Assembly (NCBI GenBank): GCA_030673965.1
Contig: JAUTCN010000014.1
Span: 1-53,614, forward strand
DNA: 53,614 nucleotides
Direction of reading: 5' to 3'
From: Fusobacterium sp. JB019
Lineage (GTDB): Bacteria; Fusobacteriota; Fusobacteriia; Fusobacteriales; Fusobacteriaceae
Shown here: in pieces, positions 1-53,614 of the stretch
How the letters are laid out: each line of letters starts with the position of its first letter
Position numbering within the stretch: the stretch's first letter is position 1
Position numbers and translations under genes: made by a program
The notes under the pieces: model-generated
What the model was told of the DNA's origin: nothing
Databases searched by the model: none
The model's input: only the letters and a program-made list of their open reading frames with translations

Positions 1-2002
1 ATAATAATGTTCCTTTATTTGTAATATTTTTACTAGCATCAATATCTAAAGATTTATCTCCAGCAACAATAGTTCCATCATTATTAACGTTTTCTGTATT
101 TATTGTTACTCCATTACCTTTTATTGATCCTTCATTTGAAACCAATTCAGAGGAAGTTATATTTGTCTCATCTGTAGAAATAATTCTACCTGAAGATTTA
201 TTAATTAAGCTTCCTTTTCCTGAAGTTTTCCCTGAAATATTAGTAGTTTCTGAATACGTTGATCCTTCATTTGTAAAACTATCTGAATTTATATTCAATC
301 TAGTTGCTGCATAAATACTTCCTTTGTTATCTAAAGAAGTTGATGAAATCAAGGCTTCTCTAGAAGATTGAATTTTACCTGTCTCTGAATTTAATACAGA
401 GTTAGAATTAATTATATTTAACTCTGATCCACTTAAAATTTTTCCACTATTTAATATATCGTTATAACCATCTATATTTACTAATACATTGGAAGATAAT
501 TCCCCTGTCTCCATATTAGTTAGGGAACCATTTCCTGAAATATTTAATTTATTTACGCCTAAAATTTTACCTGCATTGTCAATATTTTTAGATGCTATAT
601 TTAATATATCTCTTCCTGTAATAGCTTTTTTATTATAAATTTTCCCTGCGTCTATATCTACATTTGCAGCTATTATTGTTCCTTCATTGTATATTTGATT
701 ATTATCTGTATAAGAAATTGTTCCATCTTCTAACTTAGACTTTACATTAATGTCTAATGTTTTTCCTGAAACTATTAAAGAGTCTTCTCCATATACATTA
801 ACTTTTTCTGTATTTATTTCTACATTTTGAACCCTATTTTGGTCTTCATCCATAGATATTAACGTACTTCCATTGCTAACTTCTAACTCTTTACCTGAAA
901 TTTTAACATTATCTTTACCCTTAGCATAGCCATCATTTCCTTTAAATGATACTTTTCCTGTAGCATTAACTTTTAGATCTTTTTCAGCTAAAATTAATCC
1001 CTTATTACCATCTTGAGTAAAGTCACCTTCAACATTAACTTTTATATCTCCAACTCTAGTAGCTGCATTTTTTAATAATACATTACCTTTAGAGTCCACT
1101 GTTAAATCATCTATTGTAGCAACCATTTGACCTTTACTATTTACTCCAACTCCTTTATCAGTAGCAATTAAAGTAATTTTTCCAGCAGACATTGCTCCCA
1201 ATTCACTAGCATCTATTCCATACTCATAATTACTAGTTGCACCTTCTTCACTTGTGTATTCCCCAGTTTCATAGTTAAAAGTATTGCTTCCTGTTAATAT
1301 TTTTATTTCCTTAGTTGATCTATTTTCAGTTCTTCCACTATGAAGTGCTCCACCTATTTTTGAAGCTTTTGAAATTATATTAAAATAGTCAACTCTTGCT
1401 ATATTAATAGAACCTCCACTTGCTAACTCAACTTGCCCATCAGTTATCTTGAAAACTATTCCACCATTTTCATTAATTTCATCAACTAATTTACCTGTAG
1501 TCATAGTTACTTTAGATGTATTTAAAAATCCACCATTACTTAAATATATTCCGTTAGGATTAGCTAATATGAACTCTGCTTCTTTTCCAGCTATTTCTAT
1601 AAAACCTTCTATTTCAGATCTTGTTAAACCTGTAACTTCAGATAAAATTGTTTTAGCTTCTTTTCCAGCTTCAATATTAGGATTTCCATAAATTAATCCA
1701 GCTAAATCTGTTAACGTCATTTGAGATGAATTGTTTAAGATCATTCCATTTTCATCAACATTAAACTTTAAAAATTTATTATGAGATAAACCTCTCTCAT
1801 TAGGTGTAACTATATCCACTTGATCAATATTATTCTTTGTTTTTCTTATTATAGCCTGATGTTTACTTAATGCATCTTCATCAACAATAACACCAGCTGC
1901 ATAAGAAACAACATCCAGTGGACTAACTAAATTATAAATAGCCAAACTTATTAAACCACCTATAATTTTTTTACTCTTACTATCCAAATCTTTTTTCTTC
2001 AT
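1..2002 (-). CDS. TpsA-type filamentous haemagglutinin/adhesin, N-terminal part (gene continues beyond left edge)
   Basis: About 667 codons are open from the ATG at 2002 to the window edge with no stop. The start has a GAGGTGG ribosome site a few bases upstream. The N-terminus is basic then hydrophobic (MKKKDLDSKSKKIIGG...), like a long signal peptide. It is followed by a TPS-type secretion domain with the hallmark NPNGI (read near 1545-1575), then many short repeats of the form N-x-G-x-I / L-x-I-x-(S/G), as in right-handed beta-helix exoproteins. Family knowledge: TpsA proteins cross the outer membrane through a cognate TpsB. The TpsB gene lies immediately upstream at 2175-3902, so pairing is likely. 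tpsA has its own upstream element (2074-2136) behind the tpsB terminator. C-terminal features cannot be judged. Confidence 0.88.
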   Translation of the reverse strand, partial: MKKKDLDSKSKKIIGGLISLAIYNLVSPLDVVSYAAGVIVDEDALSKHQAIIRKTKNNIDQVDIVTPNERGLSHNKFLKFNVDENGMILNNSSQMTLTDLAGLIYGNPNIEAGKEAKTILSEVTGLTRSEIEGFIEIAGKEAEFILANPNGIYLSNGGFLNTSKVTMTTGKLVDEINENGGIVFKITDGQVELASGGSINIARVDYFNIISKASKIGGALHSGRTENRSTKEIKILTGSNTFNYETGEYTSEEGATSNYEYGIDASELGAMSAGKITLIATDKGVGVNSKGQMVATIDDLTVDSKGNVLLKNAATRVGDIKVNVEGDFTQDGNKGLILAEKDLKVNATGKVSFKGNDGYAKGKDNVKISGKELEVSNGSTLISMDEDQNRVQNVEINTEKVNVYGEDSLIVSGKTLDINVKSKLEDGTISYTDNNQIYNEGTIIAANVDIDAGKIYNKKAITGRDILNIASKNIDNAGKILGVNKLNISGNGSLTNMETGELSSNVLVNIDGYNDILNSGKILSGSELNIINSNSVLNSETGKIQSSREALISSTSLDNKGSIYAATRLNINSDSFTNEGSTYSETTNISGKTSGKGSLINKSSGRIISTDETNITSSELVSNEGSIKGNGVTINTENVNNDGTIVAGDKSLDIDASKNITNKGTLL

Positions 2003-2073
2003 ATGACCACCTCATACCTTTATTAAAAACACATAAAAATTATTATTTATACTTTATTTTCATTCTTACACAT

Positions 2074-2136
2074 ATTATTACAAATGATTCAATATATGTA
2101 TATATTACTTAATTAAGCTAACCTTTCATAAGTAAA
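2074..2136 (-). promoter_or_regulatory. Conserved 63-bp upstream element of tpsA
   Basis: Read on the minus strand the element has three blocks: TTTACTTATGAAAGGTT, 13 nt, AATATATACAT, 11 nt, TTTGTAATAAT. The same blocks with identical spacing occur at 9450-9512 before the lipoprotein/autotransporter operon. It ends 71 nt before the tpsA start and begins inside the T-run of the tpsB terminator. It is probably a promoter or activator site. The exact -35/-10 boxes are not evident. Confidence 0.6.
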
Positions 2137-2164
2137 AAAAACTTCTCCAATTTAATTGGAGAAG
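2133..2164 (-). terminator. Terminator after tpsB
   Basis: A perfect 10-bp stem (CTTCTCCAAT / ATTGGAGAAG) with a 3-nt loop is followed on the minus strand by eight T residues. It lies about 10 bp after the tpsB stop and separates tpsB from tpsA. Confidence 0.9.
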
Positions 2165-2174
2165 TATTTTTATA

Positions 2175-3902
2175 TTAAAAACTCATACTTCCTGTTAAAT
2201 ATATTCTACCTTTTTTATCTACTTCTAAGTAATCTGGATAGTAAATTGGTATTCCACAACTTACACTTATATTAGCAAAACTAATATCTTTATATAATCC
2301 AAAAGCTACTGAAGCAATTTCTTCGTTTGATAAATATTTTGGATTATTTTTATTTGAACTATTTTTTACAAATCCATAATCTATTCCTACATAAAATTTA
2401 GTTTGATTTAATTGTCTAGCTATAGGATTTTTAGATTCTGTTAAGAAAGTATAATTCAATTGATTTTTTACATATATACCTTTTTCTCCAGTTACTCCAT
2501 CTTTAAATCCTCTTACTGTTACATCATCTCCTATTGACATCTTATCTCCACTATATAAAATATCTGGAGAATACTGTGAATCAAATGTAAATTCATAAGC
2601 TAACCCAAGATTCATGAAAGTAAATGGTTTATAATATCTTGTATAAAATTTAAACTTGTCATATTGACGTTTAGCTTGACTATTATACTTATCTTTATCA
2701 GCTCCTAAACTTCCTAAACCTCTCACATAGCTAAGTTTATTAAAAATACTTCCACCTGCTAAAATACCACTATAAGATAAATCTATTTGCTCACTAGCTG
2801 ATTTATAACTACTTGTCTCAACAAAACTTTTTTCTATAAATGTTTTTGAATCTTTAAAGGCAAAAGTCGATCCTAATTTTATTTTTCCTTTACTTCCATC
2901 ATATAAAGTTCTATTCAATTTAAATTTAGCACTAGAACTTTTAGATTCATTTAAAGAACTCGTTATTTTACCTGGTATAGTATTTCTTGTTTGTGAGTAA
3001 TTATATGTAACCCCTGTTTCCCACCAACCAATAGGAAGAGTATAATCTGCAAAAACACTTCTACTATATCTTACAGAATCATCATCTAATGTAGAAGAAC
3101 CTTGAACAAATAACGTGTCACTAGCTCCTAATACGTTTCCTGTAGACATTCCTACTTTAACACTATTTTTACCTGTGCCTTCACTACCTAAATTATCAAA
3201 ATCCACATTTACGCTACCTAATTTAGTTTCATGTACATCTCCAATTATAATAGTTTGACCTATTTTTGTACCTGGATTTAATTTAAACTTACCTTGAGTA
3301 TTTGGAGCAGAGCTTAAATTAGCTTCTGAATACTCTATCTTTTTAAGATTTACAGTATCTCCTTCTTTAAAGACTAAATTTAAATTTTCCTTTAATTTAG
3401 ATTTATTTTTACTTCTATCAATTATTAACACTTTTTCTATTTTTCCCTCAAAAATCTTTAATTTTAATTCTCCTTGAGAAATATTTTGATTTATAGGTAA
3501 AGTCACACGAGCAGCTACATAACCTTTTTTAATATAACTATTTGTTATATCTTTAACTAAATTATGTATATCTCCCATACCTAAATCTTTCTTTGCATAT
3601 TTTTTTACTATCTTTATTTTCTCTTTAACACTTAACTTATTAGCATTTATAAGAGTTATTTGTTTAATGTAAAATTTTCTTCCAGACTGAAATTGTACAT
3701 CTTCTTTTTCTTTAACTTTTTCCTTTTCTTGTAACTCTTTTTTTAAAATATTTTTTATTCTTTTTTCTTCAAGCCGTTTTTCTTGCAGTTGCATTTCTCT
3801 ATCACTATTATTTTGAGGTGAAGAGATAGAGTACGATACATTTTCTAATGCAAATGTCAGTCCAACTAATAAAAAAACCTTACTTAATGTCTTTTTTTTC
3901 AT
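2175..3902 (-). CDS. TpsB/FhaC-family two-partner secretion outer-membrane transporter
   Basis: The protein has 575 aa. A signal peptide (residues 1-25) is followed by a lysine/glutamate-rich helical stretch (about 35-70) like the plug helix/linker of FhaC. A POTRA_2 segment covers about 75-165 (IKQITLINAN... to a strand ending KVLIID). A ShlB-type 16-stranded barrel covers the rest, with the conserved VRGF motif (DDVTVRGFKDG) and a terminal GSMSF strand that fits BAM recognition. Length matches the family (about 550-590 aa). The start is preceded by GGGGAG. It sits 13 bp after the OmpA lipoprotein gene, so it is the last gene of the operon. Expected role: export of the TpsA encoded just downstream. 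Confidence 0.94.
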   Translation of the reverse strand: MKKKTLSKVFLLVGLTFALENVSYSISSPQNNSDREMQLQEKRLEEKRIKNILKKELQEKEKVKEKEDVQFQSGRKFYIKQITLINANKLSVKEKIKIVKKYAKKDLGMGDIHNLVKDITNSYIKKGYVAARVTLPINQNISQGELKLKIFEGKIEKVLIIDRSKNKSKLKENLNLVFKEGDTVNLKKIEYSEANLSSAPNTQGKFKLNPGTKIGQTIIIGDVHETKLGSVNVDFDNLGSEGTGKNSVKVGMSTGNVLGASDTLFVQGSSTLDDDSVRYSRSVFADYTLPIGWWETGVTYNYSQTRNTIPGKITSSLNESKSSSAKFKLNRTLYDGSKGKIKLGSTFAFKDSKTFIEKSFVETSSYKSASEQIDLSYSGILAGGSIFNKLSYVRGLGSLGADKDKYNSQAKRQYDKFKFYTRYYKPFTFMNLGLAYEFTFDSQYSPDILYSGDKMSIGDDVTVRGFKDGVTGEKGIYVKNQLNYTFLTESKNPIARQLNQTKFYVGIDYGFVKNSSNKNNPKYLSNEEIASVAFGLYKDISFANISVSCGIPIYYPDYLEVDKKGRIYLTGSMSF

Positions 3903-3915
3903 AAACTACTCCCCT

Positions 3916-4371
3916 CTAACTATCAGCTTCATCAAAAAATAATTCCACTCTTCTATTTTTTCTTCTATTTTCTGCAGTGTCATTAGGAACCACTGGATCA
4001 CTTTCTCCCCTAGGAATAATTAAAAATTGAATTTTATTATCTTTAGGTAGTAAAGTTTTTACTACATTAGCTATTGTGTTAGCTCTTTTTCTTGATAAAA
4101 TTACATTATATTCATCTGATCCATAGTTATCTGTATGACCTACGACCTTCAAAATTCCTTTTTTATCTTTTATTCTTTCTATCAACACCCTATTTATTTC
4201 TTCAACAATAAAAGTAGATTCTGCAAGAGTACTTTTATCAAAATCAAAAGTACCGCTTGTATCATCTATAACCATTAAAGGAATACTATAAACTGCAACT
4301 CTCACTCTTTCTTGAAAACTACTACAAGATACTAATAGAAATGCACATAATATTACAAATGTTTTTTTCAT
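3916..4371 (-). CDS. OmpA-family peptidoglycan-binding lipoprotein
   Basis: The protein has 151 aa. A short lipoprotein signal has lipobox LVSC with Cys16. The OmpA C-terminal domain fills about residues 40-148: FDFDKSTL, GHTDNYGSDEYN, LSRKRANTIANVV and NRRKNRRVELFF, which carry the D and R residues that bind diaminopimelate. There is no beta-barrel, so it resembles a Pal-like tether. It lies between the unknown small gene and tpsB with gaps of 11 and 13 bp, in an operon otherwise devoted to type V secretion. It may anchor the export apparatus or the envelope to peptidoglycan (inference). Confidence 0.9.
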   Translation of the reverse strand: MKKTFVILCAFLLVSCSSFQERVRVAVYSIPLMVIDDTSGTFDFDKSTLAESTFIVEEINRVLIERIKDKKGILKVVGHTDNYGSDEYNVILSRKRANTIANVVKTLLPKDNKIQFLIIPRGESDPVVPNDTAENRRKNRRVELFFDEADS

Positions 4372-4382
4372 ATTTTTCTCCT

Positions 4383-5051
4383 TTAAAATGCTATACTTCC
4401 TCTTAAAAATATCTCTTCTTCATCATTATTTTGAATTTCTTCCTTTAATATTCCTAAATCTAAAATATTATATTCTTCAATCTTACTCTCAGGAATTAAA
4501 TAAGTAATTATTTTTTCTAATTTTTTAGCACTTATTTCTCCTGAACCATAAAAAATCTTTTTATAAAATTTTTCATATTTCATAATTCCTGTATCTTCGA
4601 TTTTTAATTTTTGTTTTTCTTTCTTAGAATAATATTTATAACTTGTTTTTAAAGTTTTTATAGGAACATACATTATCATATCAATATGATCAAGACTTAT
4701 TAAATATGATTTCTCATTTGTACTTACTATTCTTTCTTTGTCATCATATTTTGTAGTTATCTCGTATATTTTTTCATTTATAGCTTCTTCATCAATTATA
4801 AATTTATCTTTATTGTCAAAAACATTTCTGTATGTATATAATTTTTTATTAACTTTATTTTTATCTTTGGTAATTACTAAATAAAAATTTCTAACTATTG
4901 GATTTCCATTTATTTCATCAGTTACCTCATAAGTATATATTTTTTTATTAAGTTTAGTGGAATTTGACAAAACCTTTATTCTTATATTAGAAAATGCAGA
5001 TGTTGACAGTATAACCATTAAAATCATAATTATATATTTTTTAAAATTCAT
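4383..5051 (-). CDS. Small exported protein of unknown function within the adhesin operon
   Basis: It has 222 aa from the ATG at 5051 (MNFKKYIIM...). A GTG at 5060 could add three residues, but the ATG is better placed after GGAAGGGTAGGTG. The start lies inside the last codons of the upstream autotransporter gene (11-bp overlap), which suggests translational coupling. A clear signal peptide ends near SAFS. The mature part is charged and beta-rich, without cysteines or a domain I recognise. The final residues FLRGSIAF resemble a terminal outer-membrane strand and parallel the GSMSF end of the neighbouring TpsB, but the protein is too short and polar to be an obvious barrel. Confidence 0.8.
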   Translation of the reverse strand: MNFKKYIIMILMVILSTSAFSNIRIKVLSNSTKLNKKIYTYEVTDEINGNPIVRNFYLVITKDKNKVNKKLYTYRNVFDNKDKFIIDEEAINEKIYEITTKYDDKERIVSTNEKSYLISLDHIDMIMYVPIKTLKTSYKYYSKKEKQKLKIEDTGIMKYEKFYKKIFYGSGEISAKKLEKIITYLIPESKIEEYNILDLGILKEEIQNNDEEEIFLRGSIAF

Positions 5052-8000
5052 AAGTAACACCTACCCTTCCTAAGGCTTGCCAGAAATTTTCTCCCATTTC
5101 AGCAGAAATTAGTCCATAAACAGAAAGTCTATCATTTATATCTATTTCTTGTTTCAAATCAACACTTAATATAAATCTTGGTAATTTAACTGAATAAATA
5201 TCATATTTTGCTTTTTCATTAAAAATATAATAACCTCTTCTATTATCTATCATCCCATTAAAGAAATATTCTAAATTAACTCCTAATTCTGTAAATCTAT
5301 TTTGATTCCTATGCTCCCATTTAGTTCCTAATTTAACATTTGGAATATTTTCTCTTAAAGATGGTAAGTTCATTATATAGTATTCGTTTCCTGTTTCCTT
5401 ATATCCCTCTATATAATTAAATAAATAACCCAAACTAGCGTGAGTTCTTATTACACTATCTCTAGAAACTCTGTATTTATATTCACCTACTAGTCCTATA
5501 TTAAATCCATAAGATTCATAATTAGCATTAACAATATATTCTTTTCCAGTGATACCTCTTTCTAATTTATGTTTATTTATAGAAGTTCCTACATACCCTC
5601 CAATTTTAAAATCTTCTATTTGATAAGCTGCATTAAAATTTAGTATATAAGAATTTAATTTTTCACTACTATTATATTTATATTTAACCTTGCTCTCTAA
5701 ACCTGTAAATCCTAAACCTAAAATTATATTTTCTCTTATCTTATAATAACTATCTAATTTTCCTCCATAAGTATCATAGAAGAAATATCCTTTTTTATCT
5801 CCAGCTTTATAATTTCCAGATTTAACAATTGGTCCCGCATCTATATAATAAGGAATCTCTGCATTGTGAATTTTTTCTATAACTTTAAACTTATCTTTTA
5901 GATTTGTGGCCTCTGATAAGTATTTTTTATCTAAGAAGTTATAAGAGTAATTCCATACACCATTTTTATAAGAATCTGGTAAATTATCTCCCCCAGTTTT
6001 TCTTTTTAAAACCATACTTAAATCAGTTTTATCTGAAGATAATCTATAAGTTCCTTCCCAACCTGAAACATAGTTCAATACTTCAATATTATCTTCTGTT
6101 ACCTTTATTTCTTCATTTGTATAAATGTTAGGGACAACAATTTCATCAACATCATCAGCTACAACATAAACACTGTCTAGTGGCTTATATGATAATTTAC
6201 CTTGAATATCTAAACTATTTGCATGAACTGTACTTGTATATTTATTCCCATCAACATTATTTCTATTAACTTCTACTTCCATTGTAAGAGTTTTGTCTGT
6301 GGCAATTTCTAAATTTCCAGTATATGAACTAGTATCTTCATGCCCTGTAGCAAGGGTATTTCTAATTGGAGACTTTAATGTAGTGTCTTTCTTTATAGCA
6401 AATTCTCCACTAGTAATATCCATATGAGAAAATCCTTTTAAAGAATAATCTATATTATGAGTTGTCGAACTTGAAAAGTCATCTTTACCATAAAATCTTC
6501 CAACTCCACCTGAAGAAACAACTGTTCCTATAACTGTTGACTTTTCATCCATATATAAATTACTATCCTCTATACCCATATATATAGCAACACCGTCAGT
6601 AGCTGTATTAGAAACGTTTCCATTATTTATTACAGTTGCATCTTTTACTGCTTGAATACCATATGATTCTTTTGTTTCAACATTAATATTTCCATCATTT
6701 TGTAAAGTTGTTCCATCTAAACCAACTAATCCAGAAGAATCTACACCTTTTATTGTTATGTTTCCTGTATTAATTGCTTTTTTTATAGAGTTTCTAGCAA
6801 AAGCTCCCATTGATCCCTTTGCATCTGAATCTATAAGAACATCTCCAAAAACTTTAACCTCTTTATTTCCTACTGAAGATACATATAAATCTGTTCTTCC
6901 TGAAGTGAAATCTCCAGCATTAACATCAAAGGCTATTATTCCCTCACCTTTAATTTTTATACCACCTGTATTTAAAACACTTATATTTTCATTTTCATAG
7001 TAAACACCTATTTGATTTTTTCCACTTAATGTTATTTCCCCTGTGTTTGATATTGATTTTCCATTAGGGTTATAAATAGCTACACCATTAGTATCATTCA
7101 TTTTTATTGTTCCACTATTTATAACTTGAGCTCCATTTTTTGAATGAACTGCAAAGTTTTGCTGTCCACCTTGAATATCTATATTTCCTTGATTTTCAAC
7201 AATACCTGTATTTGGAGTTACTACTCCTGAACTATTTGTGTTGTCTTCTACATAAATTATTTTGTTTTGAATTCCATTTACAGCTACAACATCTCCTCTA
7301 TTTATACCTCTTGTAATAGTTCCTGTAACTTTAAATGCTCCTGAATCTCTTGATCCATCTTTTATTAATATTCTTCCAACACTCTCAACTAATGAACTTT
7401 TCTCTTCATCTGTTGCAAATGCCCAGTTATTAATTCCATGAATTATCACATCTCCTGTATTTTGTAACTGACCTGGATTAAGATTATAATACTTTATACC
7501 GGTACCTTCATTTCCTTCAATAGTAACTGTTCCACTATTATGAAGTCCCTCTATATTTATTCCAACAATACCAATACCTTGGTTTCCTGTTATTTTTATA
7601 TTACCTGTATTTATTACTGAACCTGCAATTTTAGTTCCAACTACAACTTTATTCTCACTAGCTAGACCATAATTTATATTTCCTGTTAACTCAATATTTC
7701 CATGGTTTTCAACTTGGCCACCTTTAGAAGATAATATTCCTCTTAAAGAACTTCCAGTTCCTATAATTCTTCCTGTAGCTGTATTTATAGAAGTTGTTTT
7801 ATTTGCAGTTCTAGTTACTCCTATTTCTTCTGGACCATTCATTCCTGTTAAAGTATTTCCTATTAAATTTATTGTTCCACTATTTTTTTGAACTCCGTCA
7901 ATACCTTCATTATGCAATATTTCCATTCCTGAATTTTTAGAATATCCATTAACATTTATAATCCCTTTATTTTCTGAGGTTCCACCTTTTAAAGTCATAC

Positions 8001-8502
8001 CAGATGCTAAAATAGAACTATCCGATATATTAATTACCCCTGTAGTATCATTTATCATAGTTACACCACTACCAGTATTCCCTCCATGTCCTATCATACC
8101 TATAACTTCTTTACCTATAATTTCTATTTCACCTTTATTTGTTATAGTTGCTGTATTTGAAGCATTTGGATCTGTAGGTTCAGAGGAATAACTTGAATTT
8201 ATTCCTGTTCCACCTTCTATAGAATCTATAATTATTTTTTTATTCTCATTATTTATTATTGTTGCATCTATACCTCTAATACCTGTTAAGTTAGCATTGT
8301 TTGTAGGGTCATTTCCGTTTACTTTTATTTCAGCATCATTAATTAATGTATCTCCTGCTCCCCCTTCCAAAGCTTCTCTTTCTGCTTTGGAAGGGTTATT
8401 TGTATTATTTACTTCTATGTTTACTGATTGTATTTTATCTGTAGAGTATGCTAAATTACTTAAAATAAATATTCCAATACATATTCTTTTCCATCTTTCC
8501 AT
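5041..8502 (-). CDS. Type Va autotransporter adhesin
   Basis: The protein has 1153 aa. A signal peptide (MERWKRICIGIFILSNLAYS) precedes a long passenger (about 25-800) made of roughly 20-residue beta-helix-like repeats of the type N-x-G-x-I-x-(I/V)-x-G. The final 260-280 residues are an autotransporter barrel with alternating aromatic strands, ending GRVGVTYEF with the usual terminal Phe. No protease triad was noticed, so an adhesin or structural surface role is more likely than enzymatic. It begins 28 bp after the chaperone-like lipoprotein gene and overlaps the next gene. It is a monomeric autotransporter embedded in an operon that also encodes a TpsB. Confidence 0.92.
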   Translation of the reverse strand: MERWKRICIGIFILSNLAYSTDKIQSVNIEVNNTNNPSKAEREALEGGAGDTLINDAEIKVNGNDPTNNANLTGIRGIDATIINNENKKIIIDSIEGGTGINSSYSSEPTDPNASNTATITNKGEIEIIGKEVIGMIGHGGNTGSGVTMINDTTGVINISDSSILASGMTLKGGTSENKGIINVNGYSKNSGMEILHNEGIDGVQKNSGTINLIGNTLTGMNGPEEIGVTRTANKTTSINTATGRIIGTGSSLRGILSSKGGQVENHGNIELTGNINYGLASENKVVVGTKIAGSVINTGNIKITGNQGIGIVGINIEGLHNSGTVTIEGNEGTGIKYYNLNPGQLQNTGDVIIHGINNWAFATDEEKSSLVESVGRILIKDGSRDSGAFKVTGTITRGINRGDVVAVNGIQNKIIYVEDNTNSSGVVTPNTGIVENQGNIDIQGGQQNFAVHSKNGAQVINSGTIKMNDTNGVAIYNPNGKSISNTGEITLSGKNQIGVYYENENISVLNTGGIKIKGEGIIAFDVNAGDFTSGRTDLYVSSVGNKEVKVFGDVLIDSDAKGSMGAFARNSIKKAINTGNITIKGVDSSGLVGLDGTTLQNDGNINVETKESYGIQAVKDATVINNGNVSNTATDGVAIYMGIEDSNLYMDEKSTVIGTVVSSGGVGRFYGKDDFSSSTTHNIDYSLKGFSHMDITSGEFAIKKDTTLKSPIRNTLATGHEDTSSYTGNLEIATDKTLTMEVEVNRNNVDGNKYTSTVHANSLDIQGKLSYKPLDSVYVVADDVDEIVVPNIYTNEEIKVTEDNIEVLNYVSGWEGTYRLSSDKTDLSMVLKRKTGGDNLPDSYKNGVWNYSYNFLDKKYLSEATNLKDKFKVIEKIHNAEIPYYIDAGPIVKSGNYKAGDKKGYFFYDTYGGKLDSYYKIRENIILGLGFTGLESKVKYKYNSSEKLNSYILNFNAAYQIEDFKIGGYVGTSINKHKLERGITGKEYIVNANYESYGFNIGLVGEYKYRVSRDSVIRTHASLGYLFNYIEGYKETGNEYYIMNLPSLRENIPNVKLGTKWEHRNQNRFTELGVNLEYFFNGMIDNRRGYYIFNEKAKYDIYSVKLPRFILSVDLKQEIDINDRLSVYGLISAEMGENFWQALGRVGVTYEF

Positions 8503-8530
8503 CCCGCACTCCTTTTCACATCAAACACAT

Positions 8531-9388
8531 TTATTTTTTAGAGTTCTCCGCTAAATATCCTTCTACAATCTTGTCTATATCGTATTTCTCATTTATTTTT
8601 TTTAGGACATTTGTCACTTCTGCTTTAACTTTATTTTCATAAATTAAATTTTCTATAGCTTGATGAACTTCTTCTAATTTTTTACCTTCTAAATCTTTTT
8701 TATTATTTTCGTATACTTCCTTTATTTCTTCCTCTGTTACTTTAACATTTTTCTTTGCTTCAGTTAAAATATAGTAATCATTTACTTTTCTTCTTTTTAA
8801 TACAGTCATTTCCTCTTTTTGCTTTTTAGATTTGAAGTTTTCATTTGCTTCTTTGTATATAGCTTTTGAAAGTTCAATATCCAATTCTTTTCTTTGTTTC
8901 TCTATTTCTTCTTTGCTTAATCCTTCTCCTATCTTATATTTATCTTTTATAATAAGGATTTCTTTTGAAAGTTGATCTTTTAATTTAGCTCTTCCTATTA
9001 AATTTTCTATAGCATCGCTCACTTCTTCTAATTTCTTCCCATTTAAATCTTTTTTATTTGCATCGTATATTTCTTTTATTTCTTCTTTTGTTACTTTTAC
9101 TTTTTCTCCAGCTTTAGATAAAATATAGTAATCATTGACTACTCCTCTTTCTAAAGCTTCTAATTTTTCTTTTTCTTCTTTATTATCTTTAACTGATTTA
9201 AAAGCTTCTTTATAGCTAGCTTTACTTAGTAATATTTCTAGAATTTTCTTCTTATTATCCCCTGCAACTTTAAGTTCTTCCTTTGTTAATTTCATACTCT
9301 CCTCCTTAGTACCACCGTTTATCCCGCATCCTAGTAACATTAATAAACTTAAACTAGTTAAAACTTTTTTAAAATTAATTTTTTTCAC
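8531..9388 (-). CDS. Lipoprotein with two SurA-N-like chaperone repeats and no PPIase domain
   Basis: The protein has 285 aa. The lipobox LLGC places the lipidated Cys at 21. The mature part is almost all helix and very rich in Lys/Glu. It contains two clearly related halves. Each has V-N-D-Y-Y-I-L, then V-T-(K/E)-E-E-I-K-E-(I/V)-Y, then KKLEEV..AIENLI, around residues 83-155 and 187-260. This pattern resembles the N-terminal chaperone region of SurA/PrsA-type foldases, whose parvulin domain is absent here. First gene of the operon, directly before the autotransporter. Inference: a dedicated periplasmic holding chaperone for the exported passengers. Family assignment is by pattern only; a plain helical lipoprotein remains possible. 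Confidence 0.72.
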   Translation of the reverse strand: MKKINFKKVLTSLSLLMLLGCGINGGTKEESMKLTKEELKVAGDNKKKILEILLSKASYKEAFKSVKDNKEEKEKLEALERGVVNDYYILSKAGEKVKVTKEEIKEIYDANKKDLNGKKLEEVSDAIENLIGRAKLKDQLSKEILIIKDKYKIGEGLSKEEIEKQRKELDIELSKAIYKEANENFKSKKQKEEMTVLKRRKVNDYYILTEAKKNVKVTEEEIKEVYENNKKDLEGKKLEEVHQAIENLIYENKVKAEVTNVLKKINEKYDIDKIVEGYLAENSKK

Positions 9389-9449
9389 AGTCCCACTCCT
9401 TTCAATCTAAAATATAACTCCCTTATTATTAACTACATATATTAAGTTA

Positions 9450-9512
9450 ATTATTACAAAAATACATATAAATGTATATATTTTGTAATTAATAAAACCT
9501 TTCGTAAGTAAA
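9450..9512 (-). promoter_or_regulatory. Conserved 63-bp upstream element of the lipoprotein/autotransporter operon
   Basis: On the minus strand it reads TTTACTTACGAAAGGTT, 13 nt, AATATATACAT, 11 nt, TTTGTAATAAT. This matches the tpsA element (2074-2136) in 16 of 17, 11 of 11 and 11 of 11 positions with identical spacing. It ends 61 nt before the lipoprotein start, almost the same distance as at tpsA. It lies in the intergenic region shared with the divergent histidine kinase. Confidence 0.6.
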
Positions 9513-9548
9513 ATAAATAAACAACCCTTTATTAAATTTTTTTAAATA

Positions 9549-9557
9549 TGCTATAAT
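9549..9557 (+). promoter_or_regulatory. Extended -10 promoter for the histidine kinase operon
   Basis: TGCTATAAT is an extended -10 box (TG-N-TATAAT) 44 bp upstream of the kinase start. No good -35 is seen, which is typical of extended -10 promoters. The start codon follows an AAGGAGC ribosome site. Confidence 0.55.
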
Positions 9558-9600
9558 TAATTACTGTAATATAGTTTAATTTTTAAGAAAGGAGCATTTT

Positions 9601-11190
9601 ATGAAATTTTCAGAAAAATTATTTATAAAACAATTTAAGACTTTAAATTTAATTTCTTTAATACTAATAATGTTTATTTCTGCTTTCATCACTTATAATT
9701 TAACTATATTAAATTTAAATAGAAAAAAATCAGATGAAATCAAAACTATTGCTTTTTTACTTTCAAAAAATTCTTTAGTAGTAGAAACTCTTAAAAGTAA
9801 AAAAAATAGTAAGTTATTAAATGATTATTTAGACCATATAATTATCTATAACCCTAAAATTGATGTTATTACTTTAAATGACACTAATGGAGTAAGGTTT
9901 TATCACATTAATAAAAATAAAATAGGTACTAAAACTAACTTTGATTTTGAAAAAATATTAAAAAGAAAAGATAATTCCATTATTAATAATTTTAAAGATG
10001 AGTTAGGTCTTCAAAAAATTGCATTTAATAAAATATATTCTAAAAATGATGATTTTATTGGATTTATTTCTGTTTCCGCATTAAAAGAAAATGCTTTATT
10101 TTCTTTTAAAGAATTAGCTTTAACATATGGTTTACTTAGTCTTTGTATTTTAATATTTGGAACTTTAATCTTAAATTTAAAATTAAAATTAATAAAAAAA
10201 TTCTTATTAGGATATAATCCTAGTGATTTTAAAGAAAATTTCTTAATTCGAAACAATGTTTTAGATTCTATTGATGAAGGTATTATTTCAACTAACTTAA
10301 AGGGTGAGATTACTTTTTTAAATAAAACTGCAAAAAATTTATTAGATTATAATCGAACCTCATATAAAAAAAATATTTATACTTTATTCCCAGAAGCAAA
10401 AATTTCTAAAATACTTGAAACTGGAAAACCAGAAATAAATAATGAAATCTATCTTAAACAAAAATATATGCTAATCACTAAATTACCTGTTATGGAAAAT
10501 AATAAAATATCTGGAGTTATTTTACTTATTAAAAATAAAACAGAAATGATTTCATTAGCAGAAGATTTAACTGGTTCTAATCATCTTGTAAAAGCTTTAA
10601 GAGCAAATACTCATGAATTTAAAAACAAAATGCATGTTATCCTTGGTTTACTAGAAATTAAAGATATAGATGCTGCAATAAACTATATTTCTTCCATTAG
10701 TAGTTCTACTAATAACTTTGGATTTATTTTAAAAGTAATACAAAACAAAATTATTGCCGCTCTTATTTATGGAAAATTTAACTATGCTAAAGAATGTAAT
10801 ATAAATTTAACTTTAAATAAAAAAAGTTTTTTGCCAAATAATAATGATTACATAAACAACCAAGATTTAGTTACAATAATTGGTAATCTTTTAGAAAATT
10901 CTATTGATTCAATTAATCAAAATAAAAATTCTGATGATAAAGAAATAAATTTATTTATCTCTAGTACAAATAAAGCTTTTATTATCACTGTAGATGATAC
11001 TGGAATTGGAATTCCTGATAAAAATCTAAAAAAGATATTTCAAAGAGGATTCTCTACTAAGGGAAATAATAGAGGAGTTGGTCTAGATTTAATTAAAAAT
11101 ATAGTTGACAAAAAAAATGGAATGATTAACATTGACTCTGAGATTGATGTTGGTACATCTATAACAATTATTCTTAAAAAAAATAAATGA
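9601..11190 (+). CDS. DcuS/CitA-family sensor histidine kinase
   Basis: The protein has 529 aa. TM1 is about 16-37, a periplasmic sensor follows, and TM2 is about 172-194. A cytoplasmic PAS (about 215-320, LDSIDEGIISTNLKGEITFLN) is followed by the SPOB-type H-box with His338 in ANTHEFKNKMHVILGLLE. The HATPase has N-box NLLENSIDSI (about 429-438), G1 DDTGIGIP (about 465-472) and G2 GNNRGVGLDLI. The order and H-box are typical of DcuS/CitA/MalK sensors of C4-dicarboxylates or citrate; the real ligand is unknown. It is followed at 16 bp by its response regulator and then by a GGDEF/EAL-like protein, apparently one operon. Confidence 0.93.
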   Translation: MKFSEKLFIKQFKTLNLISLILIMFISAFITYNLTILNLNRKKSDEIKTIAFLLSKNSLVVETLKSKKNSKLLNDYLDHIIIYNPKIDVITLNDTNGVRFYHINKNKIGTKTNFDFEKILKRKDNSIINNFKDELGLQKIAFNKIYSKNDDFIGFISVSALKENALFSFKELALTYGLLSLCILIFGTLILNLKLKLIKKFLLGYNPSDFKENFLIRNNVLDSIDEGIISTNLKGEITFLNKTAKNLLDYNRTSYKKNIYTLFPEAKISKILETGKPEINNEIYLKQKYMLITKLPVMENNKISGVILLIKNKTEMISLAEDLTGSNHLVKALRANTHEFKNKMHVILGLLEIKDIDAAINYISSISSSTNNFGFILKVIQNKIIAALIYGKFNYAKECNINLTLNKKSFLPNNNDYINNQDLVTIIGNLLENSIDSINQNKNSDDKEINLFISSTNKAFIITVDDTGIGIPDKNLKKIFQRGFSTKGNNRGVGLDLIKNIVDKKNGMINIDSEIDVGTSITIILKKNK

Positions 11191-11206
11191 GAGGTGGTTT
11201 AAACTT

Positions 11207-11893
11207 ATGATAAATACTATAATCGTTGAAGATGATCCTATGGTTTTAGAAATAAATAAAAACTATTTAAATTCTAATGAGAATATTAAATTAATTAAAA
11301 CTTTTTCAAATGGAGCTGACGCTTTAGAATTTTTAAAAATAAATTCTAATATACAATTAGCTTTAGTTGATTGCTTTATGCCAAAATTAGATGGTCTTTC
11401 TTTACTAAAAAAAATAAGAGAATTAGGAATTCAAACTGAAATTATCATGATTACTGCTGCAAATGATTACGAAAGTATTAATAAAGCTGTTCGTTTTGGA
11501 GCTCTTGATTACCTAGTTAAACCATTTGAATTTAATCGTTTTCAAGAGGCTATTAATAAATATTTTAAAAAATATGAAGTTCTAAAGAAAGATAAGGCCT
11601 TCGATCAAAATCAAATTGATTCTTTATTTAATAACAAAAAAACAACTTCTCCACTAAAAAATAAAATGAAATATGAAAAAGGAATTAATCCTAAAACATT
11701 AGATTTAATAATAGAATACTTTAAAAAACATTTACATAAAAAAATAACTAGTGATGAACTTTCTGCTGAACTTAATCTATCTGCAGTTACAATTAGAAGA
11801 TATTTAAATTATCTAGTTGAACATGACAGTTTAGAGTTTGAGATAGATTATGAAACTGGAGGAAGACCTTGCAATAAATATTTTCTAATTTAA
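11207..11893 (+). CDS. DcuR/CitB-family response regulator
   Basis: The protein has 228 aa. The receiver domain (1-120) has acidic pair Asp9/Asp10, phospho-acceptor Asp55 in LALVDCFMPKLDG, the MITAA Thr and the LVKPF Lys. The C-terminal winged helix (about 165-225) has KITSDELSAELNLSAVTIRRYLNYLVE and the GRPCNKY wing typical of CitB-type regulators. It is the partner of the preceding kinase. Likely targets include uptake or metabolism genes for the sensed acid; none is adjacent, apart from the third gene of its own operon. Confidence 0.93.
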   Translation: MINTIIVEDDPMVLEINKNYLNSNENIKLIKTFSNGADALEFLKINSNIQLALVDCFMPKLDGLSLLKKIRELGIQTEIIMITAANDYESINKAVRFGALDYLVKPFEFNRFQEAINKYFKKYEVLKKDKAFDQNQIDSLFNNKKTTSPLKNKMKYEKGINPKTLDLIIEYFKKHLHKKITSDELSAELNLSAVTIRRYLNYLVEHDSLEFEIDYETGGRPCNKYFLI

Positions 11894-11925
11894 TTATTAA
11901 AACAAAAGAATGGGGGGAATTTGTT

Positions 11926-14736
11926 ATGATAATAAAAAAATATTTTCTATCTTTTTTAATTTGTTTTACATTTTTAATTAATTTTAACAATACTTTTTCC
12001 CAAAAAAATATTGTTAAAGTTGGAGTTTTTGATAATCCTGTATTACACAACAATAAAACTAATGGTTATCTTGATGAATATTATAAACTTATTGAAAAAT
12101 ATACAGATTTAGAAATCGAATATGTTTACGATGATTGGGACTCTCTTACAGAAAAATTAAAAAGTAAAGAAATTGATTTGCTTGGATTTGTAACCTTCAC
12201 TGAAGAAAGAGCTAATTATTTTGATTACTCATTCTTTAATATAGGAAGAATCTCTTCTATGATTTCTACTTATAAAGATAACAATGTCACTCCTGATAAA
12301 GGATTTTCTATTTTAAAAAATAAGAAAATAGGTTGTGTTAAATCAACTATCAATGAAACCAAAATAAAAAAGATTTTAAAAGAAAATAATATTTCAAGTC
12401 AAATCATATTTTTTAAAAATAAAAGAGCTATGTTTCGTGCTTTAAAAAATAAATATTTAGATTTTGTTATAGATGATAATGTAAGACCTATATACGATTT
12501 TGAAAAGATACTCTTTAACTTTTCTTTTGAAAAAACATATTTTGTTACAAAAAAAGGAAATACTACTTTATTAAACAAAGTAAACTATGCTCTTAATAAA
12601 ATTTTTACAGAAAACCAAAATAAAATTAAAAAACTAGAATTTAAATTAAATAAAGAAGAAGAAACTTTTTTAAAAAATCTTCCAATACTAAATGTTGGGT
12701 TTATTCCTAATAATGGATATCTATCTAGAAAAAATGGAACTCATATTAAAGGAATTGATGTAGATATTCTTAATATTATATCTAAAAAATTAAATCTAAA
12801 AATAAATAAAATTCCTGTTACTAATATTGAAGAAGCTAAAGAGTTAATGAAACAAGGAAAATTAGATATTATGGGAGGAGTTAGTTATGAAAATCATTTT
12901 AATAAATCTTTCTACTTTTCTGTCCCTTATTATAATTCACGGTATTATATTATAAAAAATAAAAATATATCTAATTCAAATAAATTTTCTGCTGCTTTTT
13001 CAGAAAATTCAAAACCTGTTTTATATAATGTCTTAAATGATTATAATTTTGAAAAAATATCAAATTATAGCCATATTAATACTTTATTAAAAAACATTAA
13101 TAAAAACAATAATAATTTTACTGTTTTAGAATCTGATGTAGCTGACTATTATTTAAGAAATAATACTTATAAAAATTTAATTATAGATTTAGCTCCTTAC
13201 AGGCATTTAAAATCCCTTGCTATTTCTAAAAAATTACCTTTTTATTTTTCTACAATAATTAATAAAACTATATGTAATCTAGATGAAAATACCATTCATG
13301 AAATTGTATTAAAAAATAAAATTTATGATGATAATTTCAGCCTTTTCAATAAAATAAATATATCTAAAACACAATTATTAATTTTTTATGAACTTATTTT
13401 AGCTTTATTTTTCATTATAATATTATTATTTTATTTTAGATATAAATCTATAATCAACTTTAAAAACCTTAAAACTTTTGATGAAATTACTGAAAGTTAT
13501 AATTTTTATGAATTCGAAAAGAAAGTTCAACCTATTTTAAAAAATATTAGCACTCAGCAATACTTTTTAATTTCTTTAGAAGTTAGTAATTTAGATTATA
13601 TTTGTGAAATATATGGTTTTAAATACAAAAATATAATTTTAAAGTTAATTAATGATACTATTCAAAATAACCTAGGTTCTTCTGAGTATTTTTGTAGAAC
13701 AGATTTAAAAAGTTTTATTGGATTTGGAAAATTTAATAATACTAAATTACTAAAAGAAAGATTCACTGTTGTTGAATCTAAAATTAATAAAGAGATTAAA
13801 AATAAGCTTAATAAAGATATTGATATTATCTTTAAAAATGGAATTTTTATAATAAATGAAACTATTTCTTTAGAAAAAGCTATTTCCAATTGTTATTACA
13901 CTAAAAAATTTAATCCTGAATATTTTTCTTCAATTACATATTTTTATAAAGATAACTATAAAAAATTAAATTTATTTAATGAAAAGATCAAATATTCTGC
14001 CAAAAAAGCTTTTTTAAATAAAGAATTTAAAATCTATTATCAACCTAAAATTAATTTAGAAACTAACTCTATCATTGGAGCTGAAGTGTCAATCCTTTGG
14101 AAAAATTCTGATTTTGGAATTGTTCCAAATGAAATATTTTATCCTATTTTCATTAAAAATGGATTTATTAACGAGCTCAATCTTTATATAATGGAAGATG
14201 TTTGTAAGAAATTAGAATTTTTAAATATTAAAGATATTAAAGATATTTCTATATCTTTTGATTTTCCTATCAATTTTTTTGAAAATGAATATACTCATAG
14301 TTATTTAGAAATTTTAAACAAATATAATTTTAAACGTAGTTTGATGAAAATTGAATTATCCAATATAAAACTTGAATCTGATTTAAAAAGTTTAATAGAA
14401 AAAATAGATAGAATTAAAAGTTTAGGCTTTAATATTTATTTAGATTTATTTAAAAATGAATTTCTTTCTATTAAAAACATTGATAAATTAAATTTAAATT
14501 ACCTTAAATTTAACAAAAGTTTTCTTGATAATTTAGAAAAAAATGATTTAGAAAAAGAAATAATTAAATCAATTATTAGTTTTTCAAATATAAATAAAAT
14601 TCCTATCATTTATACTGGAATTAACAATGAAGAAAAACTTAATTATGTTAAAAATTTAAATTGTAAATATGTTCAAGGTAATTTTTTCTATCCTCCATTA
14701 AAATTTGAAGAATTTTATAAACTTATAAGAAAATAA
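11926..14736 (+). CDS. Double solute-binding-domain membrane protein with degenerate GGDEF and EAL domains
   Basis: The protein has 936 aa. A signal peptide (1-25) is followed by two SBP_bac_3-like periplasmic domains (about 27-235 and 255-475), the second with the typical GIDVDILNIISKKLNLK entry and GKLDIMGGVSY. One TM segment lies at about 482-505. A GGDEF-like domain (about 515-680) has RTDLKSF where SGGDEF should be. An EAL-like domain (about 690-935) has EVS in place of EAL, Asp for the Asn of the NLS motif, and LDLFKNE for DDFGTG. One Glu and the later Lys are kept. The missing metal ligands suggest neither cyclase nor phosphodiesterase activity, so it is probably a ligand-responsive signalling scaffold. 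It starts 32 bp after the response regulator behind a GGGGGG ribosome site, in the same operon. Confidence 0.87.
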   Translation: MIIKKYFLSFLICFTFLINFNNTFSQKNIVKVGVFDNPVLHNNKTNGYLDEYYKLIEKYTDLEIEYVYDDWDSLTEKLKSKEIDLLGFVTFTEERANYFDYSFFNIGRISSMISTYKDNNVTPDKGFSILKNKKIGCVKSTINETKIKKILKENNISSQIIFFKNKRAMFRALKNKYLDFVIDDNVRPIYDFEKILFNFSFEKTYFVTKKGNTTLLNKVNYALNKIFTENQNKIKKLEFKLNKEEETFLKNLPILNVGFIPNNGYLSRKNGTHIKGIDVDILNIISKKLNLKINKIPVTNIEEAKELMKQGKLDIMGGVSYENHFNKSFYFSVPYYNSRYYIIKNKNISNSNKFSAAFSENSKPVLYNVLNDYNFEKISNYSHINTLLKNINKNNNNFTVLESDVADYYLRNNTYKNLIIDLAPYRHLKSLAISKKLPFYFSTIINKTICNLDENTIHEIVLKNKIYDDNFSLFNKINISKTQLLIFYELILALFFIIILLFYFRYKSIINFKNLKTFDEITESYNFYEFEKKVQPILKNISTQQYFLISLEVSNLDYICEIYGFKYKNIILKLINDTIQNNLGSSEYFCRTDLKSFIGFGKFNNTKLLKERFTVVESKINKEIKNKLNKDIDIIFKNGIFIINETISLEKAISNCYYTKKFNPEYFSSITYFYKDNYKKLNLFNEKIKYSAKKAFLNKEFKIYYQPKINLETNSIIGAEVSILWKNSDFGIVPNEIFYPIFIKNGFINELNLYIMEDVCKKLEFLNIKDIKDISISFDFPINFFENEYTHSYLEILNKYNFKRSLMKIELSNIKLESDLKSLIEKIDRIKSLGFNIYLDLFKNEFLSIKNIDKLNLNYLKFNKSFLDNLEKNDLEKEIIKSIISFSNINKIPIIYTGINNEEKLNYVKNLNCKYVQGNFFYPPLKFEEFYKLIRK

Positions 14737-14744
14737 AAAAATCT

Positions 14745-14778
14745 ATTCCTTCAACTTAAAGTTGAAGGAATTTTTTTT
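14745..14778 (+). terminator. Terminator of the two-component/EAL operon
   Basis: An 11-bp perfect stem (ATTCCTTCAAC / GTTGAAGGAAT) is followed by eight T residues, 9 bp after the stop codon at 14736. Confidence 0.93.
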
Positions 14779-14814
14779 AATATAAGTAATATAAGTAATA
14801 TAAGTAATATAAAT
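14779..14814 (+). repeat. 9-bp tandem repeat, four units
   Basis: Three perfect copies of AATATAAGT and a fourth reading AATATAAAT follow directly after the terminator T-run, in the short gap before the next promoter. Short AT-rich tandem repeats like this can vary in number by slippage. Confidence 0.9.
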
Positions 14815-14834
14815 AATAAAGTATTCATAAAAAA

Positions 14835-14843
14835 TGGTATAAT
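14835..14843 (+). promoter_or_regulatory. Extended -10 promoter before the DUF4145 gene
   Basis: TGGTATAAT is an extended -10 box 43 bp upstream of the start codon. A strong GGGGGG ribosome site precedes the ATG at 14887. Confidence 0.5.
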
Positions 14844-14886
14844 TAAATATTAAAAGAATTTAGGTTATAAAAAAAGGGGGGATAAT

Positions 14887-15543
14887 ATGAAAAATTATAT
14901 TTTTGAAAGAATATCTATAAAAATAAATGGAATAGACAAAATTTATAGTATACCTAAAATAAATAAATGCCCTTTTTGCGAAGAGGAAATAGCTCCATAT
15001 GTACTTTCTAAAACTGATACAGATATGAGTACCAGAACTTTTGCTATAATAGCTCAATGCCCTTGTTGTAATAAATATTTTACAATGGCCTACAATTTAC
15101 CATTTGGAACTAAAATTCCAGAATTAATAGAATATAAATATAACCGAAAGCTTGATTTAAAATTAAGTACTGAATTAGAAAAGATTTCTAAAAAATTTAT
15201 AAAAATCTATAAAGAAGCATTAACTGCTGAATTGTATAAGTTAGATACTATAGCAGGTCTCGGATTAAAAAAAGCTATTGAATTTTTAATAAGAGATTAT
15301 CTAATTAATATAAAAAAATTAAATAAAAAAAATATGTTAGAACTTCCTTTAATTAAAATTATAAAAAATATAGATGACGAAAAAATTGTAAAACTAACAT
15401 CCTCTTATTCATGGATAAACTATAATGACTTTTATAACTCTTCTTTCGAAAAAAAAGATATCGAGGAAATGAAAAAACTAATCGATATTCTTTCTAAATA
15501 TTTTATATACAATATGTTAATAGACGAAAATGAAAGTTATTAA
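14887..15543 (+). CDS. DUF4145-like protein with N-terminal zinc ribbon
   Basis: The protein has 218 aa. A zinc-ribbon-like knuckle has Cys28/Cys31 (CPFC) and Cys58/Cys61 (CPCC). It is followed by a helical region (about 85-210) with YKEALTAELYKLDTIAGLGLKKAIEFLIRDYL, which fits the DUF4145 pattern often found in defence-associated or nuclease-linked proteins. Function is unknown and there is no signal peptide or TM segment, so it is cytoplasmic. It stands alone between two terminators with its own promoter, so no partner can be inferred. Confidence 0.78.
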   Translation: MKNYIFERISIKINGIDKIYSIPKINKCPFCEEEIAPYVLSKTDTDMSTRTFAIIAQCPCCNKYFTMAYNLPFGTKIPELIEYKYNRKLDLKLSTELEKISKKFIKIYKEALTAELYKLDTIAGLGLKKAIEFLIRDYLINIKKLNKKNMLELPLIKIIKNIDDEKIVKLTSSYSWINYNDFYNSSFEKKDIEEMKKLIDILSKYFIYNMLIDENESY

Positions 15544-15563
15544 AAAAAATTAAACTTAAATAG

Positions 15564-15600
15564 AAAGGAAGGTCTATTGATAAATAGCCCTTCCCTTTTT
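15564..15600. terminator. Bidirectional terminator between convergent genes
   Basis: The stem GGAAGGTCTATT / AATAGCCCTTCC has one mismatch. It is flanked by T residues on the plus strand and an A-rich stretch that gives T-runs on the minus strand. It lies between the DUF4145 gene and the convergent alcohol dehydrogenase gene. Confidence 0.8.
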
Positions 15601-15621
15601 CATATAAATCTCTCCTTAGTT

Positions 15622-16779
15622 TTATATATTTCTTGCCGTTTTTCCATAGTAAGCAGCTCTATAGATGTCTTCCACATCTTTTGGAGAAGAATTTCTAGGA
15701 TTAGTTGCTGTACAAGGATCTTCAAAAGCATTTTTACTCATTCTTTCTAAAACTTCATTGAACTTTTCTTGTGAGATTTCTACTTCTGTAACCTCTTGTA
15801 AACTATTAGGTATTCCTATTGACTTATTTAATTCTTTTAAACTTTCTACTATATTTAATATTCCTAATTCTTTTTCAAGTTTATTATACTTATAAGTAGC
15901 TTTTCTATTATATTCTATTACATAGGGTAATAGAATTGCATTTGCTAAACCATGAGTTATACCAAATTCTCCACCTAATTTATGTGCTAAACTATGCACA
16001 AGTCCTAAAGAAGAATTTGTAAATGCCATTCCTGCAAGGGCAGATGCATTATGCATTCTTTCTCTTATTTTTAAATTCCCACCATCTTTATAAGCTATTA
16101 ATAAGTTATCATATACTAATTTTATTGCTTCTAATGCTAAGGGATCTGTATAAGAAGTTGCATTAGTTGACACATAGGCTTCAATAGCATGGGTCATTAC
16201 ATCCATACCTGTATTAGCTGTTATACTAGGTGTCATTTTTGATGGTAGAGCTGGGTCAAGAATAGCAATATCTGGAGTTATTTCATATGATACTAATGGA
16301 TATTTTATATGATTTTTAACATCTGTAATTACTGAAAAAGCAGTTATTTCAGAAGCTGTTCCACTTGTTGATGGAATCGCTACAAATTTAGCTTTTGTTC
16401 TTAGCTTTGGAAATTTAAAATTAACTAAATCCTCAAATTTTGTATCAGGATATTCATAATAAACCCACATTATTTTAGCAGCGTCTAAAGCTGATCCTCC
16501 ACCAATTGCAACAATCCAATCAGGACCAAATTCAGCTAATTCTTTTCCACCTCTAATAACTGTCTCAATAGATGGATTTGGCTCTACACCATCTATTATG
16601 GAAACTTCCATCCCTGCTTTTTCAAGTTGTTCTTTTGTTGCATCAAGAAAACCAAATTTTTTCATAGAATTAAATCCTGTAACTAATGTCGCTCTTTTCC
16701 CTTTTAAAGTAGATAAATATTCAATTGTATTTTCTCCGAAAACAATATCCTTTGGAACTCTAAACCATTTTAACTTCAT
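15622..16779 (-). CDS. Iron-containing (group III) alcohol dehydrogenase
   Basis: The protein has 385 aa, the usual family length. The nucleotide-binding motif GGGSALDAAK is followed by the second signature TSGTASEITAFSVITD. The metal-binding histidines lie in VHSLAHKLGGEFGITHGLANA. The close pattern match to the C-terminal half of AdhE and to butanol/lactaldehyde dehydrogenases suggests NAD(P)H-dependent reduction of a short aldehyde. The substrate cannot be told. The start is supported by TAGGAGGG. It is monocistronic, and the upstream intergenic region holds the terminator of the next gene. Confidence 0.93.
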   Translation of the reverse strand: MKLKWFRVPKDIVFGENTIEYLSTLKGKRATLVTGFNSMKKFGFLDATKEQLEKAGMEVSIIDGVEPNPSIETVIRGGKELAEFGPDWIVAIGGGSALDAAKIMWVYYEYPDTKFEDLVNFKFPKLRTKAKFVAIPSTSGTASEITAFSVITDVKNHIKYPLVSYEITPDIAILDPALPSKMTPSITANTGMDVMTHAIEAYVSTNATSYTDPLALEAIKLVYDNLLIAYKDGGNLKIRERMHNASALAGMAFTNSSLGLVHSLAHKLGGEFGITHGLANAILLPYVIEYNRKATYKYNKLEKELGILNIVESLKELNKSIGIPNSLQEVTEVEISQEKFNEVLERMSKNAFEDPCTATNPRNSSPKDVEDIYRAAYYGKTARNI

Positions 16780-16918
16780 TACTATTCCCTCCTAAATATA
16801 AATTAATTCTGATTATATAATAAAATTGCAATTTAATTTGCTTACCCACTGTAATAAGTTAACATAAATTCCATATTTTCAAACGCTTTTTTAACTATTC
16901 TAAGCTTTCAAAAGTAAA

Positions 16919-16954
16919 AAAAAAGTTGTCCTCACTACTGAGTACAACTTTTTT
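16919..16954 (-). terminator. Terminator after the nucleotidyltransferase-like gene
   Basis: The 11-bp outer stem is AAAAAAGTTGT / ACAACTTTTTT. The loop carries its own 4-bp CTCA/TGAG stem. A T-run follows on the minus strand. It lies about 20 bp downstream of the gene ending at 16976. Confidence 0.88.
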
Positions 16955-16975
16955 AACATACGTTTAATTTAATTT

Positions 16976-17608
16976 TTATGCTTTCTCTTCATTTTCAAGA
17001 ATTTTTGAATAAATTGTTTCTGTTACTTCCTTAAAGTCTTCTTTTGTTTCTATTCTAGCCCATAACATATCTTCTGTCTTTTTATAAGCTATCTCACTAT
17101 TTAATTTTTCTAAAACTTCCCCGTAAGTTAAATCCTTGTTACTTTCATGAACTTCAAACATTTGAGAAAATAATGAATTAGAAAGTTTATCCATTCCTAT
17201 TGATTTTTCCTCTTCATTTACTAAAATTTCATTTTTATTTTTAGAATCTATTAAATGATTAGCTAAATTTTTTTCAAAAATTAAATCTCCTTCTAAAAGA
17301 AAAACAGAATCTTCATCTTTTATGCTTTCTTTAGCACAATAAAAACTTTTCATAGTATCAGTATTAAAATAATTAAGATTTGCAACAGTTTCAATTCCCT
17401 CATATTTTTTATCTAAAAGTTCAAAGAACTCTTTTAAATATCCAGTAACTAAAATTATTCTTTTAATTCCTACTCCGTTTAAAGTCTCTATAGTTCTTTC
17501 TATTAATGGTTTTCTGTTAATTGGCATAAAAGCTTTTGGAAAATCTCCCCTTGTAATATTTTCTAATTTAGTACTCATCTTATCCACAAGTATAATTGCT
17601 GTATTCAT
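16976..17608 (-). CDS. Nucleotidyltransferase-like protein (LicC/cytidylyltransferase fold) with degenerate signature loop
   Basis: It has 210 aa from the ATG at 17608, chosen because GAGGAGAG precedes it. An upstream ATG at 17647 would add 13 unlikely residues read through the probable promoter. The fold pattern is that of sugar or phosphocholine nucleotidyltransferases: AIIL at the N-terminus, FPKAFMPINRKPLIERTIETL, GIKRIILVTGYLKEFF, NYFNTDTMKSFYCA and VFLLEGDLIFE. However, the glycine-rich nucleotide loop (normally A-A-G-x-G-x-R) reads VDKMSTKLENI, so the residues that hold the NTP phosphates are missing. It is probably inactive or repurposed. It follows the RHH/WYL-like gene by 71 bp on the same strand. 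Confidence 0.75.
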   Translation of the reverse strand: MNTAIILVDKMSTKLENITRGDFPKAFMPINRKPLIERTIETLNGVGIKRIILVTGYLKEFFELLDKKYEGIETVANLNYFNTDTMKSFYCAKESIKDEDSVFLLEGDLIFEKNLANHLIDSKNKNEILVNEEEKSIGMDKLSNSLFSQMFEVHESNKDLTYGEVLEKLNSEIAYKKTEDMLWARIETKEDFKEVTETIYSKILENEEKA

Positions 17609-17679
17609 CTTCTCTCCTCGTATAATAGTTTTATTTAAATTATACATAAATAAAAGAAAAGCTTCAATGATTTTTTTAT

Positions 17680-18198
17680 TTATAAGATTTTTAAAATCTC
17701 AATATCTTTAATTTTTAAGTTTTTTTGTTCTCCTTTAGTGGATACCTTTAAATTATTATAGTAAGTATTTTTATCTCTTTCGAAAACTAGTGGAAATATA
17801 TCTATAACTTCTTCATTATATAATATTTTAATCATTTTCTTATTTTTTATAGCATATTCTAGTTCTCTAAACAAAGTTGCATTTAATAATTTTTCTCTAA
17901 TACTTGGATGAGTATTAGAATAATCAATTAAAAGAGTTCTTATAAATTCATTCTCTACTTCTATTTTAGAAAATTTTAACATCTCATAAAACAAAGAAAA
18001 ATTTTTATTATTAAGATTGAAACAAACAGAAATTTTTTTATCAAAAATAGAAGTTTCTATCTTTCTTATTTTATTAAAACCAACTCCTGCTAAAATTTTA
18101 TTATATATTGCATCCTTTGAAATAGAAAAATAATTCTTATCTTTTTCTACTATTTCCACAACATATCTAGGTAAAGATATTTTAATTTTTTTATTCAT
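17680..18198 (-). CDS. Putative transcriptional regulator: ribbon-helix-helix-like N-terminus and WYL-like C-terminus
   Basis: It has 172 aa from the ATG at 18198, which has an AGAAAGGA site. A longer reading from 18276 would add 26 residues without support. The N-terminus (KIKISLPRYVVEIVEKDKN) looks like the strand and first helix of an RHH DNA-binding domain. The last 70 residues (LEYAIKNKKMIKILYNEEVIDIFPLVFERDKNTYY) follow the WYL-domain pattern, with YYN in place of the W-Y-L tripeptide. WYL domains sense small ligands or nucleic acids in bacterial regulators. Target unknown; neighbours are the nucleotidyltransferase-like gene and the second autotransporter. Assignment by pattern only. 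Confidence 0.62.
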   Translation of the reverse strand: MNKKIKISLPRYVVEIVEKDKNYFSISKDAIYNKILAGVGFNKIRKIETSIFDKKISVCFNLNNKNFSLFYEMLKFSKIEVENEFIRTLLIDYSNTHPSIREKLLNATLFRELEYAIKNKKMIKILYNEEVIDIFPLVFERDKNTYYNNLKVSTKGEQKNLKIKDIEILKIL

Positions 18199-18313
18199 AA
18201 AGAATCCTTTCTTTCTTAACCTTATTACATAATTGAAATTATAATAGAATAATTTCTGTAATAAATATTCTACCAAAAAAAACTTAATTTTAAAAGATTA
18301 TTTTAAAAAACAA

Positions 18314-18341
18314 AATGCTAGTGCTTTTAGGCACTAGCATT
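18314..18341 (-). terminator. Terminator after the second autotransporter
   Basis: A perfect 11-bp stem (AATGCTAGTGC / GCACTAGCATT) with a 6-nt loop is followed on the minus strand by a T-rich run. It is 18 bp after the stop codon at 18360. Confidence 0.92.
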
Positions 18342-18359
18342 TCTTAAATCATTTATTTT

Positions 18360-21260
18360 TTAGAATTTATATGTAAATCCTAAATTTATATTATTATTTC
18401 TGTAATTATCATTTTTTTCATATTCATATCCTGCTCTTAATGAAAAATCTTCTGTGACACTATACTCTGTATCAAAATTAAATGATAATGTTTTTCTACT
18501 ATAATCTAATTTTTCTACTTCTAAATCATAACCTGATACTTTTCTTTTATTATGGAATGTATCTTCGCTATTATATTTATAAGTTACACCGTAGTTCCAA
18601 CTAATCTTAGCTTTTCTATTTTTTAGTTGTAAACCTATAGTTCCCACGTATCCATCACCATTTGCACTTTCTAATTTTACACTATCTTTGTACCTATAGC
18701 TTTCTTCAAAAACATTTACATATTCTAAACCTATAGTTGGAACTAATTTTGTTTCATCTGTTAAATCGTTTTCTAAATCAAAAGTATATGAACCTTCTAT
18801 TCCTGCTTTTAAAATATGTGAATCATATTTTCCATCCTTTATTCCACTTACAAAATTTGTCTTAGCCTTATGATTTGATAATCCATATCCTAAATCTAAA
18901 ACTACATTTAGATTATTATTTTCATATTTTGTAAATATTTCTGTATTATATGAATCTATTATTTCTGTATGATTTTGACTAGGAGCTACTACACTTATAT
19001 TTTCTATTCTTACACCATTATATTTAACTTCATTTTTTTCATAAGAAACAGCTGTTCCTAGTGATAATTTTTTGTTTGCTTTATACATATATGTGAAAGC
19101 TACACCATCTGTATTTATATCATAATCATAGTTATATGATTTACTTCCCATAAATCTACTTTTCCCCTTTGTTCCTAAGTAATCTGCTGTAAATGCATCT
19201 TCCCCTATGCTAAGATCTAAATTGTTTGATAACACTAAATCATTTTTAATTTTATTTAATGTTTCCATAGAATCTAAATCAACTCTGTTTCTTGGAATTA
19301 ATATTTTTGAAGTTACTTTTGTTGATGGCACCAAGTCTATCATTGGTGTTACTTTTGTTACTGGTACCAAGTCTGTCATTGGAATTATTTTTGTTGCTGG
19401 TACTAAGTCTATCATTGGGATTGACCCTGAATATTTTTGATCTAATAAAATAGAACCATTTAAGCCTACTCTGTCTCCCACTGTCATTGTTCTCCAGTTA
19501 CCGCTCACATCAAATAAATCTTTTGTTTCAAATAACGTTGGATCAACTACTTGAGCTCCACTTACTGTTGCTAGTCCTTTTATTCTAAACTCATCAATAT
19601 TAGCATCACTTTTTTTTGCTTCATCTATAATATTACTAGTTGTTGTTCCTTTATTTACTAATACTATATGACCATTTGAAGTCTTTGAAATTGTGTTTGC
19701 TATTATTTTTCCTGTTTTATCAGTTCCAGCTTTATCTATTCCATCATAATCTACTCCAATATTTATTGTCCCATCAACTGTTAAATCTCCAGGAACTCCA
19801 CTTGCATCATTAATCTTATAAGACATGTATCCACCTGAAGCAGAACTTTCATAATCACTGCCATTTGATACTTCTAAATTATACGTTCCTTTAGCTATAA
19901 TATCACCTGTTACTACTAATTTTTCAAAATTATGAACTGAATTATCTCCAACATCAACAGTTCCATTATCTGATAATACTAAAGTATCTTCTCCTTTTAA
20001 TCCATCAGTTAGTCCTCTTAAAAAAGTGCCTGCTCCAAGTTCTAATATAGAATTGCTATCATCCATCTCTATTGCTATTTTACCATCAGCATTTATTATC
20101 CCTGAGTTATAGAAATTAGTATTTATAGCCTTAATTCCTTTCCCACTTGTTACATTTATTATACCTGTATTTTTACAGTTTGTAGTATTTTCTATAAACA
20201 TACCTATACTATCATCTACATTTATTTCTCCTTCATTTAATAAATAACTTCCATGTGAATTTTTAACATACATTCCATAACCATTATTTTTAACAGATAT
20301 TATACCTTCTTTTTTATTTACTCCTTTTAAACTATAATTTTCCATAAACATTCCTGTACCATTATTTACCTCTATTAACCCTTCATTTACTCCTCCATTT
20401 GAATCCCACTCTTGATACATTCCAAATCCCTTTGTAACTCTAATAGTTCCTTTATTGATAGTTTCTTTCCCATAAATACCAGCACATATCCCTTTTCCTT
20501 CTCCCTCAACTATTATAATTCCCTCTTTTTCATTAATTACATCAGAATTCTCTGTTGCAAGCAATCCACCTGATATTTTTTTTCCTGTAACTTTAATTAT
20601 ACCTTTATTTATTCCTTTTGAATTCCAATTTGAATTTATTGCGTATGTTCCATTAATAATATTTATAGTTCCTTCATTTATTCCTTCTGAATTTTTTTCT
20701 AAAAATATAGCATTAGCCGCATTACTATTAACATTAATAATCCCATTCTTTTTATTTATCAAAAGGGGCTTTTCTATTGATTCTATCTCACTATATGAAA
20801 TCATTCCTTCACCCATTTCTCCTACAGTTATCTTTCCCTCATTTATTCCTTTTCCTGTTTCTCCTACTCTTATTCCTGTTCCACCTTGAGAAAGATCTAT
20901 AGTTCCATTTACATCGTTTATTCCCACTGAATCTTTCCCTGTAACAAATATTCCTGTACCTCCTACAATACCTAATCCTGGAATAGGTAATAATTTTATG
21001 CTACCTGAATTTATCCCTTTTCCTCCATCTTCTACTCTTATTCCCTCATTATAATTAGAACTTGTTATTGTTCCTTCATTTATTGCAGTCCCACCTTCCT
21101 TTGATTTTAATATAATTTCACCAGGATTTTGTAATAAAATATCTTCTGTATTTTTTACTATTTCCTCTCCTGTTGCAATTTTTCCAAGTTCTTGTGTGCT
21201 ATTTGCAAATATAGATTGTTGAGCTGCTAATATTACACAAATACAAATTAACTTCTTCAT
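18360..21260 (-). CDS. Type Va autotransporter adhesin (second)
   Basis: The protein has 966 aa. A signal peptide (MKKLICICVILAAQQSIFA) is followed by a passenger (about 25-440) of short repeats containing K-G-I-N-E-G-x-I or close variants, as in beta-helical Fusobacterium autotransporters. Then come a linker-like region, a three-unit 12-residue repeat (PMIDLVPxTKxx, about 613-648) and a C-terminal barrel of about 280 residues ending NNINLGFTYKF. The start has AAGGAGGG. It stands alone with its own terminator and lacks the 63-bp element of the first adhesin island, so regulation is likely separate. Confidence 0.92.
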   Translation of the reverse strand: MKKLICICVILAAQQSIFANSTQELGKIATGEEIVKNTEDILLQNPGEIILKSKEGGTAINEGTITSSNYNEGIRVEDGGKGINSGSIKLLPIPGLGIVGGTGIFVTGKDSVGINDVNGTIDLSQGGTGIRVGETGKGINEGKITVGEMGEGMISYSEIESIEKPLLINKKNGIINVNSNAANAIFLEKNSEGINEGTINIINGTYAINSNWNSKGINKGIIKVTGKKISGGLLATENSDVINEKEGIIIVEGEGKGICAGIYGKETINKGTIRVTKGFGMYQEWDSNGGVNEGLIEVNNGTGMFMENYSLKGVNKKEGIISVKNNGYGMYVKNSHGSYLLNEGEINVDDSIGMFIENTTNCKNTGIINVTSGKGIKAINTNFYNSGIINADGKIAIEMDDSNSILELGAGTFLRGLTDGLKGEDTLVLSDNGTVDVGDNSVHNFEKLVVTGDIIAKGTYNLEVSNGSDYESSASGGYMSYKINDASGVPGDLTVDGTINIGVDYDGIDKAGTDKTGKIIANTISKTSNGHIVLVNKGTTTSNIIDEAKKSDANIDEFRIKGLATVSGAQVVDPTLFETKDLFDVSGNWRTMTVGDRVGLNGSILLDQKYSGSIPMIDLVPATKIIPMTDLVPVTKVTPMIDLVPSTKVTSKILIPRNRVDLDSMETLNKIKNDLVLSNNLDLSIGEDAFTADYLGTKGKSRFMGSKSYNYDYDINTDGVAFTYMYKANKKLSLGTAVSYEKNEVKYNGVRIENISVVAPSQNHTEIIDSYNTEIFTKYENNNLNVVLDLGYGLSNHKAKTNFVSGIKDGKYDSHILKAGIEGSYTFDLENDLTDETKLVPTIGLEYVNVFEESYRYKDSVKLESANGDGYVGTIGLQLKNRKAKISWNYGVTYKYNSEDTFHNKRKVSGYDLEVEKLDYSRKTLSFNFDTEYSVTEDFSLRAGYEYEKNDNYRNNNINLGFTYKF
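19315..19422 (-). repeat. 36-bp in-frame tandem repeat, three units, inside the autotransporter gene
   Basis: Units 19315-19350, 19351-19386 and 19387-19422 encode PMIDLVP(A/V/S)TK-type 12-mers just before the translocation barrel. The unit length is a multiple of three, so copy-number change would keep the frame. Confidence 0.9.
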
Positions 21261-21284
21261 TAAATTCCCTCCTTATTTTTTTGA

Positions 21285-21301
21285 TACAATTATTAATTGT
21301 A
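21285..21301 (-). promoter_or_regulatory. Palindrome just upstream of the second autotransporter gene
   Basis: The perfect inverted repeat TACAATTATTAATTGTA lies 25 bp before the start codon and could be an operator or a 5'-leader hairpin. The rest of the 337-bp divergent gap (21261-21597) is AT-rich. It shows only the terminator-like hairpin at 21404-21438 and the MATE promoter. Confidence 0.4.
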
Positions 21302-21403
21302 CCATTTTAAACAAGTTCCATTTAATGCCCCGATTAATTTAATTAATTTTTTTTAATTTCAGATTACAAAAACTGATTATTTCTATATTTAAATTGTAAA
21401 AAA

Positions 21404-21438
21404 TAAAAAAATGCTCCAAATACTAGAACATTTTTTAT
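21404..21438. terminator. Orphan terminator-like hairpin in a divergent intergenic region
   Basis: AAAAAATGCTC pairs with GAACATTTTTT with one mismatch across a short loop, and it is flanked by A- and T-runs. Both neighbouring genes point away from it, so it does not terminate either of them. It could end a small RNA or be a relic. Confidence 0.4.
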
Positions 21439-21506
21439 TTTAAAGAATCAATTTATAGTACCAACAAATAGTACTTTTAAAATATAACTTATTTATTTTA
21501 TAATAT

Positions 21507-21535
21507 TTGAATTTACATCAAACACCTGTTATACT
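21507..21535 (+). promoter_or_regulatory. Sigma-70-type promoter for the MATE gene
   Basis: -35 TTGAAT (21507-21512), 17-bp spacer, -10 TATACT (21530-21535), about 60 bp before the start codon. Confidence 0.6.
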
Positions 21536-21597
21536 GTACAAAGGCTATCTAAACATCAAAAAAATATTTATTTTTTTATTATACAAGGAGATTAATT

Positions 21598-22941
21598 ATG
21601 GATTACAATTTTACTACTGGAAGCATTTCTAAAAAACTAATTAAATTTACCTTACCAATACTGGCAACTCTTATTTTACAAGTTCTCTATGGAGCTGTTG
21701 ATTTATTAATTGTTGGGAATTTTGCTTTGCCTAGTGATGTATCTGCTGTTAGTACTGGAGCTCAATTTATATCAGTATTTATAAATTTAATAGCTGGCCT
21801 TGCTACAGGTACTACAATATTAATTGCTCATAAAGTTGGAGCTCGTGAAAATAAAAGTATAGGGAAAGTTATTGGTGGTGGTATATTTATCTTTATAATA
21901 ATTGGTATGATACTTACTCTTATTCTCGGATTAAATGGTGATTTTTTTGCTTCTTTAATTAATGCACCACCTAAAGCTTTTTCTAAAACATCAATTTATA
22001 TCTCTACTTTAGGATATGGATCTTTTTTCCTAGTAGCCTATAATGTTTTAGGCTCTATTTTTAGAGGTCTTGGAAACTCAAAAGTTCCTTTATATACAGT
22101 TATGATATCAACTATTATAAATTTTATTCTTGATGTAATATTTATTAGAAATTTTAATATGGGAGCTTTTGGAGCAGCCTTTGCAACTGTAATTGCTCAG
22201 TTTTCTTCAGTTGCCTTCTCTTTATTTTTTATATTTAAAATGAAAACAAATTTCAAGTTTTCATTAAATGATATTAAATTTCATAAAAAATATACACCTT
22301 CCACTATTAAAGTAGGTTTACCTGTTGCTATAAATGGTTTTTTAGTTTCACTTTCTTTTACATTTATACTTGGAATTGCCAATCAGTTTGGTGTTATTAT
22401 CTCAGCTGGAGTTGGTATAACTGAAAGAATTATTGGCTTTCTATTACTTGTGCCCTTTGCCTTTGGACAAAGTATGGCTACTTTTGTAGCACAAAATGTC
22501 GGAGCACATGAACATAGAAGAGCGAAAAAAGGTTTAATGTCAGCTATTTATATTTCTCTTGTAATAGCTTTTATTATGATAATTATTTCTCTTCTTTACG
22601 GTAAAGAAATGTTGAGTATTTTTTCAAAGGATGAAAAAATAATTGCAGCTGCATTTGAATATTTAAAATCCTATTGTTTTGATATATTTTTCACTGTATT
22701 TTTATTTACTTCTATTGGATATTTCAATGGATATGGGAAAACTAAATTTACAATGATTTCAGGAGTGCTTGGAGCTCTACTCGTTAGAATTCCAGTTTCT
22801 TATCTTTTTTCAAAAGTTACTCCAGTTTCAGTATTCTTAATAGGACTTGGAACACCTATTGGAACTTTATTTCAATTAGTTTTAAGTTTCTTCTATTATA
22901 AGAAGCTTCAAGAAACCTTAAGGAAAAGAAAAAACTGTTAG
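21598..22941 (+). CDS. MATE-family multidrug/organic cation efflux transporter
   Basis: The protein has 447 aa with about 12 hydrophobic segments arranged as two similar halves. The N-terminal pattern is LPILATLILQVLYGAVDLLIVG, then GLATGTTILIAHKVGARE. The second half repeats the pattern (GFLVSLSFTFILGIANQFG, SMATFVAQNVGAHEHRRAKKG). This fits the MATE family (DinF/NorM relatives), which exports drugs or metabolites in exchange for Na+ or H+. The substrate is unknown. The start has AAGGAG. The last codons (KRKNC) lie in the first copy of a 29-bp direct repeat that continues past the stop. Confidence 0.94.
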   Translation: MDYNFTTGSISKKLIKFTLPILATLILQVLYGAVDLLIVGNFALPSDVSAVSTGAQFISVFINLIAGLATGTTILIAHKVGARENKSIGKVIGGGIFIFIIIGMILTLILGLNGDFFASLINAPPKAFSKTSIYISTLGYGSFFLVAYNVLGSIFRGLGNSKVPLYTVMISTIINFILDVIFIRNFNMGAFGAAFATVIAQFSSVAFSLFFIFKMKTNFKFSLNDIKFHKKYTPSTIKVGLPVAINGFLVSLSFTFILGIANQFGVIISAGVGITERIIGFLLLVPFAFGQSMATFVAQNVGAHEHRRAKKGLMSAIYISLVIAFIMIIISLLYGKEMLSIFSKDEKIIAAAFEYLKSYCFDIFFTVFLFTSIGYFNGYGKTKFTMISGVLGALLVRIPVSYLFSKVTPVSVFLIGLGTPIGTLFQLVLSFFYYKKLQETLRKRKNC

Positions 22942-22951
22942 ATACCTAACA
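22923..22951 (+). repeat. 29-bp direct repeat, copy 1 (3' end of the MATE gene)
   Basis: An exact 29-bp match to 22987-23015, 64 bp downstream. This copy covers the last six codons and stop of the MATE gene and keeps the CTGTTAG-ATAC-CTAACA hairpin core, but without the long flanking stem. Confidence 0.95.
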
Positions 22952-22977
22952 CATTTTAAAAATAGATGTAGCTAAAG

Positions 22978-23032
22978 AAATCTCGAGAAAAGAAAAAACT
23001 GTTAGATACCTAACAGTTTTTCTTTGAGATTT
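22978..23032. terminator. Bidirectional terminator overlapping the end of tctA
   Basis: A long hairpin: AAATCTC / GAGATTT at the base, then AAAGAAAAAACTGTTAG / CTAACAGTTTTTCTTT with one bulged A and an ATAC loop. T-runs lie on both sides. It serves the convergent MATE and tctA genes, and its right arm is coding sequence for the tctA C-terminus. Confidence 0.9.
22987..23015 (+). repeat. 29-bp direct repeat, copy 2 (inside terminator and 3' end of tctA)
   Basis: Identical to 22923-22951. This copy forms the upper part of the convergent terminator and includes the last codon region and stop of the tctA gene on the minus strand. Confidence 0.95.
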
Positions 23033-24497
23033 TTTTATTTTGAAAATACGGGTAAATTAGAGATAAAATTATTAATACTACTAAAACTATATCTATCCAA
23101 CTACTAATAAATATATTGTAGTTTCCTTTACTTATAAGTAAAGCTCTTCTAAATTCTTGTTCTGCTATTGGTCCAAGTATTAATCCTAATACAAATGGAG
23201 CTTGGAAAAATTTAAGTTCTGATAAAAGTAATCCAAATAGACCAAAGACAAACATAATATATACATTGAACATATTATTACTAATTGAAAATGCTCCTAC
23301 AACACATAATGCCATTATAATTGGAGCTATTATATTGGTTGGCATTGTTGATATTTTTGCAAATATCTTTGCACCAAATATCCCAAGTATCAACATGAAA
23401 AATGTTGTTATAAATAATCCTATAAATAAAGAATAAACAATCTCTCCATGTTTTACAAATAACTGTGGTCCTGGTTGCAATCCATGAATAATAAGTCCTC
23501 CTAAAAATACTCCAGAAACTGCATTCCCAGGAATTCCTAATGTTAAAAGTGGTACAAGTGATCCACCTACAACTGCATTATTAGCTGCTTCAGATGCAGC
23601 CAATCCATCCATTTCTCCTTTTCCATAATTTTCTGGATGCTTTGAAGTTGATTTTGAAGTATTATATGCTAGAGCTGATGCAATACTTACTCCTGCTCCA
23701 GGTAAAATTCCTACAAATGTTCCTATAATTCCTGATCTTACAAAATTAAACATATTTTTCATTACAACTTTTAAACTAACTATCTTTAATTTTTTGCTAC
23801 TATCATATTCATATTGTATTGTTGTTCTTTTTTGAGCTGCCAACTTAAATACTTGTGAAGTAGAATATACTCCAATAACAGTTGCTATTATAGATACCCC
23901 GCTAAATAAAGGTAACATATCAAAGGTATATCTATATTGTCCTGTAATTGTATCTATTCCAACAACAGATATTAAAACTCCTAACAATCCAACCATCAAT
24001 CCTTTTATCAAAGATCCATTAGATAAACTTACTATTATTGTTAAACCAAGTATTGAAAGCAAAAACATTTCTGCTGCTCCAAATTTTATAACCATTTTTG
24101 ACAGTGGTGGAGAAATAAACATTAAAGCAAATATCGAAATTATTCCCCCAACAAATGAAGCTATTGTTGCCATGGAAAGTGCTTCTCCACTTTGTCCCTT
24201 TTTAGTTAATTCATATCCATCTATTGCAGTGATTACAGCAGAAGGAGTTCCTGGAGTATTTAATAAAATTGCTGAAATAGATCCTCCGTAAGTTGAAGCC
24301 ATATATATTGCACCTAAAAAAACTAGTCCTGTGGAAGGTGACATTATATAAGTTATAGGAATAAATAATGCTACTCCCATTGTAGATGAAAGTCCTGGAA
24401 GTGCACCAACTATAATTCCAAGAACAACACCTAATAAAGAAATTAATATAGTTCCAAAATTAAATACTAAAGGAACTGCATTTAAAAAATCACTCAT
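23010..24497 (-). CDS. tctA: Tripartite tricarboxylate transporter large permease TctA
   Basis: The protein has 495 aa, the normal family length, with about 12 TM segments. The conserved N-terminal loop GALPGLSSTMGVALFIPITY and the repeat GILPGAGVSIASALAYNTSK are the paired TctA signatures. The protein ends KKISKKNC inside a terminator stem. Expected role: the main membrane subunit of a TTT carrier driven by ion gradients, using TctC for binding. It is the last gene of the URO-D/tctC/tctB/tctA operon, 15 bp after tctB. Confidence 0.95.
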   Translation of the reverse strand: MSDFLNAVPLVFNFGTILISLLGVVLGIIVGALPGLSSTMGVALFIPITYIMSPSTGLVFLGAIYMASTYGGSISAILLNTPGTPSAVITAIDGYELTKKGQSGEALSMATIASFVGGIISIFALMFISPPLSKMVIKFGAAEMFLLSILGLTIIVSLSNGSLIKGLMVGLLGVLISVVGIDTITGQYRYTFDMLPLFSGVSIIATVIGVYSTSQVFKLAAQKRTTIQYEYDSSKKLKIVSLKVVMKNMFNFVRSGIIGTFVGILPGAGVSIASALAYNTSKSTSKHPENYGKGEMDGLAASEAANNAVVGGSLVPLLTLGIPGNAVSGVFLGGLIIHGLQPGPQLFVKHGEIVYSLFIGLFITTFFMLILGIFGAKIFAKISTMPTNIIAPIIMALCVVGAFSISNNMFNVYIMFVFGLFGLLLSELKFFQAPFVLGLILGPIAEQEFRRALLISKGNYNIFISSWIDIVLVVLIILSLIYPYFQNKKISKKNC

Positions 24498-24512
24498 ATC
24501 TCCCCCCTTTTA

Positions 24513-24953
24513 TCAAATTCCTAAAAAACTTACAGGAATATGAACTTTAAGTAAAATTGAAAAACATAAATATATAACAAGAGCACTTACTATTGAAATA
24601 AATAGAATCTTCTTATTATTTTCAACTCCTAAACTTTTCATACTAACTGCCATATATATTATTGTAGTGAAAAAGTAGCCTAGGAAAGGGGTTATTAATA
24701 TATAAACTACAGATAAAACTATCATTATATATAACTTTTTATAAACTATTTCATCCTTTTTATTTTTAGTAGTAACATCTCTTCCTCTATATATTTCAAT
24801 AACATAAAGAGTATTTAGAAATATTATTAAACCTGAAACAAATCTTGGAAATAGTCCTGAATCTTTTATCATTTGAAAAGATTGAATAAAAAACATAATT
24901 GAAATAAAATATACGCCCACTATCATTCCAATTTTTTTACTTTCAATTTTCAT
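24513..24953 (-). CDS. tctB: Tripartite tricarboxylate transporter small permease TctB
   Basis: The protein has 146 aa with four hydrophobic segments in the TctB pattern (first TM with F-x-x-S-x-x-M, paired C-terminal helices). It is typical in length and placed between tctC and tctA. It works as the small membrane partner of TctA. Identification leans on context as much as on sequence, since TctB proteins are poorly conserved. Confidence 0.88.
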   Translation of the reverse strand: MKIESKKIGMIVGVYFISIMFFIQSFQMIKDSGLFPRFVSGLIIFLNTLYVIEIYRGRDVTTKNKKDEIVYKKLYIMIVLSVVYILITPFLGYFFTTIIYMAVSMKSLGVENNKKILFISIVSALVIYLCFSILLKVHIPVSFLGI

Positions 24954-24971
24954 AAATATTCTCCTTTCTTC

Positions 24972-25931
24972 TTACCATTCACCTTTTTCTGTTTCTTTTT
25001 CTAGGTCCGCTTTTATATTTAATATTACTTTTGTAAATTCTTTAGAATCAAGATAATTTAAAGGTAGGTTTTGAGCCTTTGCTTTCTTTTGGAACTCAGG
25101 ATCTTCAAGAGCTTTTTTAATTGAAGACTCTATTTTAGCTATAATCTCATCTGGAACTCCAGCTGGAGCAGCTACTCCTCTATAAGCTTCGTTATAAACT
25201 TCTATTCCTTGATCTTCTAAAGTTGCTACAGTTGGATATTCTTCAACTTTCTTTCTTGACGAAATACCTATAACTTTTAATTTACCATCATTAGTATAAT
25301 TTGTTGCTTCAGAAACATTCATACAAACTGCATCTATATGCCCACCTAATAATGCCACAACAGAAGGAGCTGAACCATCATAAGGGATTTTATCTATTTT
25401 TCTATCTAATTTTTCTTCTATTTGTCTAAGCATTAAAGATTCTGATGTTCCAGGTCCAGAATATCCAATAGAAGCATCAATATTATATAAATCCTTAACA
25501 GTATTAATATTACTATCGCTCCTTACCACAATACAGGCTGGATCTGTTACCATATTTGCAATAATTTTGAAACTATCCATGTCATATTTACAAGAATCTC
25601 TTTGAACAGGATGAGAAACAAAAGTTGGTGGATTTATAAATCCAATTGTATATCCATCTGGCTTAGCCCCTGCTAATTCAGTCCAAGCTATTTCTCCAGA
25701 TGCACCTGGTTTATTAACAATTGCAAACTGTTGACCAAAATATTTTCCAGCATATTCAAATACTAATCTTGCACAAGAATCTGTTCCTCCACCAGCAGAA
25801 AATCCAACTATTATTTCAACTGGTTTATTAGGATAATTTTCAGCTGTATCTTTTTCTTTCCCGCATCCAATCATAAAGACTAAAATCAATAAATTTAAAA
25901 ATCCTATAAAAAATTTTTTACCTTTTCTCAT
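24972..25931 (-). CDS. tctC: TctC/Bug-family solute-binding lipoprotein
   Basis: The protein has 319 aa. The lipobox MIGC has Cys23, so the receptor is membrane-anchored. The Bug-family signature YPNKPVEIIVGFSAGGGTDSCAR is followed by VNKPGASGEIAWTELAGAKPDGYTIG and a C-terminal helix set. Binding proteins of this family hold carboxylated ligands (citrate, dicarboxylates, aromatic acids). The residue set does not tell which. It lies 22 bp after the URO-D gene. Confidence 0.93.
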   Translation of the reverse strand: MRKGKKFFIGFLNLLILVFMIGCGKEKDTAENYPNKPVEIIVGFSAGGGTDSCARLVFEYAGKYFGQQFAIVNKPGASGEIAWTELAGAKPDGYTIGFINPPTFVSHPVQRDSCKYDMDSFKIIANMVTDPACIVVRSDSNINTVKDLYNIDASIGYSGPGTSESLMLRQIEEKLDRKIDKIPYDGSAPSVVALLGGHIDAVCMNVSEATNYTNDGKLKVIGISSRKKVEEYPTVATLEDQGIEVYNEAYRGVAAPAGVPDEIIAKIESSIKKALEDPEFQKKAKAQNLPLNYLDSKEFTKVILNIKADLEKETEKGEW

Positions 25932-25953
25932 TTCATTCCTCCCTTGAACTTAA

Positions 25954-26961
25954 TTAAAAATTTTTACTTAATTTCCCCTCTATATCCTCCTTTGTTTCCT
26001 TTATAAATTTAAATGTTTCATCATCTAATGGATACCTCACAACACATCCTGGTGTAAGAATATGTTTTATATTTTTCATAACTTTTATTGTTTTATAAAT
26101 TTCATTTCTTATTTCATTTTTCTTCTTATTTGTAATATCCATACGTTTTATTCCACCCATCAAACATTTTCCTGATATATCTCTTGCCTCTTCTAATTCT
26201 GGAAGTGTCTCATAAGCATGCCAGTTAATTACTTGAACAGGATAATCCTTTAAAATATTAAAAATTATATTGTCCCCGTGAGCATGAATAACATTGAACC
26301 AACCCTTTGAAGCTCCCTTTAAAACTTTTAAATCATAAGGTTTCCCATACTCTAAATATGTCTTTTCATCAATAAAATTATATGAAGTCATTTGAGATGC
26401 AAAGAATACTCCATCTGCTCCCATTTCTATAGCTTTTTCAGCTAATCTACTAGTTGCATTTGCTATATTTTCTAAAGCTTTATGTATAACTTCTCCATGT
26501 CCCTCTTCTATATGCTTTCTAAGTAATTTTCCTGATAATTTATCTGCAGTTGTTATGGGAGAAAAAACAGTAAATATTACTGGAACTTCCTCATCTTTTA
26601 ATAATTTTATAAGCTCTTCTAAATATAATAATTCTCTTGCTAAAGCTCCTTTAGTTATATCTAGATCTTCTATTTTCAACCAATCTTTTGGTTCTTTAAT
26701 TGGAGTTTTTGTTAATTTTGCAACTCCCCCATCAAAAATATTTGAATAATCTATTTCACATCCATAATCTTCTATTGAATACATCCCATTATTCATTGTT
26801 TTTATAAAATCAATATCATATGTTTTATAAAAATCATATGTCTTCATAGCTATTAATTTAGGATCTAAATCTATCTTTGGAAAATGAGACCAGAAAGCAT
26901 ATGGTAGCTTGTCCACCTTATCTCCATTAATTGCACATTTTATTCTTTCTATTTTATTCAT
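25954..26961 (-). CDS. URO-D superfamily protein (MtaA/CmuA-like methyltransferase type)
   Basis: The protein has 335 aa. The N-terminus MNKIERIKCAINGDKVDKLPYAFW is the usual start of URO-D-fold proteins. Conserved elements include NVIHAHGDN (about 220-230) and a C-terminal LTPGCVVRYPL. These resemble the His and Cys zinc ligands of corrinoid-dependent MtaA/CmuA-type methyltransferases more than true HemE, whose N-terminal arginine motif is absent. It is first in an operon with a complete TctCBA uptake system, so it probably acts on the imported carboxylate (inference). No corrinoid protein is encoded nearby. The start has GGAGGG. Confidence 0.82.
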   Translation of the reverse strand: MNKIERIKCAINGDKVDKLPYAFWSHFPKIDLDPKLIAMKTYDFYKTYDIDFIKTMNNGMYSIEDYGCEIDYSNIFDGGVAKLTKTPIKEPKDWLKIEDLDITKGALARELLYLEELIKLLKDEEVPVIFTVFSPITTADKLSGKLLRKHIEEGHGEVIHKALENIANATSRLAEKAIEMGADGVFFASQMTSYNFIDEKTYLEYGKPYDLKVLKGASKGWFNVIHAHGDNIIFNILKDYPVQVINWHAYETLPELEEARDISGKCLMGGIKRMDITNKKKNEIRNEIYKTIKVMKNIKHILTPGCVVRYPLDDETFKFIKETKEDIEGKLSKNF

Positions 26962-27086
26962 ATTCCCTCCATCAATTAAATATTTTTGTTTTTATAAATA
27001 TTTATATTTGAATTATATTAACCACTCAAGAAATTTCTTACTATAAGTCTAGTACATGAAGCCTAATTTTAAAAACACTTTTTCTC

Positions 27087-27124
27087 TTTTACTTCTTACA
27101 ACCAAAAGGTTGTAAGAAGTAAAA
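27087..27124. promoter_or_regulatory. Perfect 38-bp palindrome between the LysR gene and the URO-D/tct operon
   Basis: Two 17-bp arms (TTTTACTTCTTACAACC / GGTTGTAAGAAGTAAAA) are separated by AAAA. No T-run follows on either strand beyond the arms, and it lies between divergent starts, so an operator for the LysR regulator is more likely than a terminator. It sits just upstream of the LysR promoter. Confidence 0.75.
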
Positions 27125-27150
27125 TTCATCACAATATAAATTTTAATATA

Positions 27151-27179
27151 TTGACACAATATAAAAAATAAAATATACT
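27151..27179 (+). promoter_or_regulatory. Consensus promoter of the LysR gene
   Basis: -35 TTGACA (27151-27156), 17-bp spacer, -10 TATACT (27174-27179). The start codon would lie about 35 nt into the transcript. Confidence 0.75.
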
Positions 27180-27220
27180 TAAGTATTAAACAAAAATGAA
27201 AAGAAAGGGGTGATGAAACT

Positions 27221-28171
27221 ATTAATTTTACTAATTTAACTTATTTTTTATTTCTTGCAGAGGAATTAAATTTTACATCAGCATCTAATAAACTCTATAT
27301 ATCCCAGCAATCACTTAGTGCTCACATTGCCAAATTAGAAAAAACATTTGATGTTAAGTTGTTTGAAAGAACTCAACCTCTTAAACTAACTCCAGCAGGG
27401 CATACTTTTTATAAATATGCTGAGCATTTTTTAACTTTAAAAAAGAACCTAGAATCTGAAATGAACTACATTAAAAATGAACAAATTTTAGAAATAACTG
27501 TTGGAAGTACTGTTTCAAGAGGAGCTATTATTCTTCCATCACTAATAAAAAAATATTCTGAGACTCACCCTAAAACAAAAATAAATATAATACAAAAAAG
27601 ATCTTCCAACGAATTAGAAGAACTTTTATTTAAAAAACAAACTGATATTATAATCGGATTTACTCCTCACAAAAATCCATTATTTGAAAGTATCTTTTTA
27701 ACATCTGAAGATTATTTACTTGGCATTCCTGAAAATATTTTAAAGGAATATTTCCCAAATAATTTTTCTTCTATTATTAAAGCTTTAAAAAAAGAAATAG
27801 ATTTAGATTTAATTAAATCTTGTCCTTTTATTGCAATGCCTTCTAATACTTATTCTGGATTTGTTTTAAATAAACTATGTTTAAAACATAATATTGTTCC
27901 AAATATAGCCTTAGAAGTTGGAAACATAGAAACTCAATTAGCTTTATTATATAAGGGACTTGGGATAGTTTTTATTCCAAAATTATTTGTTGATTGTCAT
28001 AAATACACCCTTGATGAAAAAAAGATATATTTTTTTAATACAAAGGAACCTATAACAAAAAATATTTCTATTTCAGCAACCTATCTTAAAAATAGTAATT
28101 TACCAAAACATATAATTGATTTTATTGATATTGCTTCAGAATTTTTCAATACAAAAACAAGCTGCTATTAA
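27221..28171 (+). CDS. LysR-family regulator of the divergent tct operon (non-canonical ATT start or 1-nt indel)
   Basis: From 27221 the reading frame encodes 316 aa, the normal family length. The N-terminus is a complete LysR helix-turn-helix (NFTNLTYFLFLAEELNFTSA, then SQQSLSAHIAKLEKTFDVKLFER). A LysR substrate-binding domain follows to the end. No ATG, GTG or TTG occurs in this frame before 27359, which lies past the helix-turn-helix. The only credible start is ATT at 27221 behind AAAGGGGTG. A GTG-ATG pair at 27210-27215 is in another frame and would join this frame if the following AAA tract had one more A (reading MKTINFTNL...). The product probably senses the imported carboxylate. The gene ends inside its terminator. 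Confidence 0.82.
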   Translation: MNFTNLTYFLFLAEELNFTSASNKLYISQQSLSAHIAKLEKTFDVKLFERTQPLKLTPAGHTFYKYAEHFLTLKKNLESEMNYIKNEQILEITVGSTVSRGAIILPSLIKKYSETHPKTKINIIQKRSSNELEELLFKKQTDIIIGFTPHKNPLFESIFLTSEDYLLGIPENILKEYFPNNFSSIIKALKKEIDLDLIKSCPFIAMPSNTYSGFVLNKLCLKHNIVPNIALEVGNIETQLALLYKGLGIVFIPKLFVDCHKYTLDEKKIYFFNTKEPITKNISISATYLKNSNLPKHIIDFIDIASEFFNTKTSCY

Positions 28172-28189
28172 ATATATGCAGCTTGTTTT
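28154..28189. terminator. Terminator between convergent LysR and AraC genes
   Basis: A perfect 12-bp stem (AAAACAAGCTGC / GCAGCTTGTTTT) overlaps the last LysR codons and can work in both directions. Confidence 0.85.
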
Positions 28190-28213
28190 ATCTTTTAAAT
28201 ATTTTTATAATTA

Positions 28214-29122
28214 TTATTTTATAGGTATGTATATATCAAATTCTGAATTGTCACTATTTTCTTTGAATCTTTCATCATAAAGTTCAAAATTAAATTCCTT
28301 ATCCACTTGAAACTCTGTTGCAGGAAGCAGGCTTCCATATAAATAATCATAAGTCTTTTGAATTTTTGAAACAAAATCTTTATCATTTGGATTTCCCTTG
28401 TAAGTAAATACTAAATATTTTTGAGGATTTATTATCTTTTTAAACATTTCTTCATTCGCATGATCAAAAGAAGAAACTTCAATTCCTATCATCTCATCAA
28501 ATTCACAAATAGCATCAGTTGTTATATCTTTAGCTAGATTATTTTTAATTTCCATATTAAAAGCTACACCATAATAACTTCCCTCTACTTTATTTTTAAT
28601 CTTATTTTCTTCTAAAAAGAATTTTCCCCACAATTTAGGAATAGTATTTTCTCTTTTTAAATAAACTCTTTCCTTTATTCCTACTAATTTTATTTCATTT
28701 CTTTCAACTATCTTATAATTCATATAGGCACTTCCTTTCAAATTTTTTATTTTTAAGTTAGCAAGGTAAAGTTCCTTTTTAGAATATTTTACTATTCCAG
28801 GCTTGTTTTTTCTAAATGAATATGGAGTATATGAAAAAAATGTTTTAAAAGCTCTTGAAAAAGATTCTTGAGATTCAAAACCTGCTATAAAAGCAATCTC
28901 AATTATCCTTTTATCTGTATCACTAAGTAAAGTAGCTGCCATAGATAACCTTCTCATTTTTATATACTCAGATATTGTAACTCCTAAAATAGCTTTGAAT
29001 ATTCTTGAAAAATGATAGGGAGAAATAAATATTTTATTAGATATTTTTTGTAAAGTTAATTTCTCTTCTAAATTTTCTTCAATATAATCAAGAGCTTGTT
29101 TCATTGTATTTATATAATCCAT
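28214..29122 (-). CDS. AraC-family regulator with GyrI-like ligand-binding domain
   Basis: It has 302 aa from the ATG at 29122, chosen because TAGGAGG sits just before it; an upstream ATG at 29146 lacks a site. Two helix-turn-helix motifs in residues 1-105 (LQKISNKIFISPYHFSRIFKAILG and IIEIAFIAGFESQESFSRAFKTFF) are followed by a GyrI-like domain (about 115-302) ending in DIYIPIK. This is the Rob/SoxS-with-effector type, usually a drug or stress sensor. It is monocistronic. No obvious target is adjacent, though the MATE exporter lies 5 kb away. Confidence 0.92.
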   Translation of the reverse strand: MDYINTMKQALDYIEENLEEKLTLQKISNKIFISPYHFSRIFKAILGVTISEYIKMRRLSMAATLLSDTDKRIIEIAFIAGFESQESFSRAFKTFFSYTPYSFRKNKPGIVKYSKKELYLANLKIKNLKGSAYMNYKIVERNEIKLVGIKERVYLKRENTIPKLWGKFFLEENKIKNKVEGSYYGVAFNMEIKNNLAKDITTDAICEFDEMIGIEVSSFDHANEEMFKKIINPQKYLVFTYKGNPNDKDFVSKIQKTYDYLYGSLLPATEFQVDKEFNFELYDERFKENSDNSEFDIYIPIK

Positions 29123-29252
29123 AAAACCTCCTAACTTATTATACAACTATATTAGCATAATAAAAAATTAAAATTATGTTCCTATTTGCTATTTAAAATT
29201 AATATTTTTTAGAGTATGCCTGAAAAAGTTATTAATTTTATAAAGTTTTTAG

Positions 29253-29528
29253 ATTATAGTCGAATATTTGTTATTAGATGAATTTCAAAATATAGATAAA
29301 TGGGAAAAAGTTATCAATTCTTTTAGATTAAAAGTGCAGGAAGAAAAAATATATTATCAAGTTTCTACTACTTTAAAAGAAGAAAAAACTTTCCAAAGGG
29401 AAATTTATCCCTTTGAATTAATTAAAGATCATCACAAAAAGATTCTTTTAACAATGGATAATGTTATAGATAATAACTATAATGGAATCATTATCCAAAA
29501 TATTTTAGATTTTTTAGTATCAAATTAA
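29253..29528 (+). pseudogene. Remnant of an AAA/DUF4143-type ATPase
   Basis: A short frame starts after a stop at 29250. It reads IVEYLLLDEFQNIDKWEKVINSF (the Walker B region of AAA_14-type ATPases) and then jumps to YYQVSTTLKEEKTFQREIYPFELIKDHHKKILLTMD...NILDFL, which resembles the extreme C-terminus of the same family. The Walker A region and the whole middle are missing, so this is an internally deleted relic, not a gene. A TTG at 29268 could start an 86-residue peptide, but no ribosome site precedes it. Confidence 0.72.
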
Positions 29529-29540
29529 AAAATTAAAAAA

Positions 29541-29579
29541 GGGCTGTATAAGTTATAATTTAATAACCTAAACAGCCCT
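29541..29579 (-). terminator. Terminator-like hairpin after the ATPase remnant
   Basis: The stem GGGCTGT / ACAGCCC has further pairing inside and a T-run on the minus strand. No gene reads into it from the right, so it is probably left from the deleted gene's neighbourhood or acts weakly in the plus direction. Confidence 0.5.
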
Positions 29580-29754
29580 AGAACATTACAATCGTAAAAA
29601 TCACCAGCTTTCTTTCACATATTTAATTTTACTTCTAAATTTTCATTACTTAATAACTTAAAAAACAATATCTCACAGACTTTACATTTATTTATTTTTA
29701 TTTTAACAAGGATTTAGTATTATGAATAAGTATTATTTTTCATTACATTTTTAG

Positions 29755-29839
29755 CTCTTACTTCTTAGTACATTGGACTCACCCCTTTTTTTTTTTAGTA
29801 AAATGCTTAGTTGTTCAAAACATCGGGATCACCTCCTGA
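29755..29839 (-). repeat. Tandem small-ORF-like element, copy A (85 bp)
   Basis: On the minus strand it carries a perfect Shine-Dalgarno AGGAGGTGAT, then ATG-TTT-TGA (start 29823), an A11 tract, then GGGGTGAG and ATG-TAC-TAA. If the TTTT after the first start is read with a +1 slip, a 23-codon peptide MFEQLSILLKKKRGESNVLR... opens. Nearly identical to copy B; the copies differ by one substitution and tract length. The surrounding stretch 29529-30196 has no intact gene. Confidence 0.8.
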
Positions 29840-29885
29840 AAAATTTTTATTATATTAATAAATTATTTTTTTATTATATTTTTTA

Positions 29886-29968
29886 CTCTTATTTCTTAGT
29901 ACATTGGACTCACCCCTTTTTTTTTAGTAAAATGCTTAGTTGTTCAAAACATCGGGATCACCTCCTGA
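29886..29968 (-). repeat. Tandem small-ORF-like element, copy B (83 bp)
   Basis: Same as copy A apart from one substitution and an A9 instead of A11 tract on the minus strand. In this copy the slipped frame would stop after MFEQLSILLKKKG. The start codon is at 29952. On the plus strand the element contains GGATCACCTCCT, the same as the 3' tail of 16S rRNA. Confidence 0.8.
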
Positions 29969-30166
29969 TAAGTTTTATATAGCTATATTTTTTTGTTATG
30001 ATATATTTATACCTTATTTGAAAAAAATTGTCAAGATTTTTTTATCAATTTCATATATGATTTTTAAATGTAATATATATACAATTTATATAATGCATTT
30101 TTTGTCCTTAAATTTAAAGAACTTAGATATTTATATTCTTTTCATTTATACTGCTCTATTTCACCT

Positions 30167-30193
30167 AAAAAAAGTGCTTAACAGCACTTTTTT
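30167..30193 (-). terminator. Terminator of the IclR gene
   Basis: The stem AAAAAAGTGCT / AGCACTTTTTT has a TAAC loop and a T-run on the minus strand. It directly abuts the stop codon of the IclR gene at 30197. Confidence 0.9.
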
Positions 30194-30196
30194 ATT

Positions 30197-30961
30197 TTAC
30201 TTTTCTTTAAGAAATATTCTATTTTCTAAAACATCAGCTAAATTCTTTAAATCTTCAATAATTTCATCCTTTAATTTTTTTATAATTGGAGTTATTGCTG
30301 TAACTGAAACAGATCCAAAAATAGAATTATTATTATCAAATATAGGAACAGCTATACTACTTATCCCAAAACCTATCTCATCAAATTCAGTTGCATATCC
30401 ATTTTTTTCTATTAATTTCAATTCTTTTTTCAATATGGATTTTTCAATTATTGTGTTTTCTGTAAAACTTTCTAAGTTTAAATCTTCTAAATTTTTCTTT
30501 CTATATTTTAATAATATCTTTCCTGAAGCTGTTGCATGAAGAGGAAAATTTAAGCTTTGAGTACTTGTTAAAATATAGTGACTTAATTTTGGATTTATTG
30601 TTTTTGCTGTAAAAATATTGTCTGCTTCTATAATTTGAAGTCTACTTGAAACTTTAAATTTCTCAGATAAATTCGTAAGTAAATCCACTGAAAGATCCCT
30701 TGCCCTATTAACATTATTTTTTTGTAACAAGTTTGATTTCAACATAAAAAAGTTACCAATTGAATATGTATTTTTTTTATTATTATGGCACACTAACTCA
30801 TTTAAAACAAGAGTGTTAATTATCCCTCTTGTGGTATTTATATTTAGCTCTATCTTATCACTAATTTCCTTTAAAGATAGCTCCATATTTTTTTCATCAA
30901 AACAATTTAAAATGTTTACTGCCCTTTGAATAGATTGAATTATTTTAATTTCTTTTTTCAT
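30197..30961 (-). CDS. IclR-family transcriptional regulator of the ureohydrolase cassette
   Basis: The protein has 254 aa. The N-terminal winged helix (about 6-65) has IQRAVNILNCFDEKNMELSLKEISDKI. The IclR effector domain (about 75-250) has the conserved LHATASGKILL and GFGISSIAVPIFDNNNSIFGSVSV. It is transcribed divergently from the ureohydrolase gene with 157 bp between. A strong promoter and inverted-repeat site there suggest it represses that operon until a guanidino or related ligand binds (inference). Confidence 0.94.
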   Translation of the reverse strand: MKKEIKIIQSIQRAVNILNCFDEKNMELSLKEISDKIELNINTTRGIINTLVLNELVCHNNKKNTYSIGNFFMLKSNLLQKNNVNRARDLSVDLLTNLSEKFKVSSRLQIIEADNIFTAKTINPKLSHYILTSTQSLNFPLHATASGKILLKYRKKNLEDLNLESFTENTIIEKSILKKELKLIEKNGYATEFDEIGFGISSIAVPIFDNNNSIFGSVSVTAITPIIKKLKDEIIEDLKNLADVLENRIFLKEK

Positions 30962-31035
30962 TTTATCTCCTAATTTTTTTTATATTTAAATTATACCACT
31001 ATTCTTTTAAATTTTTAAAGTTTTAATTTTTTTTG

Positions 31036-31064
31036 TTGACAAGATAAAAAAATAATGATATAAC
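31036..31064 (+). promoter_or_regulatory. Consensus promoter of the ureohydrolase operon
   Basis: -35 TTGACA (31036-31041), 17-bp spacer, -10 TATAAC (31059-31064). Confidence 0.78.
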
Positions 31065-31096
31065 TACATTGTAGTCAGATAAACTATAATGTAGTT
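31062..31096 (+). promoter_or_regulatory. Probable IclR operator over the transcription start
   Basis: Inverted repeat AACTACATT ... AATGTAGTT with 17 nt between the arms. It overlaps the end of the -10 box and the expected start point, as expected for a repressor site. The left arm also contains the palindrome CTACATTGTAG. Confidence 0.65.
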
Positions 31097-31118
31097 TAAT
31101 AAAGGGAGGTAATATTTT

Positions 31119-32102
31119 ATGAATAACAAACCTATTTGTTATGTACCTGGTAGAGAAAAGGTAGAAGTTTTTAGTGGGGTACCTAGTTTCTTAGGATTAC
31201 CAAAAATATCAACAAAGGAAGAACTAAATAATTTTGATTTAGTTTTTATGGGCGTTCCTTGGGAAGGAGTTTGTACTTACGGAGGATATTCTTCTTGCGA
31301 ACTTTCAACTAAAAATATAAGAGAAGCTTCTGTTAGATATGGGGGATATTTACCAGAGTTTGATGTGGATGTTTTTGATCACTTTACTGGTGGAGATTTT
31401 GGAGATTGCGCAATTGAAAATGGAAATTATGAATTTTCTTTTAATAGTATGAGAACTAAACTTTCTAAAATTTTAGATGCTGAAAAATTCCCTGTTATAT
31501 TTGGGGGAGATCATTCTATATCTTATCCTTTAATAAGTGAATTTGCTAAGGCTAAGGGAAAAGGAAAAGTTGGAGTACTTCATTTTGATGCACATATGGA
31601 TAACATGGATGAGTTTGGAGAAGAAAAATATGCTCGTTGTTCACCATTCCATAGATTATATGAAGATGAAAATATAGATCCTACAAAAATAGTTCATTTT
31701 GGAATTAGAGGACCTAGAAATAATCCACTAGCTTTAAAAGAAGCTAAAAAGTTTGGAGCTACTGTAATCACAGGAATGGAAGTTAAAGAAGAAGGATGGA
31801 AAAATTCTATAAAAAAAGCATTAGAAATTGTTACAAAGGATACTGATACTTTTTATGTAACTGTATGTTCTGATATTTTAGATATTGCTAATAATCCTGC
31901 TGGACCTCCTGATCCTTGTGGAATGACAACATATGAATTAGCTATGATGTTACATGAATGCGGGAAAGCTGGAGTTGGAGCTTTTGATTTTGTAGAGCTT
32001 TATCCTGGTAAAGATCCTGAAAATACTTCTGGTCATGTGGCTGTTTGGATGAGTATCTATTTATTAACGGGATTAACAAAGTTCAAATTTGAGCTTAAAT
32101 AA
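31119..32102 (+). CDS. Ureohydrolase (arginase/agmatinase superfamily), divergent subgroup
   Basis: The protein has 327 aa. Recognisable family motifs are GGDHS (residues 129-133, with metal ligand His132) and DAHMD (157-161). The third motif, normally S-x-D-x-D-x-x-D-P, reads CSDILDIANNPAGPPDPCG (about 249-267): the aspartate before proline is Asn and the spacing is changed, so the second metal site may differ. The family hydrolyses guanidino groups to urea (arginine, agmatine, guanidinobutyrate and others) with Mn or Ni. The substrate here is open. It is first in a cassette with an Nramp-fold transporter 29 bp downstream and is controlled by the divergent IclR gene. Ribosome site GGGAGG. 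Confidence 0.85.
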   Translation: MNNKPICYVPGREKVEVFSGVPSFLGLPKISTKEELNNFDLVFMGVPWEGVCTYGGYSSCELSTKNIREASVRYGGYLPEFDVDVFDHFTGGDFGDCAIENGNYEFSFNSMRTKLSKILDAEKFPVIFGGDHSISYPLISEFAKAKGKGKVGVLHFDAHMDNMDEFGEEKYARCSPFHRLYEDENIDPTKIVHFGIRGPRNNPLALKEAKKFGATVITGMEVKEEGWKNSIKKALEIVTKDTDTFYVTVCSDILDIANNPAGPPDPCGMTTYELAMMLHECGKAGVGAFDFVELYPGKDPENTSGHVAVWMSIYLLTGLTKFKFELK

Positions 32103-32131
32103 ATAATTAAAGTAAACGGGAGGAACAAAAT

Positions 32132-33361
32132 ATGGGGAAGTACACTTGGAAGGATAAGGTTAAGGCTATAGGTCCTGGTGCTGTTATTACAGCTTCTTTT
32201 ATAGGGCCTGGAACAATTACTGTATGTACAAAAGCTGGGGCAGGCTTTGGATACGCTCTTTTATGGACTGTTATATTTGCAACAATATCAACAATAGTTC
32301 TTCAAGAGATGGCAGCTAGATTAGGAATAATTACCCAAGAAGGACTCGGGGAGGCAGTTGTTAAAACTTTTGACAACCCTATTTTGAAAAAATTAAGTAT
32401 GGTCCTTGTTGGATTTTCAATTGTAAGTGGATGTGTTGCATACATTGCTGGAGATTTAGCAGGAACTGCTCTTGGACTTACTACTATGATAGGAGGAAAA
32501 TCTAATGTGGTTGCACCTCTTATGGGTTTAATAATTCTTGCTTTAGTTTATAAAGGAAGTTTTAAAGTTTTAGAAAAATTATTAACTGTTTTAGTTGGAT
32601 TAATGGCTGTAATATTTGTAACTACAATGATTGTGGCTAAACCTGATTTATCAAATATATTTACAGGATTTATGCCAACTATACCACATAAAAGCCTTTT
32701 TACAGTAATTGCAATAATAGGAACAACTATCGTACCATATAACTTCTTCATTCACGCTGCTTCTGCTAAAAATACATGGAAAAATGCTGATGAATTAGAA
32801 TTATCTAAATGGGATATTTATTTTTCAATAAGTATGGGAGGATTAATTACTGCAGCTATTATAATTACTTCTGCTACTTTAATGAGAGGAATGAGTATAC
32901 AAAGTGCTGCTGATTTATCAGTTCAACTTGAGCCATTATTAGGAAAATATGCTAAATACTTCTTAAGTATCGGATTATTTTCTGCAGGACTTTCATCTGC
33001 AATAGCTACTCCTTTAGGAGCTTCATATACATTAGCTGGTTTCCTTGGATGGGAATATAATAATTCTGACAAAAGATTCAAAACTACAAATGTTTTAATC
33101 GTCTTATTTGGAATTATAGGATCTGCAACTGGTTTCAATCCAATTACATTGATCTTAGTTTCTCAAGCTTTAAATGGAATAACTTTGCCAATAATTGTTA
33201 TCTATTTAGTTTATGCTACTTCAAGAAAAAATATACTAGGAGATTACACTAATAACACTTTCCAAAAAGCTATTGGATGGACTATTGCAGCAATTTCCTT
33301 TGTACTTGGAGGAACTAGTTTATTATCAGCAATCAAAAGTGCAATCGCATTATTAGGTTAA
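32132..33361 (+). CDS. Nramp-fold transporter lacking canonical metal-site residues
   Basis: The protein has 409 aa with about 11 TM segments. The first helix reads SFIGPGTITVCTKAGAGFG, where true Nramp metal transporters have DPGN; both Asp and Asn are replaced. In helix 6 the usual MPHN reads VPYN (GTTIVPYNFFIHAAS), losing Met and His. Overall length and the QEMAARLGIITQEGLGEAV stretch still match the Nramp superfamily. Loss of these ligands argues against Mn/Fe transport. Pairing with a ureohydrolase suggests uptake of an organic substrate such as a guanidino compound, or of another ion (inference). It ends before a terminator at 33400. Confidence 0.85.
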   Translation: MGKYTWKDKVKAIGPGAVITASFIGPGTITVCTKAGAGFGYALLWTVIFATISTIVLQEMAARLGIITQEGLGEAVVKTFDNPILKKLSMVLVGFSIVSGCVAYIAGDLAGTALGLTTMIGGKSNVVAPLMGLIILALVYKGSFKVLEKLLTVLVGLMAVIFVTTMIVAKPDLSNIFTGFMPTIPHKSLFTVIAIIGTTIVPYNFFIHAASAKNTWKNADELELSKWDIYFSISMGGLITAAIIITSATLMRGMSIQSAADLSVQLEPLLGKYAKYFLSIGLFSAGLSSAIATPLGASYTLAGFLGWEYNNSDKRFKTTNVLIVLFGIIGSATGFNPITLILVSQALNGITLPIIVIYLVYATSRKNILGDYTNNTFQKAIGWTIAAISFVLGGTSLLSAIKSAIALLG

Positions 33362-33399
33362 AAATAAAAATGCCCTAAATGTATTATATTGTTATATAG

Positions 33400-33430
33400 A
33401 AAAGTAGCCTTATTTCTAGGTTACTTTTTT
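33400..33430 (+). terminator. Terminator between the Nramp-like gene and cysK
   Basis: The stem AAAAGTAGCC / GGTTACTTTT (one G-T pair) is followed by T residues. It may only partly block reading into cysK, since no clear separate cysK promoter was found in the short gap. Confidence 0.75.
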
Positions 33431-33454
33431 ATATAAGACTAAAGGAGGAATATT

Positions 33455-34381
33455 ATGATAGTGAAAAACATAATAGAATTAATAGGAAAGACACCAATTT
33501 TAAAATTAAATAATCTAACAAATAAAGATATGGCAGATATATATATAAAATTAGAAGGGAAAAATCCTGGTGGAAGTATTAAGGATAGAGTAGCTCTTAA
33601 TATGATTGAAAAAGCAGAAAAAGAAGGTTTATTAAAAGAAAATGGAACAATAATAGAGCCAACAAGTGGAAATACAGGGATAGGTCTTGTTTATATTGGA
33701 AGATTAAAGGGATATAATGTAAAAATAGTTATGCCTGATTCTATGAGTCAAGAAAGAATAAATATTATGAAAGCTTACGGAGGAGAAGTTATATTAACTC
33801 CAGGAAAATTAGGAATGAAGGGTGCTATTGAAAAGGCAGAAGAGCTAACTAAAAAAATAGAAAACAGCTTTATGCCAGGTCAATTTAATAACTTAGCTAA
33901 CCTAGAAATTCACTATAATACTACAGCTATGGAAATAATCGAAGATTTTAATGATTTAGATGCCTTTGTTGCAGGAGTTGGAACAGGTGGAACATTAGTT
34001 GGAACAGGAAAAAAATTAAAAGAAAGATATGAAAATATAGAAATTTACGCAGTGGAACCTAAAAATTCAAATGTTTTATCAGGTGGAAAACCAGGCCCTC
34101 ATAAACTTCAAGGATTAGGAGCTGGATTTATTCCAAAAATAGTGGATTTAGATATAATAGATAATATTATAAGTGTAGAAGATGAAGATGCCTTTGAAAC
34201 TTGCAGAATTATTGGAAAAAAAGAAGGATTTCTTTCTGGTATATCAACAGGTGCTAATGTATGTGCTGCAATAAATATTGCTAAAAAATTAGGACCTGGT
34301 AAAAAAGTATTAACAGTTTCTCCAGATGGAGGAGAAAAATACTTATCAACAGATCTATATGATTTTCAGGAGGAGATATGA
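33455..34381 (+). CDS. cysK: Cysteine synthase / O-acetylserine sulfhydrylase (PLP, fold type II)
   Basis: The protein has 308 aa, the normal CysK length. PLP lysine is Lys43 in NPGGSIKDR. The substrate loop PTSGNTG, the phosphate-binding GTGGTLVG and the GLGAGFIP motif are all present. It makes L-cysteine from O-acetylserine and sulfide, or in fusobacteria can run in the sulfide-releasing direction. Its stop codon overlaps the glutaminase start by 4 bp (ATGA), so the two are translationally coupled. Confidence 0.9.
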
Positions 34382-35292
34382 AAGAATATTTAGAAGAACT
34401 TATACAGGAAAAAAGAAAGGAAACTGAACTAGGAAATGTAGCTAGCTATATTCCTGAATTAAAAAATGTAAATAGAAATAATTTAGGAATTTATATATCT
34501 GATGTTTCTGGTAATTCTTTTTTTTCAGGAGATCATAATGAATACTTCACTATCCAAAGCATTTCAAAAATAATAACATTAATGCTTGCTATCATAGATA
34601 ACGGAGAAGAATATATATTTTCAAAAGTCGGAATGGAACCATCTGGTGATCCCTTTAATTCCATAAAAAAATTAGAAACTTCAACAATGAAAAAACCTGC
34701 AAATCCCTTTATTAATGCTGGAGCAATTGTAATAACTTCAACTATAAAAGGAAGAAATAAAGATGATAAATTCCAAAGAATATTAAATTTCACAAGAAAA
34801 ATATCTGAAGATAACTCTTTAGATGTAAATTATAAGGTATACTGCAGTGAAGCTAGGACTGGAGATAGAAATAAAGCTCTTGCATATTTTCTAAAAGGAC
34901 AAGGAATTATAGAAGAATCTGTTCCTGACTCTTTAGATTTATATTTTAAACAATGTTCAATAGAAATAACTGCAAAACATTTAGCAACAATAGCTTTATT
35001 TTTAGCAAGAAATGGAAAAAATAGTAAAAATGAACAAATTATAGATTCTAATATTGTTAAGATAGTAAAAACTTTAATGTACACTTGCGGTCTATATGAT
35101 GAATCAGGAGAATTTGCTGTAAAGATTGGTATTCCTTCGAAAAGTGGAGTTGGTGGAGGAATATTATGTGTTGTCCCAGGAAAAATGGGAATTGGGGTCT
35201 ATGGACCTGCCCTAAATGAGCATGGAAATTCCCTTGCTGGGATATCTCTTTTAGAGAATTTATCAAGTAAATTTAATTTGAGTATTTTTTAA
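34378..35292 (+). CDS. glsA: Glutaminase (GlsA type, beta-lactamase-like fold)
   Basis: The protein has 304 aa, the usual length for bacterial glutaminase. The catalytic S-x-x-K lies in [11 protein letters not shown] near residue 60. Other family segments include [26 protein letters not shown] and [19 protein letters not shown]. It converts glutamine to glutamate and ammonia. The 4-bp overlap with cysK is unusual company for a glutaminase. It is the last gene before the terminator at 35308. Confidence 0.94.
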
Positions 35293-35307
35293 ATGTAATT
35301 ATTAAAA

Positions 35308-35345
35308 AAGCTGCTAAGAACTTAAATTCTTAGCAGCTTCCTTTT
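35308..35345. terminator. Bidirectional terminator between glsA and talC
   Basis: A perfect 13-bp stem (AAGCTGCTAAGAA / TTCTTAGCAGCTT) with a 6-nt loop. A T-run follows on the minus strand and a shorter one on the plus strand. Confidence 0.92.
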
Positions 35346-35361
35346 ATATTACTTTAACATA

Positions 35362-36006
35362 TTATTTTTTTAAACTTTCCCAATCTTTTAAAAATTTTTC
35401 AATTCCTTTATTAGTTAATTCATGTTTTGTCATAGCAATTATTGTTGAATAAGGAATTGTTCCTATATGAGCTCCTCTTTTTGCTATTTCCTTCACATGC
35501 CAAGGATTTCTTATACTTGCTCCTATTATTTCACTTTTTATATCATGGACTTTAAATATTTTAGCTATATCTTCTATTAACTCTAAACTATTTTGTCCAA
35601 TATCATCTAACCTTCCTAAGAAAGGACTCACATAAGTAGCTCCTGCTCTAGCAGCAAGCAAAGCTTGACTAGCTGTAAATATTAAAGTTACATTAGTTTT
35701 TATCCCCATCTCAGTTAATTTTTTACAAGCTTTTAAACCTTCAATTGTCATTGGAAGTTTTATAACTATATTTTTATGAATTTTTGAAAGAGGAATTGCT
35801 TCTTCTATCATTTTATCATGCTCTAAAGAAATAACTTCTGCACTTATTGGCCCGTCAACTATTTGTGATATTTCTCCTATCACTTGTTTAAAATCTCTTC
35901 CTTCTCTTGCAATCAAGCTAGGATTTGTTGTAACACCACAAATTACTCCCATATCATTTGCATCTTTTATTTCTTCTATATTAGCTGTATCTATAAATAT
36001 TTTCAA
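35362..36006 (-). CDS. TalC/FSA-type transaldolase (fructose-6-phosphate aldolase family)
   Basis: The protein has 214 aa, the short transaldolase class. Schiff-base Lys83 lies in IVIKLPMT. Other signatures are [50 protein letters not shown] and the C-terminal THELT-like [14 protein letters not shown]. It rearranges sugar phosphates of the non-oxidative pentose pathway, which fits its place at the end of the xylose operon: xylulose-5-phosphate from XylB feeds this pathway. Confidence 0.94.
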
Positions 36007-36039
36007 TTTTCCTCCTATTCTTAAACTTCACTAATATTA

Positions 36040-37200
36040 TTATTTTAAATATTTTTCTATATTATTTAAGAAAGTTTCTATATTTTTTCTAGGAGTTGCT
36101 AGATTAACTCTTATATAACCTTTCCCAACTTCTCCAAAATGATTTCCCATATATACATTTACTCTTGCTTTTTCTATAAATAATTTTTGAAGCTCAGCAT
36201 CTTCTATATTTGTTTCTTTAAAATCAATCCAAGCTAAATAAGTTCCTTCAGCATCAATTAATTTTAATTTTGGAATATATTTTTCTAAATATTCCTTCAA
36301 ATAATTTCTGTTTTCTATAATATATTCCATTGTGTCATTTAACCAATATTCACAATCATTATATGCTACCTCTGTGATAGCTGCCCCGAATATATTAGGA
36401 TTATGGATTACAGCTTTATCAAAAGCTATTAATATTTTTTCTCTAATCTCTTTATTTGGAATAATTAAGTTAGAAGTTATAACACCTGGAACATTAAAAG
36501 TTTTCGTAATAGAACTGCAAATTATACTTCTTCCCTCTGCTTCTTTAGATACACTACATATTGGAATATGTTTTTTAGATGGGAAAGTTAAATCACAATG
36601 TATCTCATCTGATATAATATATAAATCATATTTTTTACAAAATTCAACTATTTTCAATAATTCTTCTCTTGTAAAAACTCTTCCTGTAGGATTATGAGGA
36701 TTACAAAGCATGAATATTTTTGTTTTTTCAGTTACAACTTTTTCTAGATTTTCAAAATCTATCTCATATCTATTATTTTTTAATACTAGTGGACTTTCAA
36801 TTAAATTTCTATTATTTTTCAAAACAACTTCTGTTAATGTAGGGTAGGCAGGAGTATTTACTATAATGTCATCTCCCACGTCTGTTAATTCTTGAACAAT
36901 AGTATTTGCACCTATCCCAACTCTAGGTGAATATAATATCCAGTCTTTTTTTATTGTGTAACTATGTCTTTTTTTATACCAGTCTATTGTTGACTTATAA
37001 TAAGTCTCTGGTAAAATTGTATATCCAAAAATACCATGATTTACAACATCTAACATTTTATTAATAATTTCTTTAGGTGATCTAAAATCCATATCTGCGA
37101 CTGCTAACTGTAATATATCTTCTCCTAATTCATCTTTATGTTCATCCCACTTTGCACAATTTGTTCCAAATCTATTTATTATCTCATCATAACTATTCAT
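36040..37200 (-). CDS. MalY/PatB-family PLP C-S lyase (cystathionine beta-lyase type)
   Basis: The protein has 386 aa, fold type I. PLP lysine is Lys233 in SSITKTFNVPG. CNPHNPTGRVFTREEL and SDEIHCDL are class signatures, and the N-terminal WDEHKDELGEDILQLAVADMDF marks the MalY/PatB group. It cleaves C-S bonds of cystathionine or cysteine with release of ammonia, pyruvate and a thiol or sulfide. It lies in the xylose operon between the NhaC-type antiporter and talC, an unexpected sulfur gene there, 23 bp after the antiporter. Confidence 0.92.
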   Translation of the reverse strand: MNSYDEIINRFGTNCAKWDEHKDELGEDILQLAVADMDFRSPKEIINKMLDVVNHGIFGYTILPETYYKSTIDWYKKRHSYTIKKDWILYSPRVGIGANTIVQELTDVGDDIIVNTPAYPTLTEVVLKNNRNLIESPLVLKNNRYEIDFENLEKVVTEKTKIFMLCNPHNPTGRVFTREELLKIVEFCKKYDLYIISDEIHCDLTFPSKKHIPICSVSKEAEGRSIICSSITKTFNVPGVITSNLIIPNKEIREKILIAFDKAVIHNPNIFGAAITEVAYNDCEYWLNDTMEYIIENRNYLKEYLEKYIPKLKLIDAEGTYLAWIDFKETNIEDAELQKLFIEKARVNVYMGNHFGEVGKGYIRVNLATPRKNIETFLNNIEKYLK

Positions 37201-37222
37201 AATTATCTCCCATCTATAATTA

Positions 37223-38671
37223 CTATTTTATTTTTTCATGTTCTTTTAAATATTCTTGATATCTTTCATCTGATTCATCTATTTTAGCTATAAATTTACC
37301 TGTATATCCCCAGATAGTTGCAAATATACAACCAGAATAACATAATATTGCCCAAGGTAAATATTCTAAAGTTGGAACTCCTAAAGTTGTTGCCATATAC
37401 ATACCTGCTGCTGTCCAAGGTACTAATGGTTCTATAACTGTAGCTCCATCTTCTAAAGTTCTTGATAAATTTTTAGGATCTAGTTTTCTTGCTAAATAAC
37501 TATTCTTAAACATTTCACCAGGAATTAATATTGATAATTGTCCATTAGATGTAACACATACTGCAGTGAAACAAGAAACCAAAGTTGCAAGTATTAAACT
37601 TCCTGTTGATTTTACACTTTTCAAAACTCTTTCTAAAACTATATCTAAAGATCCGTTTACAGATATTGTTCCTGCAAATCCATAGGCACAAAAAGCTATT
37701 AATACTGTTCCAAGCATTGAATTCATTCCACCTCTATTTAATAATCTTGGAATATCTGCTATTACTGATGATGAATCTATTCCTGAAATCATAGAAATAT
37801 TAAATCCACTTATTGTTGATTCAAAAGCTTGTTGTAAAGTAAACTTTTGGAAAACAATTCCATTAAATAATGCTATAGAACTTGATATAAGCATTACTGG
37901 AATAGTTGGTTTTTTCTTAAAAGAACCATATAATACTAATACTGGAGGTAATATAATTAAAGGATTCCATGTGAACATTTTATCTAATGTTGATAATATC
38001 ACTCCTACTTTTTCTGGTGTTGCCATTTCTGAAACTGGTATTTTTAATCCTACTATTATATAAACAATAGATGATAAAATAAATGCTGGACCTGTTGTAA
38101 ATATCATGTGCCCAATATGTTCATATAAACTTGTTCCTGCTGCTATTGGAGCTAGATTAGTTGTGTCTGATAAAGGTGACATTTTATCTCCAAAATATGC
38201 TCCAGAAACTACTGCACCTGCAACTATTGGAAGTGGCATTCCCATTCCTGCTGCTACTCCCATAAGAGCAACCCCTATTGTCCCAGCACTTCCCCATGAA
38301 GTTCCAGTACAAAGGGATACAAATGCAGTTACTACAAATGAAGTGATAACTATAAACTTAGGATTTATTATTTTAAGTCCGTAATATACCATCATTGGAA
38401 TTGTTCCACCTAGCATCCAACTTCCTATTAAAACTCCAACAATTATAAGGATTAATATTGCTGGCATTGTTTTTGAAAGTTTTCCAACTATTGAATTCAT
38501 AATATCTTCCCAAGTATAACCTAAATGAATTGCTATAATACCTGCTATTCCTGCAGATATTAACATTAACACCTCTGCTCTTAATCCATAAACCCCATAA
38601 CCAACTCCTAATAATAATATCATTGAAATAATTGGTATCACTGCCTGTAAAAAACTTGGTTTCTTTTTCAT
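37223..38671 (-). CDS. NhaC-family Na+/H+ or metabolite antiporter
   Basis: The protein has 482 aa with about 12 TM segments. Family features include FVSLCTGTSWGSAGTIGVALMGVA, GAYFGDKMSPLSDTTNLAP and EPLVPWTAAG. NhaC members exchange Na+ with protons, and some couple to malate/lactate or amino acids. Its position beside a MalY/PatB lyase suggests a sulfur amino acid or organic acid exchange, or ion balance for xylose uptake (inference). It follows xylB by 16 bp. Confidence 0.93.
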   Translation of the reverse strand: MKKKPSFLQAVIPIISMILLLGVGYGVYGLRAEVLMLISAGIAGIIAIHLGYTWEDIMNSIVGKLSKTMPAILILIIVGVLIGSWMLGGTIPMMVYYGLKIINPKFIVITSFVVTAFVSLCTGTSWGSAGTIGVALMGVAAGMGMPLPIVAGAVVSGAYFGDKMSPLSDTTNLAPIAAGTSLYEHIGHMIFTTGPAFILSSIVYIIVGLKIPVSEMATPEKVGVILSTLDKMFTWNPLIILPPVLVLYGSFKKKPTIPVMLISSSIALFNGIVFQKFTLQQAFESTISGFNISMISGIDSSSVIADIPRLLNRGGMNSMLGTVLIAFCAYGFAGTISVNGSLDIVLERVLKSVKSTGSLILATLVSCFTAVCVTSNGQLSILIPGEMFKNSYLARKLDPKNLSRTLEDGATVIEPLVPWTAAGMYMATTLGVPTLEYLPWAILCYSGCIFATIWGYTGKFIAKIDESDERYQEYLKEHEKIK

Positions 38672-38687
38672 TGTCTCGCCCTCCTAA

Positions 38688-40142
38688 TTATTTATAAAAT
38701 TCACACATCATCGGATACAGTTGCTTAAACTTGTTATATTTTTCATTATATTTTTTTGATTTCTCTTCATTTGGAAATATTTCTTCAGTAACTTTGATTA
38801 AGGAATCACAAGCCATTTTCACATTATCATATTTTTCATCTCCAACAGCTGCTATTATACTTGCTCCAAAGGCTGGACCTTCTATAGAATTTAAAATTTC
38901 TACTTTTAAATTAAAAACATTAGAAATTATTTCTCTCCATAATTTATTTTTAGCTCCCCCTCCACTAAGCCTAATAACATTTCCTTTAACTTTCATCTCT
39001 TTTAATATTTCATAAGAATCTCTTAAAGCAAAACTTACTCCTTCTAAAACAGCCTTTGTCATATCTCCTCTTGTATCAATTGCACTAAGACCAACAAAAG
39101 ATCCTCTTATATTAGAATCATTATGAGGAGTTCTTTCTCCAACTAGATAAGGCATGAAGTATATGCTCTCATTTTCTGATTTACTAGCTTCTTCCATTAA
39201 AGCTTTGTAGTCATCAGTTTTATTTATATTTTCAACCCACCATTTTAAAGATGATGCAGCAGAAAGTATTACTCCCATTTGATGATATTTAGAAGCTGAA
39301 TTGCAAAAAGAATGTACCCTAGCCTCATCATCAAATGTATATTCATCACTATTTGAAAAAACTACACCTGATGTCCCAAGTGAAACTGATAAATTTTCTT
39401 CACTCACAACCCCAAGTCCAACAGCCCCAATAGCTTGATCTCCACCACCTATAACTATTTTAATATTTTCATTTAATCCTAGCTCATCTGATATTTTCTT
39501 TGTTAAAGTTCCTATACTTTCATAAGATTCGTATACCTTTGGTAGTTTACTTTCATCTATACCAGCTATTTTTAACATTTCACATGACCATTTTCTATTT
39601 TTAACATCTAACATCAATGTTCCAGATGCATCACTTACATCTGTTGCAAAATTACCACTTAACTTATATGCAATATAGTCTTTAGGAAGCATTATTTTTG
39701 ATATTTTGTTAAATTTATCTAGTTCATTATTTTTCATCCAAAGTATTTTAGGAAGAGTAAATCCTGTAAGTGCAATATTTCCTGTTAAACTTATTAATTT
39801 CTTCTTTCCTATATCATTATTTAAATATTTACATTCTTTTTCAGTTCTTTGATCACACCAAAGCATTGCAGGTCTAATAACCTTATCATTTTCATCTAAA
39901 ACAACAAGGCCATGCATTTGCCCACTAAAACTTATTGCTTTTATCTTATCTTCATAACCAACCACTAATTCCTTTAAAGATTCAATAGTTTTTTCATACC
40001 AGTCACTAGGATGTTGTTCTATCCAACCATCCTTTACAAAAATAAGGGGGTATTCCCTTGAAGATGTTCTTACAACTTCTCCAAGAGAATCCATTAGCAA
40101 AGTTTTAACTGATGAAGTTCCTATATCTATTCCAATATACAT
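38688..40142 (-). CDS. xylB: Xylulokinase
   Basis: It has 484 aa from the ATG at 40142 (MYIGIDIGTSSVKTLLMD). A GTG at 40151, touching the xylA stop, would add three residues, but the ATG sits at better distance from GGATAGGTG. FGGY family signatures are FSGQMHGLV, MLWCDQRT, LPKDYIAYKLSG, GGGDQAIGAVGLG and RLSGGGAKNKLWREI. It phosphorylates D-xylulose to xylulose-5-phosphate. Directly after xylA in the operon. Confidence 0.96.
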   Translation of the reverse strand: MYIGIDIGTSSVKTLLMDSLGEVVRTSSREYPLIFVKDGWIEQHPSDWYEKTIESLKELVVGYEDKIKAISFSGQMHGLVVLDENDKVIRPAMLWCDQRTEKECKYLNNDIGKKKLISLTGNIALTGFTLPKILWMKNNELDKFNKISKIMLPKDYIAYKLSGNFATDVSDASGTLMLDVKNRKWSCEMLKIAGIDESKLPKVYESYESIGTLTKKISDELGLNENIKIVIGGGDQAIGAVGLGVVSEENLSVSLGTSGVVFSNSDEYTFDDEARVHSFCNSASKYHQMGVILSAASSLKWWVENINKTDDYKALMEEASKSENESIYFMPYLVGERTPHNDSNIRGSFVGLSAIDTRGDMTKAVLEGVSFALRDSYEILKEMKVKGNVIRLSGGGAKNKLWREIISNVFNLKVEILNSIEGPAFGASIIAAVGDEKYDNVKMACDSLIKVTEEIFPNEEKSKKYNEKYNKFKQLYPMMCEFYK

Positions 40143-40151
40143 TTTATTCAC

Positions 40152-41462
40152 CTATCCTAAGATATATTGATTTAATATCATTTCTAATTTTTCTTGGTTT
40201 CCAGAAGTATTTTTTATTTCTTTTAAACCTAGAGCATAATCAGAAAGTTCCTTTAATCCAACCTCTTTATTTACTATTTTCTTACCTATTCCAGTATCAA
40301 AACTAGAGTATCTTTCTTTTATTATATTTTCCAAAACTTGATCTTCATATAGTTTTGCTGCAACTTGTAATCCCTTTGCAAAAGTATCCATTCCAGCTAT
40401 ATAAGCAAAGAACATATCTTCAACATCAATTGAAGCTCTTCTCAATTTAGCATCAAAATTAAGTCCGCCCTCTTTAAATCCACCATCCATTAACACTTCA
40501 TACATAGCAAGTGTTGAATCATAAATATTTGTAGGGAATTGATCTGTATCCCAACCTAAAAGAGTATCTCCCATATTAGCATCAATACTTCCAAGCATAT
40601 TATTTGTTCTTGCCACTCTTAATTCATGTTGAAAAGTATGTCCTGCAAGAGTTGCATGATTTGCCTCTATATTTAATTTAAAATCTTTATCTAAATTATA
40701 TTTTCTTAAAAATCCAATTACAGTTCCTGAATCAAAATCATACTGATGTTTTGTTGGTTCTTTTGGTTTCGGTTCTATATAGAACTGACCTTCAAATCCA
40801 ATTTCATTTGCATATTCCTTTGCAAAAGTTAACATTCTAGCTAAATTATCTAATTCTAGACCCATGTCTGTATTTAATAAAGTTTCATATCCTTCTCTTC
40901 CACCCCAGAAGACATAACCAGAACCATTTAATCTTTTGGTAATCTCTAATGCTTTTTTAACTTGAGCTGCTCCCCATGCAAAAACATCTGCATTACAAGT
41001 AGTTGCCGCTCCGTGAACAAATCTTTTATTTGAAAACATATTAGATGTCCCCCATAAAAGTCTTATTCCTGTTCTTTTCATTTCTTTTTCTATCTCATCA
41101 ACTATTTCATCTAAATTTTTAAAATATTCCTCTAAAGTATCAGCCTCAGGAGCTATATCTTTGTCATGAAAACAAAAATATTCAATTCCTAATTTTTCCA
41201 TAAATTCAAATCCTGCTTTAACTCTAGCCTTTGCTTTTTCCATAGGATTTAAAGCATCCCAGCTTCTAATAATAGTTTGTTCTCCAAATGGATCCATTCC
41301 TCCACCTGTTAGGGTATGCCAATATGACATTGCAAATTTCAAATGTTCCTTCATCTTTTTCCCTAATACAACTTCTTCAGGATTATAGTATTTAAAAGAT
41401 AATGCATTTATACTCTTACTGCCTTCATATTTTATTTTATCTATTCCTTTAAAAAATTCCAT
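40152..41462 (-). CDS. xylA: Xylose isomerase
   Basis: The protein has 436 aa, class II length. Catalytic His/Asp lie in [44 protein letters not shown] and [11 protein letters not shown] carry the two divalent-metal sites. It interconverts D-xylose and D-xylulose. First gene of the operon, with GGAGGAG before the ATG and a consensus promoter and operator upstream. No xylose transporter is encoded in the window, so uptake must come from elsewhere. Confidence 0.97.
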
Positions 41463-41484
41463 TTCTCCTCCTATATTTTTGATT

Positions 41485-41503
41485 AATTAAATTGACTTTA
41501 ATT
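41485..41503 (-). promoter_or_regulatory. XylR operator at the xylA transcription start
   Basis: Perfect inverted repeat AATTAAA-TTGAC-TTTAATT. It lies just after the -10 box of the xylA promoter. Its left 17 bp (ATTAATTAAATTGACTT, 41482-41498) recur at 41636-41652 beside xylR. Confidence 0.7.
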
Positions 41504-41512
41504 TATACTGAA

Positions 41513-41541
41513 AATATACCCTATTTTTATTTTTATGTCAA
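41513..41541 (-). promoter_or_regulatory. Consensus promoter of the xylA operon
   Basis: On the minus strand: -35 TTGACA, 17-bp spacer, -10 TATATT. The expected start lies within the operator at 41485-41503. Confidence 0.8.
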
Positions 41542-41635
41542 GTTTAAATTTATTATATTTATTTTCAGAACATTCTTACACTTTAAAAACCATAGAATTT
41601 TAAGAAAGTTACCTAGCTTTAATATGACACAAAAA

Positions 41636-41652
41636 ATTAATTAAATTGACTT
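41636..41652 (+). promoter_or_regulatory. Second XylR half-operator, upstream of xylR
   Basis: An exact 17-bp copy of the xylA operator's left part (ATTAATTAAATTGACTT). Its TTGACT can serve as the -35 of xylR, followed after 17 bp by TAAATT, which suggests autoregulation and possibly looping with the site 154 bp away. Confidence 0.62.
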
Positions 41653-41708
41653 ATTTTTTATTATATGTTAAATTTTAAATATACATAATTGTCTTAAGGA
41701 GAAAGCTT

Positions 41709-42863
41709 ATGAATAATTTAATTTATCAGAAAAAAGAAAAGTTTAAAAATATAAATAGAGCCTACAGTTATATTGCTAAAAACAATATATTTACAAAAAA
41801 AGAACTATCTACTTCTCTAAATGTTAGTTTTCCAACAGCGACTAAAATAATAAATATTCTTTTAGAAAAAGAAATTATAGTTGATAGTGGTTTTTCAAAT
41901 GAAAATATAAAAAGAAAGGCACTTTTATATAAATATAATCCAAATTCTTTTTATTCAATAGGAATAAAAGTAGAACTTCATTCTATTAGTTTTATATTAA
42001 TAAATCTAAGTGGAATAGAAATAAAAAAAACTGTTATTGTTAAAGAATTTTTCAATGATAACAATTTTGTGTCATATATAAGCGAGCAACTAAAAATGTT
42101 CTTATTGAATTTTGAATATAAAAATAAAATAATAGGAATAGGAATTTCCCTTTCTGGGATAGTTAATAATGATAAGAAAATTTTTGAAATAGGAACAAAT
42201 TTTAATATATTTGCTAAAAACTTTGATATTTTAGAAGAAACTTTTAATTTACCAGTTTATTTAATAAATGAAGCTAACGCTGGTGCTATGGGAGAGTTCT
42301 TTTTAAACGAAACTGGTGATTTTAATAACTTAGCTTTTATTTCTATTGAATCTGGAATAGGAGCAGGAATAATATTAAATGGAAATCTTTATTCAGGATC
42401 AACATCTAAGGCTGGAGAGTTTGGACATTTCACAGTGGAATTAAATGGAAGAGCTTGTAACTGTGGAAATCACGGATGTCTTGAGACTTATTGTTCTAAT
42501 GAAGCTTTAATTAAAAGCTTTGAAGAAGAATTTAATTTTAAAAATTTATCATTTGTGGAAATATTTTCTAAAAAATTATACGAAAAAGAAAAAGGAAAGA
42601 AAATCTTAGATGAATATACAACTTATCTTGCATCAAGTATTAGAAGTCTTCTCTTCTTACTTGATTTAGATAAAATTATTATTGGAGGCCTTATAGCTAA
42701 CTATAAAAATATAATAGAAGAAGCTCTTACAAAAAAAATATTCAATAATATATTTTTTAAAAACAATAATATCTTAGAATTTTCAAATTATGGTGATTTT
42801 TCTAATTTAATTGGAGCTGCATTTTTACCTGTAAGTCATTTTTTAGAAAAGCTAGAAAAATAG
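41709..42863 (+). CDS. xylR: ROK-family xylose repressor XylR
   Basis: The protein has 384 aa. The N-terminal winged helix (about 15-65) has FTKKELSTSLNVSFPTATKIINILLEKEII. The ROK sugar-binding domain has the zinc motif ACNCGNHGCLE and ESGIGAGIILNG. It is divergent from xylA with operators in the shared 246-bp gap, the standard arrangement in which xylose releases the repressor. The ribosome site is AAGGAG. Confidence 0.94.
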   Translation: MNNLIYQKKEKFKNINRAYSYIAKNNIFTKKELSTSLNVSFPTATKIINILLEKEIIVDSGFSNENIKRKALLYKYNPNSFYSIGIKVELHSISFILINLSGIEIKKTVIVKEFFNDNNFVSYISEQLKMFLLNFEYKNKIIGIGISLSGIVNNDKKIFEIGTNFNIFAKNFDILEETFNLPVYLINEANAGAMGEFFLNETGDFNNLAFISIESGIGAGIILNGNLYSGSTSKAGEFGHFTVELNGRACNCGNHGCLETYCSNEALIKSFEEEFNFKNLSFVEIFSKKLYEKEKGKKILDEYTTYLASSIRSLLFLLDLDKIIIGGLIANYKNIIEEALTKKIFNNIFFKNNNILEFSNYGDFSNLIGAAFLPVSHFLEKLEK

Positions 42864-42873
42864 ATATAATCAT

Positions 42874-42905
42874 AAAAGACTGCAAATTATCTTTGCAGTC
42901 TTTTT
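42874..42905. terminator. Bidirectional terminator between xylR and the polysaccharide locus
   Basis: A perfect 13-bp stem (AAAAGACTGCAAA / TTTGCAGTCTTTT) with a short loop and T-rich flanks on both sides. Confidence 0.93.
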
Positions 42906-42938
42906 ATTTTTATAAAATATTCTTTTAGCATATTCTCT

Positions 42939-44450
42939 TTATTTTTTAATTTCTTTAAATATATCCTTAAAAATATTTTTAATTCCCTTTCTAAAATCAT
43001 TATTTGATAAAAAAATTAGAAGTGATATAATAGTTGTTAATATAAATATCTCAAAACCCTTTAAAGTCCAGTCGTAAAAATCACTTATATTTTTATCAAA
43101 ATATTTATTTACAATATTACTAACCAATAATATTGATATTATTGAAAGAAAAATATAGTTTAAATATAATCTTGCATAACAACCTATACTTTTTTTAAAG
43201 CATCTTTTAAATACTAGTATTGGTTTTAATATCAATATTACAAATATATCAGAAACAATTGTCCCTATTATTACTCCATTTAGTCCTATCTTTATAACTA
43301 ATATCAAAGAAACAGAAAAATTTAATATACTTTCTAATATAGGTAATTGTATATCATCAAAAAATCCATAAGAATTTTTAAATTTCTCAGTTATACATCT
43401 TATAAATATTATATATAAATTTACACTTAATAAAAATACAGTTTCTTTAATAAAAGTGTTTTCCTTTCCTATCCAAATAATAACAAAATCAGTGGATAGT
43501 TCATAAAAACAATACGTTCCTATAACTCCCATAAATACATAAACTATATTTATTTTTTTCCATAAATTAAAATTTTCTTCATCTGAATGTATTGCTACAA
43601 ATCTACCAATCATTGGAGATAAGACTCCTGTTATAACATTTAAGCTCATTTTAAGTAATTTTATTAGCATACGATAACTTGCATATACCCCTACTGTTTT
43701 CAAGGATATAAATTTTGATATTAATATTAAATCTGTATTAAAAACTACTAATTCTCCAATTCTATGAAAAAACAAATTTTTTAAATTTTTCACTATAATT
43801 TTGTCCCTTATCTTTGTTTTTTTTATAAAAGAATAATTTTTATTATAGTATTTTTTAAATAATAAATATTGAATTCCAGTCTCAAGTAATATACAACTAA
43901 TAAATAATAAAAATGATTTATATCTTAAAATAACATAAATCTTCAATATTTGACTTAAAATCCTAGTTGAAGCCTGAACTACTCTAACAAAATTATATTC
44001 TTGATTAGCTGTAAATAATATATTATATTTTATAAATAAATAATTTAATACTGTATTAGTTAAGTATAATATCCAATATAAAATTATCATATTAGTTATA
44101 TTTATATCTTTTATAAAAAATTTTAAAAATGGAACTAAAACTAATCCCATAATTAAAATAAAAAAGGCTATTTTTTTATATAAACTAGATATTGTAGATA
44201 TAACTATGTTTAATCTTCTATAATCTTTTTCAGCAAGAGGTTTATATAAAGAATAGGCTGAAGCAGATCCTAATCCCATCTCAACAATACCTAAATATGC
44301 TAGAAGTTGAGTAAATAATCTCATTAATCCTAAATATTCAATTCCCATAAATTCTACAAAATATTTATTTACTATAAAACTTATAATACAAGGAATAAAT
44401 GTACATATAAAATTAATAAGCATACCCTTATATACTTTTTTTAAGAACAT
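42939..44450 (-). CDS. Wzx-type polysaccharide flippase
   Basis: The protein has 503 aa with 12-14 hydrophobic segments. The N-terminus INFICTFIPCIISFIVNKYFVEFMGIEYLGLMRLF and the AYSLYKPLAEKDYRRLNIVISTISSLY segment fit the polysaccharide_synt/MVF superfamily. It moves lipid-linked repeat units across the inner membrane. It is the last gene of the surface polysaccharide operon. Confidence 0.88.
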   Translation of the reverse strand: MFLKKVYKGMLINFICTFIPCIISFIVNKYFVEFMGIEYLGLMRLFTQLLAYLGIVEMGLGSASAYSLYKPLAEKDYRRLNIVISTISSLYKKIAFFILIMGLVLVPFLKFFIKDINITNMIILYWILYLTNTVLNYLFIKYNILFTANQEYNFVRVVQASTRILSQILKIYVILRYKSFLLFISCILLETGIQYLLFKKYYNKNYSFIKKTKIRDKIIVKNLKNLFFHRIGELVVFNTDLILISKFISLKTVGVYASYRMLIKLLKMSLNVITGVLSPMIGRFVAIHSDEENFNLWKKINIVYVFMGVIGTYCFYELSTDFVIIWIGKENTFIKETVFLLSVNLYIIFIRCITEKFKNSYGFFDDIQLPILESILNFSVSLILVIKIGLNGVIIGTIVSDIFVILILKPILVFKRCFKKSIGCYARLYLNYIFLSIISILLVSNIVNKYFDKNISDFYDWTLKGFEIFILTTIISLLIFLSNNDFRKGIKNIFKDIFKEIKK

Positions 44451-44463
44451 AAAATCTCCTTAA

Positions 44464-45513
44464 TTAACTAAAATTTTTATTTCTTTTTAGTTTTTTTAAA
44501 TATAAAAATAAAGTTAAAAAATATTTGCTTTTTGAGAGCAATAATATATATATAAATAATTGATTTATATTCCTTATTTCTTTTTGATATTCTTTTCTTA
44601 TGTTTATAAAATCTTTAAATATATTATCATTCATTATTTCTTTATAAAACTTTGATATTTTTTTATCATCCTTTTTTAATTTTTTTTCATTTAAATAATT
44701 TACAATCATATAATCAATAAAATTTTCATAATTTTTTAGCTTTATTTTTAATTTTATAGAATCTTTAAATTTCATATCATCCATAAATTCAACTAAAAAT
44801 AATATTATCTCTGACTTTAACTCCTTCATATTTTTATGATATTTTTTACTTAATTTTCCCGAATCATTTTCTCCTATAACATAATTATATAAAGGCTTTT
44901 TTATCGTTTTTATCGTTTTTACTTTTTTGAATACTTTGCATGTAAACACAAGATCTTCATATAATTCCATATTTTCATTATACAAAATATTATTTTCTAT
45001 AACTATATCTCTTTTTATAATTTTTGACCATGTAAATCCAAAAATTTCATTTTTTATTTTTAAATCATTATAAATATATTCTTTATCTAAAGACAAAGAA
45101 TTAAAAGAAGGCGCTTTTATCTGAAGTAACTTCCTTTGTAAATCTATAAATTTAATTCCAAAATATAATATATCTGGAGTATCTTTTTTTGTTTCCTTAT
45201 CTAATATTTCTAACATATCTTTTTCTATATAATCATCTGAATCTATAAAAACTAAATATTCACCCTTTGATTTTTTAATCCCTTTATTTCTTGAATAACT
45301 TACACCTCTATTCTCTTGATTATATATTTTTATTCTTTGATCATAATTTCTATAGTTATTGCAAATGTTAATACTATTATCCTCAGAACCATCATTTATT
45401 ATAATAATTTCATAATTTTTATAGGTTTGACCTAATATAGAATCCATACACTGTTTTAAGCTATTTTCTGAATTATAAACTGGTATTATTATACTAAATT
45501 TTATCTTTTTCAA
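44464..45513 (-). CDS. Family 2 (GT-A) glycosyltransferase
   Basis: The protein has 349 aa. The GT-A domain (1-230) starts FSIIIPVYNSENSLKQCMDSILGQTY, with the acidic nucleotide-sugar site VFIDSDDY near residue 95 and RGVSYSRNKGI before it. The C-terminal third is lysine-rich and less conserved. It adds a sugar to the growing repeat unit on the cytoplasmic side; donor unknown. Confidence 0.92.
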   Translation of the reverse strand: MKKIKFSIIIPVYNSENSLKQCMDSILGQTYKNYEIIIINDGSEDNSINICNNYRNYDQRIKIYNQENRGVSYSRNKGIKKSKGEYLVFIDSDDYIEKDMLEILDKETKKDTPDILYFGIKFIDLQRKLLQIKAPSFNSLSLDKEYIYNDLKIKNEIFGFTWSKIIKRDIVIENNILYNENMELYEDLVFTCKVFKKVKTIKTIKKPLYNYVIGENDSGKLSKKYHKNMKELKSEIILFLVEFMDDMKFKDSIKLKIKLKNYENFIDYMIVNYLNEKKLKKDDKKISKFYKEIMNDNIFKDFINIRKEYQKEIRNINQLFIYILLLSKSKYFLTLFLYLKKLKRNKNFS

Positions 45514-45537
45514 ATTTCCTCCTATATATTCTAATTT

Positions 45538-46599
45538 CTATTCATCTAACATTCCTTTTAAAATATCTAATGATTTTTCTTTTATTATATCTATTTTTTT
45601 ATTTATTTCATCATAATTTAATTCCCCCATTTTTAAAATATCATTTTTGATACCATCTCTATCACAAATAGATAACATTTTTCCTAAAGAATCCATTCTA
45701 GATTTATGGGCTCTATTAAAATATGCAAATTTTTTATTGAAATATAAAGAAAATAACAATCCATGATAAGAAGCTGTAGAAATAAATTCAGCATTATAAA
45801 TTAAAGTTAAAAACTCTTCTATACTTTCTGGTTTAATATTTTTCACCTTGGATAATGGTAAGCTATAATTAATATAATATATTTTCAAATTATTTCTAGC
45901 AGCATATCTCATTGCTGATTCTAAACATTTATTATTAGAGTCATTAAAATAAACCAATACATATTTTTCATTTTTATCCTCTTCCATTATAAATTTATTC
46001 CATTCATTTTTAATCAACATAGTTGGATCACATACCACATCCACTTTTTTCTTTACTAATTCATCTACCCATTTTTTAGCTTCTATTTCTCTAACTGCTA
46101 TTTGTTTAAAATCAGTCAACAGTTTTTTAACTTCTATTTTTTGATTTTCTTTCCATTTATTTCCAATAGAAGATGAAAAAGAATATTTTTTATTTTTATT
46201 TTTTATAAAATTTAAAAAATAAGTATAATCATTAGAAGTTATATCTAATCCCCAAACAATATCGCTTCCTACAAAAAATTTATCATATTTATTGCTTGAG
46301 TCTTTTATATTATTAACATTATACGGTTTACTTAATTTTACATTATTCTTTAAAAATAAAGTTAACTTCTTATATTTTTTTCTGATTTTATTATATATTA
46401 AAATTTCTTTAATATTTTCTTTTAGCTTTAAATGTAATCTAATATTTTTAGGAATTTCTTTATCTTCTAAAAATTTACAATTATAATTTATTATTTCAGG
46501 TTCTTGACCAAGATTTTCAATAGCTTTATACAGTCCATATGTTTGTAACATAGAACCAAAATTTGTAGTATTATGAAATGTTAATATCCCTATTTTCAT
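45538..46599 (-). CDS. Polysaccharide pyruvyl transferase family protein
   Basis: The protein has 353 aa. The opening MKIGILTFHNTTNFGSMLQTYGLYKAIENLG and the later FISTASYHGLLFSLYFNKKFAYF are the PS_pyruv_trans signatures. It probably transfers a pyruvate ketal from PEP to a glycan sugar, adding negative charge to the polymer. Its start overlaps the preceding gene's stop by 4 bp (ATGA). Confidence 0.9.
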   Translation of the reverse strand: MKIGILTFHNTTNFGSMLQTYGLYKAIENLGQEPEIINYNCKFLEDKEIPKNIRLHLKLKENIKEILIYNKIRKKYKKLTLFLKNNVKLSKPYNVNNIKDSSNKYDKFFVGSDIVWGLDITSNDYTYFLNFIKNKNKKYSFSSSIGNKWKENQKIEVKKLLTDFKQIAVREIEAKKWVDELVKKKVDVVCDPTMLIKNEWNKFIMEEDKNEKYVLVYFNDSNNKCLESAMRYAARNNLKIYYINYSLPLSKVKNIKPESIEEFLTLIYNAEFISTASYHGLLFSLYFNKKFAYFNRAHKSRMDSLGKMLSICDRDGIKNDILKMGELNYDEINKKIDIIKEKSLDILKGMLDE

Positions 46600-47516
46600 G
46601 CCTTTTTATTTCCTTTCTTTTTTATATTATAATAATCTTTTAAAGTTATGCCCTTATAACCTTTTTTTATAGCATATATAAATAATTCTTTCATTGAATC
46701 ATATAATTTTTCTATATCTTTTTCTTCCTTAAAATAAGGGCTCCCTCCTGGCATAAGTTCTGAAGAATGAATCATAAACTCTAAATAATCACTTTCTTTT
46801 TCTATTTTATTTATTGCCTTTTTCATTTCTTCCAAGGTACTTAATGCAGGTCTTAACCAAATATTATTTCCTTTTAGAAGAACTCTTGCCCTATGTTTTA
46901 AACTCCCTTGACTAAAATATCTAAATTTTCTAATAGACATTGGTACCTCTAATATATTGTTGTATATATAACTACAATCTTTTTTATATTTTTTATAATC
47001 TATTCCAAATTGAGTTCTACCTTGTGTCTTAGAATAATCTACAAAAGGAGTTACTGAACAATCAACTTTTAATCCGTATTTTTTTAATACCTTAAAATAT
47101 AAATCGTTTATTATCCATCTTCCTGCTCTATGAGAAATAATTTTTGTTCCTATTTTTTTTTCTAATAACTCCAACATATTTTTTATTTTTAATTCCATTA
47201 TTTCTTCTGGATATTCTACTAAAAAGGGATTCCCATCATATTTTTTTTCTAATTTATAAAAAGGAGGACTATTCCATGCATGTAAATGCATCCCCACTTC
47301 ACATTGATTATTCTTTAACACTCCTTTTATATATTCAACAAAATAGTCATCATTAACCATTTCATAATTTGTTAAATAAACTGGCTTTAAATTAAATTTA
47401 TTACATAAATTTTGAAATCTTGGGATATATTTTGAATTATTAGTTGTGATCTTTCCTCCATTATAAGCCCATAAATTGTCTCCTTCTGTATCCACTGTTA
47501 TAATAAAATATTTCAC
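46596..47516 (-). CDS. Polysaccharide deacetylase-like protein
   Basis: The protein has 306 aa. The N-terminal ITVDTEGDNLW carries the first aspartates of a NodB-like active site. EVGMHLHAWNSPP gives the H-x-x-x-H-type metal motif, and ISHRAGRW follows. This resembles WalW/polysaccharide deacetylase relatives acting on N-acetylated sugars. No signal peptide, so it would act on cytoplasmic intermediates. The substrate is not known. Confidence 0.82.
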   Translation of the reverse strand: MKYFIITVDTEGDNLWAYNGGKITTNNSKYIPRFQNLCNKFNLKPVYLTNYEMVNDDYFVEYIKGVLKNNQCEVGMHLHAWNSPPFYKLEKKYDGNPFLVEYPEEIMELKIKNMLELLEKKIGTKIISHRAGRWIINDLYFKVLKKYGLKVDCSVTPFVDYSKTQGRTQFGIDYKKYKKDCSYIYNNILEVPMSIRKFRYFSQGSLKHRARVLLKGNNIWLRPALSTLEEMKKAINKIEKESDYLEFMIHSSELMPGGSPYFKEEKDIEKLYDSMKELFIYAIKKGYKGITLKDYYNIKKKGNKKA

Positions 47517-47531
47517 TTTTTTTCTCCTTTT

Positions 47532-48587
47532 TTATTCATAAAATATACTTTCCCATTCTTTTTTTATAACTTTAATATCATGTCTTTTACCCATTTTTAA
47601 GCTATTTTTTGAATAATAATCATAATTATTGTATATTTTTTTTATTCCTTCTATAAATTTATTTTCTTCCCATTCTTTTTCTAGTAATATTCCATTATCA
47701 ATAACTATGTCACTTGCTCCTTCAAATGTATTTCTTAAAATAATAGGTAATCCTCTTCTCATAGCCTCTATACTTGTTATAGGATAACCTTCCACATCAC
47801 TTGTTATTACTAAAATTCCTGACTCATCCAATTTATTTTTAACTATGTCTGTTGGACCACATAAAAATACATTTTTTAGTTTTTCTTTTATTATTATTTG
47901 TTCTAATATTTTTTTATCTAGACCATCTCCAAAAATTTTAAGCTTAAAATCAGGCAACTTTTTCATAACTCTTATAGCTAAATCAAACCTTTTATTTTCA
48001 TTATCTAATCTTCCTATCATTATTAAATTTTTATTTCTTATCTTTACTTTTTCTAATAAATCAAGCTCGCAAGAATGTCTTATAACTTTTATCTTTTCCA
48101 TTGGAAATTTATATTTTTCATTTAATATATATCTATCTTTTAAAGAAGTTACTACAAAATAACTTAATTCTTCCTTAGATTTTTCAAATAAATTAATTTC
48201 TGAATTATAATAATTCCAATTTTTGTAACATCTATCTAATTTAGTATGTTGAACTAATATTTTTTTACATTCAATAGCATCTAATTTTTTTAAATCTTGA
48301 GGAGATCTTAAAATACAAATATCTGGATTTATACTTTTTATTTTTTTCATTAACTTTTTTTCTCTTAATTTATTATTTAAAAATCTATTAATTACTTTAA
48401 ATAGAAAACTCCCCCTTGAAACTTCTTCTACATTATCAACTTTAAATATTTTTTTATCTTTTTTTTTATTCGCTAAAAAAATAATATTATCATAAAACAT
48501 CTTTTGCAATGTCCTTCCAAAAGTTTGTATCCCTCCTTGAATGCCTGGATGACATCCTCCTGCTAAAAATAATATTTTTTTATTCAT
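47532..48587 (-). CDS. Family 4 (GT-B) glycosyltransferase
   Basis: The protein has 351 aa. GT-B signs are the N-terminal GIQGGIQTFGRTL, the central NLIMIGRLDNENKRFDLAIRVMKKL and the donor-binding DVEGYPITSIEAMRRGLPIILR with the E-x7-E pair. It retains the conserved sugar nucleotide site. The acceptor is unknown. Confidence 0.92.
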   Translation of the reverse strand: MNKKILFLAGGCHPGIQGGIQTFGRTLQKMFYDNIIFLANKKKDKKIFKVDNVEEVSRGSFLFKVINRFLNNKLREKKLMKKIKSINPDICILRSPQDLKKLDAIECKKILVQHTKLDRCYKNWNYYNSEINLFEKSKEELSYFVVTSLKDRYILNEKYKFPMEKIKVIRHSCELDLLEKVKIRNKNLIMIGRLDNENKRFDLAIRVMKKLPDFKLKIFGDGLDKKILEQIIIKEKLKNVFLCGPTDIVKNKLDESGILVITSDVEGYPITSIEAMRRGLPIILRNTFEGASDIVIDNGILLEKEWEENKFIEGIKKIYNNYDYYSKNSLKMGKRHDIKVIKKEWESIFYE

Positions 48588-48627
48588 AAATTTTCTCCCT
48601 TTTAAATAATCTTACTTTAAGTTTTTA

Positions 48628-49665
48628 TTACTGAAATAAAAATCTATAGGGGACTACTCCAGAAGAAGATTCATATAGTATTATATATAAATAAAAACTA
48701 GTAATTATACAAATTGTTGTAACAACTAAAAACTTCAAATCTTTTCTTTCTATCTTGCTTACTATATTTGGAATAAAAATTATTAACCCTATGGAAAAAT
48801 AATTAACTACTCTAACAAATAAAGAAAACTTTAAAGCTATGATTTGTAAAAAAACTGCAAGGGTTAACATATGATAAAACATAACATTTCTATCTCTTTT
48901 TATCTCTAATTTCTCTAAAACATATCCTAAAGAAAGAACCCCTACAATCATTATTAGCATTCCTTTCCCTTGCCCACTATTTAAATGACTCGTATACCTT
49001 AAACTATATTTATTTGAAAAAGTAAACAGTAATATCAATATTTTATCTGCATATAAATGAATTAAACCAGTTATTAAAAGTGTAAAATAAATGTAATTAA
49101 GATTTACTTTTATTGGATAAAGAATATAAGCTAATATAAAAATTGCTGCTGTTATATGAATTGAAATTGCAATAAAATAATAAAATAAAAACTTTTTTAT
49201 ATTTCTTTTTCTTATATAATCCAATGTATTTATCATTATAAGTACAGCTAAAACTTGTCTTAATATATTTAAACTCGCTATAAAAAAACCTAAACTTAAA
49301 AACAAAAAGAAACTAAACCATGGAATTTTAGAATTATCATATATAAATTTTGTAATTAAAATCATTACTATAATAGCAATCATAACTAAAAAATATCTTT
49401 CATTTTTACTTATTAATCCTAGGACTTTATTAAAAATTGCAAATCCTCTTTCAATACTTTGCTGTTTTAAAAATAATTCCTTAAAAGTACTTCTACTGAA
49501 TCTTCTAAAATAACTAATATAGCTAAAAGTATCTGTCCCTAAATAAATATATCTTAATGATGAAACCAGAAAAAATATACTAAATATTACTCTTTTTTGA
49601 ATGCACTTATTCTTTATAAAAGAGCAAATAAAAATAAGAATTAACATTATAAAGTAAATTTTCAT
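48628..49665 (-). CDS. EpsG/Wzy-like O-unit polymerase
   Basis: The protein has 345 aa with 9-10 TM segments. The pattern YLGTDTFSYISYFRRFSRS near the N-terminus, then IERGFAIFNKVLGLIS and SLNILRQVLAVLIM, matches the EpsG family. It probably polymerises repeat units at the outer face of the inner membrane, the partner of the Wzx flippase. Confidence 0.88.
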   Translation of the reverse strand: MKIYFIMLILIFICSFIKNKCIQKRVIFSIFFLVSSLRYIYLGTDTFSYISYFRRFSRSTFKELFLKQQSIERGFAIFNKVLGLISKNERYFLVMIAIIVMILITKFIYDNSKIPWFSFFLFLSLGFFIASLNILRQVLAVLIMINTLDYIRKRNIKKFLFYYFIAISIHITAAIFILAYILYPIKVNLNYIYFTLLITGLIHLYADKILILLFTFSNKYSLRYTSHLNSGQGKGMLIMIVGVLSLGYVLEKLEIKRDRNVMFYHMLTLAVFLQIIALKFSLFVRVVNYFSIGLIIFIPNIVSKIERKDLKFLVVTTICIITSFYLYIILYESSSGVVPYRFLFQ

Positions 49666-49683
49666 TATTCTCTCCCCCTTTTA

Positions 49684-50763
49684 TTAAATGTTTTCTAATA
49701 ATTTACTATATTTTCCTATTATTTTTTCTAAATTATATCTATCTAAAACAATATTTCTTATCTTATCTTTATTCTTGTCCTCATATAAATTCTTTAAGAT
49801 TATATTTTTAACTTCTAATTTATTATTAAAATCAATTATATTTCCATTAATCCCCTCTTCTATTATTTCATTAATTCCACCAGGTGAATCATTGCAAATT
49901 GAATATAATCCGCATACCCCTGCCTCTAATAGAGAATTTGGAAATCCTTCATATCTAGAACTTAAAATAAATAAATCAGCATTTTTCATATATATATATG
50001 GGTTTCTTTTTCTACCTAGTAAAAAAACTGTCCCTTCTAAATCATATTTTTCTATCATATTATCTAGATTTTTTCTTTCTTTTCCTATTCCTAAAATATA
50101 TAATTTTATATTAGTCCCTTTAAAAAGCTTCATAATTTCTATTATCTTATCAAAACCTTTTTGTCTAGAAAGTCTTCCCACACATAAAAGATTTTTATTT
50201 TTACTATTAAACTCTATTTCCATTTTCTTTTCACTTAATTCTTTTATTTCTTTAAAATTAACAGGATTATTAATTTCTATTATTTTTTCTTTTGAAATTT
50301 TAATATTTTTCATTAAATCTTCTGTCATATCTTTAGATTGACTTATTATTTTATTAAAATTTCCGTATGCTATTTTTAAAAATATTTTTCTTAAGCAACT
50401 AAAATTTGATTTAGAAATTAAATTTAATTGTCTATTTATAAACTTAATATTTTTTAAAAAAGGGCTTATAAAAACTCCAACTAGCATAGATATCTCAAAG
50501 GAAAAAATTATAACTATATCTGGTTTTATTTTTTTCAATTTCTTATATATTTTTATTATTGAATATCTACTTTTTCTACAATTAAGAATACTATATTTAA
50601 CTTCACTCCTTAATTTTTTAAAAGCATCTCCCTTTTCCTTGGTTAAAATTAAATGCAGATCAAATTTATCTAAAGATAAGTTATTTAATAAATTATAAGC
50701 TACTCTTTCTGCTCCACCATGTCCCCATAAACTAGGTAAAATAAAACAAATTTTTTTTTTCAT
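49684..50763 (-). CDS. Family 4 glycosyltransferase (WaaG/PimB-like)
   Basis: The protein has 359 aa. The N-terminal GHGGAERVAYNLLNNL, the CVGRLSRQKGFDKIIEIMKLF segment and SSRYEGFPNSLLEAGVCGL are standard GT4 landmarks. It is next to another GT4 gene, so each probably adds a distinct residue of the repeat unit. Confidence 0.93.
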   Translation of the reverse strand: MKKKICFILPSLWGHGGAERVAYNLLNNLSLDKFDLHLILTKEKGDAFKKLRSEVKYSILNCRKSRYSIIKIYKKLKKIKPDIVIIFSFEISMLVGVFISPFLKNIKFINRQLNLISKSNFSCLRKIFLKIAYGNFNKIISQSKDMTEDLMKNIKISKEKIIEINNPVNFKEIKELSEKKMEIEFNSKNKNLLCVGRLSRQKGFDKIIEIMKLFKGTNIKLYILGIGKERKNLDNMIEKYDLEGTVFLLGRKRNPYIYMKNADLFILSSRYEGFPNSLLEAGVCGLYSICNDSPGGINEIIEEGINGNIIDFNNKLEVKNIILKNLYEDKNKDKIRNIVLDRYNLEKIIGKYSKLLENI

Positions 50764-50764
50764 T

Positions 50765-51883
50765 TTATCTCCTTTGCATTAAGTAATATACATCTTCTAA
50801 ATCTTTTACTATAGATTTTATATTATATCCATTATTTGTAATTTCTTTTGATGTATTTCTTCTTCCATTTTCATAAGATGTTTCTAGTATTTTTCTAGCC
50901 CAGTATTTACTTGATTCTTTTAATGAAATATATTTCACACTATTTAATATTTTAGATTCCTTTGTTATAGAATCTGAAACTATACAATTTAATCCAGAGG
51001 CTTGTGCTTCTATAAGAGACATTGGCATACCTTCAAATATTGATGGAAATAAAAAACTATCCATTCCTTGCAAATAATCCCCTACATTTAAAACACTTCC
51101 TGCAAATATAACTTTAGATTCTAATTTCAACTTTTTTATCTGCTCTTTTATCTGTTTTTCTAAAGATCCTTCTCCAACAATTAAAAGTATTGAATTAGGA
51201 TTAATCTTATAAACTTCATTAAAAATTTCAATTAAAAATTTATGATTTTTAGGATAAGTAAATGTCCCTACATGTCCTATTACAAATTTCCCATTTAACT
51301 TTAAAGCTTTTCTTATTTTTTTTCTTTTTTTCTCATTAAAAATATATTTTTCAACTTCTATCCCATTTTTTATAAGTTTATAATTTTTATTATTTAATAT
51401 TTTTTTTCCAAACAACCATTTTCCTGCTTCATTAGAACAAGCAAAGAAATAATCTCCTATATATCTTATGGGAAGTTGCATAATATTTTTAGCTATTTGT
51501 TCTAAGCTATTCCCTCTAGAAGCAGTGCTATGGCTATGAGCTATTGTTATTCTTCCATATTTTTTAGCTATTTTTAAATATATGGCAGCTATACTTCTTA
51601 TATGACCATGAATTATTTTATGCTCTTTATGATTTTTAAAAAAATTATTCCATTCTTTTTTATAAATAAAATGATTTTTCCCTTTATATCTTGATACCCT
51701 ATATATTCTTCCTCCTAAAGCTAACACCTCATCTTCATAATCACATTTTTCATTCGTATGGATCATGAAATCAAATTGAATTTTTGATCTATCAATATTC
51801 CTATATATATTCATTACAAGAGTTTCAGCTCCACCTATATTTAAGGTTGCTAAAACCTGTAATATTCTTATTGGCTTATTCAT
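50765..51883 (-). CDS. Family 4 glycosyltransferase (EpsF-like)
   Basis: The protein has 372 aa. The opening IRILQVLATLNIGGAETLVMNIYRNIDRSKIQFDF is characteristic of EpsF-type GT4 enzymes. GHVGTFTYPKNHKFLIEIF and LFPSIFEGMPMSLIEAQASGL give the donor site. It ends 1 bp before the next GT4 gene, a tightly packed operon. Confidence 0.94.
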   Translation of the reverse strand: MNKPIRILQVLATLNIGGAETLVMNIYRNIDRSKIQFDFMIHTNEKCDYEDEVLALGGRIYRVSRYKGKNHFIYKKEWNNFFKNHKEHKIIHGHIRSIAAIYLKIAKKYGRITIAHSHSTASRGNSLEQIAKNIMQLPIRYIGDYFFACSNEAGKWLFGKKILNNKNYKLIKNGIEVEKYIFNEKKRKKIRKALKLNGKFVIGHVGTFTYPKNHKFLIEIFNEVYKINPNSILLIVGEGSLEKQIKEQIKKLKLESKVIFAGSVLNVGDYLQGMDSFLFPSIFEGMPMSLIEAQASGLNCIVSDSITKESKILNSVKYISLKESSKYWARKILETSYENGRRNTSKEITNNGYNIKSIVKDLEDVYYLMQRR

Positions 51884-51904
51884 ATTTATTTCCTTTTAAT
51901 AATT

Positions 51905-52906
51905 TTATTTTCTATAATACATCACATACCAATCTGTAAATTTTTGTAATCCTTCTTCTATACTTGTTTTTGGTTTAAATCCTATTTCATTTTGCAATTT
52001 ATCTGTCGATGCATAGGTTTTTGGAACGTCTCCTAACTTTATTGCCTCATATATTTTCTCAAATTCTATGTTTTTATTTAAAGACTTACTTAAGCATTTT
52101 TCTAAAGTTAATATAAATGTCATTAATTTCTCTGGATTATTATTTCCTATATTAAATACTCTATGAAGTTCTTTAATATTGGGACCTTTATCTATTAATT
52201 TTTCTATTCCTTCCACTATATCATCTACATATGTGAAATCCCTATAAAGATCATGCTCAAAATCACCATTATTATATATGTGAATTTCTTCATTATTAAA
52301 ATATTTATCAGTGAATCCAAAATAAGCCATATCAGGTCTTCCCATTGGACCATACACTGTAAAGAATCTAAGTCCTGTTGCTGGTATTTTATATAAATGA
52401 CTATAAGTACTTGCCATTAATTCATTTGACTTTTTAGTAGCTGCATATAATGATACTGGACTATCCACATTATCACTTTCTTCAAATGGCACTTTCTTAT
52501 TATTTCCATATACAGAACTTGATGAGGCGTAAACTAAATGCTCAACTGAATAATATCTACAAGCCTCTAATATATTAAAGAATCCTTCTATATTACTTTT
52601 TATATATGCATCAGGATTTTCTATTGAATATCTTACTCCCGCTTGAGCTGCAAGATTTACAACTATATTTGGTTTTTCATTTTTAAATATTTCTAATATT
52701 TCTTCTTTATTTGAAATATCTTCCTTTATAAATTTAAAATTTTCAAATTTATTTAAAATACCCAGTCTTGTATGTTTTAGGTTAATATCATAGTAATCAT
52801 TGATATTATCTATTCCAATTACTAATTTTCCTTTTTCTAATAATTTTTTAGATAAATAATATCCTATAAAGCCAGCTGCCCCTGTTATTAAATATTTTTT
52901 ATTCAT
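51905..52906 (-). CDS. UDP-glucuronate 4-epimerase type SDR
   Basis: The protein has 333 aa. The Rossmann motif GAAGFIGYYL with GIDNINDYYDINLKHTRL marks the CapI/GAE group. Catalytic Tyr and Lys lie in YAATKKSNE, and GRPDMAYFGFTDKYF with RDFTYVDDIVEGI completes the pattern. It should interconvert UDP-glucuronate and UDP-galacturonate. The adjacent upstream gene ends like a UDP-glucose 6-dehydrogenase, which would supply UDP-glucuronate. Confidence 0.92.
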   Translation of the reverse strand: MNKKYLITGAAGFIGYYLSKKLLEKGKLVIGIDNINDYYDINLKHTRLGILNKFENFKFIKEDISNKEEILEIFKNEKPNIVVNLAAQAGVRYSIENPDAYIKSNIEGFFNILEACRYYSVEHLVYASSSSVYGNNKKVPFEESDNVDSPVSLYAATKKSNELMASTYSHLYKIPATGLRFFTVYGPMGRPDMAYFGFTDKYFNNEEIHIYNNGDFEHDLYRDFTYVDDIVEGIEKLIDKGPNIKELHRVFNIGNNNPEKLMTFILTLEKCLSKSLNKNIEFEKIYEAIKLGDVPKTYASTDKLQNEIGFKPKTSIEEGLQKFTDWYVMYYRK

Positions 52907-52915
52907 ATAATTAAA

Positions 52916-53467
52916 CTACACCTCTATTCTTTTATTTATATAGCCTTTAGTAGCTTCTATATTTTCTTTTATTATGCAAGGATTACCAATAACTATTGAA
53001 TCATTTGGAACATCTTTATTACAATATGTGTTTGGAGCTATTAGTACATTATTTCCTATTTTTATTTTTCCAACTATTGTTGAATTTACTCCTATCCAAA
53101 CATCATTTCCTATTATAGGAGCTCCCTTCCTTCCCCCTCTATTTTCTTTTCCTATTGTAACTCCTTTATGAATATTAATATTCGAACCTAAAATAGTTTC
53201 AGGATTAATTGTTATATTATAAGGATGTCCCATATAAAATCCGGGACCTATAACAACTGATTTATCAATCTCTATACCATATCTTAATCTTATTTTCCTT
53301 AACAAAAATTTTATTATAATTTTCATTAATTTATTTTTAGTTATTTTAGATTTTCTAAAAAGATAAATAAATAATAAATCATGATGAGTTAATAATAATA
53401 GAAAATCCTTATTTATATAATCTCTTTTGTAATATCTATAAAAATCATAGTTAAAATTATCTTTCAT
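52916..53467 (-). CDS. Left-handed beta-helix acetyltransferase (serine acetyltransferase-like)
   Basis: The protein has 183 aa. The C-terminal half has hexapeptide repeats (IGPGFYMGHPYNITINPETILGSNINIHKGVTIG... WIGVNSTIVGKIKIGNNVLIAPNT), similar to CysE and capsule acetyltransferases. The N-terminal 60 residues are basic and replace the CysE helical domain. In this operon O-acetylation of a sugar is more likely than serine acetylation (inference). It lies between the epimerase and the dehydrogenase end. Confidence 0.88.
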   Translation of the reverse strand: MKDNFNYDFYRYYKRDYINKDFLLLLTHHDLLFIYLFRKSKITKNKLMKIIIKFLLRKIRLRYGIEIDKSVVIGPGFYMGHPYNITINPETILGSNINIHKGVTIGKENRGGRKGAPIIGNDVWIGVNSTIVGKIKIGNNVLIAPNTYCNKDVPNDSIVIGNPCIIKENIEATKGYINKRIEV

Positions 53468-53469
53468 AA

Positions 53470-53614
53470 TTACCTTCCTATTGAATAATATTCTATATTA
53501 TTTTCACTCATCTCTTTCGTGTCATATATATTTCTTCCATCATATACAAGAGGTGTTCTCATTAATTTAAAATCTTTTCCACGTAAATCTCTTATCTCTT
53601 TCCATTCTGTAAAT
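53470..53614 (-). CDS. UDP-glucose 6-dehydrogenase, C-terminal end (gene runs off right edge)
   Basis: About 48 codons are open to the edge. They read FTEWKEIRDLRGKDFKLMRT, then PLVYDGRNIYD and IEYYSIGR before the stop at 53470. T-E-W, D-G-R-N-(I/L)-Y-D and Y-x-x-I-G-R are the typical tail of Ugd/TuaD-type dehydrogenases. It would make UDP-glucuronate for the epimerase two genes on. The catalytic part is outside the window. Confidence 0.86.
   Translation of the reverse strand, partial: FTEWKEIRDLRGKDFKLMRTPLVYDGRNIYDTKEMSENNIEYYSIGR

What the first reader, a model, noticed from the sequence alone, without database searches (positions are those of the whole stretch)
2002..9388. Operon combining an autotransporter, a TpsB, an OmpA lipoprotein and a chaperone-like lipoprotein
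Autotransporters and two-partner systems are normally separate. Here one operon encodes a PPIase-less double SurA-N-like lipoprotein, a type Va autotransporter, an unknown exported protein, a Pal-like lipoprotein and a TpsB, with the TpsA cargo right behind under the same upstream element. This suggests a composite surface assembly with its own periplasmic chaperone and peptidoglycan anchor.
Basis: partly seen in the sequence, partly recalled or inferred. Interest (0 to 1): 0.62.

Follow-up and report, generated by a model that had tools for sequence, protein, structure and literature searches.

The report
Conserved fusobacterial adhesin-secretion gene cluster
A row of genes in a Fusobacterium relative encodes two kinds of surface-adhesin exporter together with a likely helper chaperone and a cell-wall anchor; the same row recurs in two other genera, so it looks like a real, so far undescribed unit for building a surface structure, although nothing here proves that the parts act together.

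Summary
On the minus strand run a lipoprotein with two PPIase-less SurA-N-type domains (9388-8531), a type Va autotransporter (8502-5041), an exported protein of unknown family (P3, 5060-4383), an OmpA/Pal-like lipoprotein (4371-3916) and a TpsB (3902-2175). A TpsA follows (2002 to the contig end) behind a terminator; its upstream DNA resembles that of the operon. 'Neighbourhood not conserved' is ruled out: Propionigenium maris carries two collinear copies of all six genes (37-51% identity), and a Leptotrichiaceae genome carries the first five in the same order (20-30% identity) without an adjacent TpsA. The AT/P3 gene overlap is kept in all four. P3 occurs only in these loci among 96 Fusobacteriales genomes; most of the roughly 60 other TpsB loci are plain TpsB-TpsA pairs. 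'Fold unrelated to SurA' is mostly ruled out: a profile of the lipoprotein family built without foldases picks out two SurA-type foldases (2.5e-9, 4.5e-7), and relatives sit beside large autotransporters in 23 of 31 loci inspected; but Foldseek gave no significant match. Most likely: a surface-adhesin module with its own chaperone and peptidoglycan anchor. A single physical machine remains inference. New variant of a known kind.

The parts
8531..9388 (-). Lipoprotein (LP), 285 aa, two PPIase-less SurA-N-type helical domains (residues ~32-157 and ~157-275)
   Evidence: lipobox LLGC; two domain hits; AF2 mean pLDDT 85.6, all-helical; foldase link
5041..8502 (-). Type Va autotransporter, 1153 aa: signal peptide, beta-solenoid-like passenger, C-terminal barrel ending GVTYEF
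   Evidence: orthologue L024 hits PF03797 at 1.8e-20; barrel profile 3.5e-80 at residues 891-1153
4383..5060 (-). P3, exported protein of unknown family, 225 aa (probable ATG at 5051); reading frame overlaps the end of the AT gene
   Evidence: overlap kept in all four loci; found only in these loci among 96 genomes; AF2 pLDDT 47, beta-rich, unreliable
3916..4371 (-). OmpA/Pal-like lipoprotein, 151 aa
   Evidence: PF00691 4e-14; lipobox; GHTD...KRA peptidoglycan-binding residues kept
2175..3902 (-). TpsB transporter, 575 aa
   Evidence: ShlB 6e-66, POTRA_2 4e-19; own clade with both P. maris operon TpsBs, support 100/100
2141..2165 (-). Intrinsic terminator between tpsB and tpsA (perfect 11-bp stem, also readable on the + strand)
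   Evidence: z = -3.8
2..2002 (-). TpsA, N-terminal 667 aa with TPS secretion domain; gene runs off the contig
   Evidence: PF05860 4.8e-46; TIGR01901 4e-18
2039..2172 (-). Upstream element of tpsA, similar to the one upstream of the lipoprotein (core TTTTACTTATGAAAGGTT at about 2121-2138); overlaps the terminator at its 5' end
   Evidence: score 89 against shuffle maximum 77
9422..9544 (-). Upstream element of the five-gene operon (core TTTTACTTACGAAAGGTT at about 9498-9515, next to a dyad ATACAT...ATGTAT)

Best explanation
A conserved type V surface-adhesin module. The LP, a foldase-derived chaperone without its isomerase domain and tethered by a lipid, keeps the long beta-solenoid passengers (of the autotransporter and probably of TpsA) unfolded in the periplasm. 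The autotransporter inserts its barrel and displays its passenger. TpsB exports the large FHA-like TpsA made from the neighbouring, similarly controlled gene. The OmpA-like lipoprotein ties the outer-membrane components to peptidoglycan so that the large surface structure can bear load. P3, whose gene overlaps that of the AT, is an envelope accessory of the AT barrel or of the OmpA protein. Shown: gene content, order, conservation, domain relationships, the terminator-like hairpin and the upstream element. Inferred: chaperone activity, cargo choice, anchoring and the role of P3. Not shown: that the parts form one complex.
For: Collinear six-gene copies, two of them, in P. maris and a five-gene copy in a second family (L038), diverged to 20-30% protein identity with the order intact. 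AT/P3 overlap in all four. P3 restricted to these loci. The window and P. maris operon TpsBs form their own clade. LP-foldase profile link. The LP family is a recurrent neighbour of autotransporters: within four genes in 23 of 31 loci from four Fusobacterium-group genomes, often with FadA. Peptidoglycan-binding D and R residues kept in all four OmpA proteins. Precedents: AtaA-TpgA (peptidoglycan-binding partner), SadA-SadB (lipoprotein aiding export), FHA-Par27 (foldase family) (PMC8151025).
Against: No significant fold match for LP. Some relatives of LP beside autotransporters lack a signal peptide, so the family is not purely periplasmic. TpsA is probably transcribed separately in the window and is absent next to the Leptotrichiaceae copy. 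The locus is patchy: the six other genomes of the window's genus lack TpsB, P3 and this AT. Foldase-family chaperones can be dispensable: FHA secretion was unaffected in a par27 mutant (PMC8151025).
Confidence: 0.5

Rival explanations
1. Co-regulated adhesin regulon: two independent surface adhesins (AT and TpsA/TpsB) with a chaperone and an envelope anchor share a promoter class because they are needed under the same conditions, without physical contact.
For: Separate TpsA transcription unit with a similar upstream element; a second TpsA elsewhere in the genome without its own TpsB; plain TpsB-TpsA pairs stand alone in most relatives.
Against: Gene order, AT/P3 overlap and interleaving (TpsB after P3 and OmpA) are kept down to 20-30% protein identity; a mere regulon would be expected to shuffle or split.
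Confidence: 0.3
2. The ancestral unit is LP-AT-P3-OmpA, an autotransporter with its accessories; a TpsB gene was added at its 3' end, perhaps more than once, and serves TpsA only.
For: The TpsB of the Leptotrichiaceae copy is the most divergent component (20%), lies apart in the tree on a very long branch (one clade weakly rejected, p-AU 0.029) and has no adjacent TpsA.
Against: Same position and order in both families; long branches make the tree unreliable; repeated insertion at one place would itself point to a functional tie.
Confidence: 0.15
3. The lipoprotein is a signalling or regulatory lipoprotein rather than a chaperone, as proposed for FAD-I in the radD operon, where loss of the lipoprotein raised radD transcript levels.
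For: FAD-I precedent (PMC7023056); a divergent histidine kinase and response regulator start 212 bp away.
Against: LP shares a domain with SurA-type foldases; the kinase/regulator pair is not next to the P. maris copies; homology of LP to FAD-I was not tested.
Confidence: 0.05

Closest known systems
Two-partner secretion (type Vb, e.g. FhaB/FhaC)
   Same: TpsB with POTRA and ShlB barrel; TpsA with TPS domain next to it
   Different: Embedded behind an autotransporter, P3, OmpA lipoprotein and chaperone-like lipoprotein; single TpsB with two TpsA genes in this genome
radD operon of Fusobacterium nucleatum (rapA, rapB, fad-I, radD; PMC7023056)
   Same: Small lipoproteins upstream of a large autotransporter adhesin in one operon
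   Different: No TpsB, OmpA lipoprotein or P3 described there; FAD-I acts on radD transcription; homology of LP to RapB or FAD-I not tested
AtaA-TpgA and SadA-SadB (trimeric autotransporters with co-transcribed accessories; PMC8151025)
   Same: A peptidoglycan-binding protein or a lipoprotein co-encoded with an autotransporter
   Different: Type Vc rather than Va; one accessory each; no TpsB; the TpgA model hit to the OmpA protein is far below cut-off (31.5 of 350 bits)
SurA/PpiD/PrsA foldases and Par27
   Same: LP domain is homologous to part of the foldase chaperone module
   Different: No PPIase domain; two tandem modules in the window, one in the other operon copies; lipid-anchored

Membership tests
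Two-partner secretion (type Vb) | TpsB with POTRA and ShlB/FhaC barrel | tested here: met
   ShlB 6e-66, POTRA_2 4e-19
Two-partner secretion (type Vb) | TpsA with N-terminal TPS domain encoded nearby | tested here: met
   PF05860 4.8e-46; not met in the Leptotrichiaceae copy
Type Va autotransporter | C-terminal autotransporter barrel in the same chain as the passenger | tested here: met
   PF03797 1.8e-20 in orthologue L024; barrel profile 3.5e-80 in the window protein; the window protein itself is below the Pfam threshold
SurA-type foldase | SurA_N chaperone module | tested here: inconclusive
   Profile link to SurA_N_3-bearing foldases 2.5e-9 and 4.5e-7, but no Pfam SurA_N hit on LP itself and no significant Foldseek match
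SurA-type foldase | Parvulin PPIase domain | tested here: not met
   Only a sub-threshold Rotamase_2 match, 16.6 of 27 bits; all-helical model. LP may work like a SurA chaperone but is not filed as a SurA
Pal (peptidoglycan-associated lipoprotein) | Lipoprotein with OmpA-type peptidoglycan-binding domain | tested here: met
   Lipobox, PF00691 4e-14, D and R residues kept
Pal (peptidoglycan-associated lipoprotein) | Pal equivalog score | tested here: not met
   TIGR02802 52 bits against a cut-off of 125; OmpA-like lipoprotein, not Pal

The most novel reading that the evidence does not exclude
The five conserved products form one physical outer-membrane assembly in which TpsB and the autotransporter barrel sit together on a peptidoglycan anchor with a dedicated holdase, a joint Va/Vb secretion unit in which TpsB may also serve the autotransporter or an accessory when no TpsA is adjacent, as in the Leptotrichiaceae copy.
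Probability: 0.15. Interest if true: 0.75.

Novelty: new variant of a known kind. Interest (0 to 1): 0.5.

Why it matters
Type V secretion is usually treated as the simplest export route, helped by general factors (BAM, SurA, Skp, DegP). A gene unit that keeps an autotransporter, a TpsB, a peptidoglycan-binding lipoprotein and a foldase-derived chaperone together across two bacterial families gives a concrete place to ask whether beta-solenoid adhesins have private chaperones and anchors, and whether types Va and Vb cooperate. The LP family itself, a recurrent neighbour of fusobacterial adhesins, deserves a name and an assay.

Tried and rejected
P3: no Pfam, PHROGs, PDB-sequence or plasmid match; its AF2 model is too poor to use (pLDDT 47) and the top fold match, 3msw at E 0.038, is not trusted. 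Foldseek with the good LP model gave nothing significant. I considered the missing VRG[FY] motif in the Leptotrichiaceae TpsB a sign of lost function, but 25 of 61 TpsBs miss the same pattern, so it is not diagnostic. Similarity of the region upstream of the second TpsA (C12) to the shared element is close to shuffle level. No paper on this arrangement was found in the searches made; the library is open-access only.

Full report
What is there. The window is a whole contig (C14) of a 2.27-Mb genome that groups with Propionigenium and is therefore called Fusobacteriaceae here. Five minus-strand genes with short gaps or overlaps (28, -20, 11, 13 bp) encode LP (9388-8531), AT (8502-5041), P3 (5060-4383), OmpA lipoprotein (4371-3916) and TpsB (3902-2175). 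TpsA starts 172 bp further on at 2002 and runs off the contig. A perfect hairpin followed by eight T lies between TpsB and TpsA, so in the window TpsA is most likely its own transcription unit. The DNA upstream of LP and of TpsA is similar beyond 500 dinucleotide shuffles, which fits shared control. A divergent histidine kinase and response regulator lie 212 bp upstream of LP; they are a possible but untested regulator.

Conservation. P3 is the best tracer because it is rare. Both P. maris loci carry LP-AT-P3-OmpA-TpsB-TpsA in the same order, with 37-51% identity to the window proteins; there TpsA follows TpsB by 18-24 bp. A weak P3 hit in G091 (E 1e-4) turned out to lie between an AT (1.5e-127 to the AT profile) and an OmpA lipoprotein, with an LP-like exported protein (signal peptide, no clear lipobox) upstream and a TpsB (ShlB 1.4e-31) downstream, but no TpsA. 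Pairwise identities of the window proteins to this copy are 20-30%. The AT and P3 genes overlap in all four loci.

Background. About 60 TpsB loci were read out of the same genomes. Most are plain TpsB-TpsA pairs. Besides the four operons, only L047 (an AT-barrel/OmpA fusion, a second OmpA protein, TpsB, TpsA) and L099 (an AT next to TpsA-TpsB) have an AT barrel immediately alongside. In a tree of 61 TpsBs the window and both P. maris operon TpsBs form a clade of their own (100/100). The TpsB of the G091 operon has a very long branch; one clade with the others is weakly rejected (p-AU 0.029), so separate recruitment or fast change cannot be told apart. The six other genomes of the window's genus lack TpsB, P3 and this AT (one of them, G003, has a P3 hit of E 0.002 inside an unrelated 1592-codon frame), so the locus was gained or lost in a patchy way.

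The lipoprotein. Each ~125-residue domain belongs to a family found in 48 of 96 genomes. A profile of 19 family members, without any foldase, ranks next after its own members the two SurA-type foldases of the 993-ORF set, at 2.5e-9 and 4.5e-7; Pfam finds SurA_N_3 in both and a PPIase domain in one (the other ORF is cut by the locus end). The domain therefore looks like a foldase chaperone module with the isomerase left out. AlphaFold gives a confident all-helical model (pLDDT 85.6), yet Foldseek shows no significant relative; PrsA and SurA chains appear only among insignificant hits. In four large-genome relatives (G074-G077) the family lies within four genes of a large autotransporter in 23 of 31 loci inspected, often with a FadA gene (my count from the printed table, and no matched random-gene control was run). 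Several of those relatives have no signal peptide, so a cytoplasmic branch of the family may exist.

The other parts. The OmpA lipoprotein keeps the aspartate and arginine that in OmpA-type domains bind peptidoglycan (the role of these residues is from general knowledge). It is far below the Pal and TpgA model cut-offs. P3 has a signal sequence on inspection and no recognisable family; its model is unusable.

TpsA. The genome has one TpsB but two TpsA N-termini: the window one and one on contig C12, 68% identical; both contigs end in the same 130 bp. One TpsB may serve both. In P. maris the open frames that hold the operon TPS domains are 7320 and 6188 residues long, so the cargo can be very large.

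Mechanism. The gene content fits a surface-adhesin module with a dedicated periplasmic holdase (LP), two export routes (AT and TpsB/TpsA), a peptidoglycan tether (OmpA lipoprotein) and an AT-coupled accessory (P3). Each function is inferred from family; the conserved order and overlap argue that they work in one process. Published precedents exist for single pieces of this: TpgA and SadB with trimeric autotransporters, Par27 with FHA (PMC8151025), an accessory lipoprotein in some Burkholderia CDI loci (PMC5422565) and the radD operon (PMC7023056). I found no description of the whole set.

Verdict. Observation confirmed; interpretation partly supported; new variant of a known kind; interest 0.5.

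Noticed in passing
window 18360-21260 (-): A second autotransporter (966 aa, PF03797 1.4e-20) in the same contig, without the accessory genes.
   Followed up: no
window 9601-14736 (+): Divergent from the operon: histidine kinase with PAS and SPOB_a, response regulator, then a 936-aa protein that on reading looks like substrate-binding domains joined to a c-di-GMP-type signalling region; possible regulators of the locus.
   Followed up: partly
window 1-130 and L056 1-130: Two contigs of the genome end in the same 130 bp inside two different TpsA genes: the assembly is broken at a repeat shared by the TpsA pair.
   Followed up: partly
L178 (P. maris, TpsA C-terminus, about 4483-6600 -): The end of one P. 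maris TpsA is built of repeats rich in acidic residues and tyrosine motifs such as GEAIYGDPTVY; purpose unknown.
   Followed up: no
L179 (P. maris second operon TpsA C-terminus): Holds a HEEVH zinc-protease-like motif in the last 700 residues; not analysed.
   Followed up: no
L047 6168-10461 (+): A protein fusing an autotransporter barrel to an OmpA domain (524 aa), a second OmpA protein, TpsB and TpsA in a row: a looser analogue of the operon in another genus.
   Followed up: partly
L138-L163: Recurrent unit of a ~2,400-2,600-aa autotransporter ending NYKF, an LP-family protein (mostly no signal peptide) and a FadA-family protein.
   Followed up: partly
L051 4531-9839, L133 6918-10862, L134 5196-14000: Very large proteins (1,300-2,900 aa or more) with an OmpA domain at the C-terminus; in L051 an LP lipoprotein follows directly.
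   Followed up: no
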